Origin: Leucobacter chromiiresistens
GTDB taxonomy: Bacteria; Actinomycetota; Actinomycetes; Actinomycetales; Microbacteriaceae
Direction of reading: 5' to 3'
NCBI RefSeq assembly: GCF_900102345.1
Contig: NZ_FNKB01000001.1
Location: forward strand, 1,674,001 to 1,738,000
Length of the DNA: 64,000 nucleotides
A program made the position numbers and the translations under genes. Below, piece after piece: positions 1 through 64,000 of this stretch (its first letter is position 1; each line of letters starts with the position of its first letter). The notes under the pieces are model-generated. The model saw only the letters and a list, made by a program, of their open reading frames with translations. It ran no database searches and was not told the DNA's origin.

Positions 1-10
1 CGCGACCCCG

Positions 11-1498
11 TCAGCGAACGCCGCGCATGAGGCGCAGGATCGGCGCCCGCACGAAGACGAGCACGATGCCGACCGCGATCGAGATCAGCCCGATCGTGAG
101 GAAGTAGGGCACCTCGTCGTCCGTCGAGTAGAAGCCGGAGAGCGCGCCGGCGGCCGCCGAACCGAGCGCGATCGAGATGAAGTGGAGCGCCACCATCTGC
201 GAGTGGAACGCGTGGGGCGAGAGCTTCGTCGCGAGCGACTGGCCGACGGGGGAGATGCAGAGCTCCGCGAACGTGAAGAGCAGCAGGATGACGACGATAG
301 CGATGAACGGGACCGAACCGTCGGCGCCGCCCGAGAAGGGGATGAAGGCGAGGAATGCGAGCCCCATGATTATCGTGCCGAGGGCGAACTTGATCGGGGT
401 GCTCGGCTGGCGCTCGCCGAGCCGGGTCCACATGGCCGCGAAGACGCCCGCGAAGATGATGATGAACACGGGATTGATCGACGTGACGACGCTCGGGGCG
501 ATCTCGAGGCCGAAGACGTTGCGGTCGAGACGCTGATCGGCGTAGATCGCGAGCACGGTGAACTGCTGCTGGAAGAGCGTCCAGAACACCGCGGACGCGA
601 TGAAGAGCGGGATGTACGAGAACACCCGGCTGCGCTCCTCGGCGCTCACCCGCGAGCTCGACGCGATCACCGCGAAGACGGCGACGGCCGAGAGGATCGT
701 GAGCGCGACGACGACGACCGAGAGATTCTCGGCGCGCAGCAGCCCGAGCAGCGCGGCGCCTGCGACGACGACGGCCGCACCCGCGACGATCGCGATCCAC
801 CGCACGCGCTCCGCCCGCGTGAGGGGATTGGTGGGGCGCGAGCCCCCCTCGGTGACCGTGTGCCGACGCAGGAGCAGGTACTGCAGCAGGCCGAGCGCCA
901 TGCCGACGGCGGCCAGGCCGAACCCCCAGTGGAAGCCCTGCCACCCCCAGACGAGGCTCGTGAGAATCGGGCCGATGAACCCGCCGATGTTGACGCCCAT
1001 GTAGTAGATCGAGAAGGCGGCGTCGCGGCGCACGTCGCCCGGCTCGTACAGGTCGCCGAGCACGGTGGACGTGGTGGTCTTCAGCGATCCCGCCCCGAGC
1101 GCCACGCAGACGAGGCCGATGCCCAGCCCGACGACCCCGGGGAGCACGGCGAGGGCGATGTGCCCGATCATGATCACGACCGCGGAGACCACGAGGGTCT
1201 TCTCCGCCCCGAGCACGCGATCGGCCACCCAGCCGCCGAGCACCGAGGAGAGGTAGACGAGACCGCCGTACGCGCCGACGATGGAGGTCGCGGCCGCCTC
1301 CGACATGCCGAGGCCGCCCTGCGAGAGCGAGTAGTAGATGTAGAAGGCCAGCAGGCCCTGCATGCCGTAGAAGCTGAAGCGCTCCCACATCTCGACGCCC
1401 GCGAGGTTCGCGAGGCCCCAGGGGTGGCCGAAGAAGCCGCGCTGCTGGTGCGTCGCCGCGGAAGCGGCGGGTGCCGCCGCGCGCTCGGGCTCGGTCAT
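11..1498 (-). CDS. POT/PTR2-family proton-coupled di-/tripeptide transporter
   Basis: Inner-membrane symporter expected to import di- and tripeptides with protons. The 495-residue product has the usual POT length and hydrophobicity (about 12-14 helices). Helix 1 carries the ExxERF motif (E36, E39, R40, F41) followed by F43-Y44, and the PTR2 signature region FSIYYMGVNIGG is present in the N-terminal half. The ATG at 1498 starts a polar 25-residue cytoplasmic tail rich in Ala. It is monocistronic as far as visible. The downstream side lies at the window edge, so a partner gene there cannot be excluded. The family call is firm; substrate range is inferred from family. Confidence 0.93.
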   Translation of the reverse strand: MTEPERAAAPAASAATHQQRGFFGHPWGLANLAGVEMWERFSFYGMQGLLAFYIYYSLSQGGLGMSEAAATSIVGAYGGLVYLSSVLGGWVADRVLGAEKTLVVSAVVIMIGHIALAVLPGVVGLGIGLVCVALGAGSLKTTTSTVLGDLYEPGDVRRDAAFSIYYMGVNIGGFIGPILTSLVWGWQGFHWGFGLAAVGMALGLLQYLLLRRHTVTEGGSRPTNPLTRAERVRWIAIVAGAAVVVAGAALLGLLRAENLSVVVVALTILSAVAVFAVIASSSRVSAEERSRVFSYIPLFIASAVFWTLFQQQFTVLAIYADQRLDRNVFGLEIAPSVVTSINPVFIIIFAGVFAAMWTRLGERQPSTPIKFALGTIIMGLAFLAFIPFSGGADGSVPFIAIVVILLLFTFAELCISPVGQSLATKLSPHAFHSQMVALHFISIALGSAAAGALSGFYSTDDEVPYFLTIGLISIAVGIVLVFVRAPILRLMRGVR

Positions 1499-1725
1499 GG
1501 TTCCCCCTGCTCTGCGGTCGGTGTCGCGCGGCCGCCCTCGTGGAATGCAGGAGCCAGCCTACTGCCGACTGCCCGCTCGCGTTGCGCCCGCCCGCCGCCC
1601 GCCGCCAGCCCGGCGCTCGCCGTCTGCTGGCCGTCTGCTCGCATCAGGAGGTCGCCGTGCTACCGTGGCGGTGCGACGGCCCACTCGGTCGGCCGCGCGC
1701 GATGGCACTCGAGGAGGAGGCGACC

Positions 1726-1935
1726 ATGACGGAGCAGGTCAGGGGTCCGAAATCGTACTTCCCGTCGATCGAGCAGAAGTACGGGCTCAGCATCGAGGCG
1801 TGGATCGAGCGGCTGCGCCCGCTCGCCGGCCGAGCGCACATGGAGCAGGTCGCGTTTCTGAAGGAGCAGGGGATGGGGCACGGGCACGCGAACGCGCTCG
1901 TGCACGTCTTCCGCGCGGAGCACGACGGTGCGTGA
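1726..1935 (+). CDS. DUF4287-type small protein
   Basis: A 69-residue soluble protein of the DUF4287 type, whose function is unknown. Recognisable are the SIEQKYG segment near the N terminus, the W-IERL segment and the GMGHGHANALV motif near the C terminus. The ATG at 1726 is chosen because GAGGAGGAGG lies at 1711-1720, five bases upstream. An in-frame open stretch extends much further upstream but has no ribosome-binding site and a composition unlike coding sequence. It stands alone between two unrelated genes. In other genomes such short domains also occur fused to DUF5655, but no fusion is seen here. Confidence 0.82.
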   Translation: MTEQVRGPKSYFPSIEQKYGLSIEAWIERLRPLAGRAHMEQVAFLKEQGMGHGHANALVHVFRAEHDGA

Positions 1936-1979
1936 GCGGATCGTGCTCCCGAACTCAGGTCGCGCATGCGACCGAGGGG

Positions 1980-1985
1980 TAGCCT
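1980..1985 (+). promoter_or_regulatory. Candidate -10 box for a leaderless alarmone synthetase mRNA
   Basis: TAGCCT ends six bases before the ATG at 1992, so transcription would start at or beside the A of the start codon. There is no Shine-Dalgarno and no clear -35. The same geometry recurs at six other genes in this window, which is why it is listed. Confidence 0.45.
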
Positions 1986-1991
1986 GAAGCC

Positions 1992-2744
1992 ATGAGTACC
2001 CCGATGGCCTCCGCGCCGAATCACGACGCGCGCGAAGACCCCGCCGACGATCAGATCACCATCTCGCCGAGCGCGCTGCGCACCCTCGGCGATCAGATGC
2101 AGCGGTTCATGCTCGAGTACCGCTTCGCGATGGAGGAGGTGGAGACGAAGCTCGCCATTCTGCGCGAGGAGTTCCTCCACATGCACGAGTACAACCCGAT
2201 CGAGCACGTCTCGAGCCGGGTGAAATCGGTGGAGAGCCTCGTGGCGAAGCTCGAGCGCCGCGGGATCGGCACCGACTTCGACGTGATCCGCACGGAGATC
2301 TCCGACATCGCGGGCGTGCGGGTCACCTGCGCGTTCATCCGCGACGTCTACCAGCTGTTCGATCTGCTCACGCAGCAGGACGACATCACGGTGCTCGAGG
2401 TCGAGGACTACATCGAGACCCCGAAGTCGAACGGCTACAAGAGCCTGCACACGATTATCTCCGTGCCCGTCTATCTCTCCACGGGACGGGTCGACGTGCC
2501 CGTCGAGGTGCAGTTCCGCACGATCGCGATGGACTTCTGGGCGAGCCTCGAGCACAAGATCTACTACAAGTACGAGCGCCAGGTGCCTGAGACCATGATC
2601 CGCGAGCTGAAGCACGCCGCGGAGACCGCCGCGGAGCTCGACACCCGAATGGAGCGCCTGCACGTGCAGATGCACGGCGAGCCGCCGCTGCTGACGCCGC
2701 CGCTCGACCTCCGCGCGGTGCGCGACCGCATCCACCGCGTCTGA
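1992..2744 (+). CDS. Small alarmone synthetase, RelA/SpoT synthetase domain (RelQ/YjbM-like)
   Basis: Makes (p)ppGpp from ATP and GTP/GDP in the cytosol; it lacks the HD hydrolase, TGS and ACT domains of full Rel. At 250 residues it is a single synthetase domain plus a roughly 30-residue acidic N-terminal tail and a helical C terminus. Visible motifs are SRVKSVESL (basic ATP-binding), DIAGVRV, the DYIETPKSNGYKSLH segment, and VEVQFRT followed by DFWASLEHKIYYKY. All match RelQ-class enzymes. No toxin or antitoxin partner is adjacent: neighbours are a DUF4287 gene and a convergent efflux pump. The mRNA is probably leaderless. ToxSAS-type activity is not indicated by context. Confidence 0.92.
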   Translation: MSTPMASAPNHDAREDPADDQITISPSALRTLGDQMQRFMLEYRFAMEEVETKLAILREEFLHMHEYNPIEHVSSRVKSVESLVAKLERRGIGTDFDVIRTEISDIAGVRVTCAFIRDVYQLFDLLTQQDDITVLEVEDYIETPKSNGYKSLHTIISVPVYLSTGRVDVPVEVQFRTIAMDFWASLEHKIYYKYERQVPETMIRELKHAAETAAELDTRMERLHVQMHGEPPLLTPPLDLRAVRDRIHRV

Positions 2745-2784
2745 CGCCCGCCCGGGCTCGCACCCTGACGCGCGCCCGGGCGGC

Positions 2785-4038
2785 TCAGGCGTTCGCGCCC
2801 GCCGCCGGGGCGGGGCGCACCCGCCCGCAGGCGAATGCGACGAGCGAGATCGCGGATGCGGCGACCATGATGATCGCGAGCGGCAGGGCGGTGCGCTCGC
2901 CGCCGATGCTGACGAACGGCGAGGCGACTGCGGCGCACCCGAACTGCAGGGCGCCGAGCAGCGCCGAGGCGGTTCCGGCCGCGCCGGGCACGGCCGAGAG
3001 CGCGAGCGCGGTGACGTTGCCCATGACGAAACCGAGCGAGGCCACCACGACGAAGACGGCCGCCGCGAGCACCCACGGCGAGGCGGCGAGGAGCGCCGCG
3101 CCGAGCATGACGAGCGATCCCGCCGCGACGCCGCCGAGGCCGATGCGCGCGAGGGTGCGGGGGCCGAGGCGGGTGACGAGCCGCGCCGAGACCGCGCTCG
3201 TCGCGACGAGCGCGAGGGCATTCGCGCCGAACAGCAGCCCGTACTGGAGCTCGTTCGCGCCGAGCATCGACTGGTAGAGGAACGGCGATGCCGAGATGTA
3301 CGCCATCATCACGGTGAACGCCGCGGCGAAGGCGACGGTGTGGCCGAGGTACTGGCGCGAGACGAGCCGGCGCAGGGGGGAGCCCTGCGTGCTCCGCGAT
3401 GCGGCGAGCTGCGCGCGGCGGTCGGCGGGGAGGGTCTCGCGCACGCCCCAGACGACGGCGCCGAGCATGACGAGCGCGATCGCGAACAGCACGGCGAGCA
3501 CCCCGCGCCAGCCGAGCGGTGCGGCGAGGGCGCCGCCGATCAGCGGGGCGACGACGGGGGCGACGCCGCTGACGATCATCATGAGGCTCATGGCGCGGGC
3601 CGCAACGGCGCCGGTCGCGAGGTCCGAGATGATGGCGCGCCCGAGCACCATGCCGGCCGCGCCGGCGAGACCCTGCAGCACGCGGGCGGCGACGAGCACG
3701 CCGAGGTTCGGCGCCAGCACGGCGGCCGCGCTGGCGATGATGAGCACGACGGAACCGATGAGCAGCGGAAGGCGCCGGCCGATGCGGTCGGAGAGCGGGC
3801 CGAAGACGAGCTGCCCGAGCATGATGCCGACGAGGAAGCCGGTGAGGGTGAGCTGCACCCCGGTCGCGCTGGTGCCGAGTTCGCGGGCGATGGCGGGGAA
3901 TGCGGGGAGGTACAGGTCGATGCCGAAGGGGGCCACCGCGGCCAGCAGGCCGAGCACGACGAGCAGGCCGGGGCCGAGGGCGTTGCCGGCCGGAGCGGCG
4001 GCGGTGGGGTGCGGAGCGGGGAGAGGGGAAGCAGTCAC
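2785..4038 (-). CDS. Bcr/CflA-family multidrug efflux MFS transporter
   Basis: Drug:proton antiporter of the DHA1 Bcr/CflA type, 417 residues, about 12 membrane helices. Helix 1 begins near residue 28 and contains the GIDLYLPAFPAI segment typical of this family. The loop after helix 2 carries the MFS motif A-like GPLSDRIGRR. The start is GTG at 4038. It is divergent from a MarR-type regulator, with a 51-base shared regulatory region containing an AT-rich inverted repeat. The MarR protein is therefore the likely repressor, with efflux induced by a ligand. Substrate (drug, sulfonamide, bicyclomycin-like) cannot be told from sequence. Confidence 0.9.
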   Translation of the reverse strand: MTASPLPAPHPTAAAPAGNALGPGLLVVLGLLAAVAPFGIDLYLPAFPAIARELGTSATGVQLTLTGFLVGIMLGQLVFGPLSDRIGRRLPLLIGSVVLIIASAAAVLAPNLGVLVAARVLQGLAGAAGMVLGRAIISDLATGAVAARAMSLMMIVSGVAPVVAPLIGGALAAPLGWRGVLAVLFAIALVMLGAVVWGVRETLPADRRAQLAASRSTQGSPLRRLVSRQYLGHTVAFAAAFTVMMAYISASPFLYQSMLGANELQYGLLFGANALALVATSAVSARLVTRLGPRTLARIGLGGVAAGSLVMLGAALLAASPWVLAAAVFVVVASLGFVMGNVTALALSAVPGAAGTASALLGALQFGCAAVASPFVSIGGERTALPLAIIMVAASAISLVAFACGRVRPAPAAGANA

Positions 4039-4044
4039 GAGTGG

Positions 4045-4058
4045 TTATCTTACAATAA
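4045..4058. promoter_or_regulatory. AT-rich inverted repeat, candidate MarR operator between efflux gene and regulator
   Basis: TTATCTTACAATAA (arms TTAT/ATAA) is the only AT-rich patch in the divergent intergenic region. On the minus strand it contains TAAGAT, placed eight bases before the GTG of the efflux gene, so a bound repressor would cover that -10. On the plus strand it contains TACAAT, a second possible -10 toward marR. Operator function is inferred from position and symmetry. Confidence 0.5.
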
Positions 4059-4077
4059 ATGTTCGGGGTGCGTGGCC

Positions 4078-4083
4078 TACGAT
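4078..4083 (+). promoter_or_regulatory. Candidate leaderless -10 for the MarR gene
   Basis: TACGAT ends six bases before the ATG at 4090 and no Shine-Dalgarno is visible. TACAAT at 4051-4056 is an alternative -10 that would give a leader of about 27 bases. Confidence 0.4.
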
Positions 4084-4089
4084 GAATCC

Positions 4090-4572
4090 ATGCACGACGC
4101 TCCGACCACTCCCGGAACAGCGGCGGGATCGACGATCGACCCCGAGGCGCTGGCCGATCTCGCAGGCGCCGTCGTGGCGCTCGCCCGCGAGATCGAGTTC
4201 CAGCACGAGCACGCCGACTACATCCCGCTCACCCAGACCGAGCGCCTGGTGCTCGCGACGCTCGACCGGCGCGGCGAGACCGCTCCCAGTGCACTCGCCG
4301 AGCAGCTCGGCCTCAAGCGCTCGAACGTCAGCATCGCGCTGCGCGGGCTGGAGGCGAAGGCCCTCGTCGCGCGCCGCCGATCGAGCCCCGACGGTCGCGG
4401 GGTGCTCGTGCGGCCCACGCCCCTCGCCGCGCAGAACCTCGAGCGCCTGCGCGCGCGGTGGGCCGAGGTGCTCGCCGCGGTCGCGCCGCAGGCGCTCGAC
4501 ACCGCACCGGTCGCGGCCTCGCTGCAGGAGATGACTCGTGCGCTCGTCGAACGTCGGCGCACGCAGGGCTGA
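4090..4572 (+). CDS. MarR-family winged-helix transcriptional regulator
   Basis: DNA-binding repressor, 160 residues. The winged helix spans roughly residues 55-115: LTQTERLVLATL starts helix 1, SALAEQLGLKRSNVSIALRGLEAKALV is the helix-turn-helix, and RRRSSPDGRGVLVRPT forms the wing. Flanking helices would dimerise. It is divergent from the Bcr/CflA efflux pump, the standard MarR-pump layout, so regulation of that pump and itself is likely. The longer in-frame open stretch upstream runs antisense through the pump gene and is rejected. The ligand is unknown. Confidence 0.88.
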   Translation: MHDAPTTPGTAAGSTIDPEALADLAGAVVALAREIEFQHEHADYIPLTQTERLVLATLDRRGETAPSALAEQLGLKRSNVSIALRGLEAKALVARRRSSPDGRGVLVRPTPLAAQNLERLRARWAEVLAAVAPQALDTAPVAASLQEMTRALVERRRTQG

Positions 4573-4605
4573 CGCCGCCTGCGCGCTCCCGCCGCCCGGG
4601 TCGGG

Positions 4606-4611
4606 TACGGT
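4606..4611 (+). promoter_or_regulatory. Candidate leaderless -10 for the phosphotransferase gene
   Basis: TACGGT ends seven bases before the ATG at 4619. A GAGAGG sequence at 4612-4617 directly abuts the ATG, too close to act as a normal ribosome-binding site. Confidence 0.35.
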
Positions 4612-4618
4612 GAGAGGC

Positions 4619-5413
4619 ATGGAGCGGGAGCATCTTCCGGGCGGATCCGGCGGGGTATGGCGCGTGCGGGAGGCCGACGGCGAGACCCGCGTGCATCGGC
4701 CGACGGGGCCCTGGACCCCGGCCGTGCACGCGCTGCTGGCCCATCTCGAGGCGCAGGGCCTCGACGGGGTGCCGCACGTGCACGGCATCGACGATGACGG
4801 CCGGGAGATCCTCGACTACCTTCCGGGCAGCACCCTCGTCCCCGAGGTCGACGGCGTGAGCGACGCGGCGCTCGGCGAGGCCGTCTCGTGGCTGCGCCGA
4901 TACCACGACGCGGTGCGGAGCTTCGCACCGGGCGCTCTGGAGTGGCGTCAGGGCGTGCAGGCCCTCGAGGCGGGCCAGGTGGTGTGCCACAACGACCCCG
5001 GGCTCTACAACTGGGTGGTCGTCGACGGCGCATTCGCCGGCATGATCGACTGGGATCGCGCCGGCCCCGGCGATCCGATCGACGATCTCGCGTTCCTGTG
5101 CTGGTCGGGCGTTCCGCTGCTGCGGGAGATCCCCCCGGCCGACGCGGCGAGGCGGCTCGCGCTCGCCGCGGAGACGTACGGGGGAGTGACCCCGAGAGCG
5201 CTGCTCGACGCCGTCGAACGGCGCATGGCCCTCATCTCGAAGCGGTGGCGCGCCGGGATCGAGCGCGGCGACCCCGGCACGCTCGCGCTGCGCGACGCCG
5301 GCATCATGGATCGGCATCATCGACGCGTCGACGAGTTCTCGCGGCGCCGCGGCGAGATCATGGCGGCGCTGCCCCCGGGCGGCGCGCGCCGGAACGAGAA
5401 GGAGGCACCATGA
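4619..5413 (+). CDS. APH-fold phosphotransferase (aminoglycoside phosphotransferase/choline kinase-like)
   Basis: Protein-kinase-like small-molecule kinase, 264 residues, cytosolic. The catalytic HxDxxxxN motif is H124-N-D126-P-G-L-Y-N131 and the metal-binding Asp of the IDWD segment is D144; both are intact. The N-terminal lobe is short, with no obvious signature for a defined drug. The gene overlaps the following homocysteine methyltransferase by ATGA, so the pair is cotranscribed. That context argues for a metabolic substrate, such as a methylthiosugar-like or other small alcohol, rather than antibiotic resistance, but the substrate is unknown. The ATG at 4619 is chosen over an upstream in-frame ATG at 4538 that lies inside marR. 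Confidence 0.8.
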   Translation: MEREHLPGGSGGVWRVREADGETRVHRPTGPWTPAVHALLAHLEAQGLDGVPHVHGIDDDGREILDYLPGSTLVPEVDGVSDAALGEAVSWLRRYHDAVRSFAPGALEWRQGVQALEAGQVVCHNDPGLYNWVVVDGAFAGMIDWDRAGPGDPIDDLAFLCWSGVPLLREIPPADAARRLALAAETYGGVTPRALLDAVERRMALISKRWRAGIERGDPGTLALRDAGIMDRHHRRVDEFSRRRGEIMAALPPGGARRNEKEAP

Positions 5414-6372
5414 CGCTCATCGTCACCGACGGCGGCATCGAGACCGCGCTCACCGACCGGCTCGGCCAGGAGCTGCCGGAGTTCGCGGCATTCGTGCTGC
5501 TCGACACGGCGGAGGGCCGGATCGCGCTGCGCGAGTACTACGCGCCCTTCCTGGCGCTGGCCCGCGAGCAGCGCCTGCCGATCGTGCTCGACACGCCGAC
5601 CTGGCGGGCGAACCCCGACTGGGGCGAGCGGCTCGGCTACGGCGCCGACGAGCTGGCCCGGGTCAACGCCGATGCCGCGGCATTCGTGCGCGAGCTCGAC
5701 GAGCCCGTGCCGGGCCGTGCGCCCGTCGCGGGCCCCGAGATCATCGTGAACGGCTGCGTCGGCCCGCGGTTCGACGACTACGTCGCGGCCGAGCGGATGA
5801 GCGCGCACGAGGCGGAGGCGTACCACGCGCCGCAGGTGCGGGCGCTCGCGGAGGCGGGGGCCGATCGCGTGACGTCGGTGACGACACTCGACGCCGCCGA
5901 GGCCACCGGGGTGGTGCGCGCCGCGCTCGCGTCGCGCGTGCCGGTGTTCGTCTCGTTCGCGGTGACCGCGGACGGCCGGCTCGCCGACGGCAGCGCGATC
6001 GTCGAGGCGATCGCCGCCGTGGATCGCGAGACCGACGCCGCGCCGGAGGGCTACCTGATCAACTGCGCCCATCCGAGCGAGGTGGCCGCCGGCCTGGCCC
6101 GCTCGGCCGGCGCGGCGGAGCTCGAGCGCATCGTCGGCTTCCGCCTGAACGCCGCCCTGACCGAAGACCCGGCCGCCGCTTCGGAGCGCCCCGCCGACGA
6201 TCCGCGCGCGTTCGCCGAGGCCGAGTTCGCCCTGCGCACCCTCGCTCCGCTCGCCACCGTGTTCGGGGGGTGCTGCGGCACAGACGTCCCGCACATCACC
6301 GCCCTCGCCGAGCTCGGGCGACGCGGCGGCGGCGCGGACGACGCGAACGAGGCTCCCAACAAGCGCGGTTAG
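5410..6372 (+). CDS. Homocysteine S-methyltransferase family protein
   Basis: Zinc enzyme transferring a methyl group (from S-methylmethionine or S-adenosylmethionine in the family) to homocysteine to give methionine; 320 residues, close to MmuM. All three zinc-ligand cysteines are present: C219 in the NCAHP motif and the pair C288-C289 in GGCCGTD. The barrel starts with the TDGGIETAL segment. It begins in the stop codon of the APH-fold kinase (ATGA) with GGAGG just upstream, so the two are translationally coupled. No S-methylmethionine permease is adjacent. The methyl donor is not determinable. Confidence 0.9.
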   Translation: MTLIVTDGGIETALTDRLGQELPEFAAFVLLDTAEGRIALREYYAPFLALAREQRLPIVLDTPTWRANPDWGERLGYGADELARVNADAAAFVRELDEPVPGRAPVAGPEIIVNGCVGPRFDDYVAAERMSAHEAEAYHAPQVRALAEAGADRVTSVTTLDAAEATGVVRAALASRVPVFVSFAVTADGRLADGSAIVEAIAAVDRETDAAPEGYLINCAHPSEVAAGLARSAGAAELERIVGFRLNAALTEDPAAASERPADDPRAFAEAEFALRTLAPLATVFGGCCGTDVPHITALAELGRRGGGADDANEAPNKRG

Positions 6373-6375
6373 GCT
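6370..6375 (+). promoter_or_regulatory. Candidate leaderless -10 overlapping the methyltransferase stop codon
   Basis: TAGGCT begins at the TAG stop of the preceding gene and ends six bases before the GTG at 6382. No Shine-Dalgarno precedes that GTG. Confidence 0.4.
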
Positions 6376-6381
6376 GTCGAC

Positions 6382-7089
6382 GTGAGTAAAGACCCATTCG
6401 AGGAACTCTTCGGGCCCGCGGACGCCGGCTCGCCGGCCGAGCCGCGGCCGGTGCCCGCGCGGGAGCGTCTGTCGTACGAGCAGGCGGAGCGCGTGCGCAC
6501 GGCTCAGCTGGCGACCGAGCCGAAGCGCACGGTCACCCGGAGAGCCCCTCAGGCGCTCCCGTGGATCGTGGTCGGCGCAGTCGCCGTCATCGCGATCGTC
6601 GTGAGCATCGTGCTCGTGAACCTCGCCCGCGGCGATGCGGGTGCGGACGAGGCGTCGACGGGGAAGCCGACGACCTCGGCGCCGAGCGCGTCGCCGTCGC
6701 CGTCGCCCTCGAGCGACGCGGAGGACGACGCCGATGGCACCGACGATGCCGAGGCGGAGGATCCGAACGAGGTGCCCGCTGTGGAGGTCGGGCCGACGAG
6801 CACGCTCGACATCCCTGCGTGGGGAGTGACCTCGCAGCTCAGCCAGAAGTTCGGGATGACGAGCTACGTGATCCCCGACAACGTGAACCTGCAGCTGAGC
6901 AGCCCGCTCATCGATTCGCTGCCCGAGGAGTGCGCTGCAATGCGGTCGCAGTGGGGAGTGACGCAGGGCGCCGACGGGTCGTACTCGGTGCTCAAGCCCG
7001 CCGAGCGGTGCGAGGCCGCGCCCGAGCTGTACGACGAGCTCTGGGGCCTCACCGATGCCTTCGCGAAGAGCGTGACGCCGGTCGGCTAG
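6382..7089 (+). CDS. Membrane-anchored protein of unknown function
   Basis: Unrecognised 235-residue protein. Residues 1-53 form a charged cytoplasmic N terminus. One strongly hydrophobic helix lies at about 54-78, followed by a Ser/Pro/Thr- and Asp/Glu-rich low-complexity stretch (about 90-130) typical of an extracytoplasmic linker. The C-terminal domain of about 100 residues contains two cysteines, near PEECAAMR and AERCEAAPEL, which could form a disulfide outside the membrane. The start is GTG at 6382 with a leaderless-type -10. It probably has its own transcript, as it follows the methyltransferase by nine bases. No catalytic motif was seen. Confidence 0.72.
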   Translation: MSKDPFEELFGPADAGSPAEPRPVPARERLSYEQAERVRTAQLATEPKRTVTRRAPQALPWIVVGAVAVIAIVVSIVLVNLARGDAGADEASTGKPTTSAPSASPSPSPSSDAEDDADGTDDAEAEDPNEVPAVEVGPTSTLDIPAWGVTSQLSQKFGMTSYVIPDNVNLQLSSPLIDSLPEECAAMRSQWGVTQGADGSYSVLKPAERCEAAPELYDELWGLTDAFAKSVTPVG

Positions 7090-7156
7090 CGACCGATCCG
7101 CTCCCGGGGGCGTCGGCGCCGGGCCCCGCACCCGGGTGCGGCGCCCCGACCCCCGC

Positions 7157-7948
7157 TCAGCCGGCGGGCGCCGCGAAGAGCGCCGGCCAGAGGGCGAGGG
7201 CGAGGGGGTACCCGGCGAAGCTCACGATGTCGAGCACCCAGTGGGCGACGATCAGGGGGAGCGCGCGGCCCCATCGCTGGTACGCCCAGCCGAAGACGAC
7301 GCCCATCACCACGTTGCCGATGAACCCGCCGAACCCCTGGTAGAGGTGGTAGCTGCCGCGCAGCAGCGCGCTCGAGACGATCGTCGCCCACGGACCGACC
7401 CCCAGCCGCCGAAACCGGTCGCAGAGGTAGGCCACGACGACGAGCTCCTCGCTGAGCGCCGCGCGCAGCGCCTGCAGCACGAGCACCGGCACCGTCCACC
7501 ACGCGGTGTCGAGGGCGGTCGGCACCACCGTCGCGTTGATGCCGATCGCCTTCGCGAACAGGTAGAACGCGATGCCCGGGATGCCGATGGCGGCGGCGAG
7601 CAGCACGCCCCCGCCGATCTCGCGGCCCCACCACGCCCCACGGGCGTGCGGCGGGCGGCCGAGGCCGAGGCGCGCCAGGTGCGGGCGCGCGCCCGACCAG
7701 AGCAGGTAGACGACCAGTGCGACGGGTGCGAGCCCGAACGCGAAGGCGAGCAGCTGCGACACGAGATCGAAGACCGGTCGATCCGAGAGCGGGCGGTTGA
7801 TCGTGGCGGTCTGCTGCGACAGCGCCGTGTCGCGGGTGAGCCGCTCGACGATCGAGACGATCGCGTACACCGCCGAGGCGCCGAACGAGAGCGCGAGCAC
7901 GATGCCGACCTCCCAGCGGAGGCGAGTGCGGAGCGCGGCGGAGGTCAT
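7157..7948 (-). CDS. CPBP-family intramembrane metalloprotease
   Basis: Membrane glutamic/metallo-protease family (CAAX prenyl protease 2/bacteriocin-processing, Abi), 263 residues with about seven or eight helices. Family motifs are recognisable in order: EELVVVAYL (motif 1), YHLYQGFGGFIGN (motif 2) and VAHWVLDIV (motif 3), supplying the Glu pair and two His. Motif 1 lacks the Arg of the textbook EExxxR, a variant I believe occurs in other actinobacterial members. The ATG at 7948 is preferred over an upstream start at 8008, because the extra 20 residues are polar and precede the first helix poorly. The natural substrate is unknown; there is no bacteriocin gene nearby. Confidence 0.85.
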   Translation of the reverse strand: MTSAALRTRLRWEVGIVLALSFGASAVYAIVSIVERLTRDTALSQQTATINRPLSDRPVFDLVSQLLAFAFGLAPVALVVYLLWSGARPHLARLGLGRPPHARGAWWGREIGGGVLLAAAIGIPGIAFYLFAKAIGINATVVPTALDTAWWTVPVLVLQALRAALSEELVVVAYLCDRFRRLGVGPWATIVSSALLRGSYHLYQGFGGFIGNVVMGVVFGWAYQRWGRALPLIVAHWVLDIVSFAGYPLALALWPALFAAPAG

Positions 7949-8086
7949 GCCGTCAGCGTATCGCCGGACTCCCAGGAATGTGTCGAGTGCCCACAGCGAC
8001 CGTCGCACGGGGCTCGGAACTTTCTCGGAGAGCTACAAGCCTCTGTTACGAAGGAGTTACGCCGACGCGAATTGTGCGCATCCGGT

Positions 8087-8117
8087 CTGACAGGTCTGTA
8101 GTCTGGGTGCGTACTAT
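8087..8117 (+). promoter_or_regulatory. Candidate promoter of the first oligopeptide ABC operon
   Basis: CTGACA (8087-8092) and TACTAT (8112-8117) are separated by 19 bases, longer than ideal. The 5' leader to the GTG at 8186 would be about 62 bases. The rest of the 237-base gap from 7949 holds no gene I can support. Confidence 0.35.
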
Positions 8118-8185
8118 CGAACCTTTCGGGTGCCGCGAACGGACGTTCAATCGGTATGTCGGGGGACATTTCAAGGAGGAAACCA

Positions 8186-9814
8186 GTGAAGCGACCACGG
8201 ATCGGATACGCGTTCATCGCGCTGGCCGCCGCAGGCGCGCTCGCGCTGTCGGGCTGCTCGTCGAGCGGCGACGGCGGGAACGGCGAGGGCGGCAACGCCG
8301 ACAGTGCAGCGATCATCACCACCAACGGCTCGGAGCCGCAGAACCCGTTGATTGCGACGAACACCAACGAGGTCGGCGGCGGCAAGATCCTCGACCTGAT
8401 CTTCGCCGGGCTCGTGTACTACGACGCCGAGGGCGCGGCGCACAACGACCTCGCCGAGTCCATCGAGAGCGATGACGCGACGAACTACACGATCACGATT
8501 CGCGACGATGCGACCTTCACCGACGGCACCCCCGTCAAGGCGGAGAACTTCGTGAAGGCGTGGAACTACGGCGCGAACGCCGACAACGCCCAGCTCAACA
8601 GCTACTTCTTCGAAGACATCGAGGGCTTCAGCTACGAGGAGAGCGTGCCCGAGCTCTCCGGCCTCAAGGTCGTCGACGACACCACGTTCACCGTGAAGCT
8701 GAACAAGGCGGCGTCCGACTTCCCGCAGCGCCTCGGCTACTCGGCGTTCTACCCGCTGCCCGATGTCGCGTTCGACGACATGGCGGCGCAGGGCGAGATG
8801 CCCGTCGTCAACGGACCGTACATGCTCGCCGGCGAGGGCGCCTGGCAGCACGACGAGCAGATCGAGCTCGTCGTGAACGAGGACTACAACGGCCCGCGCA
8901 AGCCGCAGAACGGCGGCGTGACGATCAAGTTCTACGCGACGCAGGACGCGTCGTACTCCGACCTCCTCGGCGGCAACGTCGACGTGATCGACCAGATTCC
9001 CGAGACGCAGCTCGCGAACTTCCAGAGCGACCTCGGCGACCGCGCGGTCAACCAGCCCGCGGCCGTGTTCCAGTCCTTCACCATTCCGGAGAGCCTGGAG
9101 CACTTCTCGGGCGAGGAGGGCGAGCTGCGCCGCAAGGCGATCTCGATGTCGATCGACCGCGAGCAGATCACGGACAAGATCTTCGACGGCACGCGCACCC
9201 CGGCGAGCGACTTCACCTCGCCCGTCATCGACGGCTGGAGCGATTCGCTCGAGGGCGCAGAGGTGCTCGAGTACAACCCCGAGGAGGCGAAGAAGCTCTG
9301 GGCCGAGGCCGACGAGATCGCGCCGTGGTCGGGCGACACCTTCGAGATCGCCTACAACTCCGACGGCGGCCACCAGGCCTGGGTCGACGCGACGTCGAAC
9401 AGCATCGCGTCGACGCTCGGCATCAAGGCCGCGGGCAAGGCGTACCCGAAGTTCGACGTGCTGCGCGAGGAGATCACGAACCGCACCATCACCACCGCGT
9501 TCCGCACGGGGTGGCAGGCGGACTACCCGGGTCTGTACAACTTCCTCGGGCCGTTGTACGCGACCAACGCCTCCTCGAACGACGGCGACTACTCGAACTC
9601 CGAGTTCGACAAGCTGCTGCAGGAGGGCTCGGTCGACACCGACCCGGCCTCCGCGAACGAGAAGTTCCAGCAGGCGCAGGAGGTCCTCCTGGAAGACCTC
9701 CCCGCGTTCCCGCTCTGGTACGCCAACGTGAACGGCGGCTACGGCGAGAGCGTCGACAACGTCGAGTTCGGGTGGAACTCGGTGCCGCTCTACTACGAGA
9801 TCACCAAGAACTGA
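8186..9814 (+). CDS. Oligopeptide ABC transporter substrate-binding lipoprotein (family 5, DppA/OppA type)
   Basis: Cell-surface lipoprotein that captures peptides for the downstream permease; 542 residues, normal for family 5 binding proteins. The GTG at 8186 follows AAGGAGGA (8173-8180) by five bases and yields a clean signal peptide: K2-R3, a hydrophobic core, and lipobox L21-S-G-C24, with Cys24 the lipidation site. A Gly/Asn/Asp-rich spacer follows. The two-lobed fold is recognisable from the DLAESIES, FTDGTPVKAENFVKAW and RRKAISMSIDREQI segments. It is the first gene of dppABC(DF), and a strong hairpin right after the stop probably raises its mRNA level over the permease genes. Ligand is unknown. 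Confidence 0.93.
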   Translation: MKRPRIGYAFIALAAAGALALSGCSSSGDGGNGEGGNADSAAIITTNGSEPQNPLIATNTNEVGGGKILDLIFAGLVYYDAEGAAHNDLAESIESDDATNYTITIRDDATFTDGTPVKAENFVKAWNYGANADNAQLNSYFFEDIEGFSYEESVPELSGLKVVDDTTFTVKLNKAASDFPQRLGYSAFYPLPDVAFDDMAAQGEMPVVNGPYMLAGEGAWQHDEQIELVVNEDYNGPRKPQNGGVTIKFYATQDASYSDLLGGNVDVIDQIPETQLANFQSDLGDRAVNQPAAVFQSFTIPESLEHFSGEEGELRRKAISMSIDREQITDKIFDGTRTPASDFTSPVIDGWSDSLEGAEVLEYNPEEAKKLWAEADEIAPWSGDTFEIAYNSDGGHQAWVDATSNSIASTLGIKAAGKAYPKFDVLREEITNRTITTAFRTGWQADYPGLYNFLGPLYATNASSNDGDYSNSEFDKLLQEGSVDTDPASANEKFQQAQEVLLEDLPAFPLWYANVNGGYGESVDNVEFGWNSVPLYYEITKN

Positions 9815-9825
9815 TCACCCCTGTC

Positions 9826-9856
9826 GGAGGCCCCGAGCATCGTGCTCGGGGCCTCC
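9826..9856 (+). terminator. 14-bp stem hairpin after the binding-protein gene (attenuator or mRNA stabiliser)
   Basis: A perfect inverted repeat of 14 bp (9826-9839 with 9843-9856) has a three-base TCG loop and no U-tract. It lies inside an operon, so partial termination or 3'-end protection of the binding-protein mRNA is more likely than full termination. Confidence 0.7.
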
Positions 9857-10001
9857 GCGCTGGGCGCGGCGCCACCGCGCGCGCCCGGCTCCCCGACGCC
9901 TGCGGGTCGAGAACACCGTCGTTCCGCCCACCCGCATCGCACCATCACTGCGAGAGAAAACGCGACATGCTTATCAACGACGCTCGGAGAGGATGCCTCG
10001 C

Positions 10002-10928
10002 ATGCTGAGATACATCCTCTTCCGACTGCTCCAGGTGATCCCCGTACTCCTGGGCACCACCTTCCTCATCTACTTCATGGTCTTCGCCATGCCCGGCGAC
10101 CCCATCCTCGCGATGTTCGGCGACAAGACGCCCGACCCGGCGATCATCGAGCGCCTGCGCGAGCAGTACAACCTCGACCAGCCCTTCTTCGTGCAGTACC
10201 TGCTGTACCTCAAGGGCGTGCTCGTCGGCGACTTCGGCATGAGCTTCTCGGGGCAGCCCGTCTCGAGCATCCTCGAGCGCACGTTCCCCGTCACCATCAA
10301 GCTGGCGGCGATGGCCATCGTGTTCGAGCTCCTGCTCGCCGTGACGATCGGCCTCATCTCGGGTCTGCGCAAGGGCAAGTTCTTCGACAACCTGAACCTG
10401 ATCATCGGCCTCGTCTTCCTGAGCATCCCGATCTTCGTCATCGCCTTCATCGCGCAGTTCGGCCTCGGCATCAAGCTCGGCTGGTTCCGCACGACCGTCG
10501 GCACCGGCGCCCCGCTGCAGGATCTCCTGCTCCCGGCCATCGTGCTCGCCGTGTCGCTGTACCCGACGAGCATGCGCCTCACCCGCGCCTCGGTGATCGA
10601 CACGCTGAACCAGGACTTCGTGCGCACCGCCTACGCGAAGGGCCTCAGCCGGAGCCGCGTCGTGCCGGTGCACGTGCTGCGCAACTCGCTCATCCCGACG
10701 ATCACCAACACGGCCACCAACTTCGGCACGCTCATGGTCGGCGCGACGGTGACGGAGGGCATCTTCAACGTGCCCGGCGTCGGCAACGCGCTCTTCAACG
10801 CCATTCTGAAGGGCGACAACTCGCTCGTCGTGTCGTTCGTGACCTTCATGGTGCTCATCTACCTCGGCGTGAACCTGCTCGTCGACCTCCTGTACGCCGT
10901 ACTCGACCCGAGGATCCGCTATGCCTGA
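10002..10928 (+). CDS. Oligopeptide ABC transporter permease, DppB type
   Basis: First inner-membrane half of the peptide channel, 308 residues, with the N-terminal helix and periplasmic loop typical of DppB/OppB followed by a five-helix BPD_transp_1 domain. The EAA-type coupling loop is near TAYAKGLSRSRVVPVHVLRNSL. Start choice: ATG at 10002 lies nine bases after GGAGAGG (9986-9992), whereas the ATG at 9993 would touch that site. The first 170 bases upstream hold the hairpin and no gene. It overlaps dppC by eight bases. Confidence 0.92.
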   Translation: MLRYILFRLLQVIPVLLGTTFLIYFMVFAMPGDPILAMFGDKTPDPAIIERLREQYNLDQPFFVQYLLYLKGVLVGDFGMSFSGQPVSSILERTFPVTIKLAAMAIVFELLLAVTIGLISGLRKGKFFDNLNLIIGLVFLSIPIFVIAFIAQFGLGIKLGWFRTTVGTGAPLQDLLLPAIVLAVSLYPTSMRLTRASVIDTLNQDFVRTAYAKGLSRSRVVPVHVLRNSLIPTITNTATNFGTLMVGATVTEGIFNVPGVGNALFNAILKGDNSLVVSFVTFMVLIYLGVNLLVDLLYAVLDPRIRYA

Positions 10929-11874
10929 GCCGAAGAACCCGATTCCGGAGCACTTCGTCGCCCCATTCGAGGAGACGCCCGTCGCCGCAGTCGACGCCGT
11001 CAAGATCGACGAGAAGAAGTCGAACCTGTGGCTCGACGCGTGGCGCGACATGCGCGGCCGGCCCATGTTCTGGATCTCCGCCGCGATCATCCTGGTCGTA
11101 CTCGTCGTGTCCCTGTTCCCGCAGCTGTTCACGCAGGTCGACCCGCGCGCCGCCGACCTCGGCATGTCGAAGGAGGGCCCCTCCGAGGGGCACCCGCTCG
11201 GCTACACCGCGCAGGGCGAGGACGTGTTCTCCCGCGTGCTCTACGGCACGTCGACCTCGGTCTCCGTCGGCCTGCTCGTGGTGCTCATCACCTTCGTCGT
11301 CGGAACGATCGCCGGCTCGCTCGCCGGGTACTTCGGCGGCTGGGTCGACACCGTGATCTCGCGCCTCGGCGACATCTTCTTCTCGATCCCCTACATCCTC
11401 GCCGCGGTGATCGTGATGACGGTGTTCCAGGAGTACCGCAATCCGCTCACCATCGCGTTCGCGATCGGCGGCTTCTCGTGGCCGGTCTCCGCGCGCATCC
11501 TGCGCTCCGAGATCCTCCGCGTGCGCAACGCCGACTACGTGATGGCCTCCACGGCGCTCGGACTGTCGAAGTTCAAGACGCTCGTGCGCCACGTGATCCC
11601 CAACTCCATGGCCCCCCTGATCGTCGTGACGACGCTCTCGCTCTCCGCCGCGATCGTCGCGGAGGCCGTGCTGTCGTTCCTCGGCGTCGGGCTGCCGCCG
11701 GCCGACTACATCAGCTGGGGCAACGACATCTCGGCCGCCCAGCGAGACCTGCGCAACGACCCGCAGCTCCTGCTCTGGCCGTCCCTCGCGCTCGCGACCA
11801 CCGTGCTCGGCTTCGTCATGCTGGGCGAGGTCGTTCGCGATGCGCTCGATCCGAAGGCGAGGGCGCAGCGATGA
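10921..11874 (+). CDS. Oligopeptide ABC transporter permease, DppC type
   Basis: Second channel subunit, 317 residues. It has a cytoplasmic N terminus of about 50 residues, a first helix at roughly 55-75, the OppC-type N-terminal segment (LGYTAQGEDVFSRVLYG) and then the BPD_transp_1 domain with coupling loop around STALGLSKFKTLVRHVIPNS. Translation starts eight bases before the dppB stop and the gene ends in an ATGA overlap with the ATPase gene, so the three are translationally coupled. Confidence 0.92.
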   Translation: MPEPKNPIPEHFVAPFEETPVAAVDAVKIDEKKSNLWLDAWRDMRGRPMFWISAAIILVVLVVSLFPQLFTQVDPRAADLGMSKEGPSEGHPLGYTAQGEDVFSRVLYGTSTSVSVGLLVVLITFVVGTIAGSLAGYFGGWVDTVISRLGDIFFSIPYILAAVIVMTVFQEYRNPLTIAFAIGGFSWPVSARILRSEILRVRNADYVMASTALGLSKFKTLVRHVIPNSMAPLIVVTTLSLSAAIVAEAVLSFLGVGLPPADYISWGNDISAAQRDLRNDPQLLLWPSLALATTVLGFVMLGEVVRDALDPKARAQR

Positions 11875-13616
11875 GCGACCAGCGACAGATGAACCACGGC
11901 GGCGCGGAGCGCGCCGCCGACCCGACGCGCCCGATCCTCAGCGTGCGCGACCTGAAGGTCGAGTTCGGCGTGAAGCAGGAGCGGCGCGAGGTGCTGCACG
12001 GCGTCGGCTTCGACGTCTACCCCGGCGAGACCGTCGCGATCGTCGGCGAGTCGGGCTCCGGCAAGTCGACCACCATGCACGCGGTGATGAACCTGCTCCC
12101 CGGCACCGGTGTGGTGTCGGGCGGATCGATCCTCTGGCAGGGGCGCGAGCTCGTCGGGATCGGCCGGCGCGACATGGAGCACATCCGGGGCCGCGAGATC
12201 GGCCTCGTGCCGCAGGACCCGATGTCGAACCTCAACCCGGTGTGGTCGGTCGGCTTCCAGGTCGAGGAGGCGATCCGCTCGAACGGCCTCGCCTCGGGGA
12301 AGAAGGCGGTGCGGGCCCGCGCGATCGAGGTGCTCGAGCAGGCCGGCCTGCAGAACGCCGAGCAGCGCATGAAGCAGTTCCCGCACCAGTTCTCGGGCGG
12401 CATGAAGCAGCGCGCGCTCATCGGCATCGGGCTCGCGGCGAACCCGCAGCTGCTGATCGCCGACGAGCCGACGTCGGCCCTCGACGTCACCGTGCAGCGC
12501 GTCGTGCTCGACCACCTGCAGGGCTTGACGCAGCAGCTCGGCACCGCGGTCGTCTTCATCACGCACGATCTCGGCCTGGCGGCCGAGCGGGCCGAGAAGC
12601 TGATCGTGATGTACCAGGGCAACATCGTGGAGTCGGGGCCGAGCCGCGAGATCCTCGAACGGCCGCAGCACCCGTACACGAAGCGCCTCGTCTCGGCGGC
12701 GCCCAGCCTCGCGTCGCGGCGCATCGGCTCGGATGCCACGGTGCCGACGGCGCCGACGCGCACTTTCGACCTCGCGGCGCTCTCCGACGAGCCGAAGCCG
12801 GTCGTGAAGCACGGCGAGCCGATGATCGAGGTCTCCGACCTCGGCAAGGTCTACAAGATCCGCAAGGGGAGCTTCGGGTCGGAGGACTTCCACGCGGTCG
12901 CGGGGGCGTCGTTCACCGTGAACCGCGGCGAGACCATGGCGCTGGTCGGAGAATCGGGTTCGGGCAAGTCGACCATCGCGAAGATGGTGCTGCAGCTCGA
13001 GCCCCCCACGAGCGGCTCGGTGAAGGTCGGCGGCAAGGAGACCCGCAACATGTCGGGCCGCGAGCTGTTCGATCTGCGCCGCACGCTGCAGCCGGTGTTC
13101 CAGGATCCGTACGGGTCGCTCGATCCGCTCCACAACATCGGCAACACCATCATGGAGCCGCTCAAGATCCATCAGGTGGGCGACGCCGCGAGCCGCAAGG
13201 CGCGCGTCTACGAGCTCCTCGACCAGGTGGCGCTGCCGCGCGAGCTCGCGACGCGCTACCCGAACGAGCTCTCGGGCGGCCAGCGGCAGCGCGTGGCGGT
13301 GGCGCGCGGGCTCGCGCTCAAGCCCGACATCCTGGTGCTCGACGAGGCCGTGTCGGCGCTCGACGTGCTCGTGCAGGCGCAGATCCTCGATCTGCTCGCC
13401 GAGCTGCAGCGCGAGCTGGGCCTCACGTACCTGTTCATCACGCACGACCTCGCGGTCGTGCGGCTCATCGCGGACCGCGTGTGCGTGATGCAGCAGGGCC
13501 GCATCGTGGAGCAGGCCACCACCGACGAGGTGTTCGAGAACCCCCGCGAGGAGTACACGAAGAACCTGCTCGCCGCCATTCCCGGCGCGCACATCGAGCT
13601 CGGTCAGACGCGCTGA
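11871..13616 (+). CDS. Fused double ATPase of the oligopeptide ABC transporter (DppD-DppF in one chain)
   Basis: Both cytosolic ATP-hydrolysing subunits are joined in a 581-residue chain. NBD1 (about 20-275) has Walker A GESGSGKST, signature FSGGMKQR and Walker B LLIADEPTSALD. A linker of about 45 residues, which includes the oligopeptide-transporter C-terminal region, leads to NBD2 (about 325-575), with GESGSGKST, LSGGQRQR and ILVLDEAVSALD. Both sites look complete. In the second Walker B region Pro is replaced by Ala (DEAVSALD), a common variant. Starts by ATGA overlap with dppC; last gene of the operon, followed by a long hairpin. Confidence 0.93.
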   Translation: MSDQRQMNHGGAERAADPTRPILSVRDLKVEFGVKQERREVLHGVGFDVYPGETVAIVGESGSGKSTTMHAVMNLLPGTGVVSGGSILWQGRELVGIGRRDMEHIRGREIGLVPQDPMSNLNPVWSVGFQVEEAIRSNGLASGKKAVRARAIEVLEQAGLQNAEQRMKQFPHQFSGGMKQRALIGIGLAANPQLLIADEPTSALDVTVQRVVLDHLQGLTQQLGTAVVFITHDLGLAAERAEKLIVMYQGNIVESGPSREILERPQHPYTKRLVSAAPSLASRRIGSDATVPTAPTRTFDLAALSDEPKPVVKHGEPMIEVSDLGKVYKIRKGSFGSEDFHAVAGASFTVNRGETMALVGESGSGKSTIAKMVLQLEPPTSGSVKVGGKETRNMSGRELFDLRRTLQPVFQDPYGSLDPLHNIGNTIMEPLKIHQVGDAASRKARVYELLDQVALPRELATRYPNELSGGQRQRVAVARGLALKPDILVLDEAVSALDVLVQAQILDLLAELQRELGLTYLFITHDLAVVRLIADRVCVMQQGRIVEQATTDEVFENPREEYTKNLLAAIPGAHIELGQTR

Positions 13617-13628
13617 CCCACTCCCGCA

Positions 13629-13672
13629 CGACGCCCGCGCCTGTCTGGAACCCCGGACAGGCGCGGGCGTCG
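13629..13672 (+). terminator. 17-bp stem hairpin ending the first oligopeptide operon
   Basis: Arms at 13629-13645 and 13656-13672 pair perfectly over 17 bp, with a ten-base loop that can pair further. No U-run follows. It lies 13 bases after the ATPase stop codon and before hutU. Confidence 0.7.
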
Positions 13673-13759
13673 GCGCGTTGTCGGAGGGCCGCCGACCGGC
13701 TGGGATAGGGGGAGCGGGGCGACGCCCCGCGATCCGGCACTTCAGCGAAAGGTCCCACG

Positions 13760-15457
13760 ATGGCACTTCCCGGCGCACGCCCCGTCCGATCCCCCCGAGG
13801 CAGCGAACTCACCGCGAAGAGCTGGCAGACGGAGGCCCCGCTGCGCATGCTCATGAACAACCTCGACCCCGAGGTCGCCGAGCGCCCCGACGACCTCGTC
13901 GTCTACGGGGGCACCGGCCGGGCGGCCCGCAGCTGGGAGGCGTTCGACGCGATCGTCGACACCCTGCGCGACCTGGAGGACGACGAGACGCTGCTCGTGC
14001 AGTCGGGCAAGCCCGTCGGCGTGTTCCGCACCAACGTGTGGGCGCCGCGCGTGCTCATCGCCAACTCGAACCTCGTGGGCGACTGGGCGAACTGGCCCGA
14101 GTTCCGCCGGCTCGAGGCCGAGGGCCTCACCATGTACGGGCAGATGACCGCCGGTTCGTGGATCTACATCGGCACGCAGGGGATTCTGCAGGGCACGTAC
14201 GAGACGTTCGCCGCGGTCGCCCGCAAGCGCTTCGGCGGCACCCTCGCGGGCACCATCACCCTCACCGGCGGGTGCGGCGGCATGGGCGGGGCGCAGCCGC
14301 TCGCGGTCACCCTGAGCGAGGGCGCCTGCCTCATCGTCGACGTCGACCGGAGCCGCCTCGAGCGGCGGGTCGGCAAGCGCTACCTCGACGAAGTCGTCTC
14401 CGACATCGACGAGGCGCTCGCGAAGGTGCAGCAGGCGAAGGCCGAGCGCCGCGGCTGGTCGGTGGGCCTCGTCGGCAATGCCGCCGAGGTCTTCCCCGAG
14501 ATCCTCCGCCGCCATCGTGCGGGCGAGATCTCCATCGACGTCGTCACGGACCAGACGAGCGCGCACGACCCGCTGAGCTACCTGCCGATCGGCTACGACG
14601 TGCACGAGCGCCTCGCGCGCGCCGAGGCGGACCCCGAGGGGTTCACGCGCGACGCGCAGGCGGCGATGGCGGCGCACGTGCAGGCGATGGTCGAGTTCCA
14701 GGACGCGGGTGCCGAGGTCTTCGACTACGGCAACTCCATCCGCGACGAGGCCCGCGCGGGCGGTTACGACCGCGCCTTCGAGTTCCCGGGCTTCGTGCCC
14801 GCGTACATCAGGCCCCTCTTCTGCGAGGGGCTCGGGCCGTTCCGGTGGGCGGCGCTCTCGGGCGACCCCGAGGACATCCGCGTGACCGACGAGGCGATCC
14901 TCGAGCTCTTCCCCGAGAACGAGCACCTGCACCGGTGGATCCGCGCAGCGCAGGATCGCGTCGAGTTCGAGGGGCTCCCGGCCCGCATCTGCTGGCTCGG
15001 ATACGGCGACCGCGCCAGGGCCGCCGTGCGCTTCAACGAGCTCGTCGCCGAGGGGCGGGTGTCGGCTCCGATCGTGATCGGGCGCGACCACCTCGACTCC
15101 GGCTCTGTCGCCTCGCCCTACCGCGAGACCGAGGCGATGGCCGACGGATCGGATGCCATCTCGGACTGGCCGCTGCTCAACGCGCTCACGGCGGCCTCCT
15201 CGGGTGCGACCTGGGTGTCGCTGCACCACGGCGGCGGCGTCGGCATCGGGCGTTCGCAGCACTCGGGCCAGGTCTCGGTGGCCGACGGCACGCCGCTCGC
15301 GGCCGAGAAGCTGCAGCGGCTGCTGACGAACGACCCCGGCATGGGCGTCATCCGCCACGTCGACGCCGGGTACCAGCGGGCCGTCGACGTCGCGGGCGAG
15401 CGAGGCGTGCGCATCCCCGTCGCGCCGGTCATCCGCAACACCGATCAGGCCTGGTGA
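13760..15457 (+). CDS. hutU: Urocanate hydratase
   Basis: Second step of histidine degradation: converts urocanate to 4-imidazolone-5-propionate in the cytosol using tightly bound NAD+ as electrophile. The 565-residue length is that of the family. The NAD-binding glycine-rich segment [14 protein letters not shown], the [14 protein letters not shown]-terminal region, the FDYGNSIR block and the near-C-terminal [15 protein letters not shown] block are all visible. GAAAGG lies a few bases before the ATG. hutI begins four bases after its stop. hutH and the last-step genes are not in this window. Confidence 0.97.
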
Positions 15458-15461
15458 CGCG

Positions 15462-16697
15462 ATGACGCACCCCGCGGCCAGCCTGCTCATCGACCGCATC
15501 GGCGAGCTCACCACGAACGACGACGCCGAGGGCGGGCGCCTGCGCGACGCCGCCGTGGTGATCGAGCAGGATCGCGTCGCGTGGGTCGGGCCCGCCGCCG
15601 CCGCGCCCGCCGCCGACGACCGCTTCGACGCCGCGGGCCGCGCGGTGCTGCCGGGCTGGGTCGACGCGCACACGCACCTCGTCTTCGCCGGCGACCGCAC
15701 CGCGGAGTTCGAGGCGCGCATGGCCGGAGAGGCGTACGCCGCCGGCGGCATCAACGTGACGGTCGAGGCGACGCGCGCGGCCACCGACGCGGCGCTCGAG
15801 GCGAATCTCGCGCGGCTCGTCGCGGAGGCGCGGCGCGGCGGCACCACCACGCTCGAGACGAAGACGGGGTACGGGCTCACCGTGGCCGACGAGCGGCGCG
15901 CGGCCGTGCTCGCGGGGCGGCACGTCGACGCGGTCACCTTCCTCGGCGCGCACGTCGTGCCGACCGGGGTCGACCCCGACGCCTACCTCGACCTCGTGAC
16001 GGGGCCCATGCTCGACGCGGTCGCCCCCCATGCGAGCGCGGTCGACGTGTTCTGCGAGGCGGGCGCGTTCGACGAGGCGGCGACCGGGCGGGTGCTCGCA
16101 GCGGCCACCCGCGCCGGGCTCGCGACGCGGGTGCACGGCAACCAGCTCGGGCACGGGCCCGGCGCGCGGCTCGCCGTCGCGGCCGGATCGCTGAGCGTCG
16201 ATCACCTCGGGTATCTGAGCGACGACGACGTCTCGGCGCTCGCCGGGTCGTGGAGCGACTGGGACGGGGGAGCGGGGCCGCGCGGAACGGTCGCAACGGT
16301 GCTGCCCGCCTGCGACCTCTCGACGCGAGTGCCGTTCGCCCCGGCGCGGAGACTGCTCGACGCGGGGGCGGTGCTCGCGATCGCGTCGAACGCGAACCCG
16401 GGCACCTCGTACACGAGCTCGATGGCGTTCTGCGTCGCCACCGCGGTGCTGCAGATGGGGCTCACGGTGCAGGAGGCGGTGCGCGCGGCGACGCTCGGCG
16501 GGGCCATCGCGCTGGGCGCGGAGCGCGACGGCTGGCGCGACCCGAGCGGCGCGGCGCAGGGCGCGGTCGGCCGCATCGTGCCCGGCGCCCGCGCCGACCT
16601 GCAACTGCTCGAGGCGCCGTCGGCGACGCACCTCGCGTACCGGCCGGGCATGCCGCTCGTCGGAGCGGTGTGGCGCGCGGGGCAGCGGGTGGCCTGA
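15462..16697 (+). CDS. hutI: Imidazolonepropionase
   Basis: Third step of histidine degradation: hydrolyses imidazolonepropionate to N-formimidoyl-glutamate. Amidohydrolase-fold, 411 residues. The metal-binding His pair is in [21 protein letters not shown], the later His residues in VHGNQLG and VDHLGYL, and the Asn-rich SNANPGTS segment complete the HutI pattern. It is cotranscribed with hutU. No HutC-type or HutR-type regulator lies nearby, so control of the pair is not evident from this window. Confidence 0.96.
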
Positions 16698-16734
16698 GCC
16701 GGGCGCTGCGACCGCGCGGCGGCGGCTCAAGGCC

Positions 16735-16756
16735 CTCTCTGGCGGGGTCCAGAGAG
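16735..16756 (+). terminator. Hairpin after hutI
   Basis: CTCTCTGG (16735-16742) pairs with CCAGAGAG (16749-16756) around a six-base loop, 37 bases after the hutI stop. No U-tract. The remaining sequence to 16884 should hold the promoter of the next operon. TAGGCT at 16808-16813 is a possible -10, without a convincing -35. Confidence 0.5.
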
Positions 16757-16884
16757 ACCTGCCTGACAGATGTTACCGGTCAGTATCACCGGCGGCGCGA
16801 TTCTCGCTAGGCTGCGAGTGTGCAACCCCCGGGCGCATCGACACCGTCGTGATGCGCGCTCCCGGGAAGTGAGAGGGAAAGAGA

Positions 16885-18501
16885 TTGAAGAAGACGATGA
16901 TGTCTGCGGCCGCCCTGATGGGCGCCGCACTGCTGTTCACCGGATGCGCCACCAGCAGCACCTCCGGATCGGGCGACGGCGGCGACGGGGGTGGTGACGC
17001 GATCATGATCGGCACCACCGACAAGGTCACCTCGCTCGACCCGGCCGGCTCGTACGACAACGGATCGTTCGCGGTCATGAACCAGGTCTACCCGTTCCTG
17101 CTCAACAGCGAGTACGGCACCGCGGAGGTGACGCCCGACATCGCGGAGTCGGCCGAGTTCACCTCGCCGACCGAGTACACCGTGAAGCTCAAGAGCGGCC
17201 TGAAGTTCGCCAACGGCAACGACCTCACGTCGAGCGACGTGAAGTTCTCCTTCGACCGGCAGGTCGCCATCAACGACCCCAACGGCCCCGCCTCGCTGCT
17301 CGGCAACCTCGAGAGCGTCGAGACGCCCGACGACACCACCGTGGTGTTCACCTTGAAGAACGGCGACGACCAGGTCTGGCCGCTGATCCTCTCGAGCCCG
17401 GCCGCCCCCATCATCGACGAGGACGTGTTCGCGGCCGATGCGCTCACCGCCGACGACGAGATCGTGGCCGGCAAGCCCTTCGCCGGTCAGTACGAGATCA
17501 CCTCGTACCAGCTCAACGAGCTCATCGCCTACGCGCCGTTCGACGGCTACCAGGGCAATCTCGGGAAGCCGGCGAACAGCGGCGTCAACGTCAAGTACTA
17601 CGCCGACGCGTCGAACCTGAAGCTCGACATCGCGGGCGGCGCGATCGACGTCGCCTTCCGCTCCCTGTCGGCCACCGACAACGACGAGCTCGCGAAGAAC
17701 GACGACGTGAAGCTCGTCGAGGGGCCCGGCGGCGAGACCCGCTACATCGTGTTCAACTTCAACACGCAGCCCTACGGAGCGACCGCCGAGAACGCCGACC
17801 CCGCGAAGGCGCAGGCCGTGCGCCAGGCCGCAGCCGACCTGGTGGACCGCGAGGCGATCGCGAAAGAGGTCTACAAGGACACGTACAGCCCGCTCTACTC
17901 GTTCGTGCCCGACGGACTGCCGGGCGCGACCGAGCCGCTGAAGGAGATGTACGGCGACGGCGCCGGCGCACCCGACGCGGCGAAGGCGAAGGAGCGGCTC
18001 GAAGCCGCCGGCGTCGAGACCCCCGTGCAGCTGAGCCTCCAGTACAACGGAGACCACTACGGCCCCTCCTCGGGCGACGAGTACGCCATGGTGAAGTCCC
18101 AGCTGGAGCAGGACGGCCTCTTCGAGGTCGACCTGCAGCAGACGGAGTGGGTGCAGTACTCCAAGGACCGCACCGCCGACGTCTACCCGGCGTACCAGCT
18201 CGGCTGGTTCCCCGACTACTCGGACGCCGACAACTACCTGTCGCCGTTCTTCCTCACCGAGAACTTCCTCGGCAACCACTACGACAACCCCGAGGTGAAC
18301 GACCTCATCGTCGAGCAGCAGACGCAGACCGACGAGGGCAAGCGCATGGACGAGATCGCGAAGATCCAGGAGCTCGTCGCCACCGACCTGTCCACGCTGC
18401 CGCTGCTGCAGGGCAAGCAGGTCGCCTACACGGGCACCGACATCGAGGGCACCACCCTCGACGCGTCGTTCAAGTTCCGGTACGCGCCGATCACCCAGTA
18501 G
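16885..18501 (+). CDS. Second oligopeptide ABC substrate-binding lipoprotein (family 5)
   Basis: Peptide-binding lipoprotein, 538 residues. A TTG at 16885 is the likely start because it gives the Lys2-Lys3 n-region and sits after GAGAGGGA; the first ATG alternatives at 16897/16900 would lose the positive residues. The lipobox is LFTGC, with Cys at residue 21. A Ser/Gly/Asp-rich spacer follows. Family 5 landmarks are TSLDPAGSYDN, LKFANGNDLTSSDVKFSFDR and the C-terminal WFPDYSDADNYLSPFF. It is clearly paralogous in family but divergent from the binding protein at 8186, so a different ligand is expected. First gene of the second dpp-type operon. Confidence 0.92.
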   Translation: MKKTMMSAAALMGAALLFTGCATSSTSGSGDGGDGGGDAIMIGTTDKVTSLDPAGSYDNGSFAVMNQVYPFLLNSEYGTAEVTPDIAESAEFTSPTEYTVKLKSGLKFANGNDLTSSDVKFSFDRQVAINDPNGPASLLGNLESVETPDDTTVVFTLKNGDDQVWPLILSSPAAPIIDEDVFAADALTADDEIVAGKPFAGQYEITSYQLNELIAYAPFDGYQGNLGKPANSGVNVKYYADASNLKLDIAGGAIDVAFRSLSATDNDELAKNDDVKLVEGPGGETRYIVFNFNTQPYGATAENADPAKAQAVRQAAADLVDREAIAKEVYKDTYSPLYSFVPDGLPGATEPLKEMYGDGAGAPDAAKAKERLEAAGVETPVQLSLQYNGDHYGPSSGDEYAMVKSQLEQDGLFEVDLQQTEWVQYSKDRTADVYPAYQLGWFPDYSDADNYLSPFFLTENFLGNHYDNPEVNDLIVEQQTQTDEGKRMDEIAKIQELVATDLSTLPLLQGKQVAYTGTDIEGTTLDASFKFRYAPITQ

Positions 18502-18509
18502 CGCTCGCC

Positions 18510-18550
18510 GCGACGGCGGGCCCGGCCTCCGGGCCGGCGCCCGCCGTCGC
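18510..18550 (+). terminator. Long hairpin between second binding-protein gene and its permease
   Basis: A 12-bp outer stem (18510-18521 with 18539-18550) encloses a 6-bp inner stem (18522-18527 with 18532-18537), loop TCCG. No U-tract. Same location and presumed role as the hairpin at 9826 in the other operon. Confidence 0.7.
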
Positions 18551-18574
18551 GGACCGACGCGAACAGGCTCACAC

Positions 18575-19642
18575 ATGACTGCTCCCGCACCTGTCGTCGC
18601 GGCGCGCCGCGCCCCGACCGGGGGCGGATTCGGACGCTACGTCCTGATCCGGCTCCTGCTCATCATCCCGACCGTGTTCATCCTCGTCACCGTCGTCTTC
18701 TTCCTCATGCGCCTCACCGGCGACCCGATCACCGCCGCCCTCGGCGGGCGCCTCCCGCCCGACCAGCTCGCGGAGCGCGTGCACGAGTCCGGCTTCGACC
18801 GGCCGCTGATCGTGCAGTACTTCGACTACCTCGGCGGCGTCTTCCGCGGCGACTTCGGCACCTCGATCACCGACAATCGCCCGGTACTCGAGATCCTGTT
18901 CCAGTACGGCTCCGCCACCCTCGAACTCGTCTGCTACGCGCTGATCGTCGCGTTCATCATCAGCATTCCGCTCGGCCTCATCGCCGCGTACCGCCGCGAC
19001 CGCTGGCAGGACGCGGTGCTGCGCATCATGGCGATCCTCGCCTACGCGACTCCGATCTTCTTCGTCGGCCTGCTGCTCAAGCTCGTCTTCTCGGTCTGGC
19101 TCGGCTGGCTCCCCGTCGCCGGGCGCGCGGGCACCCGCACCGAGCTCGTGATGGGCGGCGTCGACTCGCCGACCGGCATCTACCTGCTCGATGCGATCCG
19201 GCTCGGCGACACCCAACTCGTCGGCGACGTGCTCTGGCACGCCGTGCTCCCGTCGGTCGCCCTCGGCCTGCTCACCGCGGGCGTCTTCCTCCGCCTCATC
19301 CGCACCAACGTCATCGGCACCTTCGGGCAGCAGTTCGTCACGAGCGGCCGCTCCCGCGGGGTGAGCGAGTACCGGCTCCTCACGAAGCACGCCTTCCGCC
19401 CCGCGCTGATCCCCATCATCACGGTCATGGGCATGCAGGTCGCGCTCCTGCTCGCGGGCGCGGTGCTGACGGAGACGACATTCGAATGGAAGGGACTCGG
19501 CTTCATGCTCGCCGAATACCTGAAGGCCCGCGACTTCGTCGCGGTGCAGGGCATCGTCGTGATGATCGCGGTGATCGTCGCCGTCACGAACTTCGTGGTC
19601 GACCTCGTCGCGGCCGCCGTCGACCCGAGAGTGAGGTACTGA
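18575..19642 (+). CDS. Oligopeptide ABC transporter permease, DppB type (second operon)
   Basis: Channel subunit of 355 residues, longer than its counterpart at 10002. The extra length comes from an N-terminal extension and an extracytoplasmic insert between helices (region GRAGTRTELVMGGVDSPTG). The BPD_transp_1 domain includes the coupling-loop region SRGVSEYRLLTKHAFRPALIP. The first helix is at about 24-46. The ATG at 18575 is followed by the next permease's GTG two bases after its stop codon. Confidence 0.91.
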   Translation: MTAPAPVVAARRAPTGGGFGRYVLIRLLLIIPTVFILVTVVFFLMRLTGDPITAALGGRLPPDQLAERVHESGFDRPLIVQYFDYLGGVFRGDFGTSITDNRPVLEILFQYGSATLELVCYALIVAFIISIPLGLIAAYRRDRWQDAVLRIMAILAYATPIFFVGLLLKLVFSVWLGWLPVAGRAGTRTELVMGGVDSPTGIYLLDAIRLGDTQLVGDVLWHAVLPSVALGLLTAGVFLRLIRTNVIGTFGQQFVTSGRSRGVSEYRLLTKHAFRPALIPIITVMGMQVALLLAGAVLTETTFEWKGLGFMLAEYLKARDFVAVQGIVVMIAVIVAVTNFVVDLVAAAVDPRVRY

Positions 19643-19644
19643 TC

Positions 19645-20631
19645 GTGACCGTACCCGATCTCCCCACGCCCTCGACGGAGACCCTCGCCGTCGCCGTGCC
19701 CCGCGGGCGACGACTCCGCGACCGCGTGCCGGTGCTCCGGCAGCTGCGGCAGAGCGTCGGGCTGCAGCGCGGCATGCTCGTCGCCGGGCTCGCCCTGACC
19801 GCGCTGTTCGTACTGCTCGCCCTGCTCGCGCCGCTGATCGCCCCGTACGGGTGGGCGCAGCAGTCGGTCGACCGCACGGCGTTCGGCACGCAGCAGCCGC
19901 CGAACGCCACCAACCTGCTCGGCACCACCGTCTCCGGGTTCGACGTGCTGTCGCGGGTCGTCTGGGGAGCCCAGACCGCGCTCTTCGTGATCGCCGCCGC
20001 GATCCTCTGCTCCATCTTCCTCGGCATCGCGCTGGGACTCGTCTCGGGGTACTTCGGCGGCTGGCTCGACCGCATCCTCGTCGTGCTCTGCGACGCGATC
20101 TACGCGTTCCCGTCGCTGCTGCTCGCGATCGTGATGTCGATCGTGATCAGCCGCGGGCAGTCCACGCTCTTCGGCGGCATCCTCGCGACGGCGCTCTCCA
20201 TCACCGTCGTGTTCGTGCCGCAGTACTTCCGGGTGATCCGCGCCGAAGTCGTGCGCGTGCGCTCCGAGCCGTTCGTCGAGGCCGCCCGCGTGATCGGCGT
20301 GCCCACCGGCCGCATCCTCGTGCGCCACGTGCTGCGCAACTCGGTGCGATCGCTGCCGGTGGTCGTCACGCTCAACGCCTCGGAGGCCCTGCTGACGCTC
20401 GCCGGCCTCGGCTTCCTCGGCTTCGGCATCGAGGCGACCTCCGCGGCCGAATGGGGCTACGACCTGAACCGCTCCGTCGCCGACGTCACGAGCGGCATCT
20501 GGTGGACGAGCGTGTTCCCCGGCCTCGCCATCGTGCTCGTGGTGCTCGGCATCACCCTCGTCGGCGAGAGCCTCAACGATCTGTCGGACCCGCGGCTGCG
20601 CCAGCGCCGCCGGGCGAAGGGAACCTCATGA
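19645..20631 (+). CDS. Oligopeptide ABC transporter permease, DppC type (second operon)
   Basis: Second channel subunit, 328 residues. The GTG at 19645 lies just after the dppB-type stop and gives the expected cytoplasmic tail of about 45 residues before helix 1; an upstream in-frame ATG inside dppB is rejected. The OppC N-terminal segment and BPD_transp_1 domain are present, with the EAA-like loop in EAARVIGVPTGRILVRHVLRNS. The gene ends in an ATGA overlap with the fused ATPase. Confidence 0.91.
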   Translation: MTVPDLPTPSTETLAVAVPRGRRLRDRVPVLRQLRQSVGLQRGMLVAGLALTALFVLLALLAPLIAPYGWAQQSVDRTAFGTQQPPNATNLLGTTVSGFDVLSRVVWGAQTALFVIAAAILCSIFLGIALGLVSGYFGGWLDRILVVLCDAIYAFPSLLLAIVMSIVISRGQSTLFGGILATALSITVVFVPQYFRVIRAEVVRVRSEPFVEAARVIGVPTGRILVRHVLRNSVRSLPVVVTLNASEALLTLAGLGFLGFGIEATSAAEWGYDLNRSVADVTSGIWWTSVFPGLAIVLVVLGITLVGESLNDLSDPRLRQRRRAKGTS

Positions 20632-22376
20632 ACCGCATAGCGGAAGTCGCCGACCTGCGGGTGCGGTTCGCGACCGACGAAGCGCCCGTCGACGCCGTGA
20701 AGGGCATCAGTCTCGCGGCGCACGCGGGCGAGGTGCTGGCGATCGTCGGCGAATCGGGATCGGGCAAGACCGTCACCGCGAACGCCCTGCTCGGCCTGCT
20801 GCCCGAGACCGCGACCATGTCGGGCACCGTGATCGTGCGCACCCGGGCCGGAGACGAGACCGACGTGGTGCACGCCTCCCACGCGCAGATGCGGAGCATG
20901 CGCGGCAGCGCCGCCGCGATGGTGTTCCAGGAGCCGTCGACGGCGCTGAACCCCGTCTACACCGTCGGCTGGCAGATCGCCGAGGGACTCCGCGCGCACG
21001 GCCGCATCAGCGCGAAGGAGGCGCGGGCCCGGGCCGTCGACCTCCTCCGGCGGGTCGGCATCCCCGACCCCGAGCAGCGGGTCGACCAGTACCCGCACCA
21101 GTTCTCGGGCGGTCAGAAGCAGCGCATCGTGATCGCGATGGCGCTCGTGCTCGACGCGAGCCTCATCGTCGCCGATGAGCCGACGACGGCGCTCGACGTC
21201 ACCGTGCAGGCCGAGATCCTCGAACTGCTGCGCATCTGCCGCGACGAGTTCGGGGCGACGATCGTGCTCATCACCCACAACATGGGCGTCGTGGCCGACC
21301 TCGCCGACCGCGTCATCGTGATGTACCGCGGCGAGATCATCGAGGAGGCCCCCGTCGCCGAGCTCTTCGGCGCCCCGAAGGAGCAGTACACCCGCGATCT
21401 GCTCGCCGCGGTACCGCACGTGGGCCACGGCAAATCGCGGACGCAGGCGCGGGAGGCGGAGGGCGGCGACGCGGCCGCCGCCGAGGACGCGGCCGCCGCC
21501 GAGGGCACGGCGGCCGCCGCCGAGCGCACCGCCGCCCGAGACACCGCCGGGCACCTCATCGTCGCCGAGAGCGCGCGGATCGGGTACCCCTCCCGGTTCG
21601 GGCGCGGCGCCGTCGTCGCCGTCGACGGGGTCGACTTCTCCGTCGCACCCGGCGAGGTCGTCGGGCTCGTCGGCGAATCCGGATCGGGCAAGACCACGAT
21701 CGGCCGTGCCGTCGTCGGCCTGACGAAGGTCGTGGACGGATCGCTCCGCGTGCTCGGCCAGGAGATGCGCGACGTGCGCCAGCGGGCGCTCGCGCCGCTC
21801 CGGCCCGACATCGGCTTCGTGTTCCAGGATCCGGCGACGAGCTTCAACCCGCTGCTCTCGATCGCCGAGTGCATCGCCGAGCCGCTGATCGTGCACGGCC
21901 GCGCATCAGGCCCCACGGCCGCGCGTGCCCGCGTCGACGAACTGCTCGACGCCGTGCGCCTGCCCGCCGCGTTCGGCGACCGCTTCCCGCACGAGCTCTC
22001 GGGCGGGCAGCGGCAGCGGGCGTCGCTCGCGCGGGCGCTCGCCCTCGACCCGAAGCTGCTCATCGCCGACGAGCCGACGAGCGCTCTCGACGTCTCCGTG
22101 CAGGCAACGGTGCTCGAGCTGTTCGTGCAGCTGCAGGCCGAGCTCGGGTTCGCGTCGCTCTTCATCAGCCACGATCTCGCCGTCATCGACGCCGTCTCCG
22201 ACCGCATCATCGTGCTGCAGCAGGGGCGCATCATGGAGCAGGGCACCACGGCGCAGGTGCTCGGCAGCCCGAGAGACCGGTACACGCAGCAGCTGCTCGC
22301 GGCGATCCCCGTTCCCGACCCCGCCGAGCAGCGCCGCCGCCGAGAGGCCGCGCGCGCCGGCATCGCGGGCGCCTAG
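20628..22376 (+). CDS. Fused double ATPase of the second oligopeptide ABC transporter
   Basis: A 582-residue chain with two nucleotide-binding domains. NBD1 (about 5-265): GESGSGKTVT, FSGGQKQR, LIVADEPTTALD. NBD2 (about 310-570): GESGSGKTT, LSGGQRQR, LLIADEPTSALD. The two are joined by an unusual Ala/Glu-rich linker (about residues 275-310) encoded by a tandem nucleotide repeat. Starts in the permease stop codon (ATGA). It ends the operon; no strong terminator hairpin is visible before typA. Confidence 0.92.
   Translation: MNRIAEVADLRVRFATDEAPVDAVKGISLAAHAGEVLAIVGESGSGKTVTANALLGLLPETATMSGTVIVRTRAGDETDVVHASHAQMRSMRGSAAAMVFQEPSTALNPVYTVGWQIAEGLRAHGRISAKEARARAVDLLRRVGIPDPEQRVDQYPHQFSGGQKQRIVIAMALVLDASLIVADEPTTALDVTVQAEILELLRICRDEFGATIVLITHNMGVVADLADRVIVMYRGEIIEEAPVAELFGAPKEQYTRDLLAAVPHVGHGKSRTQAREAEGGDAAAAEDAAAAEGTAAAAERTAARDTAGHLIVAESARIGYPSRFGRGAVVAVDGVDFSVAPGEVVGLVGESGSGKTTIGRAVVGLTKVVDGSLRVLGQEMRDVRQRALAPLRPDIGFVFQDPATSFNPLLSIAECIAEPLIVHGRASGPTAARARVDELLDAVRLPAAFGDRFPHELSGGQRQRASLARALALDPKLLIADEPTSALDVSVQATVLELFVQLQAELGFASLFISHDLAVIDAVSDRIIVLQQGRIMEQGTTAQVLGSPRDRYTQQLLAAIPVPDPAEQRRRREAARAGIAGA
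21468..21524 (+). repeat. Tandem repeat encoding an Ala/Glu-rich linker inside the ATPase gene
   Basis: Two identical 18-base units (21468-21485 and 21486-21503; GACGCGGCCGCCGCCGAG) are followed by a related 21-base unit (21504-21524). All units keep the reading frame. It is likely to vary in copy number between strains. Confidence 0.8.
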
Positions 22377-22459
22377 CCCGGGGTCGCGCCGGGCGGGGCG
22401 CAGCGCACGCCCGGCCCGACCCTCCGAAGTGTTCGCGGGGCGTTCACGCGGAGACCCGC

Positions 22460-22465
22460 TAGAAT
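22460..22465 (+). promoter_or_regulatory. Candidate -10 for typA
   Basis: TAGAAT in an otherwise very GC-rich 190-base gap. No good -35 is found 16-18 bases upstream. It would give a leader of about 95 bases before the ATG at 22567. Confidence 0.4.
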
Positions 22466-22566
22466 AGTGCGTCGGCGTCTTTCGGCGTCACCGCGGGGCG
22501 ATCCCGCTCCGTGGCCGGCAACCCGCCGTGCCGACGCTCCCTCGTCTCGTTAGGACTCACCTACTT

Positions 22567-24471
22567 ATGGCTCTCGCCACACGCGAAGACCTCCGCAACG
22601 TCGCCATCGTCGCACACGTCGACCACGGCAAAACCACCCTCGTCGACGCCATGCTGCGTCAGACCAACTCCTTCGACGCGCACGCCGAGGTCGACGACCG
22701 GGTCATGGACTCGAACGATCTCGAGCGCGAGAAGGGCATCACCATTCTGGCCAAGAACACGGCCATCACGTACGAGGGCGCCCACGCCTCGGGCGGCCCC
22801 ATCGTCATCAACGTCGTCGACACCCCCGGCCACGCCGACTTCGGCGGCGAGGTGGAGCGCGCGCTCTCGATGGTCGACGGCGTCGTGCTGCTCGTCGACG
22901 CCTCCGAGGGCCCGCTGCCGCAGACCCGGTTCGTGCTGCGCAAGGCGCTGGAGTCGAAGCTGCCCGTGATCCTCGCCGTCAACAAGACGGACCGCCCCGA
23001 TGCGCGCATCGAAGAGGTCGAGGGCGAGGCGCAGGATCTCCTGCTCGGCCTCGCATCCGACCTCTCCGAGGATCACCCCGACATCGACGTCGACGCCGTG
23101 CTCGACGTGCCCACGGTGTACCTCTCGGGTCGCGCCGGCGCCGCATCGCACGAGCGCCCCGCCGACGGCGACCTGCCCAACAACCCCGACCTCGAGCCGC
23201 TCTTCCAGACCATCCTGGAGCGCGTGCCCGCACCGCAGTTCGACGACACGTTCCCGCTGCAGGCGCACGTCACGAACCTCGACTCGTCGCCGTTCCTCGG
23301 CCGCATCGCGCTGCTGCGCGTGCACCACGGCTGGATCAAGAAGGGCGAGACCGTCGCCTGGGTGAAGCACGACGGCACCGTGCAGAACGTGCGCGTCACC
23401 GAGCTCATGCTCACGAAGGCGCTCACCCGCTACCCCGCCGAGAAGGCGGGCCCCGGCGACATCGTCGCGATCGCGGGCATCGAGAACATCACGATCGGCG
23501 AGACCATCGCCGACGCGGAGGACGTGCGCCCCCTGCCGACCATCACCGTCGACGAGCCCGCCATCTCGATGACCATCGGCGCCAACACGTCGCCGCTCGT
23601 CGGCAAGGTGAAGGGCCACAAGCTCACCGCCCGCATGATCAAGGATCGCCTCGACCGCGAGCTCATCGGCAACGTGTCGCTGCGCGTGCTCGACGTGGGA
23701 CGCCCCGACGCCTGGGAGGTGCAGGGCCGCGGCGAGCTGGCGCTCGCGATCCTCGTCGAGAACATGCGGCGCGAGGGCTTCGAGCTCACCGTCGGCAAGC
23801 CGCAGGTGGTCACCAAGGAAGTCGACGGCAAGAAGCACGAGCCGTACGAGCACCTCACCATCGATACGCCCGAGGAGCACCTCGGCGCGATCACCCAGCT
23901 GCTCGCGGCGCGCAAGGGCCGCATGGAGAACATGGTGAACAACGGCACCGGCTGGGTGCGCATGGAGTTCATCGTGCCCTCGCGCGGCCTCATCGGGTTC
24001 CGCTCCGAGTTCATGACCATCACCCGCGGCACCGGCATCGCGAACGCGATCTCGCACGGCTACGACGAGTGGGCGGGCCCGATCACGACCCGCAACAACG
24101 GCTCGATCGTCTCGGACCGCGCCGGCGTGGTGACGCCGTTCGCCATCATCAACCTGCAGGAGCGCATGAGCTTCTTCGTGCAGCCCACCGAAGAGGTCTA
24201 CGAGGGCATGGTCATCGGTGAGAACTCGCGCTCCGAAGACATGGACGTGAACATCACCAAGGAGAAGAAGCTCACGAACATGCGCTCGGCCGCGGCCGAC
24301 AGCTTCGAGTCGATGACCCCGCCCCGCAAGCTCACCCTCGAGGAGTGCCTCGAGTTCGCGCGCGAGGACGAGTGCGTGGAGGTCACGCCCGAGAACGTGC
24401 GCATCCGCAAGGTCGAGCTCGCAGCGTCGGCGCGCGCGCGCTCGGCGTCGCGCCTGAAGAACCAGAAGTAA
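22567..24471 (+). CDS. typA: Translational GTPase TypA/BipA
   Basis: Ribosome-associated GTPase involved in 50S assembly and stress adaptation; 634 residues from the ATG at 22567, which starts MALATREDLRN as in other TypA proteins. An in-frame ATG at 22528 is possible but gives an atypical extension. G motifs: AHVDHGKT (16-23), the switch segment LEREKGITI, DTPGHADFGGEV and NKTDRPDAR. Domain II, two elongation-factor-G-like domains and the TypA-specific C-terminal domain follow. No strong Shine-Dalgarno is seen. A perfect 12-bp hairpin ends the transcript. Confidence 0.96.
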   Translation: MALATREDLRNVAIVAHVDHGKTTLVDAMLRQTNSFDAHAEVDDRVMDSNDLEREKGITILAKNTAITYEGAHASGGPIVINVVDTPGHADFGGEVERALSMVDGVVLLVDASEGPLPQTRFVLRKALESKLPVILAVNKTDRPDARIEEVEGEAQDLLLGLASDLSEDHPDIDVDAVLDVPTVYLSGRAGAASHERPADGDLPNNPDLEPLFQTILERVPAPQFDDTFPLQAHVTNLDSSPFLGRIALLRVHHGWIKKGETVAWVKHDGTVQNVRVTELMLTKALTRYPAEKAGPGDIVAIAGIENITIGETIADAEDVRPLPTITVDEPAISMTIGANTSPLVGKVKGHKLTARMIKDRLDRELIGNVSLRVLDVGRPDAWEVQGRGELALAILVENMRREGFELTVGKPQVVTKEVDGKKHEPYEHLTIDTPEEHLGAITQLLAARKGRMENMVNNGTGWVRMEFIVPSRGLIGFRSEFMTITRGTGIANAISHGYDEWAGPITTRNNGSIVSDRAGVVTPFAIINLQERMSFFVQPTEEVYEGMVIGENSRSEDMDVNITKEKKLTNMRSAAADSFESMTPPRKLTLEECLEFAREDECVEVTPENVRIRKVELAASARARSASRLKNQK

Positions 24472-24485
24472 CGCGGTTCCCGACT

Positions 24486-24527
24486 CGAGGGCCCCGGCTC
24501 GCGCTCCTGCGCGGTCCGGGGCCCTCG
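24486..24527 (+). terminator. Hairpin terminator after typA
   Basis: A perfect 12-bp stem (24486-24497 with 24516-24527), with an 18-base loop that can partly pair, 15 bases after the typA stop. No U-tract. Confidence 0.65.
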
Positions 24528-24578
24528 TGCATTCCCGGCCCGGCGAAGACACCGGATCGATCGACGATCGCGGATCCG

Positions 24579-24607
24579 TCGACGACCGCAGCGTCCGGTC
24601 GTAGGAT
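24579..24607 (+). promoter_or_regulatory. Candidate promoter for a leaderless transcript
   Basis: TCGACG (24579-24584) and TAGGAT (24602-24607) are separated by 17 bases, and the ATG follows six bases later. This is the best-formed of the leaderless promoters in the window because a -35-like element is also present. Confidence 0.55.
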
Positions 24608-24613
24608 CGGACC

Positions 24614-25249
24614 ATGGCCATCATTCACCGCACCACCCTGAGCCCCTCGAAGTACGAACTGCTCGCCGCGTGGCTGCCGGCGCAGCCGTGGTTCGCGGGC
24701 GACCCCGAGCAGCTCGCTCCCATCGGCGCGTACCGCTTCGACGACCCCGAGGGCGAGGTCGGCCTCGAAGGGCACCTGTTCACCGCAGGCGACTCGACGG
24801 TCTACCACGTGCCGCTCTCGTATCGCGGCGCCGAGCTCGACGACGCCGACGAGTTCGTCGTCGGCACCATGCAGCACGGCGTGCTCGGCACCCGCTGGGC
24901 GTACGATGCGATCGCCGACCCCGTCTACCGCGCCGCGCTCGCGGACGCGATCGTGCACGGCGGACGCGGCAGCCGCGAGTACACGCAGGACGCGGAGGGG
25001 AGGACGGCCGAGCGCGAGCCGTCCGTGCACGTGCGCGGCAGCGGCTCCGGCGACGGCCCCGTGCCCGAGCTCGCCGCCGTGCGGTTGACTTCGGAGGGCG
25101 CCGCGTCGATCGCGGAGACGGAGTTCGCGCTGCTCGCCGTGCATCGCGTCGTGGCGGTCGAGGCAGGCGACGATCCCGTCGGCACGCTCACGCTGCGAGG
25201 GGAGTGGGCCGGCGCGGTCGACGCGCTGCTCACCTCGCTCCGCAGCTGA
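24614..25249 (+). CDS. CG0192-like protein with a maltokinase N-terminal cap-like fold
   Basis: A 211-residue protein similar to the N-terminal cap domain of maltokinases; actinobacterial homologues are called CG0192-related. Recognisable are the opening ATLSP-like segment (TTLSPSKYELLAAWL), the aromatic PWFAG motif, and the central block with VPLSYRGAEL and MQHGVLGTRWAYD. The kinase domain itself is absent, so it is not an enzyme of that type on its own. Function is unknown; a link to trehalose/maltose-1-phosphate metabolism is only suggested by fold. It is monocistronic between terminators, with a probable leaderless mRNA. Confidence 0.78.
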   Translation: MAIIHRTTLSPSKYELLAAWLPAQPWFAGDPEQLAPIGAYRFDDPEGEVGLEGHLFTAGDSTVYHVPLSYRGAELDDADEFVVGTMQHGVLGTRWAYDAIADPVYRAALADAIVHGGRGSREYTQDAEGRTAEREPSVHVRGSGSGDGPVPELAAVRLTSEGAASIAETEFALLAVHRVVAVEAGDDPVGTLTLRGEWAGAVDALLTSLRS

Positions 25250-25251
25250 CG

Positions 25252-25275
25252 CCGCCGCGCCCGGCCGCGCGGCGG
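25252..25275 (+). terminator. Hairpin after the CG0192-like gene
   Basis: CCGCCGCGC (25252-25260) pairs with GCGCGGCGG (25267-25275) around CCGGCC, three bases after the stop codon. Confidence 0.5.
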
Positions 25276-25338
25276 GCCGGTTCGCCCGTCGTCCGCCGGG
25301 GGCCGGGCGCCGCCGCCCCGCCGTCCGCGGCTTTCCCG

Positions 25339-25474
25339 GAGCGGGGTCACTTGCGGAGCGTGTTGCGCCGTGCTCGCCGCGCGACACCCTCCGAAAGCGA
25401 CCCCGCTGGGAGATGGGAGGGAGGGTGGTGCCGCCGACGCGCGGCGCGGCGTGGCGCGGCCCGGTGCTGCGGGC
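25339..25474. repeat. Palindromic repeat element, copy 1 of a 136-bp tandem pair
   Basis: The 5' part is a near-perfect hairpin. A 29-base left arm (25340-25368) and a 29-base right arm (25379-25407) pair at 25 of 29 positions around a ten-base loop (CGTGCTCGCC). A G-rich then GC-only tail follows to about 25462. The unit recurs immediately at 25475. No gene is supported here on either strand; the open frames are by-products of the repeat. It could be a REP-like or miniature mobile element; which is unknown. Confidence 0.8.
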
Positions 25475-25593
25475 GAGCGGGGTCACTTGCGGAGCGTGTT
25501 GCGCTGTGCTCGCCGCGCGACACCCTCCGAAAGCGACCCCCCTGGGGGACGGGAGGGAGGGTGGTGCCGCCGACGCGCGGCGCGGCGCGGCCC
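25475..25593. repeat. Palindromic repeat element, copy 2
   Basis: Starts exactly 136 bases after copy 1 and is nearly identical to it. The left arm (25476-25504) is unchanged; the right arm (25515-25543) has one extra mismatch. The tail lacks a five-base GTGGC present in copy 1. It ends about 25 bases before the presumed promoter of the tRNA gene. Confidence 0.8.
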
Positions 25594-25648
25594 GTTTTCG
25601 CGTTTCGCCGAGAAACCGCTAGAGTATTCCTTGCGTGAAACACGCAAT

Positions 25649-25725
25649 CGGGATGTGGCGCAGCTTGGTAGCGCACGTCGTTCGGGACGACGGGGTCGCA
25701 GGTTCAAATCCTGTCATCCCGACCA
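25649..25725 (+). tRNA. tRNA-Pro, anticodon CGG
   Basis: A complete 77-base cloverleaf. Acceptor arms CGGGATG (25649-25655) and CATCCCG (25715-25721), discriminator A, encoded CCA (25723-25725). D stem GCGC/GCGC with loop AGCTTGGTA. Anticodon stem CGTCG/CGACG with loop TTCGGGA; anticodon CGG at 25683-25685, reading CCG. T stem GCAGG/CCTGT with loop TTCAAAT. TAGAGT at 25620-25625 is a possible -10. Confidence 0.97.
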
Positions 25726-25729
25726 ATAA

Positions 25730-25762
25730 GCCGCGGAAACTGTTACGTTTCCGCGGCTTTTT
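25730..25762 (+). terminator. Intrinsic terminator of tRNA-Pro
   Basis: GCCGCGGAAAC (25730-25740) pairs with GTTTCCGCGGC (25747-25757) around a six-base loop, followed by five T residues. It begins four bases after the tRNA CCA and is one of two classical U-tract terminators in the window. Confidence 0.95.
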
Positions 25763-26057
25763 CGGTCTCCTGGCTGACGCGGTCGTCGGGATCGCCGTGG
25801 CGCCCGCGCGGAGCACCGCCCACGCGCATCGGCCTCGCGCTCGCCCTGCGCTCGCCGACGCGCACCGCTCGGCGCACCGCCCGGCACCGCCCGGATCACC
25901 GCGCCCGGAACGGACCGGCGCGACGGCGCCCCAACCGGCCTCCACCCCTACCGCGCCGCCGCCGCGCCTCCTCCGCGCCGGCGCCACGCCGCCTCCGCGC
26001 CGCCGCGAAGCCTCCTCGGTGCCGCCGCCGCGCCCGCCGCCGCCTTCCCGCACCCCA
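25763..26057. other. Intergenic stretch without a supported gene
   Basis: About 295 bases of very GC-rich, Ala/Pro/Arg-codon-like low-complexity sequence between the tRNA terminator and the copper promoter. Open frames exist on both strands, but none has a ribosome-binding site, a conserved motif or balanced composition. One minus-strand frame would run through the tRNA. Confidence 0.6.
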
Positions 26058-26086
26058 TTGCGGAATACCACTGGGGGGTATACCGT
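26058..26086 (+). promoter_or_regulatory. Promoter of the copper operon
   Basis: TTGCGG (26058-26063) and TACCGT (26081-26086) are separated by 17 bases. The spacer is almost entirely filled by a CsoR-type operator, so repressor binding would exclude RNA polymerase. The leader to the ATG at 26137 is about 45 bases. Confidence 0.65.
26065..26081. promoter_or_regulatory. CsoR-type operator, site 1
   Basis: ATACC-ACTGGGG-GGTAT, with half-sites ATACC/GGTAT 7 bases apart. Its complement contains CCCCCAGTGG, matching the core of known CsoR operators from memory of the Mycobacterium tuberculosis site. It lies between -35 and -10 of the copper promoter, and the operon encodes a CsoR with the Cu(I)-ligand set. 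Confidence 0.75.
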
Positions 26087-26100
26087 TACCTCTGTAAGCG

Positions 26101-26117
26101 ATACCCCGCAGCGGTAT
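26101..26117. promoter_or_regulatory. Second site with the same half-site geometry, in the early transcribed region
   Basis: ATACC-CCGCAGC-GGTAT has the same half-sites and the same 7-base spacing as site 1 and lies exactly 36 bases further on. It can be extended to CGATACC/GGTATCG (26099-26119). It could be a second CsoR site or a leader hairpin. CsoR binding is inferred from the shared geometry. Confidence 0.55.
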
Positions 26118-26136
26118 CGGAGCGGAAGGGGAGACG

Positions 26137-26346
26137 ATGGCCGAGAACGAGTACCGGGTGACCGGAATGACCTGCGAGCACTGCGAGATGTCGGTGCGCG
26201 AGGAGGTCGGCGAGGTCGCGGGCGTCACAGGCGTGAAGGTGAGCGCGCAGACCGGGCGGCTCGTCGTGACGGGCGATCGCGAGATCGACGACGCCGCGAT
26301 CCTCGCGGCGGTCGAGGAAGCCGGATACCGGGCGGCGCGAGTCTGA
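26137..26346 (+). CDS. copZ: CopZ-like copper chaperone (heavy-metal-associated domain)
   Basis: A 69-residue cytosolic metallochaperone that binds Cu(I) and delivers it to CopA and possibly CsoR. A single HMA domain fills the protein, with metal-binding motif G10-M-T-C13-E-H-C16 near the N terminus and the usual late ILAAVEEAGY helix. The His in the loop (CEHC) is common in CopZ proteins. GGAAGGGGAG precedes the ATG. First gene of the copper operon; its stop overlaps the next start (TGATG). Confidence 0.93.
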   Translation: MAENEYRVTGMTCEHCEMSVREEVGEVAGVTGVKVSAQTGRLVVTGDREIDDAAILAAVEEAGYRAARV

Positions 26347-26993
26347 TGCGCGCGCCCGCACGCCTCGCCCTCTACGCAGCGGGTCTGCTGGTGGCCTTCG
26401 GCGGAGCCTACGGGCTGGCCGGCGTCATCGTGCCTGACAGCGCGGTGGAGCCTTGGCGGGCCGAGAGCCGGCACGACGGGCACGAGGACGATGGAGCCGA
26501 AGGAGAGGCCATGAACGGCGACGAACAGAAAGCGCACGGTGCGGAGGGCGCCGGGGCGCACGACCATCCGGCCGACGGCGGGGCGCCGCCCGAGGGGATC
26601 CGGCCCGCAGCCGAGCCCCGGTACGCGGTGGGCGCCGCGGTGCGCCTGACCGCCGACCACATGCCCGGCATGGACGGCGCCGAGGCCACGGTCTCGGGCG
26701 CCTTCGAGACGACGACCTACTCGGTCACGTACACGCCGACCACGGGAGGCGATCCGGTGATCGACCACCGCTGGGTGGTGCACGAAGAGCTCGACCACCC
26801 GGGACCGGCACCGCTGGCGCCCGGAGCCGAGGCGGTGCTGCTTGCCGAGCACATGCCCGGCATGCGGGGCGCGACGGCGACCGCGGTCAGCGCGACGCAG
26901 GAGACCGTGTACATGGTCGACCTCACGACCGACGAGATGACGATGACGAACCACAAATGGGTCGTCGAGAGCGAGATGCGCCCGGCCGACTGA
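26346..26993 (+). CDS. Membrane-anchored YdhK-type protein with two DUF1541 repeats, in copper operon
   Basis: A 215-residue protein. Residues 6-30 form a signal anchor. Residues 40-80 are a His/Glu/Asp-rich linker (GHEDDG, AHDHPADGG) that could bind metal. Two DUF1541 repeats then follow at about 95-150 and 158-213, each opening with ADHMPGM or AEHMPGM and ending with a DHRWVV or NHKWVV block. The ATG at 26346 overlaps the copZ stop. The anchor resembles that of small membrane proteins found beside CopA in actinobacteria, so this looks like such an anchor joined to a YdhK-type module. An extracytoplasmic copper-handling role is inferred from operon position and the Met/His content. The biochemical function of DUF1541 is unknown to me. 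Confidence 0.8.
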   Translation: MRAPARLALYAAGLLVAFGGAYGLAGVIVPDSAVEPWRAESRHDGHEDDGAEGEAMNGDEQKAHGAEGAGAHDHPADGGAPPEGIRPAAEPRYAVGAAVRLTADHMPGMDGAEATVSGAFETTTYSVTYTPTTGGDPVIDHRWVVHEELDHPGPAPLAPGAEAVLLAEHMPGMRGATATAVSATQETVYMVDLTTDEMTMTNHKWVVESEMRPAD

Positions 26994-27093
26994 CCCGCGA
27001 CGGGGCAGACGGCGGGGCGGGGCAACCGAGGCACGAGACGGCTGCGGCACGTGACGGCTGCGGCACGCACAGAGAACGAGAGAGGGGCGCGCA

Positions 27094-29361
27094 GTGAGCA
27101 CGCACACACCACCTGCGCCGGGCACCGGCGTCGAACTGGAGATCGGCGGCATGACCTGCGCGTCGTGCGCGAACCGGATCGAGCGGAAGCTGAACAAGCT
27201 CGACGGCGTCACGGCGACGGTGAACTACGCGACCGAGAAGGCGCGGGTCACGGTGCCGGAGGGCTACGACCCGGCGCTGCTGATCAGCGAGGTCGAGAAG
27301 ACCGGCTACACCGCAGCCCTGCCGCGGCGGGAGCGCGACGCGTCCGCGGACGGCGCGGGCGACCCGTGCGGCGACGCCGACCCCGAGCTGACGTCGCTGC
27401 GCCAGCGACTCGTCGGATCGGTCGTGCTTACGGTTCCCGTGATCGCGATGTCGATGATCCCGGCCCTGCAGTTCCCGTTCTGGCAGTGGGCCTCCCTCGC
27501 CCTCGCAGCGCCGGTGATCGTCTGGGCCGCGTGGCCCTTCCACCGGGCGGCGTGGACGAACCTCAAGCACGGCGCCGCCACCATGGACACGCTCATCTCG
27601 ATGGGCACGGGCGCCGCCTTCCTGTGGTCGCTCTACGCGCTCTTCTTCGGCACGGCGGGCGAGCCCGGCATGACGCACGCGTTCGAGTTCGCCATCGCCC
27701 CGTCGGACGGAGCGGCGAACATCTACCTCGAGGTCGGGGCCGGGGTGACGATGTTCATCCTCGCGGGCCGCTACTTCGAGAAGCGCTCCAAGCGGCAGGC
27801 GGGAGCCGCCCTGCGCGCGCTGCTCGAGCTCGGCGCGAAGGAGGTCTCCGTGCTGCGCGACGGGCGCGAGGTGCAGATCCCGACGACCGAGCTCGCGGTC
27901 GGAGACGAGTTCGTCGTGCGCCCCGGTGAGAAGATCGCGACCGACGGCGTCGTGGTTTCGGGCTCGTCGGCGGTGGACGCCTCGATGCTCACCGGCGAAT
28001 CGGCCCCCGTCGAGGTCGCCGAGGGCGACACCGTGACCGGGGCGACCGTGAACGCCGGCGGGCGACTCGTCGTGCGGGCCACCCGCGTCGGCTCGGACAC
28101 ACAGCTCGCGCAGATGGCGCAGCTCGTCGAGGACGCGCAGTCGGGGAAGGCGGAGGTGCAGCGACTGGCCGACCGCATCTCGGGCGTCTTCGTGCCCATC
28201 GTGATCGGGATCGCGGTCGCCGTGCTCGGCGCGTGGCTCGGCGCCGGGTTCCCGGTCGCCGCCGCCTTCACGGCGGCAGTGGCCGTGCTCGTGATCGCCT
28301 GCCCCTGCGCGCTCGGGCTCGCCACGCCGACCGCGCTCCTCGTCGGCACCGGTCGGGGCGCGCAGATGGGGGTGCTCATCAAGGGGCCCGAGGTGCTGGA
28401 ATCGACCCGGACGGTCGACACCGTCGTGCTCGACAAGACCGGCACCGTCACGACCGGCCGGATGACGCTGGTCGACGTCGTCGTCGAACCCGGCGTCGAC
28501 CGCGCCGAGCTGCTGCGCTTCGCGGGGGCGCTCGAGCACGCCTCCGAGCACCCCATCGCCCGGGCCATCGCGGCGGGGGCGACGGCGGAGGTGGGGCCGC
28601 TGCCCGATCCGGAGCACTTCGAGAACGCTGCGGGCGCGGGCGTGCAGGGCGTCGTGGACGGCACCGCGGTGGTGGTGGGTCGCGAATCCCTCCTCGCCGA
28701 CTGGTCGCAGCAGCTGTCGCCGGAGGTCGCCGCCGCGAAGGCGCGCGCCGAGGGCGAGGGGAAGACCGTGGTGGCGGTCGGATGGGACGGCCGGGCGCGG
28801 GGCGTGCTCGTGGTCGCCGACGCCGTGAAGCCGACCAGCGCGCGCGCCGTCGCCGAGCTGCGGGGCCTCGGCCTGACACCGGTGCTGCTCACGGGTGACA
28901 ACGCGGCTGTCGCGCGTCGGATCGGCGCGGAGGTCGGCATCGACGAGGTGATCGCGGAGGTGCTGCCGCAGGAGAAGGTGGCGGTCGTCGCCCGCATGCA
29001 GCGCGCGGGCAGAGTCGTGGCGATGGTGGGCGACGGCGTCAACGACGCCCCGGCGCTCGCCCAGGCCGACCTGGGGCTCGCGATGGGCTCCGGAACCGAT
29101 GCCGCGATCGAGGCCGCCGACATCACCCTCGTGGGCGGCGACCTGCGCGCCGCGGTGGACGCGATCCGGCTCTCCCGCCGCACCCTCGCCACGATCAAGA
29201 CGAACCTGTTCTGGGCGTTCGCCTACAACGTCGCCGCGATTCCGATCGCCGCGCTCGGCATGCTCAACCCGATGCTCGCGGGGGCGGCGATGGCGTTCTC
29301 ATCGGTGTTCGTCGTGGGCAACAGCCTGCGGCTGCGCGGGTTCCGGAGCGTGACCCGGTGA
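27094..29361 (+). CDS. copA: Copper-exporting P1B-type ATPase
   Basis: Pumps Cu(I) out of the cytosol using ATP; 755 residues. One N-terminal HMA domain with G-M-T-C22-A-S-C25. The membrane metal site is C403-P-C405 in the [12 protein letters not shown] helix; the phosphorylated Asp is D447 in DKTGT. The SEHPIARAI (His-Pro) motif and the hinge [18 protein letters not shown] are intact, and two downstream helices include the YN and MxxSS-type residues of Cu+-ATPases ([22 protein letters not shown]). The GTG at 27094 follows GAGAGGGG. The stop overlaps the csoR start (GTGA), coupling pump and repressor. Confidence 0.97.
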
Positions 29362-29759
29362 CGGCGACGGAGACCGGGGCCGGCCCCGAGGCGACCCCGG
29401 AAGCGGCCGAACCGACGACCGACCCGGAGACCGACCCGATGACCCACCCGACGACCGACCCGGAGACCGCAGCGCACCGGCACGGCTACATCAGCGACAA
29501 GACGAAGTACCGCAACCGTCTGCGCCGCCTCGAAGGGCAGGTGCGGGGCATCGACCGCATGGTCGCGGACGAGCGGTACTGCATCGACATCCTCACCCAG
29601 ATCTCCGCCGTCACCAAGGCGCTGGAGAACGTCGCGCTCGGGCTCCTCGAAGATCATCTGCGGCACTGCGTGGTCGACGCCGTGCACACCGGTGGAGAGA
29701 CGGCCGAGCACAAATTGACAGAGGCATCCGAGGCGATCGCGCGACTCGTGCGATCGTAG
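29358..29759 (+). CDS. csoR: CsoR-family copper-sensing repressor
   Basis: Homotetrameric helical DNA-binding repressor released by Cu(I). In the 133-residue product the ligand set is C75, H100, C104, with the 25- and 4-residue spacings of M. tuberculosis CsoR (C36-H61-C65), so copper specificity is well supported; Tyr74 precedes the first Cys as in that protein. Residues 1-40 are an extra Thr/Pro/Glu/Asp-rich tail. Translation is coupled to copA (GTGA overlap). It should repress its own operon through the ATACC-N7-GGTAT sites at 26065 and possibly 26101. Confidence 0.94.
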
Positions 29760-29787
29760 GAGGAATGCACTGACGAAGGGAGCACGG

Positions 29788-30135
29788 GTGGAGCACGACG
29801 ACCCCCGCGCACGCGGGCTGCTGCTCGCGGAGCAGGAGCGGATCGCGGCGCGCGTGACGAAGCTGGAGCGCGACATCGCGGCCCTCACGAGCGCGCGCCG
29901 CAGCTCGGTGGACGACGACGAGCACGACCCCGACGGGGAGCCGCTCTCGGCGCGGTGGTCGCTGCTCGCCGGGCTGCTGGAGTCGGCGCGCGACGATGCG
30001 CGGCAGGCCGCCGATGCGGTGCGCCGCCTCGATGCGGGCGCCTACGGGGTGTGCGTCGCGTGCGGGCAGCCGATCCCCGCCGGGCAGCTCGACGTGCGGC
30101 CCTTCCGGGAGCGCTGCGTCGCCTGCACGCCGTAG
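29788..30135 (+). CDS. DksA/TraR-type C4 zinc-finger protein
   Basis: A 115-residue protein. The N-terminal half is a charged coiled coil (about 10-75); the C-terminal domain is a four-Cys zinc finger with the CxxC pair of VCVACG and the later RERCVAC pair. DksA proteins insert their coiled coil into the RNA polymerase secondary channel and work with ppGpp. Whether this short actinobacterial relative does so is unproven; the Asp pair at the tip of E. coli DksA is not clearly aligned. The GTG start follows GAAGGGA. It lies 28 bases after csoR on the same strand and may be read through from the copper operon. Confidence 0.85.
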   Translation: MEHDDPRARGLLLAEQERIAARVTKLERDIAALTSARRSSVDDDEHDPDGEPLSARWSLLAGLLESARDDARQAADAVRRLDAGAYGVCVACGQPIPAGQLDVRPFRERCVACTP

Positions 30136-30165
30136 CGGCGCAGGATCGCGCGCCGCAGCGCGCAT

Positions 30166-32553
30166 TCACGCGCCCCCGCCGCTCTCGCCGCGACCCCCGC
30201 GACTCCCGCCGCCTCCGCCTCCGCGCCGACGCATCGCCGATCGCGGCCACCAGCGCGCGCGCCGGCGTCGGGCGGGCCCCGCCGCCTGCTGCAGCGCCGC
30301 CGTGCAGTCGGCCAGCAGTCGCGCGAGATCGGAGCGGCGCGCGCGGTCGGCGCCGGCCTCGAGGGCCGCACGGCTCGAGCCGTAGCGCTCCGCCGTCATC
30401 GCCTCCGCGAGCGCACGCGCGTCGGCGGCGGCCGCCTCGGGGAGCGCGCCCGTGCCGCGCCAGTGCTCGAGCAGCGCTTCCGCGGTCTGCGCGCGCGGAG
30501 CGCTCGAGACCCCGGCGCGCGCGTCGATGCCGAGGTCGGTCGCCGTGTCCCGCAGCTCGCTCCACGCGGCTGCTGCGGGCGCCGATCCCTGCACGACCGC
30601 CCGCAGGCGACGGCGGCGACGCAGGAGGCGCCGCGCGGCGGGCGCGCTCGCAGTCAGGAGCAGCAGGGCGACGAGCGCGAGCGCAGAGACGGTGAGCGCG
30701 GCGCCCGAGGGAGCGGTGTCATCGGCGGTCGCGGCATCCGCGCCGGCCGCCGGGCCGGTGGCGGGATCGTCGACGGGCGTCTCGCTCGGCCGCGTCGGGT
30801 CGGCGGGCTCGCTCTCGGGCGCCTCGGCGGCTTCGGGCGTTTCGCTCGTCTCCGCACGCGGCGGGCGATCGCCGTCGGCCTCCAGCCCGGCGCCGCCCGG
30901 CGTCGGCTCGAACGCGACCCACCCGACGTCGTCGACGTAGATCTCGGGCCAGGCGTGCAGCTCGCGGCCCAGCACGACGGTGCGCTCGTCGCGTTCGGCG
31001 CGCGTCGCGTAGCCGACGGCGACCCGGGTCGGCACGCCGAGATCGCGCGCCATCACCGCGAAGGTCGCCGCGTAGTGCACGCAGAACCCGCGCCGCGTGT
31101 CGAGGAACTCGGTCATCACCGCGTACGGATCGTCGGGGTCGGCCCCCGGCTGGTACGGCGCGGCTTCGTCGTAGTCGAACGCTCCGCTGCGGAACCACTC
31201 CTGGAGCGCTCGGCCCACGGCGATCCTGCTCGTGCGCCCCTCGGCGGCTTCGACGGCCGCCGAGGAGATCGACTCGGGCAGCCCCTCGGGGAGTGCGAGG
31301 TACGCCGCGAGCGGCGATTCGGGATCGGGGTCCGCGATGAGCTCCGTCGCCCGCTGCGGCAGGGAGGCGAGCCCGTCGGCGGGCAGCTGGCCGGCGTCGA
31401 GCGGCGCCGCCTCGGCGGTGTATTGGTACCCCCGCCGGGTGATGTCTCGCTCGGTCTGCGCGGTGTTCGCCTCGGCCGACCAGATCCACCGCTCGGCCTG
31501 GAAGGGCTCGTCGGCGCCCGTCGGGAGCACGTGCGTAGTCGACTGCGGCAGCGGCAGCCAGGAGCTCAGCAATCCGTCGACGGTGACGGTGACGGTGCGC
31601 GCGGGCGCCGGGGGTGCGGCCTCCGACGCCGACGGGGGCAGGGACGCCGCCGATCGGGCTCGGGTGACGTCGGAGCCGTCGGCCGCGAGCTCCTGCTGCG
31701 GCTGCCACTGCCCGCCCTCGAAGTCGGCGAGCGTCGCGAGCGTGAACCGCAGCGGGCCGGGAGCCGAGCTCGTGAAGCTGAAGGCCGGCGCGCTGCTGCG
31801 CTCCCGAAGATCTTCGGCGAGTGCCAGCGTGACGTCGGGCACGGTGCGCGACACGGGCGACGGGAAGAGCGAGTCGTTCCAGATGCGATCCTGCGTCGCG
31901 GGGGTGACGGCCATCGCCCCCGCCGCGAGTGCGGCGGCGACGGCGCCCGCGAGTGCTCCGTACCAGCGCGGCGTGCGCGAGCCCGCCCAGGCGAGGAGCG
32001 CGAGGGCCAGCAGGGCTCCGAGCCAGGCGGGCGCGCCGGCAGAGACCCCGGTGACGGCCGCCGGCACGAGCAGCACGAGGGCGACGAGGCCTCCGGCGAA
32101 GAGCGGCAGGTCGGCGGCGACGAGCAGCAGCGACGTGGCGGCGGCGACCAGCAGTACGACGGCGAGCAGCAGGTCGGAGAGCGGCCCGGCGACGGTGAGC
32201 GGTGCGGAGCCGCCGATGATGCGCAGCTGCGCCTGCTCGAAGACGCCGGCGGGATCGCTCCACCAGTCGCCGGCGCGCCCGTTCAGCAGCAGGAGCAGCG
32301 CCCACGCCCCGAGGCCGGCGGTGAACCCGCCGAGCCCGGCGCGGAGCCCGCGCCGCGGAGAGCGCGCACGGAGGGCGCACGCGGTCGCGATGGTGACGCC
32401 GACGAGGGCGACCGCCGATGGCCACCACGCGCCCCACGCGAAGACGCGGGTCAGCGACCCGAGGGCGATGACCCACAGCAGCAGGAGGAGGCCTCCCGCG
32501 GCGCAGAGGCGGGCCGCGGGCAGACGCTCCGTCGCGTCGGGCGCCGCGGTCAC
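30166..32553 (-). CDS. TgpA-like transmembrane transglutaminase-family protein with C-terminal DUF4129
   Basis: A 795-residue membrane protein. An N-terminal bundle of about six helices (to about residue 215) is followed by an extracytoplasmic domain with the transglutaminase-like core: catalytic Cys491 in FCVHYAATFA, His533 in ELHAWPEIY, then the GWVAFEPTPGG block. An acidic Pro/Thr linker, one further helix and a DUF4129-type cytoplasmic tail of about 150 residues end the protein. Substrate is unknown; family members act at the envelope. The GTG at 32553 overlaps the DUF58 stop (GTGA). A longer open frame upstream is antisense-free noise inside the DUF58 gene and is rejected. Last gene of moxR-DUF58-tgpA. 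Confidence 0.9.
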   Translation of the reverse strand: MTAAPDATERLPAARLCAAGGLLLLLWVIALGSLTRVFAWGAWWPSAVALVGVTIATACALRARSPRRGLRAGLGGFTAGLGAWALLLLLNGRAGDWWSDPAGVFEQAQLRIIGGSAPLTVAGPLSDLLLAVVLLVAAATSLLLVAADLPLFAGGLVALVLLVPAAVTGVSAGAPAWLGALLALALLAWAGSRTPRWYGALAGAVAAALAAGAMAVTPATQDRIWNDSLFPSPVSRTVPDVTLALAEDLRERSSAPAFSFTSSAPGPLRFTLATLADFEGGQWQPQQELAADGSDVTRARSAASLPPSASEAAPPAPARTVTVTVDGLLSSWLPLPQSTTHVLPTGADEPFQAERWIWSAEANTAQTERDITRRGYQYTAEAAPLDAGQLPADGLASLPQRATELIADPDPESPLAAYLALPEGLPESISSAAVEAAEGRTSRIAVGRALQEWFRSGAFDYDEAAPYQPGADPDDPYAVMTEFLDTRRGFCVHYAATFAVMARDLGVPTRVAVGYATRAERDERTVVLGRELHAWPEIYVDDVGWVAFEPTPGGAGLEADGDRPPRAETSETPEAAEAPESEPADPTRPSETPVDDPATGPAAGADAATADDTAPSGAALTVSALALVALLLLTASAPAARRLLRRRRRLRAVVQGSAPAAAAWSELRDTATDLGIDARAGVSSAPRAQTAEALLEHWRGTGALPEAAAADARALAEAMTAERYGSSRAALEAGADRARRSDLARLLADCTAALQQAAGPARRRRARWWPRSAMRRRGGGGGGSRGGRGESGGGA

Positions 32554-33761
32554 GGCGTCGTCTCCGGGCCGGCCGACGGCGGGACGGGCAGATGGATCGA
32601 CCGCCAGCCGGCGGGGAGGGCCGCGTCGGACGCGGCGCCGACGGCGAGGAGCACCCCGCCGCCGGGGGAGGCCGCCAGGGCTCTGCGCAGACGGGAGCCC
32701 GCCGCTCCCGTGACGACGACCGCGGGCAGCGGAGCATCGACGGGGGCGGGAGCCGGCGTCGCCTCGGGTGCCGGGCGCCTCCCGCCCCTTCGGGGGCTCG
32801 CCGGATCGACGACGAGCTGCGCGCGGGCGAGGGCGCGCAGCAGCGGATCGGCGGCGTCGCTCGCGACCGGCGGCTGCGGCGGCAGCTGCATCGTGACGAG
32901 GTGACCGGAGAGCGTCCACTCCTCGACGATCGCGGTCGCAGCCGATACGGCGGCCTCGAACTCGGCCGCCGACCCGTATGCTGCGGCGGTGCAGTCGAGC
33001 CGCAGCGCGCGCTCGGTGCGCGTCGTCGGCTCGGGGAGGTTCACCAGCCACGAGCCCTGCCGCGCGCTCTGCTTCCAATTGATCTGGCGAGACGCGTCGC
33101 CTCTGCGGTACTCGCGCAGCGCGCCGCCGCCGACCACCCCGTCGCCGACGCCCGAGGCGGCCACGCCGCCGCCCTCGCCGAGCTGCTCGGAGGCCCCGGC
33201 GTCGAGCAGCGCCGCCGCGCCGGGCAGCGGGCGCGGCAGCACGAGCACGGACGCCGCCGCGCGCACGTGCGACTCGTACCGGACGAGCCCGAGCGGATCC
33301 ACGACGCCGACCGCGGCGACCTCGATCTCGAGCGGCCCGCGCGCCGCCGCCGGCCACGCGCACTCGGCGACCACGGGCGACCCTCCCGCGAATACGAGCG
33401 GAAGGGTCGCGCTTCGCCCGCCGGCGACCCAGCGCACCCGCCCGCGGGCGGCCCAGGGGAGTCGGTGCACCACGTTGGCCGTGCACTGCACGGTCGTGCC
33501 GGCCGGGGGAGCGGGCTCGTCGGGCCGCACCCGCACCTCGAACCGCGCGAGGCCGCCAGCGACCGCCGCGCCGACGAGCGACACCGCGACGAGCGCGCCG
33601 AGCAGCCACGCGACATACCAGACGTCGCGCAGCCCGATGGCGTACCAGCCGACGCCCAGCACGAGCGCGCCGAGCGCGCACGCCCAGCCCCGCGGCGTCA
33701 GCGCGATCGACCACCCCGCAGCGCCGCGCCCCTCGCAGGCCCCGTTCGTCGCCCGCATCAC
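32550..33761 (-). CDS. DUF58 (von Willebrand A-like) membrane protein
   Basis: A 403-residue partner of MoxR-type ATPases. Two helices near residues 25-75 are followed by a beta-rich region and the DUF58 domain, marked by the LREYRRGDASRQINWKQSARQG block. The start may be the GTG at 33761 or the adjacent ATG at 33758; both overlap the moxR stop codon. MoxR-DUF58-transglutaminase operons are widespread and are thought to assemble or activate envelope complexes. The precise job here is unknown. Confidence 0.9.
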   Translation of the reverse strand: MMRATNGACEGRGAAGWSIALTPRGWACALGALVLGVGWYAIGLRDVWYVAWLLGALVAVSLVGAAVAGGLARFEVRVRPDEPAPPAGTTVQCTANVVHRLPWAARGRVRWVAGGRSATLPLVFAGGSPVVAECAWPAAARGPLEIEVAAVGVVDPLGLVRYESHVRAAASVLVLPRPLPGAAALLDAGASEQLGEGGGVAASGVGDGVVGGGALREYRRGDASRQINWKQSARQGSWLVNLPEPTTRTERALRLDCTAAAYGSAAEFEAAVSAATAIVEEWTLSGHLVTMQLPPQPPVASDAADPLLRALARAQLVVDPASPRRGGRRPAPEATPAPAPVDAPLPAVVVTGAAGSRLRRALAASPGGGVLLAVGAASDAALPAGWRSIHLPVPPSAGPETTP

Positions 33762-34750
33762 CGCAGCGGCGTTCGCGCGACGATCTCCTCGACGATCTCG
33801 GTCGCCGCGCGCGCCGACTCGTCGGCGCGGGCGAAGCGGCCCTGCGGCACGAGCCGATGCGAGAGCACCGTCGCGGCGAGCGACGCGACATCGTCGGGGG
33901 AGACGAAGTCGCGGCCGTGCACCGCCGCCCGCGCGCGGCTCATGCGGCTCACGTGCACCGACGCGCGCGGGCTCGCCCCGAGGGCGACCCCGGGGTGCGA
34001 GCGCGTCGCGCCGACGAGATCGACGATGTACCCGCCGACCTCGGCGGAGAGGTGCACCGCGGCGGCGGCGCGCTGCGCGGCGCGCACCTCCTCGACGGAG
34101 GCGACGGCGGGGGCGGCGTCTCGGGGATCCCGATCAGAGGTCGCGAGCAGCATGCGCAGCTCGGAAGCGGCGTCGGGGTACCCGAGGGAGATGCGCGTCA
34201 TGAACCGATCGCGCTGGGCCTCGGGGAGGGCGAACGTGCCCTCCATGTCCTGCGGGTTCTGGGTCGCCACGACGACGAACAGCTCGGGGAGCCGGTGCGT
34301 GCTCCCGTCGACGGTGACCGACCGCTCCTCCATGGCCTCGAGCAGTGCCGACTGCGTCTTCGGCGTGGCCCGGTTCACCTCGTCGCCGATCACGATGTTC
34401 GCGAAGATCGGGCCGGGATGGAACTGGAACCGGCGGCTCTCCTGGTCGTACACCGAGAGCCCGGTCACATCGGTCGGCAGCATGTCGGAGGTGAACTGGA
34501 TCCGCCGCGCATCCGCGCTGATGGAGCGCGCGAGCGCCGCGGCCAGGGTGGTCTTGCCGACCCCCGGCACATCCTCGAGCAGCAGGTGCCCGCCCGCGAA
34601 CACCGTGGTGATCACCGTCTCGATGACCTCGCGCTGCCCCTGGATGACCCGCGCGAGCGCGTCGCCGATGCGCTGCGCCAGCTCGCTCGGCAGCACGGAG
34701 CGGGGGCGGGCGGTGGGAACCGGGTCGTGCGAGAGTTCGGTCGTCGACAT
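33758..34750 (-). CDS. MoxR-family AAA+ ATPase
   Basis: AAA+ chaperone-like ATPase, 330 residues, first gene of the moxR-DUF58-tgpA operon. The AAA_3 core has Walker A LEDVPGVGKTTLA, Walker B VIGDEVNRA, sensor 1 VVATQNPQDMEGT and the ALPEAQRDRFM arginine-finger block. The ATG at 34750 is chosen because GAAGGG precedes it and the preceding open stretch (to 35116) runs antisense into otsA. It is divergent from the trehalose gene, with 142 bases between them. Confidence 0.93.
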   Translation of the reverse strand: MSTTELSHDPVPTARPRSVLPSELAQRIGDALARVIQGQREVIETVITTVFAGGHLLLEDVPGVGKTTLAAALARSISADARRIQFTSDMLPTDVTGLSVYDQESRRFQFHPGPIFANIVIGDEVNRATPKTQSALLEAMEERSVTVDGSTHRLPELFVVVATQNPQDMEGTFALPEAQRDRFMTRISLGYPDAASELRMLLATSDRDPRDAAPAVASVEEVRAAQRAAAAVHLSAEVGGYIVDLVGATRSHPGVALGASPRASVHVSRMSRARAAVHGRDFVSPDDVASLAATVLSHRLVPQGRFARADESARAATEIVEEIVARTPLR

Positions 34751-34861
34751 GCTGGCTGCCCTTCGTCGGTTCGCAGTCACCCGCAGCTTGCCACACCAAC
34801 CCGGAGATTGCTGGGTGGCGCGGCGCTCGTCAAGGGGCAGCGGCGGCTCGCGGGCGCTGAG

Positions 34862-34867
34862 TAGACT
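34862..34867 (+). promoter_or_regulatory. Candidate -10 for the trehalose synthesis gene
   Basis: TAGACT lies 25 bases upstream of the ATG at 34893, leaving room for the GGGAGG ribosome-binding site at 34883-34888. No clear -35. Confidence 0.4.
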
Positions 34868-34892
34868 GCCAGGGAAGCCGCTGGGAGGTGCG

Positions 34893-37190
34893 ATGACCGG
34901 AATGCAGGATCTGACCGGAGGGCGCGAGCTCGTGATGGTGTCGAACAGACTGCCCGTGGACCGGGTGGTCGCGGCCGACGGGACGACGTCGTGGCGCACG
35001 TCGCCGGGCGGCCTCGTCACCGCGGTCGAGCCGATCGTCGAGCAGCTCGGCTGCGTGTGGGTCGGGTGGGCCGGGAGCGCCGACGAGCACATCGAGCCCT
35101 TCGAGATCGGGCGCATGCGGCTCGAGCCGGTCGATCTGTCGCGCGACGACGTGGAGCGCTTCTACGAGGGGTTCTCGAACGGAACGCTGTGGCCGCTGTA
35201 CCACGACGTCATCGCCTCGCCCGAGTACCACCGGCACTGGTGGGACCGATACGTGAAGGTCAATCGCCGGTTCGCCGAGCGCGTCGCCGAGACGGCCGCG
35301 CAGGGCGCGGTCGCGTGGATCCACGACTACCAGCTGCAGCTGGTGCCGGCGATGCTGCGCGAGCTCCGCCCCGACCTCACGATCGGGTTCTTCCTGCACA
35401 TCCCGTTCCCCCCGCGCGGCCTGTTCGAGCAGCTGCCCTGGCGCCGCAGCATCATCCAGGGGCTGCTCGGCGCCGACGTGATCGGCTTCCAGCGCGTTCC
35501 CGACGCGATCAGCTTCCGCACCATCGCCGAGCGGTACACGCACACGCAGGCGCTCGGCAACACGATGGTGCTGCCCGCGACGGCCGACGCCCCCGGCCGC
35601 ACCGTGCTGGCGCAGGAGTTCCCCATCTCGATCGACGCGGCGGCGTTCGCCGAGGTGGCGCGCCGCACCGAGACGCAGCAGCGCGCCCGCGAGATCCGCG
35701 CCGAGCTCGGCGACCCGAAGACGGTGATGCTCGGCGTCGACCGCCTCGATTACACCAAGGGCATCCGTCACCGCCTGAAGGCGTTCGACGAGCTGCTCGC
35801 CGACGACGAGATCGATGCCTCTGACATCGTGCTGGTGCAGGTCGCGAGCCCGAGCCGCGAGCAGGTGGACGCGTACCGCCAGCTGCGCAACGAGGTCGAG
35901 CTCACCGTCGGGCGCCTGAACGGCGAGCACGGCACCATCGGCCACTCGCCGCTCGTGTACCTGCACCGCGGGTACTCCCGGGAGGAGATGGTCGCCCTGT
36001 ACCTCGCCGCCGACGTGCTGCTCGTCACGCCGCTGCGCGACGGCATGAACCTGGTGGCGAAGGAGTACGTCGCGTGCCGCGAGGACGAGCAGGGCGTGCT
36101 CGTGCTGAGCGAGTTCGCGGGCGCCGCCGACGAGCTGAAGGATGCGCTGCTCGTGAACCCGCACGACATCGAGGGGCTGAAAGCAGCCTTCCTGCGCGCG
36201 ACCCACATGCCGCAGGAGGAGCAGCGCCGCCGCATGCAGGGGCTGCGGCGCGCCGTGCACGACAACGACGTGGAGCACTGGGCGTCGGGCTTCCTCGGCT
36301 CGATGACCTCGATCTCGGAGACGCGGGCGGCGGCGCAGGCCAGCGGCACGCCGGAGGGTGCGACGGGCCCCGTGTCGCTCGTGCCCCAGGCGTTCGTGCC
36401 GCGCAGCGTGGGCGACCGGCTGCGGCGCATCGCCACGGCGTCGTCGCTGCTCGTCGCCACCGACTTCGACGGCACCATCGCGCCGATCGTGCCCCGGCCG
36501 CAGGATGCGCGCATGCTGCCGCGGGCGCGGCAGGCGCTCGAGATGCTGAGCGCCGCTCCGGGGGTGCGCGTCGCGCTGCTGACGGGCCGCTCGCTCGGCG
36601 GGCTCGCCGACACCGGCACGGGCGGCGAGGGCTGGATCGTGTCGGGATCGCACGGGTCGGAGCTCACCGGCTTCGACGTCTCGGGCATCACCGGGGGCAT
36701 CGGCGGAGCGCCGACGGACGAGGAATCGGAGCGGCTGGACCGCCTCACGCGACGATTCGAGCGGGTGCTCGGCTCGGAGCCCGGGGTGCGCCTCGAGCGC
36801 AAGCCCTTCGGCGTGGCGGTGCACACGCGGGAGGTGGCGGATCCCGAGTACGGCCGCGAGCTGCTGGCGGCCGCCGTCGAGTTCGGCGTCGCCGAGGGGC
36901 TGCACGTGCGGGAGGGCAAGCAGGTGCGCGAGTTCTCGGTGCGGGCCTCCGACAAGGGGACGGTGCTCCAGAGCATCCGCGACGCGCTGCCCGCCGGCCC
37001 CGTGCTCTTCCTCGGCGACGACGTCACCGATGAGGACGCGTTCGCGGTGCTCGGGCCCGACGACCTCGGGATCAAGGTGGGGGAGGGCGAGACGGCTGCC
37101 GCCGAGCGCATCCCGGATCCCGCCGCCGCGGCGGCGGTGCTCGCGCGCCTCGTGGAGCTGCGCACGGGCATCGTCATCGGCTCCGACTGA
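34893..37190 (+). CDS. otsA-otsB: Fused trehalose-6-phosphate synthase / trehalose-6-phosphate phosphatase
   Basis: Makes trehalose from a nucleotide-glucose and glucose-6-phosphate in one 765-residue chain. The GT20 synthase domain covers about 10-470: VSNRLPVDR and the SPGGLVTA loop bind substrate, then the WIHDYQLQLVP block, the GVDRLDYTKGI segment and the DGMNLVAKEYVACR donor-site block. The HAD phosphatase domain covers about 505-760, with DFDGTIAPI (nucleophile and acid Asp) and GDDVTDEDAF. Bacterial OtsA and OtsB are usually separate proteins; this fusion order resembles eukaryotic TPS proteins, but here the phosphatase motifs are intact. A hairpin terminator follows. Confidence 0.95.
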   Translation: MTGMQDLTGGRELVMVSNRLPVDRVVAADGTTSWRTSPGGLVTAVEPIVEQLGCVWVGWAGSADEHIEPFEIGRMRLEPVDLSRDDVERFYEGFSNGTLWPLYHDVIASPEYHRHWWDRYVKVNRRFAERVAETAAQGAVAWIHDYQLQLVPAMLRELRPDLTIGFFLHIPFPPRGLFEQLPWRRSIIQGLLGADVIGFQRVPDAISFRTIAERYTHTQALGNTMVLPATADAPGRTVLAQEFPISIDAAAFAEVARRTETQQRAREIRAELGDPKTVMLGVDRLDYTKGIRHRLKAFDELLADDEIDASDIVLVQVASPSREQVDAYRQLRNEVELTVGRLNGEHGTIGHSPLVYLHRGYSREEMVALYLAADVLLVTPLRDGMNLVAKEYVACREDEQGVLVLSEFAGAADELKDALLVNPHDIEGLKAAFLRATHMPQEEQRRRMQGLRRAVHDNDVEHWASGFLGSMTSISETRAAAQASGTPEGATGPVSLVPQAFVPRSVGDRLRRIATASSLLVATDFDGTIAPIVPRPQDARMLPRARQALEMLSAAPGVRVALLTGRSLGGLADTGTGGEGWIVSGSHGSELTGFDVSGITGGIGGAPTDEESERLDRLTRRFERVLGSEPGVRLERKPFGVAVHTREVADPEYGRELLAAAVEFGVAEGLHVREGKQVREFSVRASDKGTVLQSIRDALPAGPVLFLGDDVTDEDAFAVLGPDDLGIKVGEGETAAAERIPDPAAAAAVLARLVELRTGIVIGSD

Positions 37191-37202
37191 GCCGACGGGC
37201 TG

Positions 37203-37253
37203 CGACGGCGCTCCCCCGCCCCGGCCCGTCGGCCGTGCGGGGAAGCGCCGTCG
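37203..37253 (+). terminator. Hairpin after the trehalose gene
   Basis: CGACGGCGCT (37203-37212) pairs with AGCGCCGTCG (37244-37253); inner C-rich/G-rich runs extend the pairing. It starts 13 bases after the stop. The rest of the gap to 37409 holds no gene I can support. Confidence 0.6.
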
Positions 37254-37409
37254 GCGCGCCCGCTCGAGCACCGCACGCCCCGCGATTACCGATCGACGGC
37301 TGCGAAATCAACCCCGCAGACAGTCCGTGGAGCGGGGCAATACGCTCGTGAGCGAATCGATGATCTCCCAGGATCGATTCTCCGAAACGACGATTAGGAG
37401 TGACCCGAG

Positions 37410-37883
37410 ATGCACACTGTCAGCAGCGACATCGATATCGACCTTCCCGTCCGCACCGTCTACAACCAGTGGACGCAGTTCGAGGACTTCCCGGCCTTCA
37501 TGGGCGGCGTCGAAGAGGTGAAGCAGGTCGACGAGACGACGCTCAACTGGCGGGTCACCGTGGGCGGCGTCGAGCGCGACTTCCTCGCGAAGATCACCGA
37601 GCAGGTGCCCGACGAGCGCGTCGCCTGGAACAGCGTCTCCGGCCCGTCCCACGCGGGGGTCGTGACGTTCCACCGCCTCGACGAGAACAAGACCCGCGTG
37701 CGCCTCCAGCTCGACTGGGAGCCCGAGGGGTTCGTCGAGCACGCCGGCGCCCTGCTGCAGCTCGACGACGCGCAGGTGGCGAAGGATCTCAAGGAGTTCG
37801 CGCGCCTGCTCGAATCCAACGGCTTCGAGTCGGGGGCGTGGCGCGGAGCGGTCGACCGGCCGAACGACGGCACCGCCGTCTGA
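37410..37883 (+). CDS. SRPBCC-fold protein (polyketide cyclase/START-like)
   Basis: A 157-residue single-domain protein of the SRPBCC/START-like superfamily, which forms a hydrophobic ligand pocket. The opening IDIDLPVRTVYNQWTQFEDF and FMGGVEEVKQVDE segments match the COG5637-type subgroup, common in soil actinobacteria and alphaproteobacteria, often near stress genes. No catalytic residues can be assigned. It heads a same-strand run with the acidic protein, YbdK-type ligase and topoisomerase IB. The 43-base gap to the next gene and its own AGGAGT before the ATG fit an operon. Function is unknown. Confidence 0.82.
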   Translation: MHTVSSDIDIDLPVRTVYNQWTQFEDFPAFMGGVEEVKQVDETTLNWRVTVGGVERDFLAKITEQVPDERVAWNSVSGPSHAGVVTFHRLDENKTRVRLQLDWEPEGFVEHAGALLQLDDAQVAKDLKEFARLLESNGFESGAWRGAVDRPNDGTAV

Positions 37884-37926
37884 GCACGCCGCAGCAGCAC
37901 CGAAGCACCGAAGAAAGGGGACGGCT

Positions 37927-38190
37927 ATGGCCGAACTGTGGGAGCCGACCGACGAGATCGATGGCGACGAGGACCTGACGGTCACCGATCACCGCGATGA
38001 AGACGCGCCGCTCGTGAGCGCCGACGACGAGCAGTCGATCGAGACGACGACCGACGACCCGCGCGAAGCGCTCGAGGAGCTCGGCGAGGACGTCTCGTCC
38101 TCCCCGGCGCGACGCGCGGAGGAGACCGACATCGATCCGGAGGCCGCTGCGGACGGCGGCGACGATCGCGAGCCGGGAGAGGCACTCTGA
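37927..38190 (+). CDS. Small acidic protein of unknown function
   Basis: An 87-residue protein dominated by Asp and Glu, with almost no hydrophobic core, so probably disordered. GAAAGGGGA precedes the ATG, and the next gene starts two bases after the stop, which supports real translation. No family was recognised. Similar acidic tails and small proteins are common in actinobacterial general-stress loci, but that is only contextual. Confidence 0.65.
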   Translation: MAELWEPTDEIDGDEDLTVTDHRDEDAPLVSADDEQSIETTTDDPREALEELGEDVSSSPARRAEETDIDPEAAADGGDDREPGEAL

Positions 38191-38192
38191 GC

Positions 38193-39305
38193 GTGAGTCG
38201 CACCGAGACCGATGCGCGCAGCTTCGGCGTCGAGGAGGAGTACCTGCTGCTCGACGCCGAGAGCGGCGCGCCCATCGACCGGGCGGCGCAGATCGTCGCG
38301 CGCCGCCCCGAGCTCCGCCGCGAGGCCGACCGGGAGTTCTTCTCCAGCCAGCTGGAGACGGCGTCGCCCGTGTGCACCGAGGCGGCCGAAGCCGATGCGG
38401 CGCTCCGCAGCTTCCGCGACACCGCGGGAGCTGCGGCGCGCGAGGAGGGCGCCGTGCTCGCGGGCACCGGCCTGCCGCCCGTCGGCGGCGAGCAGGAGGG
38501 ATCGGTGACGCCGAAGGCGCGCTACCGCGAGATCCGCTCCGAGCTGCGCGCGGCGGCGGCGCACCAGTACGTCACCGGCACGCACGTGCACGTCTCCGTG
38601 CCCTCGCGAGACGCCGGCGTCACGGCCCTGCGCGGTCTCGCGCGCTGGGCGCCCGCACTGCTCGCGATCACGGCGAACTCGCCGATCTGGTGCGGCGAGG
38701 AGACCGGGCTCGCGAGCTGGCGCCACATCAAGAGCATGTCGTGGCCCCTGGCCGGGTATCCGCCGGAGTTCTCCTCGGGCGACGAGTACGAGCAGACGGT
38801 GACCCGTCTGGTGGAGACGGGAGTGCTCATCGATCCGGGCATCGTGACCTGGGTCGCGCGCCTCTCCGAGCGGTTCCCGACGATCGAGCTGCGCATCGCC
38901 GACGCCCAGCTCGACCCCGAGTCGGCCGTGTCGTTCGCGCTGCTCGTGCGGGGCCTCGTCGACCGCGTGCTCGCCGACGTCGAGCGCGGCGTCGAGGAGC
39001 AGCGCGCCACGCCGGGGCTCGTGAACGGGGCGATCTGGATGGCGGCGCGCGACGGGCTCTCGACGTCGCTCATCGACCCCGTGCAGGGAACGGCCCAGCC
39101 GGCCGCCGCCATGCTGAATGACATGTTCGCGTACGCCGAGCCATCGCTGGAGAGCTTCGGCGACGCCGAACGCGTGGAGCGCTACCTCGGCGACCTGCGC
39201 ACGCACGGCGGGCCGGCGCAGCGCCAGCTCGCGAGCTTCCGCGAGAACGGCGTCGCCGGTCTGCTGGAGCTCTACCGCGCTGCCGGGGTGCAGGGGGCCC
39301 GATGA
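38193..39305 (+). CDS. YbdK-type carboxylate-amine ligase (GCS2 family, glutamate-cysteine ligase-like)
   Basis: ATP-dependent ligase, 370 residues, the usual YbdK length. The GVEEEYLLLD opening, the SQLETASPVC block, HVHVSVPS (metal/ATP site), the SWRHIKSMSWPLAGYPP block and ELRIADAQLDP are the family landmarks. Family members have weak gamma-glutamylcysteine synthase activity in vitro. In an actinobacterium that would normally use mycothiol the true product is uncertain. The GTG at 38193 is two bases after the acidic gene, and the stop overlaps the topoisomerase start (ATGA). Confidence 0.9.
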   Translation: MSRTETDARSFGVEEEYLLLDAESGAPIDRAAQIVARRPELRREADREFFSSQLETASPVCTEAAEADAALRSFRDTAGAAAREEGAVLAGTGLPPVGGEQEGSVTPKARYREIRSELRAAAAHQYVTGTHVHVSVPSRDAGVTALRGLARWAPALLAITANSPIWCGEETGLASWRHIKSMSWPLAGYPPEFSSGDEYEQTVTRLVETGVLIDPGIVTWVARLSERFPTIELRIADAQLDPESAVSFALLVRGLVDRVLADVERGVEEQRATPGLVNGAIWMAARDGLSTSLIDPVQGTAQPAAAMLNDMFAYAEPSLESFGDAERVERYLGDLRTHGGPAQRQLASFRENGVAGLLELYRAAGVQGAR

Positions 39306-40312
39306 GCGGGTCGGGCCGCCGCCGCGGCGGCCCGATCACGCGCGAGCTCGACGGCGACGGCTTCGTCTACCGGCGCGACGGGCGCCGGCTGACGGCGGCC
39401 AAGGAGATCGCGCGGATCGAGGCGCTCGCGATCCCGCCGGCCTGGACCGACGTGCGCATCGCGCGAGGCCCCTCGGCGAAGGTGCTCGCGCGGGGGATCG
39501 ACGCGGCCGGCCGCACGCAGATGATCTACCACCCCCGCTTCCGCCAGCGGCGGGAGCGCGAGAAGTTCGCGCGGCTGGGCCGGTTCGGCGCCGCGCTCCC
39601 CAAGCTCCGCGCCCGCGTCGACCGGGATCTGCGTCGCAAGCGCCTCGGCAGAGAGCGCGTGGTGGCCTGCGTGATCCGGCTCATCGACCTCGAGTTCTTC
39701 CGCGTCGGCAACGAGGAGTACGCGGCCAAGCACGGCAGCTACGGCGTCACGACGCTCCGCGAGGAGCACATCGAGGCGACCGGGAGCTCCGTGCGCTTCG
39801 ACTTCGTGGGCAAGAGCGGGAAGCGGCATGCGCGCCGAGTCGCGGACCCGCGCATCGCCCGACTGATCGCGCGGCTCGAAGAGCTGCCCGGAGACGAGGT
39901 GTTCCGCTTCTTCGAGGACACGGGAGTGTCTCGGCAGGTGCGCAGCAAGCACGTGAACGCGTACGTCAAACGCGTGATGGGCGAGGAGTTCACCGCCAAG
40001 GACTTCCGTACGTGGGGAGGCAGCCGCATGGCGCTCTCCTCACTGCTCGAGCACGACGAGGACGCGTTCCGCACGCAGAAGCGGGCGGCCGCCGCGACGC
40101 GGGAGGCGATCCGCTCGGCGGCGGAGCGGCTCGGCAACACGCCCGCCGTGACGAAGTCGTCGTACATCGACCCGCGGGTGCTCGCGCTCGCGGAGGACCG
40201 GGCGGCGCGGGAGCGGTTGCGCAAGGCGCGGAAGAAGATGCGCCCCGGCGAGCACCTGAGCGTCGACGAGCAGTGCCTGCTCGCGCTGCTGGCCCGCCGA
40301 GCCCCGCGCTGA
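39302..40312 (+). CDS. DNA topoisomerase IB
   Basis: Relaxes supercoils by a transient 3'-phosphotyrosyl link. The 336-residue product is of the compact bacterial/poxvirus type. The N-terminal domain includes IPPAWTDVRIA and GRTQMIYHPRFR. The catalytic domain includes the VIRLIDLEFFRVGNEEY and KHGSYGVTTL segments, GKSGKRH, the FRTWGGSRMA block and the nucleophile Tyr in TKSSYIDPRVL. All catalytic elements look present. Starts in the YbdK stop codon. Its pairing with a stress-type operon is a recurrent theme in actinobacteria. Confidence 0.95.
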   Translation: MSGSGRRRGGPITRELDGDGFVYRRDGRRLTAAKEIARIEALAIPPAWTDVRIARGPSAKVLARGIDAAGRTQMIYHPRFRQRREREKFARLGRFGAALPKLRARVDRDLRRKRLGRERVVACVIRLIDLEFFRVGNEEYAAKHGSYGVTTLREEHIEATGSSVRFDFVGKSGKRHARRVADPRIARLIARLEELPGDEVFRFFEDTGVSRQVRSKHVNAYVKRVMGEEFTAKDFRTWGGSRMALSSLLEHDEDAFRTQKRAAAATREAIRSAAERLGNTPAVTKSSYIDPRVLALAEDRAARERLRKARKKMRPGEHLSVDEQCLLALLARRAPR

Positions 40313-40329
40313 GCGCGGAACCCGGCGGC
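40293..40329. terminator. Bidirectional hairpin between convergent topoisomerase and DUF2795 genes
   Basis: Inner stem CCGCGC/GCGCGG (40304-40309 with 40313-40318), loop TGA; outer stem CCGCC/GGCGG (40294-40298 with 40324-40328). It overlaps the topoisomerase stop codon. Confidence 0.5.
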
Positions 40330-40335
40330 CCGGCC

Positions 40336-40527
40336 TCAGCGTGCGAGCGCCTCGCTGACCGCAGTGGGGGAGTCGTACGACGTGTCGGCCAGCGCTTCGA
40401 GCGCCGACACCACGTCGTTCGGCGCCCCCGAATCGCGAGCCGCGTCGACCAGCGCCGAGCGGTCGGCGGGGTAGTCGACCCCGCCGAGGTATCGCTGCAC
40501 CTCGATGGGGTTCTGCGGTTCTGACAT
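40336..40527 (-). CDS. DUF2795 small protein
   Basis: A 63-residue protein of the DUF2795 type: helical, with the IEVQRYLGGVDYPADRSALVDAARDSGAP block that defines the family, whose members often begin with a similar QxYLxGVDYPA motif. Function is unknown. The ATG at 40527 follows AAAGGAG closely; the longer open frame to 40608 would read through a strong hairpin and is rejected. It is on the minus strand, convergent with topoisomerase IB. Confidence 0.85.
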   Translation of the reverse strand: MSEPQNPIEVQRYLGGVDYPADRSALVDAARDSGAPNDVVSALEALADTSYDSPTAVSEALAR

Positions 40528-40548
40528 GGGATCTCCTTTCCTTACGAG

Positions 40549-40575
40549 CCCGGATCGGGAGGGCCCCGATCCGGG
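40549..40575 (-). terminator. Hairpin after the first hldE-type gene
   Basis: A perfect 11-bp stem (40549-40559 with 40565-40575) with a five-base loop, 44 bases downstream of the hldE-type stop on the minus strand and just before the DUF2795 ribosome-binding site. No U-tract. Confidence 0.6.
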
Positions 40576-40618
40576 TACAGGTCGCGGCCGCTGCGCCGCA
40601 GCCGTCATCGCGCCGCCG

Positions 40619-42079
40619 TCATGCCTCAGCGGTGGTGCGCAGGCGGTCGATGAGCTCGGTGGTGGAGTGATCGGGCACGTAGTCGAGGATCACCACCTCG
40701 CCGCCCGCGCGTCGCACCTCCGCCGCCTCCTCCAGCATCTCCGGCGTGTAGTCGCCGCCCTTCGCGTACACGTCGGGCCGCAGCTCACGGATCGTCGCGC
40801 ACGCGGTGTCGTCGTCGAAGACGGTGACGTAGTCGACGCACGACAGCTCCGCCAGCACGTTCGCCCGGTCGCGCACCCCGTTCACGGGACGCCCCGGGCC
40901 CTTCAGCCGTCGGGCGGAGTCGTCGCTGTTCAGCGCCACGACGAGCACGTCGCCCAGTCTGCGGGCCTGCTTCAGCGATGCCGTGTGCCCCCGGTGCAGC
41001 ACGTCGAAGCAGCCGTTCGTGAACACGATGCGGTCGCCCGCGCGCCGGTGCACGTCGAGGCGCTCCGCCAGCTCCGCCACCGAGATCTGGGGGTCGGGGG
41101 CGGCCGACGACCGCAGCTCCAGCTCGTCCAGTGAGCAGCGGCACGTGCCCGTGCGCTCCACCGCGATATCGGCCGCGAGCTGCGCGAGCTCGACGGCCCG
41201 CGGAAGCTCGCACCCCGCGGCCCGGGCCACCGACAGCGCCGAGACGAATACATCGCCCGCCCCCGACGCCTGCTGCTCGGGAGCCGCGTGCGCCCGCGTG
41301 CGATGCGGCGGGGCGTCATCGGTCAGCAGCACCGTGCCGGTGCGGTCGAGCGTGACCACGACCGCCTCCGCGCCGCTGCGCCGCCGGAGCGCGTCGCCGG
41401 CCGCCGCCGCGGCCGCAACCCGGTCCTCTCCCGAGCCGAGGCGCTCGCCGAGCAGCCGCTCCGTCTCGCCCGCGTTGGGCGTGATCACGTCGGGGCGGAG
41501 GGCCGCCCACCGGGCCGGGTCGTGCGCATCGACCACGAGCAGGGCGGCGCGGGGGAGCGCCGCGAGCGCCGAGATCATCGCGTCGTCGAGGAGGGCCGCG
41601 CCGTAGTCGCAGATCACGAGGGCGTCGCACTCGGCGAGCGCCTCGGCGAGGTCGTCGAGCAGCTGCCGCCGCACCTGCTCGGGCCACGGCTCGCGCTGGG
41701 TGTCGTCGAGCCGGATGAGCACCTGGTCGGCGACCGACACGCGCGCCTTCGTCGTGGTGCGCGCGCCCGCGACGCGCTGCAGCGCCCGCACGTCGACGTC
41801 GGCCTCCGTGAGACGCTCGCGCAGGCGGTCGCCCGGCTCATCGGCCCCGATCGCGCCGAAGGCGCGCACGCGGGCGCCGAGCGCGGAGAGATTGCGGGCG
41901 GTGTTCGCCGCGCCCCCCGGCAGATCGGAGGCGCCCGCGAGCTCCACCACGGGCGCCGGCGCCTCGCGCGCCACGCGATCGACCGTGCCGTGCCACCATC
42001 GATCGAGCAGGAAGTCGCCGAGCACCGCGATGCGGGGCTGCTGCGCGCGAATGCGGGCGATGCTGTCGAGCGGAGTCAT
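40619..42079 (-). CDS. hldE: HldE/RfaE-type bifunctional heptose-7-phosphate kinase / heptose-1-phosphate adenylyltransferase (copy 1)
   Basis: Would phosphorylate D-glycero-D-manno-heptose 7-phosphate at C1 and, after GmhB, add AMP to give ADP-heptose. In the 486-residue protein the PfkB kinase domain (about 1-325) has GDFLLDRWWHG, the canonical GGAANTARNL substrate loop and the catalytic ASGAGDVF. The nucleotidyltransferase domain (about 345-486) has FTNGCFDVLHRGH and LNSDDSARRLKGPGRP. Architecture and length match E. coli HldE (477). The ATG at 42079 heads the recognisable domain; the extension to 42286 is noise. It is divergent from a GT9 gene, 122 bases apart. Nucleotide specificity is inferred from family. 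Confidence 0.9.
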   Translation of the reverse strand: MTPLDSIARIRAQQPRIAVLGDFLLDRWWHGTVDRVAREAPAPVVELAGASDLPGGAANTARNLSALGARVRAFGAIGADEPGDRLRERLTEADVDVRALQRVAGARTTTKARVSVADQVLIRLDDTQREPWPEQVRRQLLDDLAEALAECDALVICDYGAALLDDAMISALAALPRAALLVVDAHDPARWAALRPDVITPNAGETERLLGERLGSGEDRVAAAAAAGDALRRRSGAEAVVVTLDRTGTVLLTDDAPPHRTRAHAAPEQQASGAGDVFVSALSVARAAGCELPRAVELAQLAADIAVERTGTCRCSLDELELRSSAAPDPQISVAELAERLDVHRRAGDRIVFTNGCFDVLHRGHTASLKQARRLGDVLVVALNSDDSARRLKGPGRPVNGVRDRANVLAELSCVDYVTVFDDDTACATIRELRPDVYAKGGDYTPEMLEEAAEVRRAGGEVVILDYVPDHSTTELIDRLRTTAEA

Positions 42080-42201
42080 GATGACCGCCTTTCGGGGAGA
42101 GTGACGACCGGTCCGTTTGAGATCGACCGGAAGCGGGCAGAAGAAGAGGAGGCGCACTGCGCGCCGAACGCCGCACACGCACTGACGCACTGGAGGAACC
42201 G

Positions 42202-43377
42202 ATGCCGCACGACCCGCGACCCGCCCCCGAGACGATCCCATCCGCCGAGGCGGCGGAACCGGCTGAGCGGCGGCCGATGGTGGCACCTCCCGGCGAGCGG
42301 CTCGCCGACGTGCGCAAGATCGCGGTGCTGCGGGGCGGCGGCATCGGCGATCTGCTGTTCGCGCTGCCCGCCATCACGGCGCTCGCCGCGGCCTACCCCG
42401 ACGCCGAGGTGACGCTCCTCGGAGCGCCCGCCGCGCGGCTGCTCGACGGGCGAACCGGAGCCCCGCATCGCATCGTGGAGCTGCCCGTCGCGCCCGGAGT
42501 GCACGAACCGCGCGGAGCCGAGAGCGATCCGGCTGCGGTGGAGCGCTTCCTCGCGGAGCAGCGAGCGGAGGGGTACGACCTGGTCGCGCAGATGCACGGC
42601 GGCGGACGCTTCTCGAACCCCTTCGCCGCGGCGCTCGGGGCGCGCTGCACGATCGGCACGCGCACGGACGACGCTCTCGCGCTCGACCGCTCGCTGCCGT
42701 ACGTCTACTTCCAGCACGAGGTGATGCGCTGGCTCGAGGTCGCGGGTCTGGTCGGTGCGCCGCCCGTCGATCTGGAGCCCCGTCTGCTCGTGACCGCCGA
42801 CGAGCGCGCGCGGGGCCGCGAGCGGCTCGGCGCGGCCCCGCGCACCGTCGTGGTCCATCCCGGAGCCACTGACCCGCGCAGGCGCTGGCCCGTCGAGCGA
42901 TTCGCGGCCGTCGCCGCCGAGCTGACCCGGGCCGGGGCGCGGGTCGCGGTGATCGGCGACGACTCCGAGCGCGCCCTCGCCGACGCCTTCGCGGCCGGTG
43001 CCGTCGCCGCGGGCGCAGCGGTCGAGCCGCTCAACCTCGCCGGCGAGCTGCCGTTCGCCGAGCTGCCCGGTCTGCTCGCCGCCGCCGACCTCTGCATCGC
43101 GAACGACAGCGGTCCGCGTCATCTCGCGCAGGCGGTGGGCACCGCCACCGCGTCCGTCTTCTGGTGCGGCAACCTGCTCAACGCCGGGCCCCTGGGCCGC
43201 GGGCGGCACCGCGCGCAGCTCTCGTGGACCACCCACTGCCCGGTGTGCGGGCGGAACAGCACGCAGGTGGGGTGGACGGCACCGAGGTGCGAGCACGATC
43301 TCTCGTTCGTCACCGATGTCGACGCCGAAGCGGTGCTCGCGGATGCGCGAGCACTGCTCGAGGCCCCCGCGCGCTGA
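42202..43377 (+). CDS. Glycosyltransferase family 9 (heptosyltransferase family), copy 1
   Basis: GT-B enzyme of the ADP-heptose:LPS heptosyltransferase family, 391 residues. An N-terminal polar tail of about 30 residues is followed by AVLRGGGIGDLLFALPAI (acceptor domain). The C-terminal donor domain has VVHPGATDPRRRWPVERFA and the CIANDSGPRHLAQAVGT block of GT9. The end is unusual: C346-x2-C349 and C363-x-H365 form a possible metal-binding cluster. GGAGG precedes the ATG. It is divergent from hldE copy 1 and convergent with the SDR gene. Confidence 0.88.
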   Translation: MPHDPRPAPETIPSAEAAEPAERRPMVAPPGERLADVRKIAVLRGGGIGDLLFALPAITALAAAYPDAEVTLLGAPAARLLDGRTGAPHRIVELPVAPGVHEPRGAESDPAAVERFLAEQRAEGYDLVAQMHGGGRFSNPFAAALGARCTIGTRTDDALALDRSLPYVYFQHEVMRWLEVAGLVGAPPVDLEPRLLVTADERARGRERLGAAPRTVVVHPGATDPRRRWPVERFAAVAAELTRAGARVAVIGDDSERALADAFAAGAVAAGAAVEPLNLAGELPFAELPGLLAAADLCIANDSGPRHLAQAVGTATASVFWCGNLLNAGPLGRGRHRAQLSWTTHCPVCGRNSTQVGWTAPRCEHDLSFVTDVDAEAVLADARALLEAPAR

Positions 43378-43395
43378 CGCGCGGGCGGGAGCCTC
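43360..43395. terminator. Bidirectional hairpin between convergent GT9 and SDR genes
   Basis: A perfect 8-bp stem CCCGCGCG/CGCGCGGG (43366-43373 with 43378-43385), loop CTGA. An outer GAGGC/GCCTC pair (43360-43364 with 43391-43395) extends it. It overlaps the GT9 stop. Confidence 0.55.
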
Positions 43396-43406
43396 GAGCC
43401 GGTCGA

Positions 43407-44117
43407 TCAGGGCCACGACGGCTCGTCCTCGGGGGCGATGACGAGTTCGCGCACCTCGGAGCGGGGCGGCTGCTGCAGGGCGAAGAGCACGGCGCGGGCG
43501 ACGTTCGCGGGATCGTTGAGCTGCGCGTCGGCCGCCGGGCGGTACTGCTGGGGACGGTCGTCGAAGAACGACGTCTGCATGCCTGCGGGAATGAGGGTCG
43601 TCACGCCGAGGCGCCCCGACGTCTCCGCGGCCAGTGCGCGGGAGAACCCGAGCACGCCGAACTTCGAGGCGCAGTACGCGGTGGCCTCGGGGAGGGCGCG
43701 CAGCGCCAGCGAGGAGGCGATCGTCACCACGCGCCCGTGCACCCGCTCGAGGTGGGGCAGCGCGGCGCGCACGGTCGACACGGTGCCGAGCAGGTTCACG
43801 CCGATCACTCGCTCCCACTCGTCGGCGGCGACGTCTTCGAGACGGCCGCAGCGGTCGATGCCCGCCGCGGTGACGACCGCGTCGATGCCGCCGAGCTCCT
43901 CCGCGACGGCCGCCACGGCGCGCTCCACCTGCGCGCGGTCGGAGACATCGGCCTCCTGGGCGACGGCGCGATCGTGCCACGCGCTGACGTCGAGGTCGAC
44001 GATCGCGGGGGTGCCCCCGGCCTCGAGCACGGCGTGGGCCACGGCGGCGCCGAGGCCGGAGCTGCCGCCGGTGATGAGGACGCGGCCGAGCGGGGTGGGA
44101 GTGGTCGAGAGGGTCAT
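43407..44117 (-). CDS. Classical short-chain dehydrogenase/reductase
   Basis: NAD(P)-dependent oxidoreductase, 236 residues. Cofactor motif TGGSSGLG (16-23); the active-site Ser in VTIASSLAL and YCASK (Tyr-x3-Lys) are present. This is a classical SDR and too short for the extended SDR HldD epimerase, so it is not the missing ADP-heptose epimerase. It follows hldE copy 2 by 111 bases on the same strand; AAAGGAC before the ATG shows its own ribosome-binding site, and it may be the last gene of the operon. Substrate is unknown; a sugar- or lipid-modifying role is only suggested by context. Confidence 0.85.
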   Translation of the reverse strand: MTLSTTPTPLGRVLITGGSSGLGAAVAHAVLEAGGTPAIVDLDVSAWHDRAVAQEADVSDRAQVERAVAAVAEELGGIDAVVTAAGIDRCGRLEDVAADEWERVIGVNLLGTVSTVRAALPHLERVHGRVVTIASSLALRALPEATAYCASKFGVLGFSRALAAETSGRLGVTTLIPAGMQTSFFDDRPQQYRPAADAQLNDPANVARAVLFALQQPPRSEVRELVIAPEDEPSWP

Positions 44118-44228
44118 CGAGGGTCCTTTCTCAGGGGGATTCGCGAAGCTGCGGCGGGGTCCGCGCAGCGGGTCTTCGGGGGCCCGGCGAGCGTCGCGTG
44201 CGCGTGCCTGCCGGGCGGGGCGGAGGCG

Positions 44229-45584
44229 TCAGCCGACGCGCGCGATGGCGTCGGCGAGCGCTGTCGTCGACCGGCCGAGGTGGTAGGGGAGGGTGAGCAC
44301 CCGCCCGCCCCACGACTCGACGAGCGCGGCCTCCGGGAGCGATTGCGCGCTGTAGTCGCCGCCCTTCACCCAGATGTCGGGTCGCAACCGGTCGAGCACG
44401 GCCTGCGGCCCGTCCTCCTCGAAGACCACGACCGCGTCGACGCAGGAGAGCGCCGTCAGCAGCTCGACGCGGTCGCGCTCCGTGATGAGCGGCCGCTCGG
44501 CGCCCTTCAAGCGGCGCACCGAGTCGTCGGAGTTGAGGCACACGATGAGGCAGTCGCCGAGCTCGCGCGCGGCGGCGAGCGTGCGCACGTGACCCGCGTG
44601 CAGCAGGTCGAAGCAGCCCCCCGTCGCGACGACGGTGCCGCCGGCGCTGCGGGCCTGCTCCGCCACCGCGAACGCGTCGGCTCCCGCCGCATCGGCGCGC
44701 GGCAGACGCGTGGTGCCGAGCGCTGCGACGCCCCCGGCGGCGAGGAACCCTCCCGCGGCGTCGACGCCGCGGCGCACCGCCTCGGGAAGGGGCTCGCCCT
44801 CCGCGAGCGCGATCAGGGCCGACGCGGCGTAGCGGTCGCCCGCGCCGCACGCGTCCGCCGCTTCGACGGGGCGCGCCGGGATGAGCGCCGGCGCGTGATC
44901 GGCGTCGAGCAGCAGGGCGCCCTGCGAGCCGAGGGTGACGGAGATCGCGATGCAGCCCCACCGTTCGCGCAGACGCCCCGCGGCCTCGGTCGCGGAGGCC
45001 GGATCGGGCGCGGTGCCGGCGGCCTTCGCCGCCTCCGAGAGGTTCGGCGTGACGAGGCGCGCCGACGGCACCGGGTCGGCACCCCGGGGATGCGGATCCC
45101 AGACGAGCGGCACCCGCGCCCCGCGTCGGTGCAGGGCGACGCGGATCTCGGGGTGGGCGGTGAGCGCCCGGCCGTAATCGGAGACGATGATCGCGTCGGC
45201 CTCCGAGATCGCGGTGATCATGTCGCGCGTGATGTGGGGCAGCACGGGGTCGCCGCATCCGTCGTCGATGCGGGCGACCGGCTGCCCGCCCGCCCGGAGC
45301 CGGGTCTTCACGGGCGTGGGGGCGGGCAGCGCGCCGGCGACGACGCGGATGCCGTCGAGGTGCTCGCGCAGCCGCTCGCCCGGCGCATCCGCCGAGAGCG
45401 CCGTCACGAGGGTCACCTCGTGCCCGTCGTGCAGCAGCATGCGGGCCACGAGCCCCGCCCCGCCGGCGCGCGACTGCCGGGACTGCACGTCCACGACCGG
45501 CACGGGGGCATCGGGCTGGAAGCGCTCGGCCACCCCGTCGATGTCTTCATCGAGGAGGGTGTCGCCGACGACGACGATATTCAT
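44229..45584 (-). CDS. Second HldE-type fusion: PfkB kinase plus nucleotidyltransferase (copy 2)
   Basis: A 451-residue paralogue of the protein at 40619 with the same two-domain layout. In the kinase half the opening GDTLLDEDIDG and the catalytic CGAGDRYAAS are present, but the GGAAN substrate loop is replaced by RAGGAGLVARML, so its kinase substrate may differ. The transferase half is canonical: ATGGCFDLLHAGH, LNSDDSVRRLKGAERP and VKGGDYS. It starts by ATGA overlap with the gmhA stop and belongs to the gmhB-to-hldE operon, making it the more likely pathway enzyme by context even though copy 1 looks more canonical. Confidence 0.87.
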   Translation of the reverse strand: MNIVVVGDTLLDEDIDGVAERFQPDAPVPVVDVQSRQSRAGGAGLVARMLLHDGHEVTLVTALSADAPGERLREHLDGIRVVAGALPAPTPVKTRLRAGGQPVARIDDGCGDPVLPHITRDMITAISEADAIIVSDYGRALTAHPEIRVALHRRGARVPLVWDPHPRGADPVPSARLVTPNLSEAAKAAGTAPDPASATEAAGRLRERWGCIAISVTLGSQGALLLDADHAPALIPARPVEAADACGAGDRYAASALIALAEGEPLPEAVRRGVDAAGGFLAAGGVAALGTTRLPRADAAGADAFAVAEQARSAGGTVVATGGCFDLLHAGHVRTLAAARELGDCLIVCLNSDDSVRRLKGAERPLITERDRVELLTALSCVDAVVVFEEDGPQAVLDRLRPDIWVKGGDYSAQSLPEAALVESWGGRVLTLPYHLGRSTTALADAIARVG

Positions 45585-46201
45585 GACTGCGGCTCCTTTC
45601 CGACGCACGCGTCGAACACTTCGCACACGGCGTGGATCGCCGCGAGCTGGCACTCCTGCACATGCGGAGACGCCCCGTCCAGGCAGATCGCGTCGTCGCA
45701 GAGGCGCGCGAGCGGGTTCGGCCCCGGCCCGGTGAGCGCCCAGCTCGTCGCCCCGGACTCCTCGGCGGCGCGCGCCGCCTCGAGGAGATTCGGGCTGCCC
45801 CCGCTGGTCGAGAGCAGCAGCACGATGTCGCCCGCCCGGGCGTGCGCGCGCACCTGGCGGGCGAACACCTGGTCGAAGCCGTAGTCGTTGCCGATCGCGG
45901 TGACGCTCGACGACTCGGCGTGCAGGGAGATCGCCGAGTAGGCGGCGCGATCCTCGCGGTAGCGCCCGACGAGCTCGGCGGTGAGGTGCTGCGCCTCGGC
46001 GGCCGATCCTCCGTTGCCGGCGACCAGCAGGCGGCGCCCGGCCTTCAGCCGGGTCGCGAGCTCGCGACCCCACGTTTCGAGGTGGTCGGCATGCCGTCGC
46101 GCGTGGTCGAGTGCGCGGGCGAGCGCGTCGAAGTGACTCGATACGAGGGTGGACGTCGGCGCCTCCGCCGCGATGGTCGGGGTGAGGGTGGGGGTGGTCA
46201 T
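45581..46201 (-). CDS. gmhA: Sedoheptulose-7-phosphate isomerase (SIS domain, GmhA)
   Basis: First committed step to ADP-heptose: isomerises sedoheptulose 7-phosphate to D-glycero-D-manno-heptose 7-phosphate. The 206-residue product has a single SIS domain. The AGNGGSAAEAQHLTAELVGRY block (60-81) and LLLSTSGGSPNLLEA hold the phosphate-binding Ser/Thr; the catalytic Glu of the AQHxxAEL segment and a late His in QLAAIHAVCE fit GmhA. An N-terminal extension of about 15 residues is Thr/Pro rich. It overlaps both neighbours by ATGA. Confidence 0.92.
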   Translation of the reverse strand: MTTPTLTPTIAAEAPTSTLVSSHFDALARALDHARRHADHLETWGRELATRLKAGRRLLVAGNGGSAAEAQHLTAELVGRYREDRAAYSAISLHAESSSVTAIGNDYGFDQVFARQVRAHARAGDIVLLLSTSGGSPNLLEAARAAEESGATSWALTGPGPNPLARLCDDAICLDGASPHVQECQLAAIHAVCEVFDACVGKEPQS

Positions 46202-47490
46202 AGTGCGGCCTCCGCGAGGTGGGCGCCCGTGGCGCTGTCGATGCGTGTGGTGATCTGCTGCGAGTGGTGCTGCGCTCGCTCGCGCAGGGTGCGCGCGTAG
46301 ATGAGCTCGGTGCGCGCCGCCACGCGCTCCCAGCTGTAGCGATGCTCGACGCGGGTGCGGCCCGCGGCTCCGAGCGCTGCGGCGAATGCGGGATCGGCGC
46401 GCAGGCGGGCGAAGGCCTCCGCGACGGCCTCCGGGTCCTGGGGCGGCACGAGCAGCCCGGTGCCCTCGTGCACGACGGTGTCGCCCAGGCCGCCCACGTT
46501 CGCGGCGACGACGGGCGTGCCGCACGCCATGCTCTCGAGCGGCACGATGCCGAAGGGCTCGTACCAGGGGGTGCACACGACGGCATCTGCGGCCCGGATC
46601 AGCGCGGGGACGTCGTCGCGGGGCACGCGGCCGAGGAACCGCACCTGATCGGCCACGCCGAGCGATTCCGCCAGGTCTGCGAGGCGCCGGGTCTCGGCGT
46701 CCGGGCCGACCGCGCCCGTCGGTGCGTCGCCGGTGCCGACGATGTGCAGCTCCACATCGGCGATCCCCTGCTCGCGGAGCACGCCGAGGGCCCGGATCGC
46801 GATGTCGACGCCCTTGCGCGGCACGAGGCGGCCGAGGCTCAGCACTCGGAACGCCCCTGCCCGGCGCGGCGGCCGATCGGCGTGCTCGAACATCTCGAGG
46901 TCGACGCCGCACGGCGCGATGTCGATGCGCTCGGCGGGGATGCCGAGCGCGTGCAGCTCCTCGACCTCGTCGGGGCACGTCGCGATGACGGTGTCGACGC
47001 GCTGCCCGACCAGGGGCTCGAGCCGCTCGCGCTCGGGCGGGCTCGTGTCGGCCGCGCCCTGGAACCGCCGCTTGACCGATCCGAGCGCGTGGAAGGTGTG
47101 GAGCACCGGCGGGTGGCCGGTGCCCCGCGCTTCCGCGGCGTCGAGTGCGGCGATGCCCGACATCCAGAAGTGGCTGTGCACGACGTCGGGCCGGTCGAAC
47201 CGCCAGGCGGCGGCCAGCCCCTCGGCGAGCGCGGGCAGGTGCGGCAGCAGTTCGTCCTTCGGCACGTGCTGCTCCGGGCCCGCGGTGAGGTGCACCACCT
47301 CGACCCCCGGGCAGAGCGTCACCCGGGTGCGCGTCGACGGGTCGTCGCGCCGCGTGTACACGGTGACGCGGTGGCCGCGCTCGGCCAGCGCGCGGGAGAG
47401 GGCGGCGACGTGCACGTTCTGCCCGCCCGCGTCGACGCTTCCCGGCGTCGCCAGGGGGTTGGCGTGCTCGGAGACCATGGCGATCTTCAT
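46198..47490 (-). CDS. GT4-type glycosyltransferase
   Basis: A 430-residue retaining GT-B glycosyltransferase. The N-terminal domain opens KIAMVSEHANPLATPGSVD with the GGQNVHVAALSRALAERGH loop; the C-terminal domain has LSLGRLVPRKGVDIAI, the donor-binding TPWYEPFGIVPLESMACGTPVV (E-x7-E) and VVHEGTGLLVPP. The pattern is close to sucrose-synthase/MshA-like GT4 enzymes. Donor and acceptor are unknown. Embedded by ATGA overlaps between another glycosyltransferase and gmhA, so it should act on the heptose-containing product or its primer. Confidence 0.92.
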   Translation of the reverse strand: MKIAMVSEHANPLATPGSVDAGGQNVHVAALSRALAERGHRVTVYTRRDDPSTRTRVTLCPGVEVVHLTAGPEQHVPKDELLPHLPALAEGLAAAWRFDRPDVVHSHFWMSGIAALDAAEARGTGHPPVLHTFHALGSVKRRFQGAADTSPPERERLEPLVGQRVDTVIATCPDEVEELHALGIPAERIDIAPCGVDLEMFEHADRPPRRAGAFRVLSLGRLVPRKGVDIAIRALGVLREQGIADVELHIVGTGDAPTGAVGPDAETRRLADLAESLGVADQVRFLGRVPRDDVPALIRAADAVVCTPWYEPFGIVPLESMACGTPVVAANVGGLGDTVVHEGTGLLVPPQDPEAVAEAFARLRADPAFAAALGAAGRTRVEHRYSWERVAARTELIYARTLRERAQHHSQQITTRIDSATGAHLAEAAL

Positions 47491-48494
47491 GATGCGACTC
47501 CTTCCGTCGTCAGCTGCGGCGCCCGGGTGCGGGATCGCGCCCGATGCGCGTGCGCCTCGTGCGCATCCGCGAGCACCGCGTCCCAGTCGTCGAGGAAGCG
47601 CGGGAGGCCGTAGCGCGCCGCAGCCGCCTCCCGCGCCACGGCGCCGCGGCGCCGCGCCTCGTCGGGGTCTCGGAGCAGGATGTCGGCGGTGGCGACGAGC
47701 TCGGCGGGGTCCGCCGACAGGGCGCCCGCCTCCGGCGGCACGGCCCGGCTCGCCTCCGTCGCGTCGAGCACGAGCACCGGCATCCCGAGGAACATCGCCT
47801 CGAGCAGCGACAGGCCGAGCGACGTCCAGCGCATCGGGTGCACGTAGGCCCGGCGGCGCGCCAGTTCGGCGTGGAGGTGCGCCGTCGGCAGGTCGCCGAC
47901 CACCTGCAGGCGATCCTCCCCGAGTCCGAGCGCCGCGGGCAGGCGGTCGGCGGCGATGCCGAAGCAGTCGAGCCGTCCCGCGCTCGCGAACGCCGGGAGC
48001 AGGTCGGTGCCCGTGACCCGCCCGCGCCGCACCGGTTCGTTGATGACGACGCCGAGCGCCTCGAGCTCTCCCGTGTACTGCTGACCCGGGTCGGGGATGC
48101 CGTGCTCGATGACGATCGTCGGCGCCGCTCCGCAGTCCCAGATGAGACGGTTGAAGTGGGTGACGTGCACGATGGGGATGTCGGTGCGCTCGGCGAGGAA
48201 GTGCTGCTCCGACACGGGCGACTGCTTGGGCGTGTTGTGCTCCACGAACACGGTCGCGACGTCGCGGCCGAGTCGCCGCCCCAGCAGCGATTCCGCCCAG
48301 GCGAGCTCCTCCGTGCGCTGCAGCACCACGAGGTCGACCTCCGCCTCCGCGAGCTCGCCGGGCTCCACGCGCCGCGCGTGCGCGGGCAGCGGGGGCATGT
48401 CGCGGCCGGCCTCGGCGGGCACGAGGTACTCGTGCGATCCGCTCAAGAAGGCCTGCATCCATCCCCCGTGCAGGTACCACACCAGAATCTTCAT
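47487..48494 (-). CDS. Glycosyltransferase, GT-B fold (GT4-like)
   Basis: A 335-residue protein starting KILVWYLHGGWMQAFL. The C-terminal domain has YVHPMRWTSLGLSLLEAMFLGMPVLVL, a GT4-like donor site with the two Glu of E-x7-E reduced to one clear Glu, so it is more divergent than its neighbour. A Cys-free N-terminal domain includes FVEHNTPKQSP and HVTHFNRLIWDC, reminiscent of spore-coat or teichoic-type transferases. It overlaps both flanking genes by four bases. Donor sugar is unknown. Confidence 0.83.
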   Translation of the reverse strand: MKILVWYLHGGWMQAFLSGSHEYLVPAEAGRDMPPLPAHARRVEPGELAEAEVDLVVLQRTEELAWAESLLGRRLGRDVATVFVEHNTPKQSPVSEQHFLAERTDIPIVHVTHFNRLIWDCGAAPTIVIEHGIPDPGQQYTGELEALGVVINEPVRRGRVTGTDLLPAFASAGRLDCFGIAADRLPAALGLGEDRLQVVGDLPTAHLHAELARRRAYVHPMRWTSLGLSLLEAMFLGMPVLVLDATEASRAVPPEAGALSADPAELVATADILLRDPDEARRRGAVAREAAAARYGLPRFLDDWDAVLADAHEAHAHRARSRTRAPQLTTEGVAS

Positions 48495-49582
48495 CGTCGT
48501 CCTTCCTCTCCGGCCCGCGGCGGCAGTGCCGCACTCGCGGGCTGTGCATGATGGGCGTTCGCCTGCTCCGGCGCCGCGAGATCGTCGACGGCGGCGAGCA
48601 CCGTCTCGGGGGCGACCCCCGCGAGGCACGGATGCCCGGCGATGGGGCACTCGCGCGCCCGAGACCCCGCGCACGGCGCGCTCTGGTCGCCGAGCAGCCG
48701 CACGGGTACGCCGTAGGGCGCCCACTTCACGGCGGGCACCACGGGCGAGAACAGGCTCACGACAGGTGTGCCGACCGCCGCGGCGAGATGCGCGGGCCCG
48801 CTGTTGCCCGAGACGAGCACGTCGGCGCCCGCGAGCACCCCGGCGAGTTCGAGCGTCGAGCACCGCCCGGCGAGGTCGACGGCCTCCGGAGCCTCGTCGC
48901 GGATGCGCGCGGTCAGCTCCGCCTCGCCGCGGCTCCCCGTGAGCACCACCGTGCGCCCGGCGTCGGTCAGCAGCCGCGCCAGGCGCGCGAAGTGCTGCAC
49001 CGGCCAGCGCCGCGCGGGCACGGCGGCCCCCGCGTGCAGCGCCACGTAGGGGCCGTTCCCGGTGAGGCGGCTCGTATCGGGCGTCGGCACGACGGCGAGG
49101 CGCCCGTCGTCGCCTCCGGGGAAGCCGGCCGCCTCGGCGATCGCCAGCGCGCGCTCGGGCTCGGGGAGATCCTCGCTCAGATCCTCGCCGGGCCGCAGCC
49201 GAACGTCGAGGAGCGATCCGGGATGGTCGACCGACGCGCCGGTGATGCGCTCGACCCCGGCCAGTCGCAGCAGCAGCGCGAGGGGGAGGGGCGACTGGTG
49301 GAAGGAGGTGAGGATCACGGCCTCCCGCGCGCCCGACTCGCGCACCCGGTCGATGAGCTGCTCGGTGTGCTCGCGGGTGACCTCGCGCCACGGCTCCGAG
49401 ATCCACGGCGCCTCCCACACGATGGTGTCGCTGATGCCGGGCAGCAGCGCCGCCCCGCCCACCCCGAGCGGGCCGCAGAGCATGACGACCTCCGCCTGCC
49501 GCGCGACGGCGCGGACGGCGGGCCCGGAGACGAGCACGTCGCCCATGCTGTCGAGCCGCGCCACGAGCACGGGGCCGCTCAT
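48491..49582 (-). CDS. Glycosyltransferase family 9 (heptosyltransferase), copy 2
   Basis: The most canonical of the three GT9 proteins, 363 residues. Acceptor domain LVARLDSMGDVLVSGPAVRAV; donor domain ALHAGAAVPARRWPVQHFARL, VSGNSGPAHLAAAVGTPVVSLF, then SPVVPAVKWAPYG. The Cys-rich tail C304...C312-P...H-P-C319-L resembles the CPxGHxxCL block of LPS heptosyltransferases such as WaaF. Transfer of a heptose from ADP-heptose is therefore a good inference. The acceptor cannot be lipid A. Second gene of the gmhB operon, ATGA-coupled on both sides. Confidence 0.91.
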   Translation of the reverse strand: MSGPVLVARLDSMGDVLVSGPAVRAVARQAEVVMLCGPLGVGGAALLPGISDTIVWEAPWISEPWREVTREHTEQLIDRVRESGAREAVILTSFHQSPLPLALLLRLAGVERITGASVDHPGSLLDVRLRPGEDLSEDLPEPERALAIAEAAGFPGGDDGRLAVVPTPDTSRLTGNGPYVALHAGAAVPARRWPVQHFARLARLLTDAGRTVVLTGSRGEAELTARIRDEAPEAVDLAGRCSTLELAGVLAGADVLVSGNSGPAHLAAAVGTPVVSLFSPVVPAVKWAPYGVPVRLLGDQSAPCAGSRARECPIAGHPCLAGVAPETVLAAVDDLAAPEQANAHHAQPASAALPPRAGEEGRR

Positions 49583-50142
49583 CGGTCGCCGTCCGTGTCG
49601 TCGCCGAGCACGTCGTCGCCGAGCGCGATCGCGACCGCCTCGGCGATCGTGGCCGCCACCGTGGTCGCGTCGGCGCGCTCCTGGGCCAGCGTGAGCCGCG
49701 TCGGCACGAGGATCCCCCGCGCGCCCGCGGCCTCGGCGGCATCGACGTCGGCGCCGATGTCGCCGATCATCACCACGTTCGCCGGTGCCACCGCGAGTTC
49801 GCCGGCCGCCGAGAGGATCATGCCCGGTCGGGGCTTGCGGCATTCGCAGCCGTCGCGCGGCGCGTGCGGGCAGAACCGCCACACGTCGAACGGGCCGAGC
49901 AGCTGCTCGACGCGCTCGTTCACGCGGCGCACCTGCTCGTGCGTGAGCAGCCCGCGGGCGATGCCCGACTGGTTGCTGATCACCCCGACGGGGATGCCCG
50001 CCGCCCGCACGCGATCGACGGCCGCGCGTGCGCCGGGCATCGGCTCGACCGCATCGGGGTCGCCGTTGTACGGCACGTCGACGATGAGGGTGTCATCGCG
50101 ATCGAACAGCACGGCGTGCACGGGCGGGGAGGGTTCAGTCAT
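49579..50142 (-). CDS. gmhB: D-glycero-D-manno-heptose-1,7-bisphosphate 7-phosphatase (GmhB-like HAD)
   Basis: Removes the 7-phosphate between the two HldE reactions. HAD-IIIA phosphatase, 187 residues. Nucleophile and acid are D14 and D16 in LFDRDDTL; ISNQSGIARG carries the second motif; MIGDIGADVDAA carries the metal-binding Asp. The GmhB-specific zinc loop is present as C91-x-H93-x5-C99-x-C101. First gene of a minus-strand operon of six genes (gmhB, GT9, GT, GT4, gmhA, hldE copy 2), all joined by ATGA overlaps. Divergent from a third GT9 gene, 143 bases apart. Confidence 0.93.
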   Translation of the reverse strand: MTEPSPPVHAVLFDRDDTLIVDVPYNGDPDAVEPMPGARAAVDRVRAAGIPVGVISNQSGIARGLLTHEQVRRVNERVEQLLGPFDVWRFCPHAPRDGCECRKPRPGMILSAAGELAVAPANVVMIGDIGADVDAAEAAGARGILVPTRLTLAQERADATTVAATIAEAVAIALGDDVLGDDTDGDR

Positions 50143-50285
50143 ACCTCTCCCGTGCCCCGAAGCAGGAGAAGTAAACGGACTGCCCGACCCCTTGCGCCCC
50201 TCTCGCTCCTGCGGTAGTCCAGAGGGTGATGCTCCGCTCGGACGACGAGTGCTCGCGGCGGGGCGCATGAGAGGGGAACCGACCT

Positions 50286-51275
50286 ATGACCCGACGGCAC
50301 CGTCCCGTGCTGCTCGCGCTGCGCACGCTGAAGCTGGGGGATCTGCTGGTCGCGGTGCCGGCGCTGCGCGCGCTGCGCCGCGCCTACCCCGACCACCGCA
50401 TCGTGCTCGCCGCGCCGGGGTGGCTCTCCCCGATCGTGCGGCTCGTCGACGCCGTCGACGAGCTCCTGCCCACTCCGGGGCTCGACGACCCGCTGCCGCT
50501 CGAACCGGGCAGCGTCGACATCGCCGTGAACCTGCACGGCAACGGCCCCGAGAGCCGCGACGTCATCGCAGCGCTCGAACCGCGCCGCCGGTTCGCGCAC
50601 CGGCTCCCCGACGACCCCGAGCCCGCGCCGGGCGCTGTCGTCGAGCCGGGCCCCGAGTGGATCGACGGCATGCTCGAGCGCGAGCGGTGGGTGCGGCTGG
50701 TGTCGGCCTTCGGCGCCGAGGGCGACCCTGACGAGGTGCGGATCGCGGTGCCCGAGGCCGTGCCGCCCGTGACGGGCGCGGTGGTCGTGCACGTGGGGGC
50801 GTTCTACGGGTCGCGCCAGTGGCCCGTCGAGCGGTTCGCCGAGGTGGCGCGCGCGCTGCGGGACGAGGGGCGCCGGGTGGTGGTGACCGGCGACGAGCGC
50901 GACGAGCCGCGGGCTGCCGCGGTCGCGTCGGCTGCGGGCCTGCCCGAGGAGGACGTGCTCGCGGGGAGGATCGGCCTCGCCGAGTTCGCCGCGGTGATCG
51001 CCCGGGCGCAGCTCGTCGTCACCGCCGACACCGGGGCCGGCCACCTCGCCTCGGCGTACGGTGTGCCGTCGGTCGTCATCTTCGGTCCGGCGCCGCCCGA
51101 GGAGTGGGGGCCGCCGCCCGGCCCGCACGCGGTGCTCACGGATGCCTCGGTGCGGCGCGGCGAGGCGTTCGCCGCCGACCCCGACCCGGCGCTGCTCGCG
51201 GTCACGGCGGAGGAGGTGCTCGCGGCGGCTCGTGCAGTGATGCGGGCGCCCGCCGAGGTCGCGCGACCGCGGTGA
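50286..51275 (+). CDS. Glycosyltransferase family 9 (heptosyltransferase family), copy 3
   Basis: A 329-residue GT9 protein: LLALRTLKLGDLLVAVPALRAL at the N terminus, VVHVGAFYGSRQWPVERFAEV and VVTADTGAGHLASAYGVPSVVIFGPAPPEEWGPP in the donor domain. Unlike copies 1 and 2 it has no Cys-rich tail. AGAGGGGAA precedes the ATG. Divergent from gmhB, so the 143-base gap between them should carry promoters for both sides of the locus; I see no confident boxes there. Confidence 0.9.
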   Translation: MTRRHRPVLLALRTLKLGDLLVAVPALRALRRAYPDHRIVLAAPGWLSPIVRLVDAVDELLPTPGLDDPLPLEPGSVDIAVNLHGNGPESRDVIAALEPRRRFAHRLPDDPEPAPGAVVEPGPEWIDGMLERERWVRLVSAFGAEGDPDEVRIAVPEAVPPVTGAVVVHVGAFYGSRQWPVERFAEVARALRDEGRRVVVTGDERDEPRAAAVASAAGLPEEDVLAGRIGLAEFAAVIARAQLVVTADTGAGHLASAYGVPSVVIFGPAPPEEWGPPPGPHAVLTDASVRRGEAFAADPDPALLAVTAEEVLAAARAVMRAPAEVARPR

Positions 51276-51320
51276 AGCGGGCCGTCGCAGATCTCGGGTG
51301 AACGCGCGGGGCGGGGGCGG

Positions 51321-52163
51321 CTACGCGCGAGCCGGCTCGGCGCTCAGGGCGGCCCGCAGCCGCTGCAGAATGCTCGCGAGCAGGCGAGACACCTGCATCT
51401 GGCTGACGCCGCACTCGCGCGCGATCTCCGTCTGCGTCAACTGCTCCTCGAAGCGCAGGCGCACGATGCGCCGCTCCTCCTCGCTGAGGGTGCGCGTCGC
51501 CCGTTCGAGCGTGAGCGCCAGCTCGGTCCGAGTGAACTCCGCCTCCCGGTAGGGGAGGGAATCCCCGAGCGTGAGCTCCTCCGACGCCCCCGGGATGGGC
51601 GTGTGGAGCGAGATCGCGTTGCGCGCCGAGTGGCACTGCACGGCCTCCGCCACCAGCGCGAGCGGGCGGCGGAGCACCGCGGCGAGCTCGGCGATGCGCG
51701 GTGCACGGCCGAGCTCCTGCTCGAGCATCTCGCGCACCGCCGGCACCTCGATCGCGAGTTCCTGGAGCCGACGCGGCGGTCGCACGAACCACGACGTATC
51801 CCGCAGATACTGCTTGATCTCGCCCGAGATCGTGGGCACCGCGAACGATACGAGGTCGTCGCCCAGGTCGGGGTCGAAGCGCTCGACGGCTTTCGCGAGC
51901 CCGATGCACGCGACCTGCAGCACGTCGGCCGCATCCTGCTGCCGCACCCGGTACCGGCGGGCGATCGATCGTGCGAGGTCGAGGTACTCGACGACGACGC
52001 GCTGGTGCAGGCGCCGCCGCCCAGCCGGGTCCGCCCGACGGGCGGCCGACAGCAGGGCGATCGCGTGCGCGTTGCGGGCCTCGTCGGCGGCTGCCCGGTC
52101 GTTGCGATCGCCCGGAACAGCGGGAGCGGGGGTTGCGGCGAATGCGGGATTCGGGGCGAGCAT
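51321..52163 (-). CDS. SigB/SigF-type alternative sigma factor (sigma-70 group 3)
   Basis: A 280-residue sigma factor. Region 2: VVVEYLDLARSIARRYR, the DVLQVACIGLAKAVERFDP core-binding segment and FAVPTISGEIKQYLRD; region 3: APRIAELAAVL; region 4: the ERRIVRLRFEEQLTQTEIARECGVSQMQVSRLL helix-turn-helix. That is the general-stress SigB/SigF layout. GGAGGAGG precedes the ATG at 52163. No anti-sigma or anti-anti-sigma gene is adjacent, so control by partner switching, if any, is encoded elsewhere. Nearby small stress-type genes may be its targets. Confidence 0.92.
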   Translation of the reverse strand: MLAPNPAFAATPAPAVPGDRNDRAAADEARNAHAIALLSAARRADPAGRRRLHQRVVVEYLDLARSIARRYRVRQQDAADVLQVACIGLAKAVERFDPDLGDDLVSFAVPTISGEIKQYLRDTSWFVRPPRRLQELAIEVPAVREMLEQELGRAPRIAELAAVLRRPLALVAEAVQCHSARNAISLHTPIPGASEELTLGDSLPYREAEFTRTELALTLERATRTLSEEERRIVRLRFEEQLTQTEIARECGVSQMQVSRLLASILQRLRAALSAEPARA

Positions 52164-52411
52164 GAGCCTCCTCCAATGAGAGACAGCGGCCGGGGCCGAC
52201 GCGGCACCTCGGGCGCACGTGCGGGCGCCCGAGCGGGTACGGCACCAGCATCTCGGCGGCCGCCCGGCCCGGGCAGCGCCTTGCATCCGCGGAGCACTTC
52301 CCCTACCATTCCGGGCCCGGGCGGCGCCGCCGCCGATCACCCGCCGCCGGCAGCGCCGCGCTCGCACCGCCGCCCGCTGTCAAGGGGCTGCCCCGCGCCG
52401 CAGCGGATTCG

Positions 52412-52417
52412 TAGCGT
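52412..52417 (+). promoter_or_regulatory. Candidate leaderless -10 for the FAD-Rieske gene
   Basis: TAGCGT ends six bases before the ATG at 52424; no Shine-Dalgarno. The 260-base region 52164-52423 otherwise shows no gene and must contain the sigma-factor promoter on the minus strand. Confidence 0.4.
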
Positions 52418-52423
52418 GAGCGC

Positions 52424-53968
52424 ATGACTGCACTGTGGCACCGCACCGGCTCGTCCGTTCCCGTCTCTCCCGCCCATTCGACGCCGATCGGGCGCCGCTT
52501 CGACACGGTCGTGGTCGGCGCCGGGCTGACGGGTCTGGTGACCGCAGTGCTGCTCTCGCGCTCGGGGCAGCGCGTCGCGGTGCTCGAGGCGCGCACCGTG
52601 GGAGCGGTGACCACCGGGCATACGACCGGCAAGCTCAGCCTGCTGCAGGGGGGCGTGTACTCGCGCATCCGCGGGCACGCCGGCGACGACGCGGTGCAGG
52701 CTTACGCCGAGGCGAACCGCGAGGGACAGGCGTGGATGATCCGCGAACTCGAGCGCCTAGGCCTGCCGGTCGACCGGCGCACCGCCGTCACGTATGCGAA
52801 TGGCGACTCGGGGGTCGAAGATCTGGAGCGCGAGCTCGAGGCCTGCCGTGCGGCGGGAGTCGACGCCGAGTGGACCGACGACACGGGCCTGCCCTTCGCG
52901 ACCGCCGGAGCGATCGCGCTCGAGCACCAGGTGCAGCTGCAGCCCATGGATGTGCTGGCCGCGCTCGCCGCCGAGGTGCTCGAACGCGGCGGGGAGATCC
53001 ACGAGCGCACCCGCGTGCACGGGGTGGAGGAGGAGGGGGATGACCTCGCCGTGCAGACGGCTGCGGGGGTGGTCGCCGCCGACCGGTGCGTGCTGGCGAC
53101 CGGCGTGCCGATCCTCGACCGGGGGCTCTTCTTCGCGCGTCTCGAGCCGTTCCGGTCGTTCGTCGCCGCGTACGACGTGCCGGAGGAGCGAATTCCGCGC
53201 GGCATGCACGTGTCGATCGACGCTCCCGATCGATCGCTGCGCACCGCGAGGGGCGCGAACGGCGAGACCCTGGTGCTCGTCGGCGGGGGCGGCCACACGA
53301 CCGGGCGCGGCGGCGACACCGTGCGCACGCTCGCCGAGCTCGATGCGTGGGCGCAGCAGCACCTCGGCGCCGGCTCCCGGGTGAGCTGGTGGGCGGCGCA
53401 GGACTACCAGCGGCACGCAGGGCCCCCGTACGCCGGCCCGCTCGCCGGCGGGCACGGGCGCATCTTCACCGCGACGGGGTACGACAAGTGGGGCATGACG
53501 AATGCGGTCGCCGCGGGTCTCGCGATCGTGTCGCAGATGCTCGGCGGCAGGCTCGACTGGGCGGAGACCATGCGCACGGCGGGCCCGGGAGTCGCGGGCG
53601 TCGCCGACGCGGTGCGGGTGAACGCCGAGGTCGCCGCCCATGTGGCGGGCGATTGGACGCGCGCCGTGCTGAGCGGCTCGGGCGCCGCCGACCTCGCCGA
53701 GGGGGAGGGCCGGGTGGTGCGCGAAGGCGCCCGCCCCGTCGCCGTGTCGCGGGTGGACGGCGAGCTGTGCCGCGTCTCCGCGATCTGCACCCACCTCGGC
53801 GGCATCGTGAACTGGAACCCCGCCGAGCGCAGCTGGGACTGCCCGCTGCACGCGTCTCGCTTCTCGGCGACGGGCGAGGTGTTCGAGGGGCCGGCCGTGC
53901 GGCGCCTCTCGGAGGTGGGCGGCGCGACCGCCGACGACGCCGATGGGGCTGCGGGCTCCGAAGGCTAG
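52424..53968 (+). CDS. FAD-dependent oxidoreductase with C-terminal Rieske [2Fe-2S] domain
   Basis: A 514-residue cytosolic protein. The DAO-type flavin domain starts with VVVGAGLTGL (30-39) and the ATGVP-type second dinucleotide motif lies mid-chain. The GHTTGKLSLLQGG block marks this subgroup. The C-terminal Rieske domain (about 430-500) has C-T-H-L-G-G and W-D-C-P-L-H, giving the complete two-Cys two-His cluster set. Known relatives include Bacillus YhfW; physiological electron donor and substrate are unknown. It heads a plus-strand group with a Rho-N-type protein and an SDR. Confidence 0.9.
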   Translation: MTALWHRTGSSVPVSPAHSTPIGRRFDTVVVGAGLTGLVTAVLLSRSGQRVAVLEARTVGAVTTGHTTGKLSLLQGGVYSRIRGHAGDDAVQAYAEANREGQAWMIRELERLGLPVDRRTAVTYANGDSGVEDLERELEACRAAGVDAEWTDDTGLPFATAGAIALEHQVQLQPMDVLAALAAEVLERGGEIHERTRVHGVEEEGDDLAVQTAAGVVAADRCVLATGVPILDRGLFFARLEPFRSFVAAYDVPEERIPRGMHVSIDAPDRSLRTARGANGETLVLVGGGGHTTGRGGDTVRTLAELDAWAQQHLGAGSRVSWWAAQDYQRHAGPPYAGPLAGGHGRIFTATGYDKWGMTNAVAAGLAIVSQMLGGRLDWAETMRTAGPGVAGVADAVRVNAEVAAHVAGDWTRAVLSGSGAADLAEGEGRVVREGARPVAVSRVDGELCRVSAICTHLGGIVNWNPAERSWDCPLHASRFSATGEVFEGPAVRRLSEVGGATADDADGAAGSEG

Positions 53969-53991
53969 CGACCGCGCCCGGAGCTGTCGAG

Positions 53992-54006
53992 GCCCTGCCG
54001 CAGGGC
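53992..54006 (+). terminator. Short hairpin after the FAD-Rieske gene
   Basis: GCCCTG (53992-53997) pairs with CAGGGC (54001-54006) around CCG, 24 bases after the stop. It is weak. Confidence 0.35.
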
Positions 54007-54056
54007 GGGGCCGCGCCGTAGCGTCGAGGGCACGACGTGAAGGGAGAGGATGCTCG

Positions 54057-54323
54057 ATGCCGAAATCGAAGACCCCGCAGCTGAAGGATCCCGAACTGTA
54101 CGAGAAGCTCCGCGACGACGGCGCGTCGGCCGAGAAGGCCGCTCGCATCTCGAACGCCGCCGCGCGCGACGGCCGCTCGCGCGTGGGCGAGCGCGGCGGC
54201 CACGCCGAGGACTACGAGGAGCGCACGGTCGACGAGCTCAAGAGCCGAGCCAAGGAGCTCGGGCTCTCGGGGTACTCGCGCATGCGCAAGCAGGAGCTCA
54301 TCGACCTCCTGCGCTCGCACTGA
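54057..54323 (+). CDS. Small DNA/RNA-binding-type protein with Rho-N/SAP-like C terminus
   Basis: An 88-residue protein. The N-terminal half (KSKTPQLKDPELYEKLRDDGASAEKAARISNA, in part) is the short DUF7218-type segment; the C-terminal 40 residues form a Rho-N or SAP-like helix pair with the TVDELKSRAKELGLSGYS and MRKQELIDLL signatures. AGGGAGAGG lies seven bases before the ATG. Such proteins are common in stress loci of actinobacteria and rhizobia; function is unknown. Confidence 0.85.
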   Translation: MPKSKTPQLKDPELYEKLRDDGASAEKAARISNAAARDGRSRVGERGGHAEDYEERTVDELKSRAKELGLSGYSRMRKQELIDLLRSH

Positions 54324-54378
54324 CCGGCGCGCCGATCGCCACGCACCACCACCCACGACCGCAGACCGAGGAGGACGC

Positions 54379-55260
54379 ATGACCCCCAACATGGACCCGC
54401 GCACGAAGTACCCGAAGGCCCCGCTGCCGCAGCAGGAGCAGCCGTCGCAGCCCGGCCTCACGGAGCCGATGCAGCCCGCGCCGGATCACGGCGAGGACAC
54501 GTACACCGGCAACGGCCGGCTCGCCGGAATGCGCGCGCTCATCACCGGCGGCGACTCGGGCATCGGGCGGGCGGTCGCCATCGCGTTCGCGCGAGAGGGC
54601 GCCGACGTCGCCATCGCGTATCTGCCCGAGGAGCACGAGGACGCCCAGGCGACGCTCGAGCAGATCGAGCAGGCCAACCGCAAGGGCGTGCTGCTGCCCG
54701 GAGATCTGCGCCAGGAGTCCGATTGCGTCGAGACGGTGCGCCGCACCGTGGACGAGCTCGGCGGCCTCGACATCCTCGTGCTGAACGCCGCGACGCAGCG
54801 CGAGCGCGAGCCGAACGCCGAGATCACGCGCGATGCCGTGGAGAACGTGTTCTCCACCAACCTGGTCGCGCCGATCCTGCTCTTCCGCGAAGCGGCGCCG
54901 CACCTCCAGCCCGGATCGAGCGTCATCGTCTCGGCGTCGGTGCAGGCGTACAACCCCTCTCCCGACCTCCTCGACTACGCCATGACGAAGGCGGGGCTCG
55001 TCGCCTTCACGCAGGCGCTCGCCGAGCAGCAGGGGGAGCGCGGCGTCCGCGTCAACGCGGTCGCCCCGGGCCCGATCTGGACGCCCCTCATCCCGGCCAC
55101 CGGGTGGGACGAGAAGCAGGTGCACTTCGGCGAGGACACGCCGCTCGGGCGGCCGGGGCAGCCCGCCGAGCTCGCCGGGGCGTACGTCTATCTCGCGTCG
55201 GAGGAGGCGTCGTACGTGTCGGGTGCCGTGCTCCCGGTGACCGGGGGCAAGCACCTCTGA
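54379..55260 (+). CDS. Short-chain dehydrogenase/reductase, YghA/general-stress type
   Basis: A 293-residue NAD(P)-dependent SDR with the N-terminal extension of about 45 residues (PLPQQEQPSQPGLTEPMQP in part) that is characteristic of the YghA/YhdF stress group. Cofactor motif TGGDSGIG (56-63); NAA motif; active-site Ser in VSASVQAY; Tyr-x3-Lys in DYAMTKAG; C-terminal VLPVTGGKHL. Aldehyde or alcohol substrate is unknown. GAGGAGG precedes the ATG. Likely cotranscribed with the Rho-N-type gene 55 bases upstream. Confidence 0.92.
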   Translation: MTPNMDPRTKYPKAPLPQQEQPSQPGLTEPMQPAPDHGEDTYTGNGRLAGMRALITGGDSGIGRAVAIAFAREGADVAIAYLPEEHEDAQATLEQIEQANRKGVLLPGDLRQESDCVETVRRTVDELGGLDILVLNAATQREREPNAEITRDAVENVFSTNLVAPILLFREAAPHLQPGSSVIVSASVQAYNPSPDLLDYAMTKAGLVAFTQALAEQQGERGVRVNAVAPGPIWTPLIPATGWDEKQVHFGEDTPLGRPGQPAELAGAYVYLASEEASYVSGAVLPVTGGKHL

Positions 55261-55273
55261 GTCGAGGGCCGGC

Positions 55274-55295
55274 GAGCGCCGCCCGACGGGCGCTC
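55274..55295 (+). terminator. Hairpin after the SDR gene
   Basis: GAGCGCC (55274-55280) pairs with GGCGCTC (55289-55295) with an eight-base loop, 14 bases after the stop. Confidence 0.4.
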
Positions 55296-55337
55296 CCCGC
55301 CCGACGCGCGCCCCGCTCACCGCTCATACGCGTTCGC

Positions 55338-55343
55338 TACAGT
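55338..55343 (+). promoter_or_regulatory. Candidate leaderless -10 for the TetR gene
   Basis: TACAGT ends seven bases before the ATG at 55351, which would be the first codon of the mRNA. It overlaps the in-frame GTG at 55342, arguing against that upstream start. Confidence 0.45.
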
Positions 55344-55350
55344 GGTGAGC

Positions 55351-55920
55351 ATGTCTCCGAGCCGCGGGCGTCCGCACGCATCCTCCCGGGAGATGCTTGC
55401 GGACGCCGCGTGCGAGCTGTTCCTCGAGCGCGGTTACGAAGCGACGTCGGTGTCGGAGATCACGCGGCGCGCGGGCGTCAGCCGCTCCAGCTTCTTCAAC
55501 TACTTCGCGTCGAAATCGGAGATGCTCTGGTACGTCTTCGACGCGCGGATCGCGGCCCTGGAGGCGGCGCTGCGAGCATCGGCCGAGGATGCGTCGAGCG
55601 CGCTGCGCGTGTTCGCCGCCGGTGAGGCGCCGGAGACGCTGGCCCTGGCGATCGCGGAGGCGCGCACCATGGGCGTCGAGGACGAACTCGCGGCGGGGCG
55701 GGCCTCGCGTCAGCTGCGCATCGCGGCCGCGATCGAGCGCCGCCTGCAGCGGGAGGGGCGGGATGCGCTCCAGGCCGAGGTCATCGCCGCCGGGTACGCC
55801 GCCGCGCTCGTCGGAACGGTGTGGCGGTGGGCGGTGCTCGGCGCGGGCCGGCATCGGCTGGACGAGCTGCTGGAGAGCGCGCTCGGCGCTGCGGACGCGC
55901 TGCTCGCTCCGCCGCGCTAG
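55351..55920 (+). CDS. TetR-family transcriptional regulator
   Basis: A 189-residue one-component repressor. The N-terminal helix-turn-helix is EATSVSEITRRAGVSRSSFFNYFASKSEML, in part; the C-terminal ligand domain is divergent. It is convergent with an MFS transporter gene now separated from it by an IS481 element. Before the insertion the two genes overlapped by four bases (CTAG), each using TAG as stop. The TAG at 55918-55920 is preserved, so the protein is intact. It may control the MFS operon, but promoters are at opposite ends. An in-frame GTG at 55342 is the alternative start. Confidence 0.9.
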   Translation: MSPSRGRPHASSREMLADAACELFLERGYEATSVSEITRRAGVSRSSFFNYFASKSEMLWYVFDARIAALEAALRASAEDASSALRVFAAGEAPETLALAIAEARTMGVEDELAAGRASRQLRIAAAIERRLQREGRDALQAEVIAAGYAAALVGTVWRWAVLGAGRHRLDELLESALGAADALLAPPR

Positions 55921-55921
55921 C
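55916..55921. repeat. Target-site duplication of the IS481 element, left copy (right copy 56982-56987)
   Basis: GCTAGC occurs directly outside both inverted repeats. It fits the NCTAGN target preference known for IS481. The left copy contains the tetR stop TAG, the right copy the MFS-gene stop TAG on the minus strand. Confidence 0.9.
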
Positions 55922-56981
55922 TGTACTTGGTCATGAGGTTGGTGCCAGTCGGCTGATCGGGGGACGGCCGTGTGCGGCGGTGTGAGGTCGAGCGTAGTTG
56001 TAGTGCTCCAACCACGCATCGAGCGCGGCGGTGCGATCGTCGTTCGATGCGTAGGGGCGTCGATATGCCCACCCGTCGGCCAGGGTGCGGTTGAACCGTT
56101 CGGCCTTGCCGTTCTGCCACGGTGAGCGTGGACGAATCAGGACGTGAGTGGCCGTCAGCGCGGCCAGAGCGTTGCGGAACGCGCGGGAACGTCGGTAGGC
56201 CAAAGCGTTGTCCGTCATGACCTGACGGATGCGGACCCCGTGGCTCGCGAAGAACGCGGCGGCGTCGGCCATGAACGTCGCGCAGGTGGTCGCCTGCTCA
56301 TCGGGCAGGACCTGCGCGAATGCCAACCGGGTGTGGTCGTCCACGGCGACGTGGACGTAGTCGAAGCCGATGCCGCGTTTACGAACCTGCTCGGAGCGGC
56401 CGTGGGCGCGCCAGCCCCCACCGTCGGGGATGCGGCCCAGCTTCTTGACGTCGACATGGACCAGATCACCGGCACGCTCGCGTTCGTAACGGTGATCGGT
56501 GGCCCGTGAGGCACGGATCACTTCTCCGGTCACGCGATCGATATCAGCCAGACGTGGAAGGCCGGCCCGGCGGATGATCCGCCCGGCTGTCGAGGGCGAG
56601 ACACCGAAGCGGGCTGCCAACTCGAACGCGTTGTCCCGGTCAGCGATCCTGGCCGCTACGACCGCCGTCGCGATCTCCACCGGTGTGGCCGTCGGCATCG
56701 ATTTGGGCCTGGAGGAACGGTCTTCCAGGCCAGCCGGTCCTTGGCGGCGATAGCGACCCCACCAGCGGTGAGCACACGTGCGGGAGATCCCCATCTCCTT
56801 GGCCACATGGGACACCGGACGACCCGCAGCGATCCGTTCGCACAGGATCTGGCGGCCACGAATAGTCAGAACAGCATTACGGTGGGACAAGAGAAGGCCT
56901 CCCTCGGCGATGACTTAGACACCACCAATGATGGGGGCCTTCTCCCTTCCCCTCGTGATACCAACCTCATGACCAAGTACA
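55922..56981 (-). mobile_element. Complete IS481-family insertion sequence, 1060 bp
   Basis: Bounded by perfect 22-bp inverted repeats (55922-55943 and 56960-56981, starting TGTACTTGGTCATGAGG) and flanked by 6-bp direct repeats GCTAGC. One transposase gene fills it on the minus strand. Intact ends, intact target duplication and an open transposase frame suggest a recent, possibly active copy. Confidence 0.95.
55931..56890 (-). CDS. IS481-family transposase
   Basis: DDE transposase, 319 residues. The N-terminal winged/helix-turn-helix region (GRPVSHVAKEMGISRTCAHRWWGRY, in part) is followed by an rve integrase core. The acidic residues lie in LVHVDVKKLG, QVMTDNALAY and WQNGKAERFNRTL, giving a full DDE set. 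The C-terminal YNYARPHTAAHGRPP block is family-typical. The start appears to be TTG at 56890, and the TGA stop lies inside the inverted repeat (55931-55933), common for compact IS481 elements. No frameshift or internal stop is seen. Confidence 0.94.
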   Translation of the reverse strand: MSHRNAVLTIRGRQILCERIAAGRPVSHVAKEMGISRTCAHRWWGRYRRQGPAGLEDRSSRPKSMPTATPVEIATAVVAARIADRDNAFELAARFGVSPSTAGRIIRRAGLPRLADIDRVTGEVIRASRATDHRYERERAGDLVHVDVKKLGRIPDGGGWRAHGRSEQVRKRGIGFDYVHVAVDDHTRLAFAQVLPDEQATTCATFMADAAAFFASHGVRIRQVMTDNALAYRRSRAFRNALAALTATHVLIRPRSPWQNGKAERFNRTLADGWAYRRPYASNDDRTAALDAWLEHYNYARPHTAAHGRPPISRLAPTS

Positions 56982-56982
56982 G

Positions 56983-58443
56983 CTAGCGCTCGACGCTCGT
57001 GCGATCTCGGAACGCGTCCGCAGGCACCGCGAAGCGGAGCGCGATGGCGGCGATGAGCGCCGACCCGCCGCACACGCACCACACGACGACGTACCCGGCG
57101 AACGAGCCGGCGCCGCCGGCGACGTCACCGGCAGCGCCGCCGGCCCCGGCCGCATCAGCCACGCCGTGCATGAGCGCGATGCCGAAGATCGCCGACGCGA
57201 CGGCACCGCCCACGGTCTTCGTGGAGTTCGTGAGCCCGGTGGCGACGCCCGTGAGGTGCGGCGGGGCGCCGGAGGCGGCGGCCGCCGGAAGTGCGGCCAC
57301 CAGGGCCCCGGAGCCGAGCCCTGCGATCATCATGTTGGTCACCATGTGCGCGTAGCTCGTGTGGAACGGCAGGAAGAGCAGGTACCCGAGCGCGACGAGC
57401 AGCGCGGCGATGGCGAGCGCGTTCCGCGGGGTGGAGACGCGCGCCGCGAACGGGTACGCGAGCGCACCCGCCACCATCGCGATCAGATAGGCGCCGATCA
57501 CCAGGGAAGTGAGGAACCCGCCGATGCCCAGCCCGTACCCCGCAGTCGACGGGTCGGTGCGGATGAAGGTCGACAGCGGCGCCTGGGCGCCGAGCACGCT
57601 CATGCCGAAGAGAGCGGCGGTCGCGAAGACGGGTGCGAGCGCGGGCGATCGGAAGAGCCGCACGTCGATCAGCGGGTCGGGGTGGCGCAGCTCCCACCTG
57701 GCGAACGGCACGAAGAGCAGCAGGCCGAGCACGACGACGGCCCACGCCGCCGGGCTGGCCGCTCCCTGCACCCGCAGCAGGCCGAGCCCGGCGGTGAACG
57801 CGAGCAGAGCGACCGTGACGAGTGCGAGCCCGACGGCGTCGATCCGGCCGCCGAGCTGCACGGGCGACTCGGCCACGCCGAGCGCGATCACGGCGAAGCA
57901 CAGCATCACCAGCAGGCCGGGAATGAGGAGCACGACGACGACGGGCAGCGCATCGATCAGCGCTCCGCCGATTAGCGCGCCCGAGATGGCCCCCGCCTCG
58001 AGGGCCGCGACGAGCATGCCCGCAGCGCGCGCCGTGAGCAGCGAGCGTCCCTCGCGGTCGCGCGTGCGCGACCAGATGAGCGCGATCTCGAGCGGCAGCC
58101 AGACGACGTACACGCCCTGCAGCGTCCAGGCGGCGAGGAAGAGCGGGAAGGTGGTGGCGAAGGGCAGGGCGAGCGTCGTCACGGCCGTCACCGCGGTCGA
58201 CCAGAGCAGGATCCGCCGGTGCCCGACCATGTCGCCGAGTTTCGCGAGCACCGGCACGACGAGCGCCGACAGCATGAGCTGGGAGCCCTCGAGCCAGTTC
58301 ACGTCGGCGTCGGGCACCTCGAGGTGCCGCGCGATGTCGGAGAGCATCGGGGTGTAGTAGCCCTGGAGGAACCCGCTCGTGAACTCGACGAATGCGAGGA
58401 ATCCGACGACCCCCGCGAGCGCGCCGAGCCGCACCCGGGTCAT
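56983..58443 (-). CDS. MFS transporter (DHA2-like drug-export type)
   Basis: A 486-residue membrane protein with about 14 hydrophobic segments. The GFLQGYYTPMLSDIARHL opening and the VLAKLGDMVGHRRILL loop (motif A-like) fit proton-coupled exporters. The C-terminal tail (FAVPADAFRDRTSVER) is complete because its TAG stop was regenerated within the IS481 target duplication. Its first codon overlaps the stop of the upstream peptidase gene (ATGA), so it is transcribed from the FadH-like/M20 side. Substrate is unknown; export of a peptide or of a product of the M20 enzyme is possible but speculative. Confidence 0.88.
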   Translation of the reverse strand: MTRVRLGALAGVVGFLAFVEFTSGFLQGYYTPMLSDIARHLEVPDADVNWLEGSQLMLSALVVPVLAKLGDMVGHRRILLWSTAVTAVTTLALPFATTFPLFLAAWTLQGVYVVWLPLEIALIWSRTRDREGRSLLTARAAGMLVAALEAGAISGALIGGALIDALPVVVVLLIPGLLVMLCFAVIALGVAESPVQLGGRIDAVGLALVTVALLAFTAGLGLLRVQGAASPAAWAVVVLGLLLFVPFARWELRHPDPLIDVRLFRSPALAPVFATAALFGMSVLGAQAPLSTFIRTDPSTAGYGLGIGGFLTSLVIGAYLIAMVAGALAYPFAARVSTPRNALAIAALLVALGYLLFLPFHTSYAHMVTNMMIAGLGSGALVAALPAAAASGAPPHLTGVATGLTNSTKTVGGAVASAIFGIALMHGVADAAGAGGAAGDVAGGAGSFAGYVVVWCVCGGSALIAAIALRFAVPADAFRDRTSVER

Positions 58444-59783
58444 GCGCCCGACCGGGAGGGGAGCTGCTCGAGCAGCGCACGGTGGAACCGGGTGCCGCGC
58501 TCGAGCTCCGCGATCGACACCCGCTCGTCGACGCCGTGGATCGTGGCCCGCAGCTCTGCCGACATGGCGAGCGGTGCGAACCGGTAGACGGCGGGGGCGA
58601 ACCGGTGGAAGTGCCGCGAGTCGGTGGCCGCCATCATGATGTACGGCACGGTGCGCGCCTCGGGGTGCGATGCGCCCACGGCCGCGGCGATGAGCGCGAA
58701 CTGCGCGTTGTCGGTCGACGACTCCGGCGACGGCTCCTCGCCGTCGACGACCTCGATCTGCACGCGCCGATCGCCGATGCGGCGGCGTACCCGCCGCACG
58801 GTCGAGGCGACCGTCTCCCCGAGCGCGATGCGCAGGTTCACCGTCGCGCTCGCGCGGGAGGGCAGCACATTCGACGCGGTGCCCCCGGCGAGCATGGTCG
58901 TCGCGACCGTGGTGCGCACCATGGCCGCGGGCTCCCCGCCGAGCCGTGCGAAGACGCGGGCGGTGAGCCGGGGGTGCGCCGCCAGGAGGCGGTAGAGCCG
59001 GCGGGCCGGCCCCGAGGTGCTGGGGACGAGGCCCGCGAGCATGCGACTCACGCCGACCGGGGTGCGCGCCGGGAACGTGCCAGCACCCAGTCGGGTCACG
59101 GCCCGCGCGACGCGCGCGGCGGCGGTGAGTGCCGGGGGAGCGGACGCGTGCCCGCCGTCGCCGTGCGCGCTCAGGCGCAGCGTCAGCGGGCCCTTCTCGC
59201 CGACGCCCACCATCGCGGCCTGCCCGCGCACGAGCGGCAGCGGCGCGTCCACGACGGCGCCGCCCTCGTCGAGCACGAGCCAGGGGGTGATGCCCCGCGC
59301 GGCGAACGCGTCGGCGATGGCGCGCGCCGCCGATCCGAAGGTCTCCTCGTTGCCGCCGAACGAGAGGTAGACGTCGCGCGCCGGCACGAACCGCTCCGCC
59401 AGCAGCGACTCGACGGCTTCGAGGATGACGAGCAGCGGGCCCTTGTCGTCGAGGGCGCCCCGGCCGTGCACGTAGCCGTCGGCGATGCGCCCCGCGAACG
59501 GCGGGTGGGTCCAGGCGTCGCGCTCGTCGACGGGCACCACGTCGTAGTGCGCCATCAGCACGACCGGGTCGAGCTCGGCGTCGGCGCCGGGCCAGCGGAA
59601 GAGCAGACCGAATTCGGTGATGCGCTCCCGGTCGAGCGCGCGATGCACGTTCGGGTACAGCTCTGCGAGCAGGGCGGCGAAGTCGTCGAACGGCGCGCGC
59701 CCCCGCTCGTCGAGCTCGGCGGAGACGGTGGGAATGCGGATCATGCGCGCGAGGCGCTCCGCGGCGTCCGAGCGGGTCGTCAT
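58440..59783 (-). CDS. M20-family metallopeptidase / N-acyl amino acid hydrolase-like
   Basis: Dinuclear zinc hydrolase, 447 residues. Zinc and catalytic residues are visible: H79 and D81 in MAHYDVVP, bridging D112 in GRGALDDKG, the Glu pair of GGNEETFG, and the C-terminal His in SRHFHRFAP. Overall similarity is to the carboxypeptidase S/PM20D1-like branch, which acts on C-terminal dipeptides or N-acyl amino acids. It begins seven bases after the FadH-like stop and overlaps the MFS start, forming a three-gene operon. Real substrate is unknown. Confidence 0.92.
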   Translation of the reverse strand: MTTRSDAAERLARMIRIPTVSAELDERGRAPFDDFAALLAELYPNVHRALDRERITEFGLLFRWPGADAELDPVVLMAHYDVVPVDERDAWTHPPFAGRIADGYVHGRGALDDKGPLLVILEAVESLLAERFVPARDVYLSFGGNEETFGSAARAIADAFAARGITPWLVLDEGGAVVDAPLPLVRGQAAMVGVGEKGPLTLRLSAHGDGGHASAPPALTAAARVARAVTRLGAGTFPARTPVGVSRMLAGLVPSTSGPARRLYRLLAAHPRLTARVFARLGGEPAAMVRTTVATTMLAGGTASNVLPSRASATVNLRIALGETVASTVRRVRRRIGDRRVQIEVVDGEEPSPESSTDNAQFALIAAAVGASHPEARTVPYIMMAATDSRHFHRFAPAVYRFAPLAMSAELRATIHGVDERVSIAELERGTRFHRALLEQLPSRSGA

Positions 59784-59790
59784 GGTCGTC

Positions 59791-61818
59791 TCACAATCTC
59801 GCCGCGAGGCGCGTGCCCTGGTCGATCGCCCGCTTCGCGTCGAGCTCCGCTGCGAGGTCGGCCCCGCCGATCAGATGCGCGCCGATGCCGAGCGCGGCGA
59901 GCTCGCCGTGCAGCTCGCGCGCGGGATCCTGACCCGTGCACAGCACCACGGTGTCGACCGCGAGCGTCGTCGGCTCGCCGTCGAGCGTCACGTGGAGACC
60001 GCGGTCGTCGACGCGCCGGTACTCGGCGCCGGGCACCATGCGCACGCCGCGTCGGGCGAGCTCCGTGCGGTGGATCCAGCCGGTCGTCTTCCCCAGCCGG
60101 CTCCCGAGCTTGCCGGCGCTGCGCTGCAGCATCACGACGGAGCGCTGCGGGGGCTCCTCGACGGCGGCGGTGAGCCCGCCTCCGCGACGGTATTCGGCGT
60201 CGACGCCCCAGTGGGCGAGGAAGCCGGGCACGTCGGCGGGATCCTCGTCGGAATCGGACGTGAGGAACTCGGCGACGTCGAACCCGATGCCGCCGGCCCC
60301 GAGGATCGCCACGCGCCGCCCCACCGGAGCGCGATCGCGCAGCACGTCGAGGTAGCCGACGACGCTCGGGTGATCGAGACCGTCGATCTCGGGCCGGCGG
60401 GGGAGCACCCCCGTCGCCAGCACGATCTCGTCGAAGCCCTCGGCGTCGAGCGTCGCCGCGTCGGCCCGTTCGCCGAGCCGCAGCGCGACGCCGGTCTCCG
60501 CGATGCGCACCCCGAAGTAGCGCAGCGTCTCGCGGAACTCGCTCTTGCCGGGCACCTGCAGCGCGACGTTGAGCTGGCCGCCGATCCGCGTGTCGGCTTC
60601 GAAGAGGGTCACGTCGTGCCCGCGGGAGGCGGCGGTCGTGGCGCACGAGAGCCCGGCGGGGCCCGAGCCGACGACGGCGATCCGGCGCGGCGCGGTCGTC
60701 GGCGCGATCACGAGATCGGTCTCGTGCCCCGCGCGCGGGTTCACCAGGCACGACGCGATCTTCCCGGCGAACGTGTGGTCGAGGCAGGCCTGGTTGCATC
60801 CGATGCAGGTGTTGATGCGCTCGGGTGTCCCCGCGGCGGCCTTCGCCGCGAAGGCGGGATCGGCGAGGAACGGCCGTGCGAGCGACACCAGGTCTGCGCT
60901 GCCCGAGGCGAGCACCGCCTCCGCGGTCTCGGGCGTGTTGATCCGGTTCGTGGCGATCAGCGGGATCGCGACGGCGCCCATGAGACGGCGCGTGACCCAG
61001 GTGAAGGCGCCCCGCGGCACCGAGCTCGCGATGGTGGGGATGCGCGCCTCGTGCCAGCCGATGCCGGTGTTGATGAGCGACGCCCCGGCGGCCTCGACGC
61101 GCAGTGCGAGGTCGACGACCTCGTCGAGGGTCGATCCGTCGGGCACGAGGTCGAGCATGGAGAGTCGGTAGATGAGGATGCCGGATTCGCCGAGCGCCGC
61201 CCGGACGCGGCGCACGATCTCGACGGGGAGCCGCGTGCGCCGCTCGGCATCGCCGCCCCAGCCGTCGGAGCGGTGGTTCGTGTGCGGAGCCGTGAACTCG
61301 TTGATGAGGTAGCCCTCGGAGCCCATGATCTCGACGCCGTCGTACCCCGCAGCCGCGGCGAGCGACGCGGTGCGGGCGAAGTCGTCGATGGTGCGTTCGA
61401 TGTCGTCGGCGTCGAGCGCCCGCGGCGTGATCGGCGAGATGGGCGCGCGCAGGGCGCTCGGGGCCACGATGTCGCCGTGCGCGCCGTACCTCCCCGCGTG
61501 CAGGATCTGCAGCACGATGCGCCCGCCCGCCTCGTGCACGGCGTCGGTGACGATGCGGTGCTCGGCGACGTCCGCGTCCGTGGCGAGCATCGCCGCCCCC
61601 TCCGTGAGCCGCCCCTCGCGGTTCGGCGATACTCCGCCGGTGACGATGAGGGCAGCGCCCCCCGCCACCCGTTCGCGGTAGAACGCCGCGAGCCGTTCGA
61701 AGCCGCCGGGCGTCTCCTCGAGGCCGATGTGCATCGACCCCATGATGATGCGGTTCGGCAGGGTGATGGCGCCCAGAGCGAGCGGGGTGAAGAGGTGCGG
61801 GTACGTCAGCGTCGACAT
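59791..61818 (-). CDS. FadH-like NADH:flavin oxidoreductase / 2,4-dienoyl-CoA reductase family protein
   Basis: A 675-residue iron-sulfur flavoenzyme of the Old Yellow Enzyme fusion class. The FMN barrel (about 1-345) opens LFTPLALGAITLPNRI. A [4Fe-4S] Cys cluster C-I-G-C-x3-C-x11-C lies in CIGCNQACLDHTF and the following residues. The FAD/NAD(P) half (about 375-675) has VVGSGPAGLSCA and AILGAGGIGFDVAEF. Could reduce dienoyl-CoA thioesters in unsaturated fatty-acid breakdown, but sister families demethylate amines or reduce enones, so the substrate is open. First gene of the operon with M20 peptidase and MFS transporter. Confidence 0.92.
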   Translation of the reverse strand: MSTLTYPHLFTPLALGAITLPNRIIMGSMHIGLEETPGGFERLAAFYRERVAGGAALIVTGGVSPNREGRLTEGAAMLATDADVAEHRIVTDAVHEAGGRIVLQILHAGRYGAHGDIVAPSALRAPISPITPRALDADDIERTIDDFARTASLAAAAGYDGVEIMGSEGYLINEFTAPHTNHRSDGWGGDAERRTRLPVEIVRRVRAALGESGILIYRLSMLDLVPDGSTLDEVVDLALRVEAAGASLINTGIGWHEARIPTIASSVPRGAFTWVTRRLMGAVAIPLIATNRINTPETAEAVLASGSADLVSLARPFLADPAFAAKAAAGTPERINTCIGCNQACLDHTFAGKIASCLVNPRAGHETDLVIAPTTAPRRIAVVGSGPAGLSCATTAASRGHDVTLFEADTRIGGQLNVALQVPGKSEFRETLRYFGVRIAETGVALRLGERADAATLDAEGFDEIVLATGVLPRRPEIDGLDHPSVVGYLDVLRDRAPVGRRVAILGAGGIGFDVAEFLTSDSDEDPADVPGFLAHWGVDAEYRRGGGLTAAVEEPPQRSVVMLQRSAGKLGSRLGKTTGWIHRTELARRGVRMVPGAEYRRVDDRGLHVTLDGEPTTLAVDTVVLCTGQDPARELHGELAALGIGAHLIGGADLAAELDAKRAIDQGTRLAARL

Positions 61819-61900
61819 GCGGCTCCCGTGTCAGGGGTCAGGGTGCTCCGACCGTAGCGACGTGCGGGCGGGCCCGTCGAGCGCGATGTGCGGAATATAC

Positions 61901-61935
61901 AAAAACGAGGTGCAGGGCGAATGCCCTGCACCTCG
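61901..61935 (-). terminator. Intrinsic terminator of the cold-shock gene
   Basis: A perfect 13-bp stem (61906-61918 with 61923-61935), GAAT loop; on the minus strand it is followed by five U residues (61905-61901). It lies 14 bases after the csp stop. Confidence 0.95.
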
Positions 61936-61949
61936 TCATCGTGCGCTGA

Positions 61950-62153
61950 TCAGAGAGCGCGGATGTTGCTCGCCTGCAGGCCCTTGGGGCCCTGCTCGAC
62001 GTCGAACTCGACGCGCTGCTCTTCGAACAGGTCGCGACGGCCGCTGCCCGAGATCGCGCTGAAGTGCGCGAAGACGTCGGATGCTCCGTCGTCGGGGGTG
62101 ATGAAGCCGAAGCCCTTTTCAGAGTTGAACCATTTCACGGTGCCGGTGGCCAT
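61950..62153 (-). CDS. Cold-shock protein (CspA family)
   Basis: A 67-residue OB-fold RNA chaperone. RNP1 (KGFGFIT) and RNP2 (VFAHFSAI) are intact and the length is typical. GAAGGAAA precedes the ATG at 62153. It ends in a strong U-tract terminator, so it is a single-gene transcript. The sequence upstream is long enough for the structured 5' leader usual for csp genes. Confidence 0.97.
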
Positions 62154-62383
62154 ACTGTGTTTCCTTCGTGTGTTGCTGGCCGCGAGTGCGGCCGGGGTGC
62201 CACGGCGACGGCGCCGACGTGGAGACTGGTAGCGTGCTGCATTTCAGCGGCAAGAAAAACGTGCTGGAGAATCCCTACGTTCGGCATTACTGGTCTTACC
62301 CGTTGAGCTTATCCCACGGTTCCGGGCGGCGCGAGACCCATCTGCGCAATCGTTACCTTCCGTGACCATGCGCCGGCCGCGCT
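62154..62383. other. Non-coding region upstream of csp, probable long 5' leader
   Basis: About 230 bases with locally lower GC (around 62236-62330, containing ATTACTGG and TTATCC) than the surroundings and no supported gene. It must hold the csp promoter on the minus strand; I cannot fix its boxes. A structured cold-responsive leader is inferred only from family precedent. Confidence 0.4.
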
Positions 62384-62411
62384 TTGACTCCGCCCTCGCC
62401 CCGCGTATGCT
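62384..62411 (+). promoter_or_regulatory. Promoter of nrtR-nadA
   Basis: TTGACT (62384-62389) and TATGCT (62406-62411) are separated by 16 bases, the best sigma-70-like promoter in the window. The leader to the ATG at 62475 is about 57 bases. Confidence 0.6.
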
Positions 62412-62418
62412 GCTTATG

Positions 62419-62429
62419 GTCAGAGTGAC
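62419..62429. promoter_or_regulatory. Small palindrome at the predicted transcription start, candidate NrtR operator
   Basis: GTCA-GAG-TGAC lies about eight bases after the -10, where a repressor would block initiation. NrtR proteins commonly autoregulate NAD genes, but their sites vary between lineages and I cannot confirm a match to any known consensus. Confidence 0.35.
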
Positions 62430-62474
62430 TCGAACCCCCGTTCGGGCGAGAGCGGGACCGAGAGGGAGGTCGAT

Positions 62475-63407
62475 ATGGGGTTCGCCGATGCCAGCGCGAG
62501 CGAGCGGCCGTACCTGCCCCCCGCCGTCGCCGTCTCCACGGTGGCGTTCGCGCTCCGCCCGCCCCCGGGCGCGTCGACGCTGGATGAAGCAGCGCGCTCC
62601 GGCGATGACGGAGCTGCCCCCGCCACGCTTTGGATCCCCCTGGTGCGGCGCACGCGCGAGCCGTTCCGCGGGCGCTGGGCGCTTCCCGGCGGGCCGACCC
62701 GATGGAACGAGACGCTCACCGACACCGCGCTGCGATCGATCCGAGCCGCCGCCGGCTGCACGCCGGGCTACCTCGAGCAGCTCTACGCGTTCGGCGGCGT
62801 CGAGCGCTCCGCCGACGCCGCGCGGCTGGTGACGATCGCGTACTGGGCGATGCTCGGCGAGGGCGACCTCGACGCGGCGGCAGCGGAGGACGCGGCGGAC
62901 GGGGAGGCCGGCGCGGACGGCCCGGCGAGCCGCGCGGCGGGCGGCTCGGCGAGCCCCGCGGCGACCGCCCCGGGAACCGGCCGCCGCTGGGACGATCCCG
63001 GCGATCCGCCCCCGCTCCACCACCTCGATGACGGGGGCACGGACGCCGAGGGCAACGTGGCCTGGTGCTCGGCAGACCGCCTGCCCGAGCTCGCGTTCGA
63101 CCACGCCGACATCATCGCGTACGCGCTCGCCCGGTTGCGCAGCAAGACCGAGTACGCGGCCGTCGCGCACCGCTTCCTCGGGCCGATCTTCACGATCGGC
63201 CGGCTCCGAGCCGTGCACGAGGCGGTGCTCGGCGCAGCGGTCGATCCGGCCAACTTCAGGCGGCAGATGCTCGCACGGGGCGCGCTCGTCGACACCGGCG
63301 AGCGCGAGACCGGCGCGGCGCACCGCCCCGCACGGCTCTACCGATTCTCGAACGATGCAGCGCCGGAACCCCCCGACGCGCGCCCGCACTCACGGAGGTC
63401 CGCATGA
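62475..63407 (+). CDS. nrtR: NrtR-type Nudix-related transcriptional regulator of NAD synthesis
   Basis: A 310-residue repressor. The N-terminal Nudix-like domain (about 12-215) would sense ADP-ribose or a related NAD metabolite; the C-terminal winged helix (about 220-290) includes HRFLGPIFTIGRLRAVHEAVLG and NFRRQMLARGALV. The Nudix box is degenerate: the G-x5-E part is kept, but the REUxEE part reads R-S-I-R-A-A, so hydrolysis is unlikely. An Ala/Gly/Asp-rich insert lies at about 132-180. GAGGGAGG precedes the ATG. It overlaps nadA by ATGA, strong context for NAD control. Confidence 0.9.
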   Translation: MGFADASASERPYLPPAVAVSTVAFALRPPPGASTLDEAARSGDDGAAPATLWIPLVRRTREPFRGRWALPGGPTRWNETLTDTALRSIRAAAGCTPGYLEQLYAFGGVERSADAARLVTIAYWAMLGEGDLDAAAAEDAADGEAGADGPASRAAGGSASPAATAPGTGRRWDDPGDPPPLHHLDDGGTDAEGNVAWCSADRLPELAFDHADIIAYALARLRSKTEYAAVAHRFLGPIFTIGRLRAVHEAVLGAAVDPANFRRQMLARGALVDTGERETGAAHRPARLYRFSNDAAPEPPDARPHSRRSA

Positions 63408-64000
63408 CCAGCGTCACCGAACTCATCACCGCCGCGGCCGCGCGCGAGCGCGAGGCCGCGGCGCCCGATCGTCGCCGCATCGCGGTCCGTCCGATCGCGC
63501 TGCGGGCGACGGGGCGCTCGACGTGCGACTCGTCGCTCCCGGAGGACCCGTGGGCGATCGATCGGGAGCCCGGGTACGGCCCGGGCGCTTCGACCGTCGA
63601 TCGCGCCCCCGCCGATGCCCCGCGTCAGGGCCCGCTGCCCGAGCGGTACACCTCGGCCACCGACGCGCAGCTCGCCTCCTGGATCTCCGCGGCTCGCGAG
63701 GAGCTCGGGTCGCGCGTGCGGATCCTCGGCCACTTCTACCAGCGCGACGAGATCGTGCAGTACGCCGATTTCGTCGGCGACTCGTTCATGCTCGCGCAGG
63801 CCGCGAAGGCGAGCCCCGAGGCGGAGGCGTTCGTGTTCTGCGGCGTGCACTTCATGGCCGAGACCGCCGACATCCTCTCCGGCGCCGATCAGGCGGTCAT
63901 CCTCCCGAACCTCGCCGCCGGCTGCTCGATGGCCGACATGGCGACGATCGACCAGGTGGAGGCGTGCTGGCGCGACCTCATGGCGGCGCTCGGCGAGAGC
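63404..64000 (+). CDS. nadA: Quinolinate synthase A (5' part, cut by window end)
   Basis: Condenses iminoaspartate with dihydroxyacetone phosphate to quinolinate for de novo NAD synthesis; a [4Fe-4S] enzyme. The first 199 residues are present. A variable N-terminal extension of about 85 residues, typical of actinobacterial NadA, precedes the first domain, which shows ILGHFYQRDEIVQYADFVGDS, FVFCGVHFMAETADIL (first cluster Cys) and LPNLAAGCSMADM. No stop is reached before the window ends. It starts in the nrtR stop codon (ATGA); nadB and nadC are expected beyond the end. Confidence 0.95.
   Translation, partial: MTSVTELITAAAAREREAAAPDRRRIAVRPIALRATGRSTCDSSLPEDPWAIDREPGYGPGASTVDRAPADAPRQGPLPERYTSATDAQLASWISAAREELGSRVRILGHFYQRDEIVQYADFVGDSFMLAQAAKASPEAEAFVFCGVHFMAETADILSGADQAVILPNLAAGCSMADMATIDQVEACWRDLMAALGES

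Follow-up and report, generated by a model that had tools for sequence, protein, structure and literature searches.

In the window (the whole stretch of 64,000 nucleotides of Leucobacter chromiiresistens DNA that was analysed), a block of genes encodes predicted heptose precursor enzymes and glycosyltransferases. Leucobacter is Gram-positive. Six of the genes lie on the reverse strand, and their coordinates overlap by 4 nt at each of the five successive junctions. In order of reading these are GmhB, a HAD phosphatase with a zinc loop (49579..50142; the open frame extends to 50268, with 50142 the likely start), the GT9 protein GT9B (48491..49582), GTx, a compact GT4-fold transferase (47487..48494), a GT4 transferase of the sucrose-phosphate synthase/MshA group (46198..47490), GmhA, a sedoheptulose 7-phosphate isomerase (45581..46201), and HldE2, a kinase/nucleotidyltransferase fusion (44229..45584). 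Upstream of GmhB, GT9C (50286..51275) diverges from it on the forward strand. Beyond HldE2 lie an SDR oxidoreductase (43407..44117, reverse), GT9A, a GT9 transferase of the Micrococcales-type variant (42202..43377, forward; our gene caller favours a start at 42277), and, divergent from GT9A, a second kinase/nucleotidyltransferase fusion, HldE1 (40619..42079, reverse). Because five 4-nt overlaps coincide with an order that recurs in distant genera, the block is more than a chance grouping. A sigma-70 family factor in which regions 2, 3, and 4 are all present (51321..52367, reverse) stands tail to tail with GT9C as a neighbour that may or may not belong to the block, and a gene for a fused trehalose-phosphate synthase/phosphatase also adjoins the block.

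Profile searches, and for GTx the fold of a model, placed gmhA, gmhB with its zinc loop, two hldE fusions, three GT9 proteins, and two GT4-like transferases where a preliminary description of this DNA had put them and in the same families; the SDR oxidoreductase had been overlooked there. That description was also right that the block holds no flippase, polymerase, or natural-product core: profile searches of the block genes found no flippase, polymerase, or lipid-carrier transferase, and no core-building enzyme was seen.

The precursor enzymes differ in how closely they match known families. GmhA aligns over its length with solved phosphoheptose isomerases and scores 145.2 bits with TIGR00441, below the cut-off of 209.45. 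GmhB matches HAD-IIIA (121.8 bits) and PRK08942 (120.3 bits, below the cut-off of 178), and its zinc loop reads C-P-H...C-x-C. The nucleotidyltransferase halves of both HldE fusions pass TIGR02199 (184.6 and 187.3 bits vs 181.5), whereas their kinase halves, at 221.8 and 148.9 bits, stay under the TIGR02198 cut-off of 345, and the full-length NCBIfam HldE equivalog was not reached (362.8 and 288.0 vs 521 bits). The catalytic motifs GAGD and GxFDxLHxGH are present in the fusions, the latter as GCFDVLHRGH in HldE1 and GCFDLLHAGH in HldE2. HldE1 has GGAANTARN, the usual heptose-kinase motif; in HldE2 the Asn of GGAAN is missing. No HldD (C6 epimerase) above cut-off was found in the Leucobacter genome (best 99.8 vs 274.6 bits), and an LPS-like core made with HldD was rejected on this ground. 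The pathway had been called complete for ADP-heptose; this holds for ADP-D,D-heptose and, since no HldD passes its cut-off, goes no further.

The C-terminal motif of HldE2, YHLGRSTT (Arg438), resembles (F/L)XXGRSTT, which an excerpt of PMC11573728 gives as the motif of NTP-promiscuous heptose nucleotidyltransferases (STTR5); the Arg is present, and Tyr stands at the F/L position. The corresponding motif of HldE1 is YVPDHSTT. Among actinobacterial loci, the STTR5-type Arg occurs in 54 of 61 HldE2 motifs extracted (13 of 74 yielded no motif) and in 18 of 52 HldE1 motifs (4 of 56 yielded none).

The three GT9 proteins match PF01075 with 94.1, 89.9, and 85.3 bits (cut-off 22), none of them reaches the cut-off of the LPS heptosyltransferase equivalogs TIGR02193, TIGR02195, and TIGR02201, and the Leucobacter genome has no further GT9 gene outside the block. 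In GT9B, Asp15 of the GD motif is invariant in an alignment of 15 sequences, and Asn260 occupies the site of an Asp in WaaC and WaaF (a D-to-N change at the D(S/T)G motif), an Asp that we take to contact the heptose. The GT4 protein matches PF00534 with 144 bits and GTx with just 38 bits; the predicted model of GTx (mean pLDDT 90.1) has a GT-B fold of the GT4 type. In 4 of 26 Microbacteriaceae loci GTx was found without the rest of the cluster, an observation that we counted against the reading preferred below. Two further Leucobacter genomes have no strong match to GTx.

Gene order is conserved well beyond Leucobacter. Since our own gene caller overlooks genes in lower-GC Arthrobacter, presence was counted by tblastn. 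The order GmhB-GT9B-GTx-GT4-GmhA-HldE2, within a span of at most 9 kb, is kept in 64 of 72 long actinobacterial loci, the SDR oxidoreductase in 62, and a relative of the sigma factor in 41. All 12 additional loci taken from across the phylum keep GT9B, GTx, GT4, GmhA, and HldE2, with rearrangements, and the GT9B tree broadly tracks families. In gene content the Leucobacter block represents a Micrococcales-type variant: it holds two HldE and three GT9 genes and no carbamoyltransferase; Carbam_trans_C has no match anywhere in the genome.

The closest described relative is an operon of Streptomyces coelicolor named cwg, for "cell wall glycan" (SCO6179-6190, cwgA-L). It is vancomycin-induced, partly sigmaE-dependent, and listed among envelope functions (PMC6767563). 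Its name goes back to Hong et al. (2002) and, as that work is cited in PMC6767563, to prediction alone. SCO6186, a phosphoheptose isomerase, and SCO6187, a bifunctional synthase/transferase, take the eighth and ninth places (PMC5839063), an annotation in agreement with the GmhA and HldE2 matches given next. The cwg promoter, searched as printed in PMC6767563, occurs with 0 mismatches in one genome of the Streptomyces group, G767 (reversed-pattern control 0), where 12 same-strand genes follow it (stretch L186). Genes 4 to 10 of this stretch match GmhB, GT9B, GTx, GT4, GmhA, HldE2, and GT9C in order at 47-64% identity. By these alignments the Leucobacter block is homologous to the cwg operon. 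It had been presented as unusual for such an organism, and this view is not supported, given the phylum-wide core, the homology to cwg, and the actinobacterial NDP-heptose synthetases already in print.

Promoter sequences are less widely shared. The S. coelicolor cwg promoter is absent from 80 actinobacterial loci (the best match has 7 mismatches, and the top matches are not Streptomyces), and at no more than 3 mismatches it occurs in 10 of 392 genomes of the Streptomyces-type genus, leaving 382 without it; both results were counted against the reading preferred below. Seven of these 10 promoter loci adjoin a cwgA-type epimerase, one more a GT2, and two have neither within 1.5 kb. Among 45 GT9C/GmhB intergenic stretches, AAC-N16-18-CGTC occurs in 3 (shuffles: mean 0.94, maximum 5) and GGAAC-N15-18-CGTC in 2 (shuffles: mean 0.1, maximum 1). 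The spacers of the Leucobacter block itself gave no match to the promoter pattern set. The neighbouring sigma factor was rejected as a direct regulator: sigma-F-type promoter patterns were found in 0 of 45 intergenic stretches with both patterns.

Protein families, most catalytic motifs, gene order, and homology to cwg are all read from sequence. From them we infer the substrates, the heptose in the product, and the order of transfer; acceptor, export, and envelope location are our guess. The HldE kinase domain would add a 1-phosphate, GmhB would remove the 7-phosphate, and the HldE nucleotidyltransferase would form ADP-D,D-heptose; HldE2, which has the Arg known from the STTR5 motif, may also form CDP- and UDP-heptose. 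In the cytosol, the three GT9 proteins together with GT4 and GTx would then assemble a short oligosaccharide that contains heptose and would finish in or on the cell envelope, and the SDR would oxidize a sugar or a precursor. An envelope role is suggested by the vancomycin induction and partial sigmaE dependence of cwg. On balance, the block is probably a Micrococcales-type variant of a phylum-wide cwg cluster that makes a heptose-containing oligosaccharide for the envelope, and a D,D-heptose-containing envelope glycan is its most likely product. The surface glycan with heptose that had been proposed is plausible, and it was borne out that a Gram-positive actinobacterium combines a full D,D-heptose precursor set with GT9 transferases. 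No product with demonstrated heptose appeared in the literature examined, which was counted against the envelope-heptose reading.

One unlikely alternative is a heptose oligosaccharide that stays soluble in the cytosol and serves as stress solute or storage glycoside, with GT4 starting on a phosphorylated small molecule and no envelope glycan formed. The best solved-structure matches of GT4 are sucrose-phosphate synthase (233 bits) and MshA (194.7 bits), whose acceptors are soluble, and Lys78 of MshA is kept; these matches and the lack of export, polymerisation, and lipid-carrier genes were counted against the envelope reading, and the adjoining trehalose and sigma factor genes would also suit a solute. 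However, three further MshA residues, presumably phosphate contacts, are altered (Y110F, T134A, and R154E), the trehalose gene is no conserved neighbour in 20 Microbacteriaceae stretches as far as gene-call clusters show, and cwg responds to vancomycin via sigmaE among envelope functions. It is quite improbable that the enzymes act on a different sugar and inherit their heptose names from distant relatives. Most family scores (kinase domains, GmhA, GmhB, and all GT9) fall under NCBIfam equivalog cut-offs, and GT9B and HldE2 have the substitutions noted above, all of which weighs against heptose; yet isomerase, kinase, phosphatase, nucleotidyltransferase, and GT9 co-occur in a single conserved order, both nucleotidyltransferase domains exceed their cut-off, and GmhA aligns at full length with phosphoheptose isomerases. 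Supply of heptose to a secreted natural product comparable to septacidin or hygromycin B is very improbable: such actinobacterial products begin at sedoheptulose 7-phosphate (Tang 2018, as cited in an excerpt of PMC10948575), but no core-building enzyme was seen in the block, and a phylum-wide core with a GT9B tree broadly following families is, in our judgement, unlike a typical accessory product cluster.

For the envelope glycan, a wider and more doubtful proposal is that the cwg glycan itself is a D,D-heptose oligosaccharide, made by GT9 enzymes from NDP-heptose without a lipid carrier, flippase, or polymerase of its own. The heptose chemistry of the LPS inner core would then have a counterpart in Gram-positives that extends across the phylum, and CDP- or UDP-heptose would be possible natural donors where HldE2 has the STTR5 Arg. 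A heptose reading of cwg was not found in the literature searched, with the key paper outside that search, and a search on heptose in Streptomyces cell wall glycan returned nothing on the subject in titles and abstract openings. Two leads were set aside: the umbrella-toxin paper, whose available text concerns a different, teichuronic-acid-like locus and does not contain "cwg", and a Frankia salt-stress paper, which in its available part names just one GT9-type gene. Actinobacterial glycan statistics, as excerpted, confine L-glycero-D-manno-heptose to Gram-negatives; for D-glycero-heptose in Leucobacter this is neither proof nor exclusion. A heptose and GT9 reading of the phylum-conserved cwg makes the old cell-wall-glycan question directly testable. 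If true, Gram-positive actinobacteria would be a further source of NDP-heptoses, molecules sensed by ALPK1 of vertebrates according to an excerpt of PMC11573728; an earlier remark on ADP-heptose and ALPK1 agrees with that work.

Compared with known systems, the block has counterparts of cwgD to cwgJ (GmhB, GT9B, GTx, GT4, GmhA, HldE2, and GT9C) in the same order, with identities measured against L186, not S. coelicolor itself. In contrast to cwg, it has nothing that corresponds to the epimerase, the carbamoyltransferase, or the three GT2, adds HldE1, GT9A, and the SDR, and carries GT9C on the opposite strand. It has the ordered six-gene core but not the full 12 genes in a single direction, so we treat it as a variant homologous to the cwg operon and not as that operon itself. 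The LPS inner-core pathway (GmhA-HldE-GmhB-HldD, WaaC/WaaF) shares the precursor enzymes and the GT9 family, but Leucobacter, a Gram-positive host, has no HldD above cut-off and no GT9 at an LPS equivalog cut-off. NDP-heptose enzymes in actinobacteria are already known in print. The tridomain NDP-heptose synthetases (Tang 2022), compared by the title of that paper, differ in that GmhA and HldE2 of Leucobacter are separate overlapping genes, so that isomerase, kinase, and nucleotidyltransferase are not one chain, and they share with the Leucobacter block the phylum and the reactions predicted here.

The heptose precursor and heptosyltransferase-family genes reported in the preliminary description were confirmed as a ten-gene block of the stated families at 40619-51275. 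The minus-strand run GmhB, GT9B, GTx, GT4, GmhA, and HldE2 has 4-nt overlaps at all five junctions; GT9B is a GT9 transferase, GTx and GT4 are GT4-fold transferases, and HldE proteins are kinase/nucleotidyltransferase fusions. Beyond HldE2, 111 bases lead to the oxidoreductase gene SDR (43407-44117, minus strand), followed by GT9A (plus strand) and HldE1, and GT9C is divergent at the opposite end of the block from HldE1. In the whole Leucobacter genome (3,214,995 bases, 99.44% complete), the three GT9 genes of the block are the sole PF01075 matches, and both rfaE domain II matches above cut-off are inside the block. Among named sequences, GTx is most similar to Leucobacter proteins (87 and 84% identity).

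Upstream of the block is a fused trehalose-phosphate synthase/phosphatase gene (34893-37190; Glyco_transf_20 and Trehalose_PPase), and then a Polyketide_cyc-family gene (37410-37883), a GCS2-family ligase (38193-39305), and a bacterial topoisomerase IB (39302-40312). The nearest Leucobacter locus has a GT2 gene separating HldE1 from topoisomerase IB. In the window this gene is missing, and the interval is about 300 bases. A sigma-70 family factor (51321-52367; regions 2, 3, and 4) is tail to tail with GT9C, and an IS481-type transposase (55931-56890; rve_3 and LZ_Tnp_IS481) is near the block. The window also encodes two oligopeptide-type ABC transporter sets in a single stretch (8186-22376; solute-binding proteins, permeases, and fused ATPases) and consecutive minus-strand MoxR-type ATPase, DUF58, and TgpA/transglutaminase genes (30166-34750).

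GmhA aligned to solved phosphoheptose isomerases (top 1tk9, 130.7 bits), and GmhB aligned to D,D-heptose 1,7-bisphosphate phosphatase 4pnh (80.7 bits); its score of 120.3 bits against the beta-heptose model PRK08942 exceeded the 52.1 bits against the alpha-heptose model NF050049. In both HldE proteins, the kinase half matched heptose 7-phosphate kinase 4e84 and the nucleotidyltransferase half matched 5x9q. WaaF (1psw) was matched by GT9B (as a profile), GT9C, and GT9A, and WaaC by GT9B and GT9C. These alignments support a predicted pathway that starts with sedoheptulose 7-phosphate and yields ADP-D,D-heptose; we infer the substrates, because most pathway genes score under curated equivalog cut-offs. 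A search of the Leucobacter genome for the C6 epimerase HldD gave nothing above cut-off.

HldE1 has an intact GGAAN kinase motif. At this position HldE2 of the window reads GGAGL, and HldE2 of most named loci reads either GGAGL or GGAAL; the GAGD and HxGH motifs of HldE2 are intact. The Streptomyces loci checked have HldE2 without HldE1, so HldE2 must perform both steps there if the pathway operates. The arginine of STTR5, the (F/L)XXGRSTT motif of NTP-promiscuous heptose nucleotidyltransferases, is described in passages of PMC11573728 as a mark of CTP and UTP acceptance. HldE2 of the window reads YHLGRSTT, with the arginine present and tyrosine in the F/L place. Among named loci, the arginine occurs in 54 of 61 extracted HldE2 motifs (13 of 74 gave none) and 18 of 52 HldE1 motifs (4 of 56 gave none).

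The named loci are the best 80 of at least 568 relatives in named genomes, and their counts are biased to near relatives. Among the 72 loci >15 kb from this set, GmhB and GTx were each present in 69, GT4 and HldE2 in 68, GmhA in 67, SDR in 62, GT9C in 61, HldE1 in 53, GT9A in 42, the sigma factor in 41, an aldehyde dehydrogenase in 40, and GT2 in 18; the six-gene core was ordered within 9 kb in 64. Genera among the best 80 include Leucobacter, Curtobacterium, Arthrobacter, Brevibacterium, Pseudonocardia, Modestobacter, Nocardiopsis, Streptosporangium, and Streptomyces. In two Brevibacterium loci (L143 and L160), GT4 and GmhA were called as a single open frame, a possible gene fusion.

Phylum-wide, the GTx profile matched 30 of 296 genomes. 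All 12 loci fetched from these have GT9B, GTx, GT4, GmhA, and HldE2; GmhB and a carbamoyltransferase occur in 11 (the twelfth locus ends at its edge), GT9C in nine, and HldE1 and GT9A in none. GT9B matched at E ≤1e-20 in 94 of 394 genomes of the class. GTx matched at ≥300 bits in 26 of 150 Microbacteriaceae genomes, its own included (next best 33.5 bits), and two other examined genomes of the genus are outside these 26. GT9B and GT4 are neighbours of GTx in 21 of the 26 loci, one has GTx together with GT9A, GT9C, and HldE1, and four have no further cluster gene within the fetched stretch, except a FADox-like match in one. A GT9B tree (93 rows, of which one is the window, 79 are named loci left from 80 after filtering, and 13 come from further genomes) tracks families broadly, with Microbacteriaceae split over more than one clade. 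A metagenome-assembled genome labelled Streptomyces groups among Arthrobacter; it is likely mislabelled, and the contig is probably mis-binned.

The two GT9 and two GT4-fold enzymes of the core point to a short oligosaccharide product that would contain at least one heptose. Three LytR-CpsA-Psr proteins are encoded in the Leucobacter genome, making wall attachment of a glycan possible. The closest relatives of GT4 are sucrose-phosphate synthase and MshA, whose acceptors are soluble and phosphorylated, and one of four positions that we take to be MshA phosphate contacts is kept in GT4. Given this kinship, a soluble rather than envelope-bound product is a real rival. The heptose interpretation proposed earlier is partly supported.

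NDP-heptose enzymes in actinobacteria are reported (Tang 2022, going by its title among the references of PMC10948575). The cwg ("cell wall glycan") operon of Streptomyces coelicolor, SCO6179-6190, is predicted to synthesize a cell wall glycan, is vancomycin-induced, and is partly sigmaE-dependent, according to passages of PMC6767563, PMC5839063, and PMC13011467; the last also describes induction of cwgA by salt. The word "heptose" is absent from the cwg passages of PMC6767563 and PMC13011467, and no tie between cwg and heptose was found in literature searched by title and abstract start. This silence is weak evidence of novelty, because subscription papers were mostly outside coverage.

We made the cwg comparison through promoter-bearing stretches of two genomes of a Streptomyces-type genus, G767 and G279, with S. 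coelicolor represented by its published annotation. The promoter sequence printed in PMC6767563 occurred with ≤3 mismatches in 10 of 392 genomes of this genus, and a reversed-pattern control occurred in none of the 392. The match is exact only in G767, where 12 same-strand genes follow: epimerase, carbamoyltransferase, GT2, GmhB, GT9B, GTx, GT4, GmhA, HldE2, GT9C, GT2, and GT2. The same 12 genes follow the promoter in G279 (2 mismatches), and the G767 GT9B protein adjoins named Streptomyces in the tree (100/99). In annotation excerpted from PMC5839063, the eighth cwg gene is a phosphoheptose isomerase, the ninth a bifunctional synthase/transferase, and the fourth a "putative dehydratase," which would be a GmhB-type phosphatase. 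We conclude that the block is a new variant of the known, chemically uncharacterised cwg-type cluster. In the whole Leucobacter genome, the carbamoyltransferase had no match and the cluster GT2 no convincing match (best 25 bits); an aldehyde dehydrogenase with 60% identity to the cluster type is encoded outside the block. The cwg-type Streptomyces loci have an extra carbamoyltransferase, epimerase, and GT2, Micrococcales loci have SDR, aldehyde dehydrogenase, GT9A, and HldE1, and through these enzymes the decoration of the oligosaccharide would differ by lineage.
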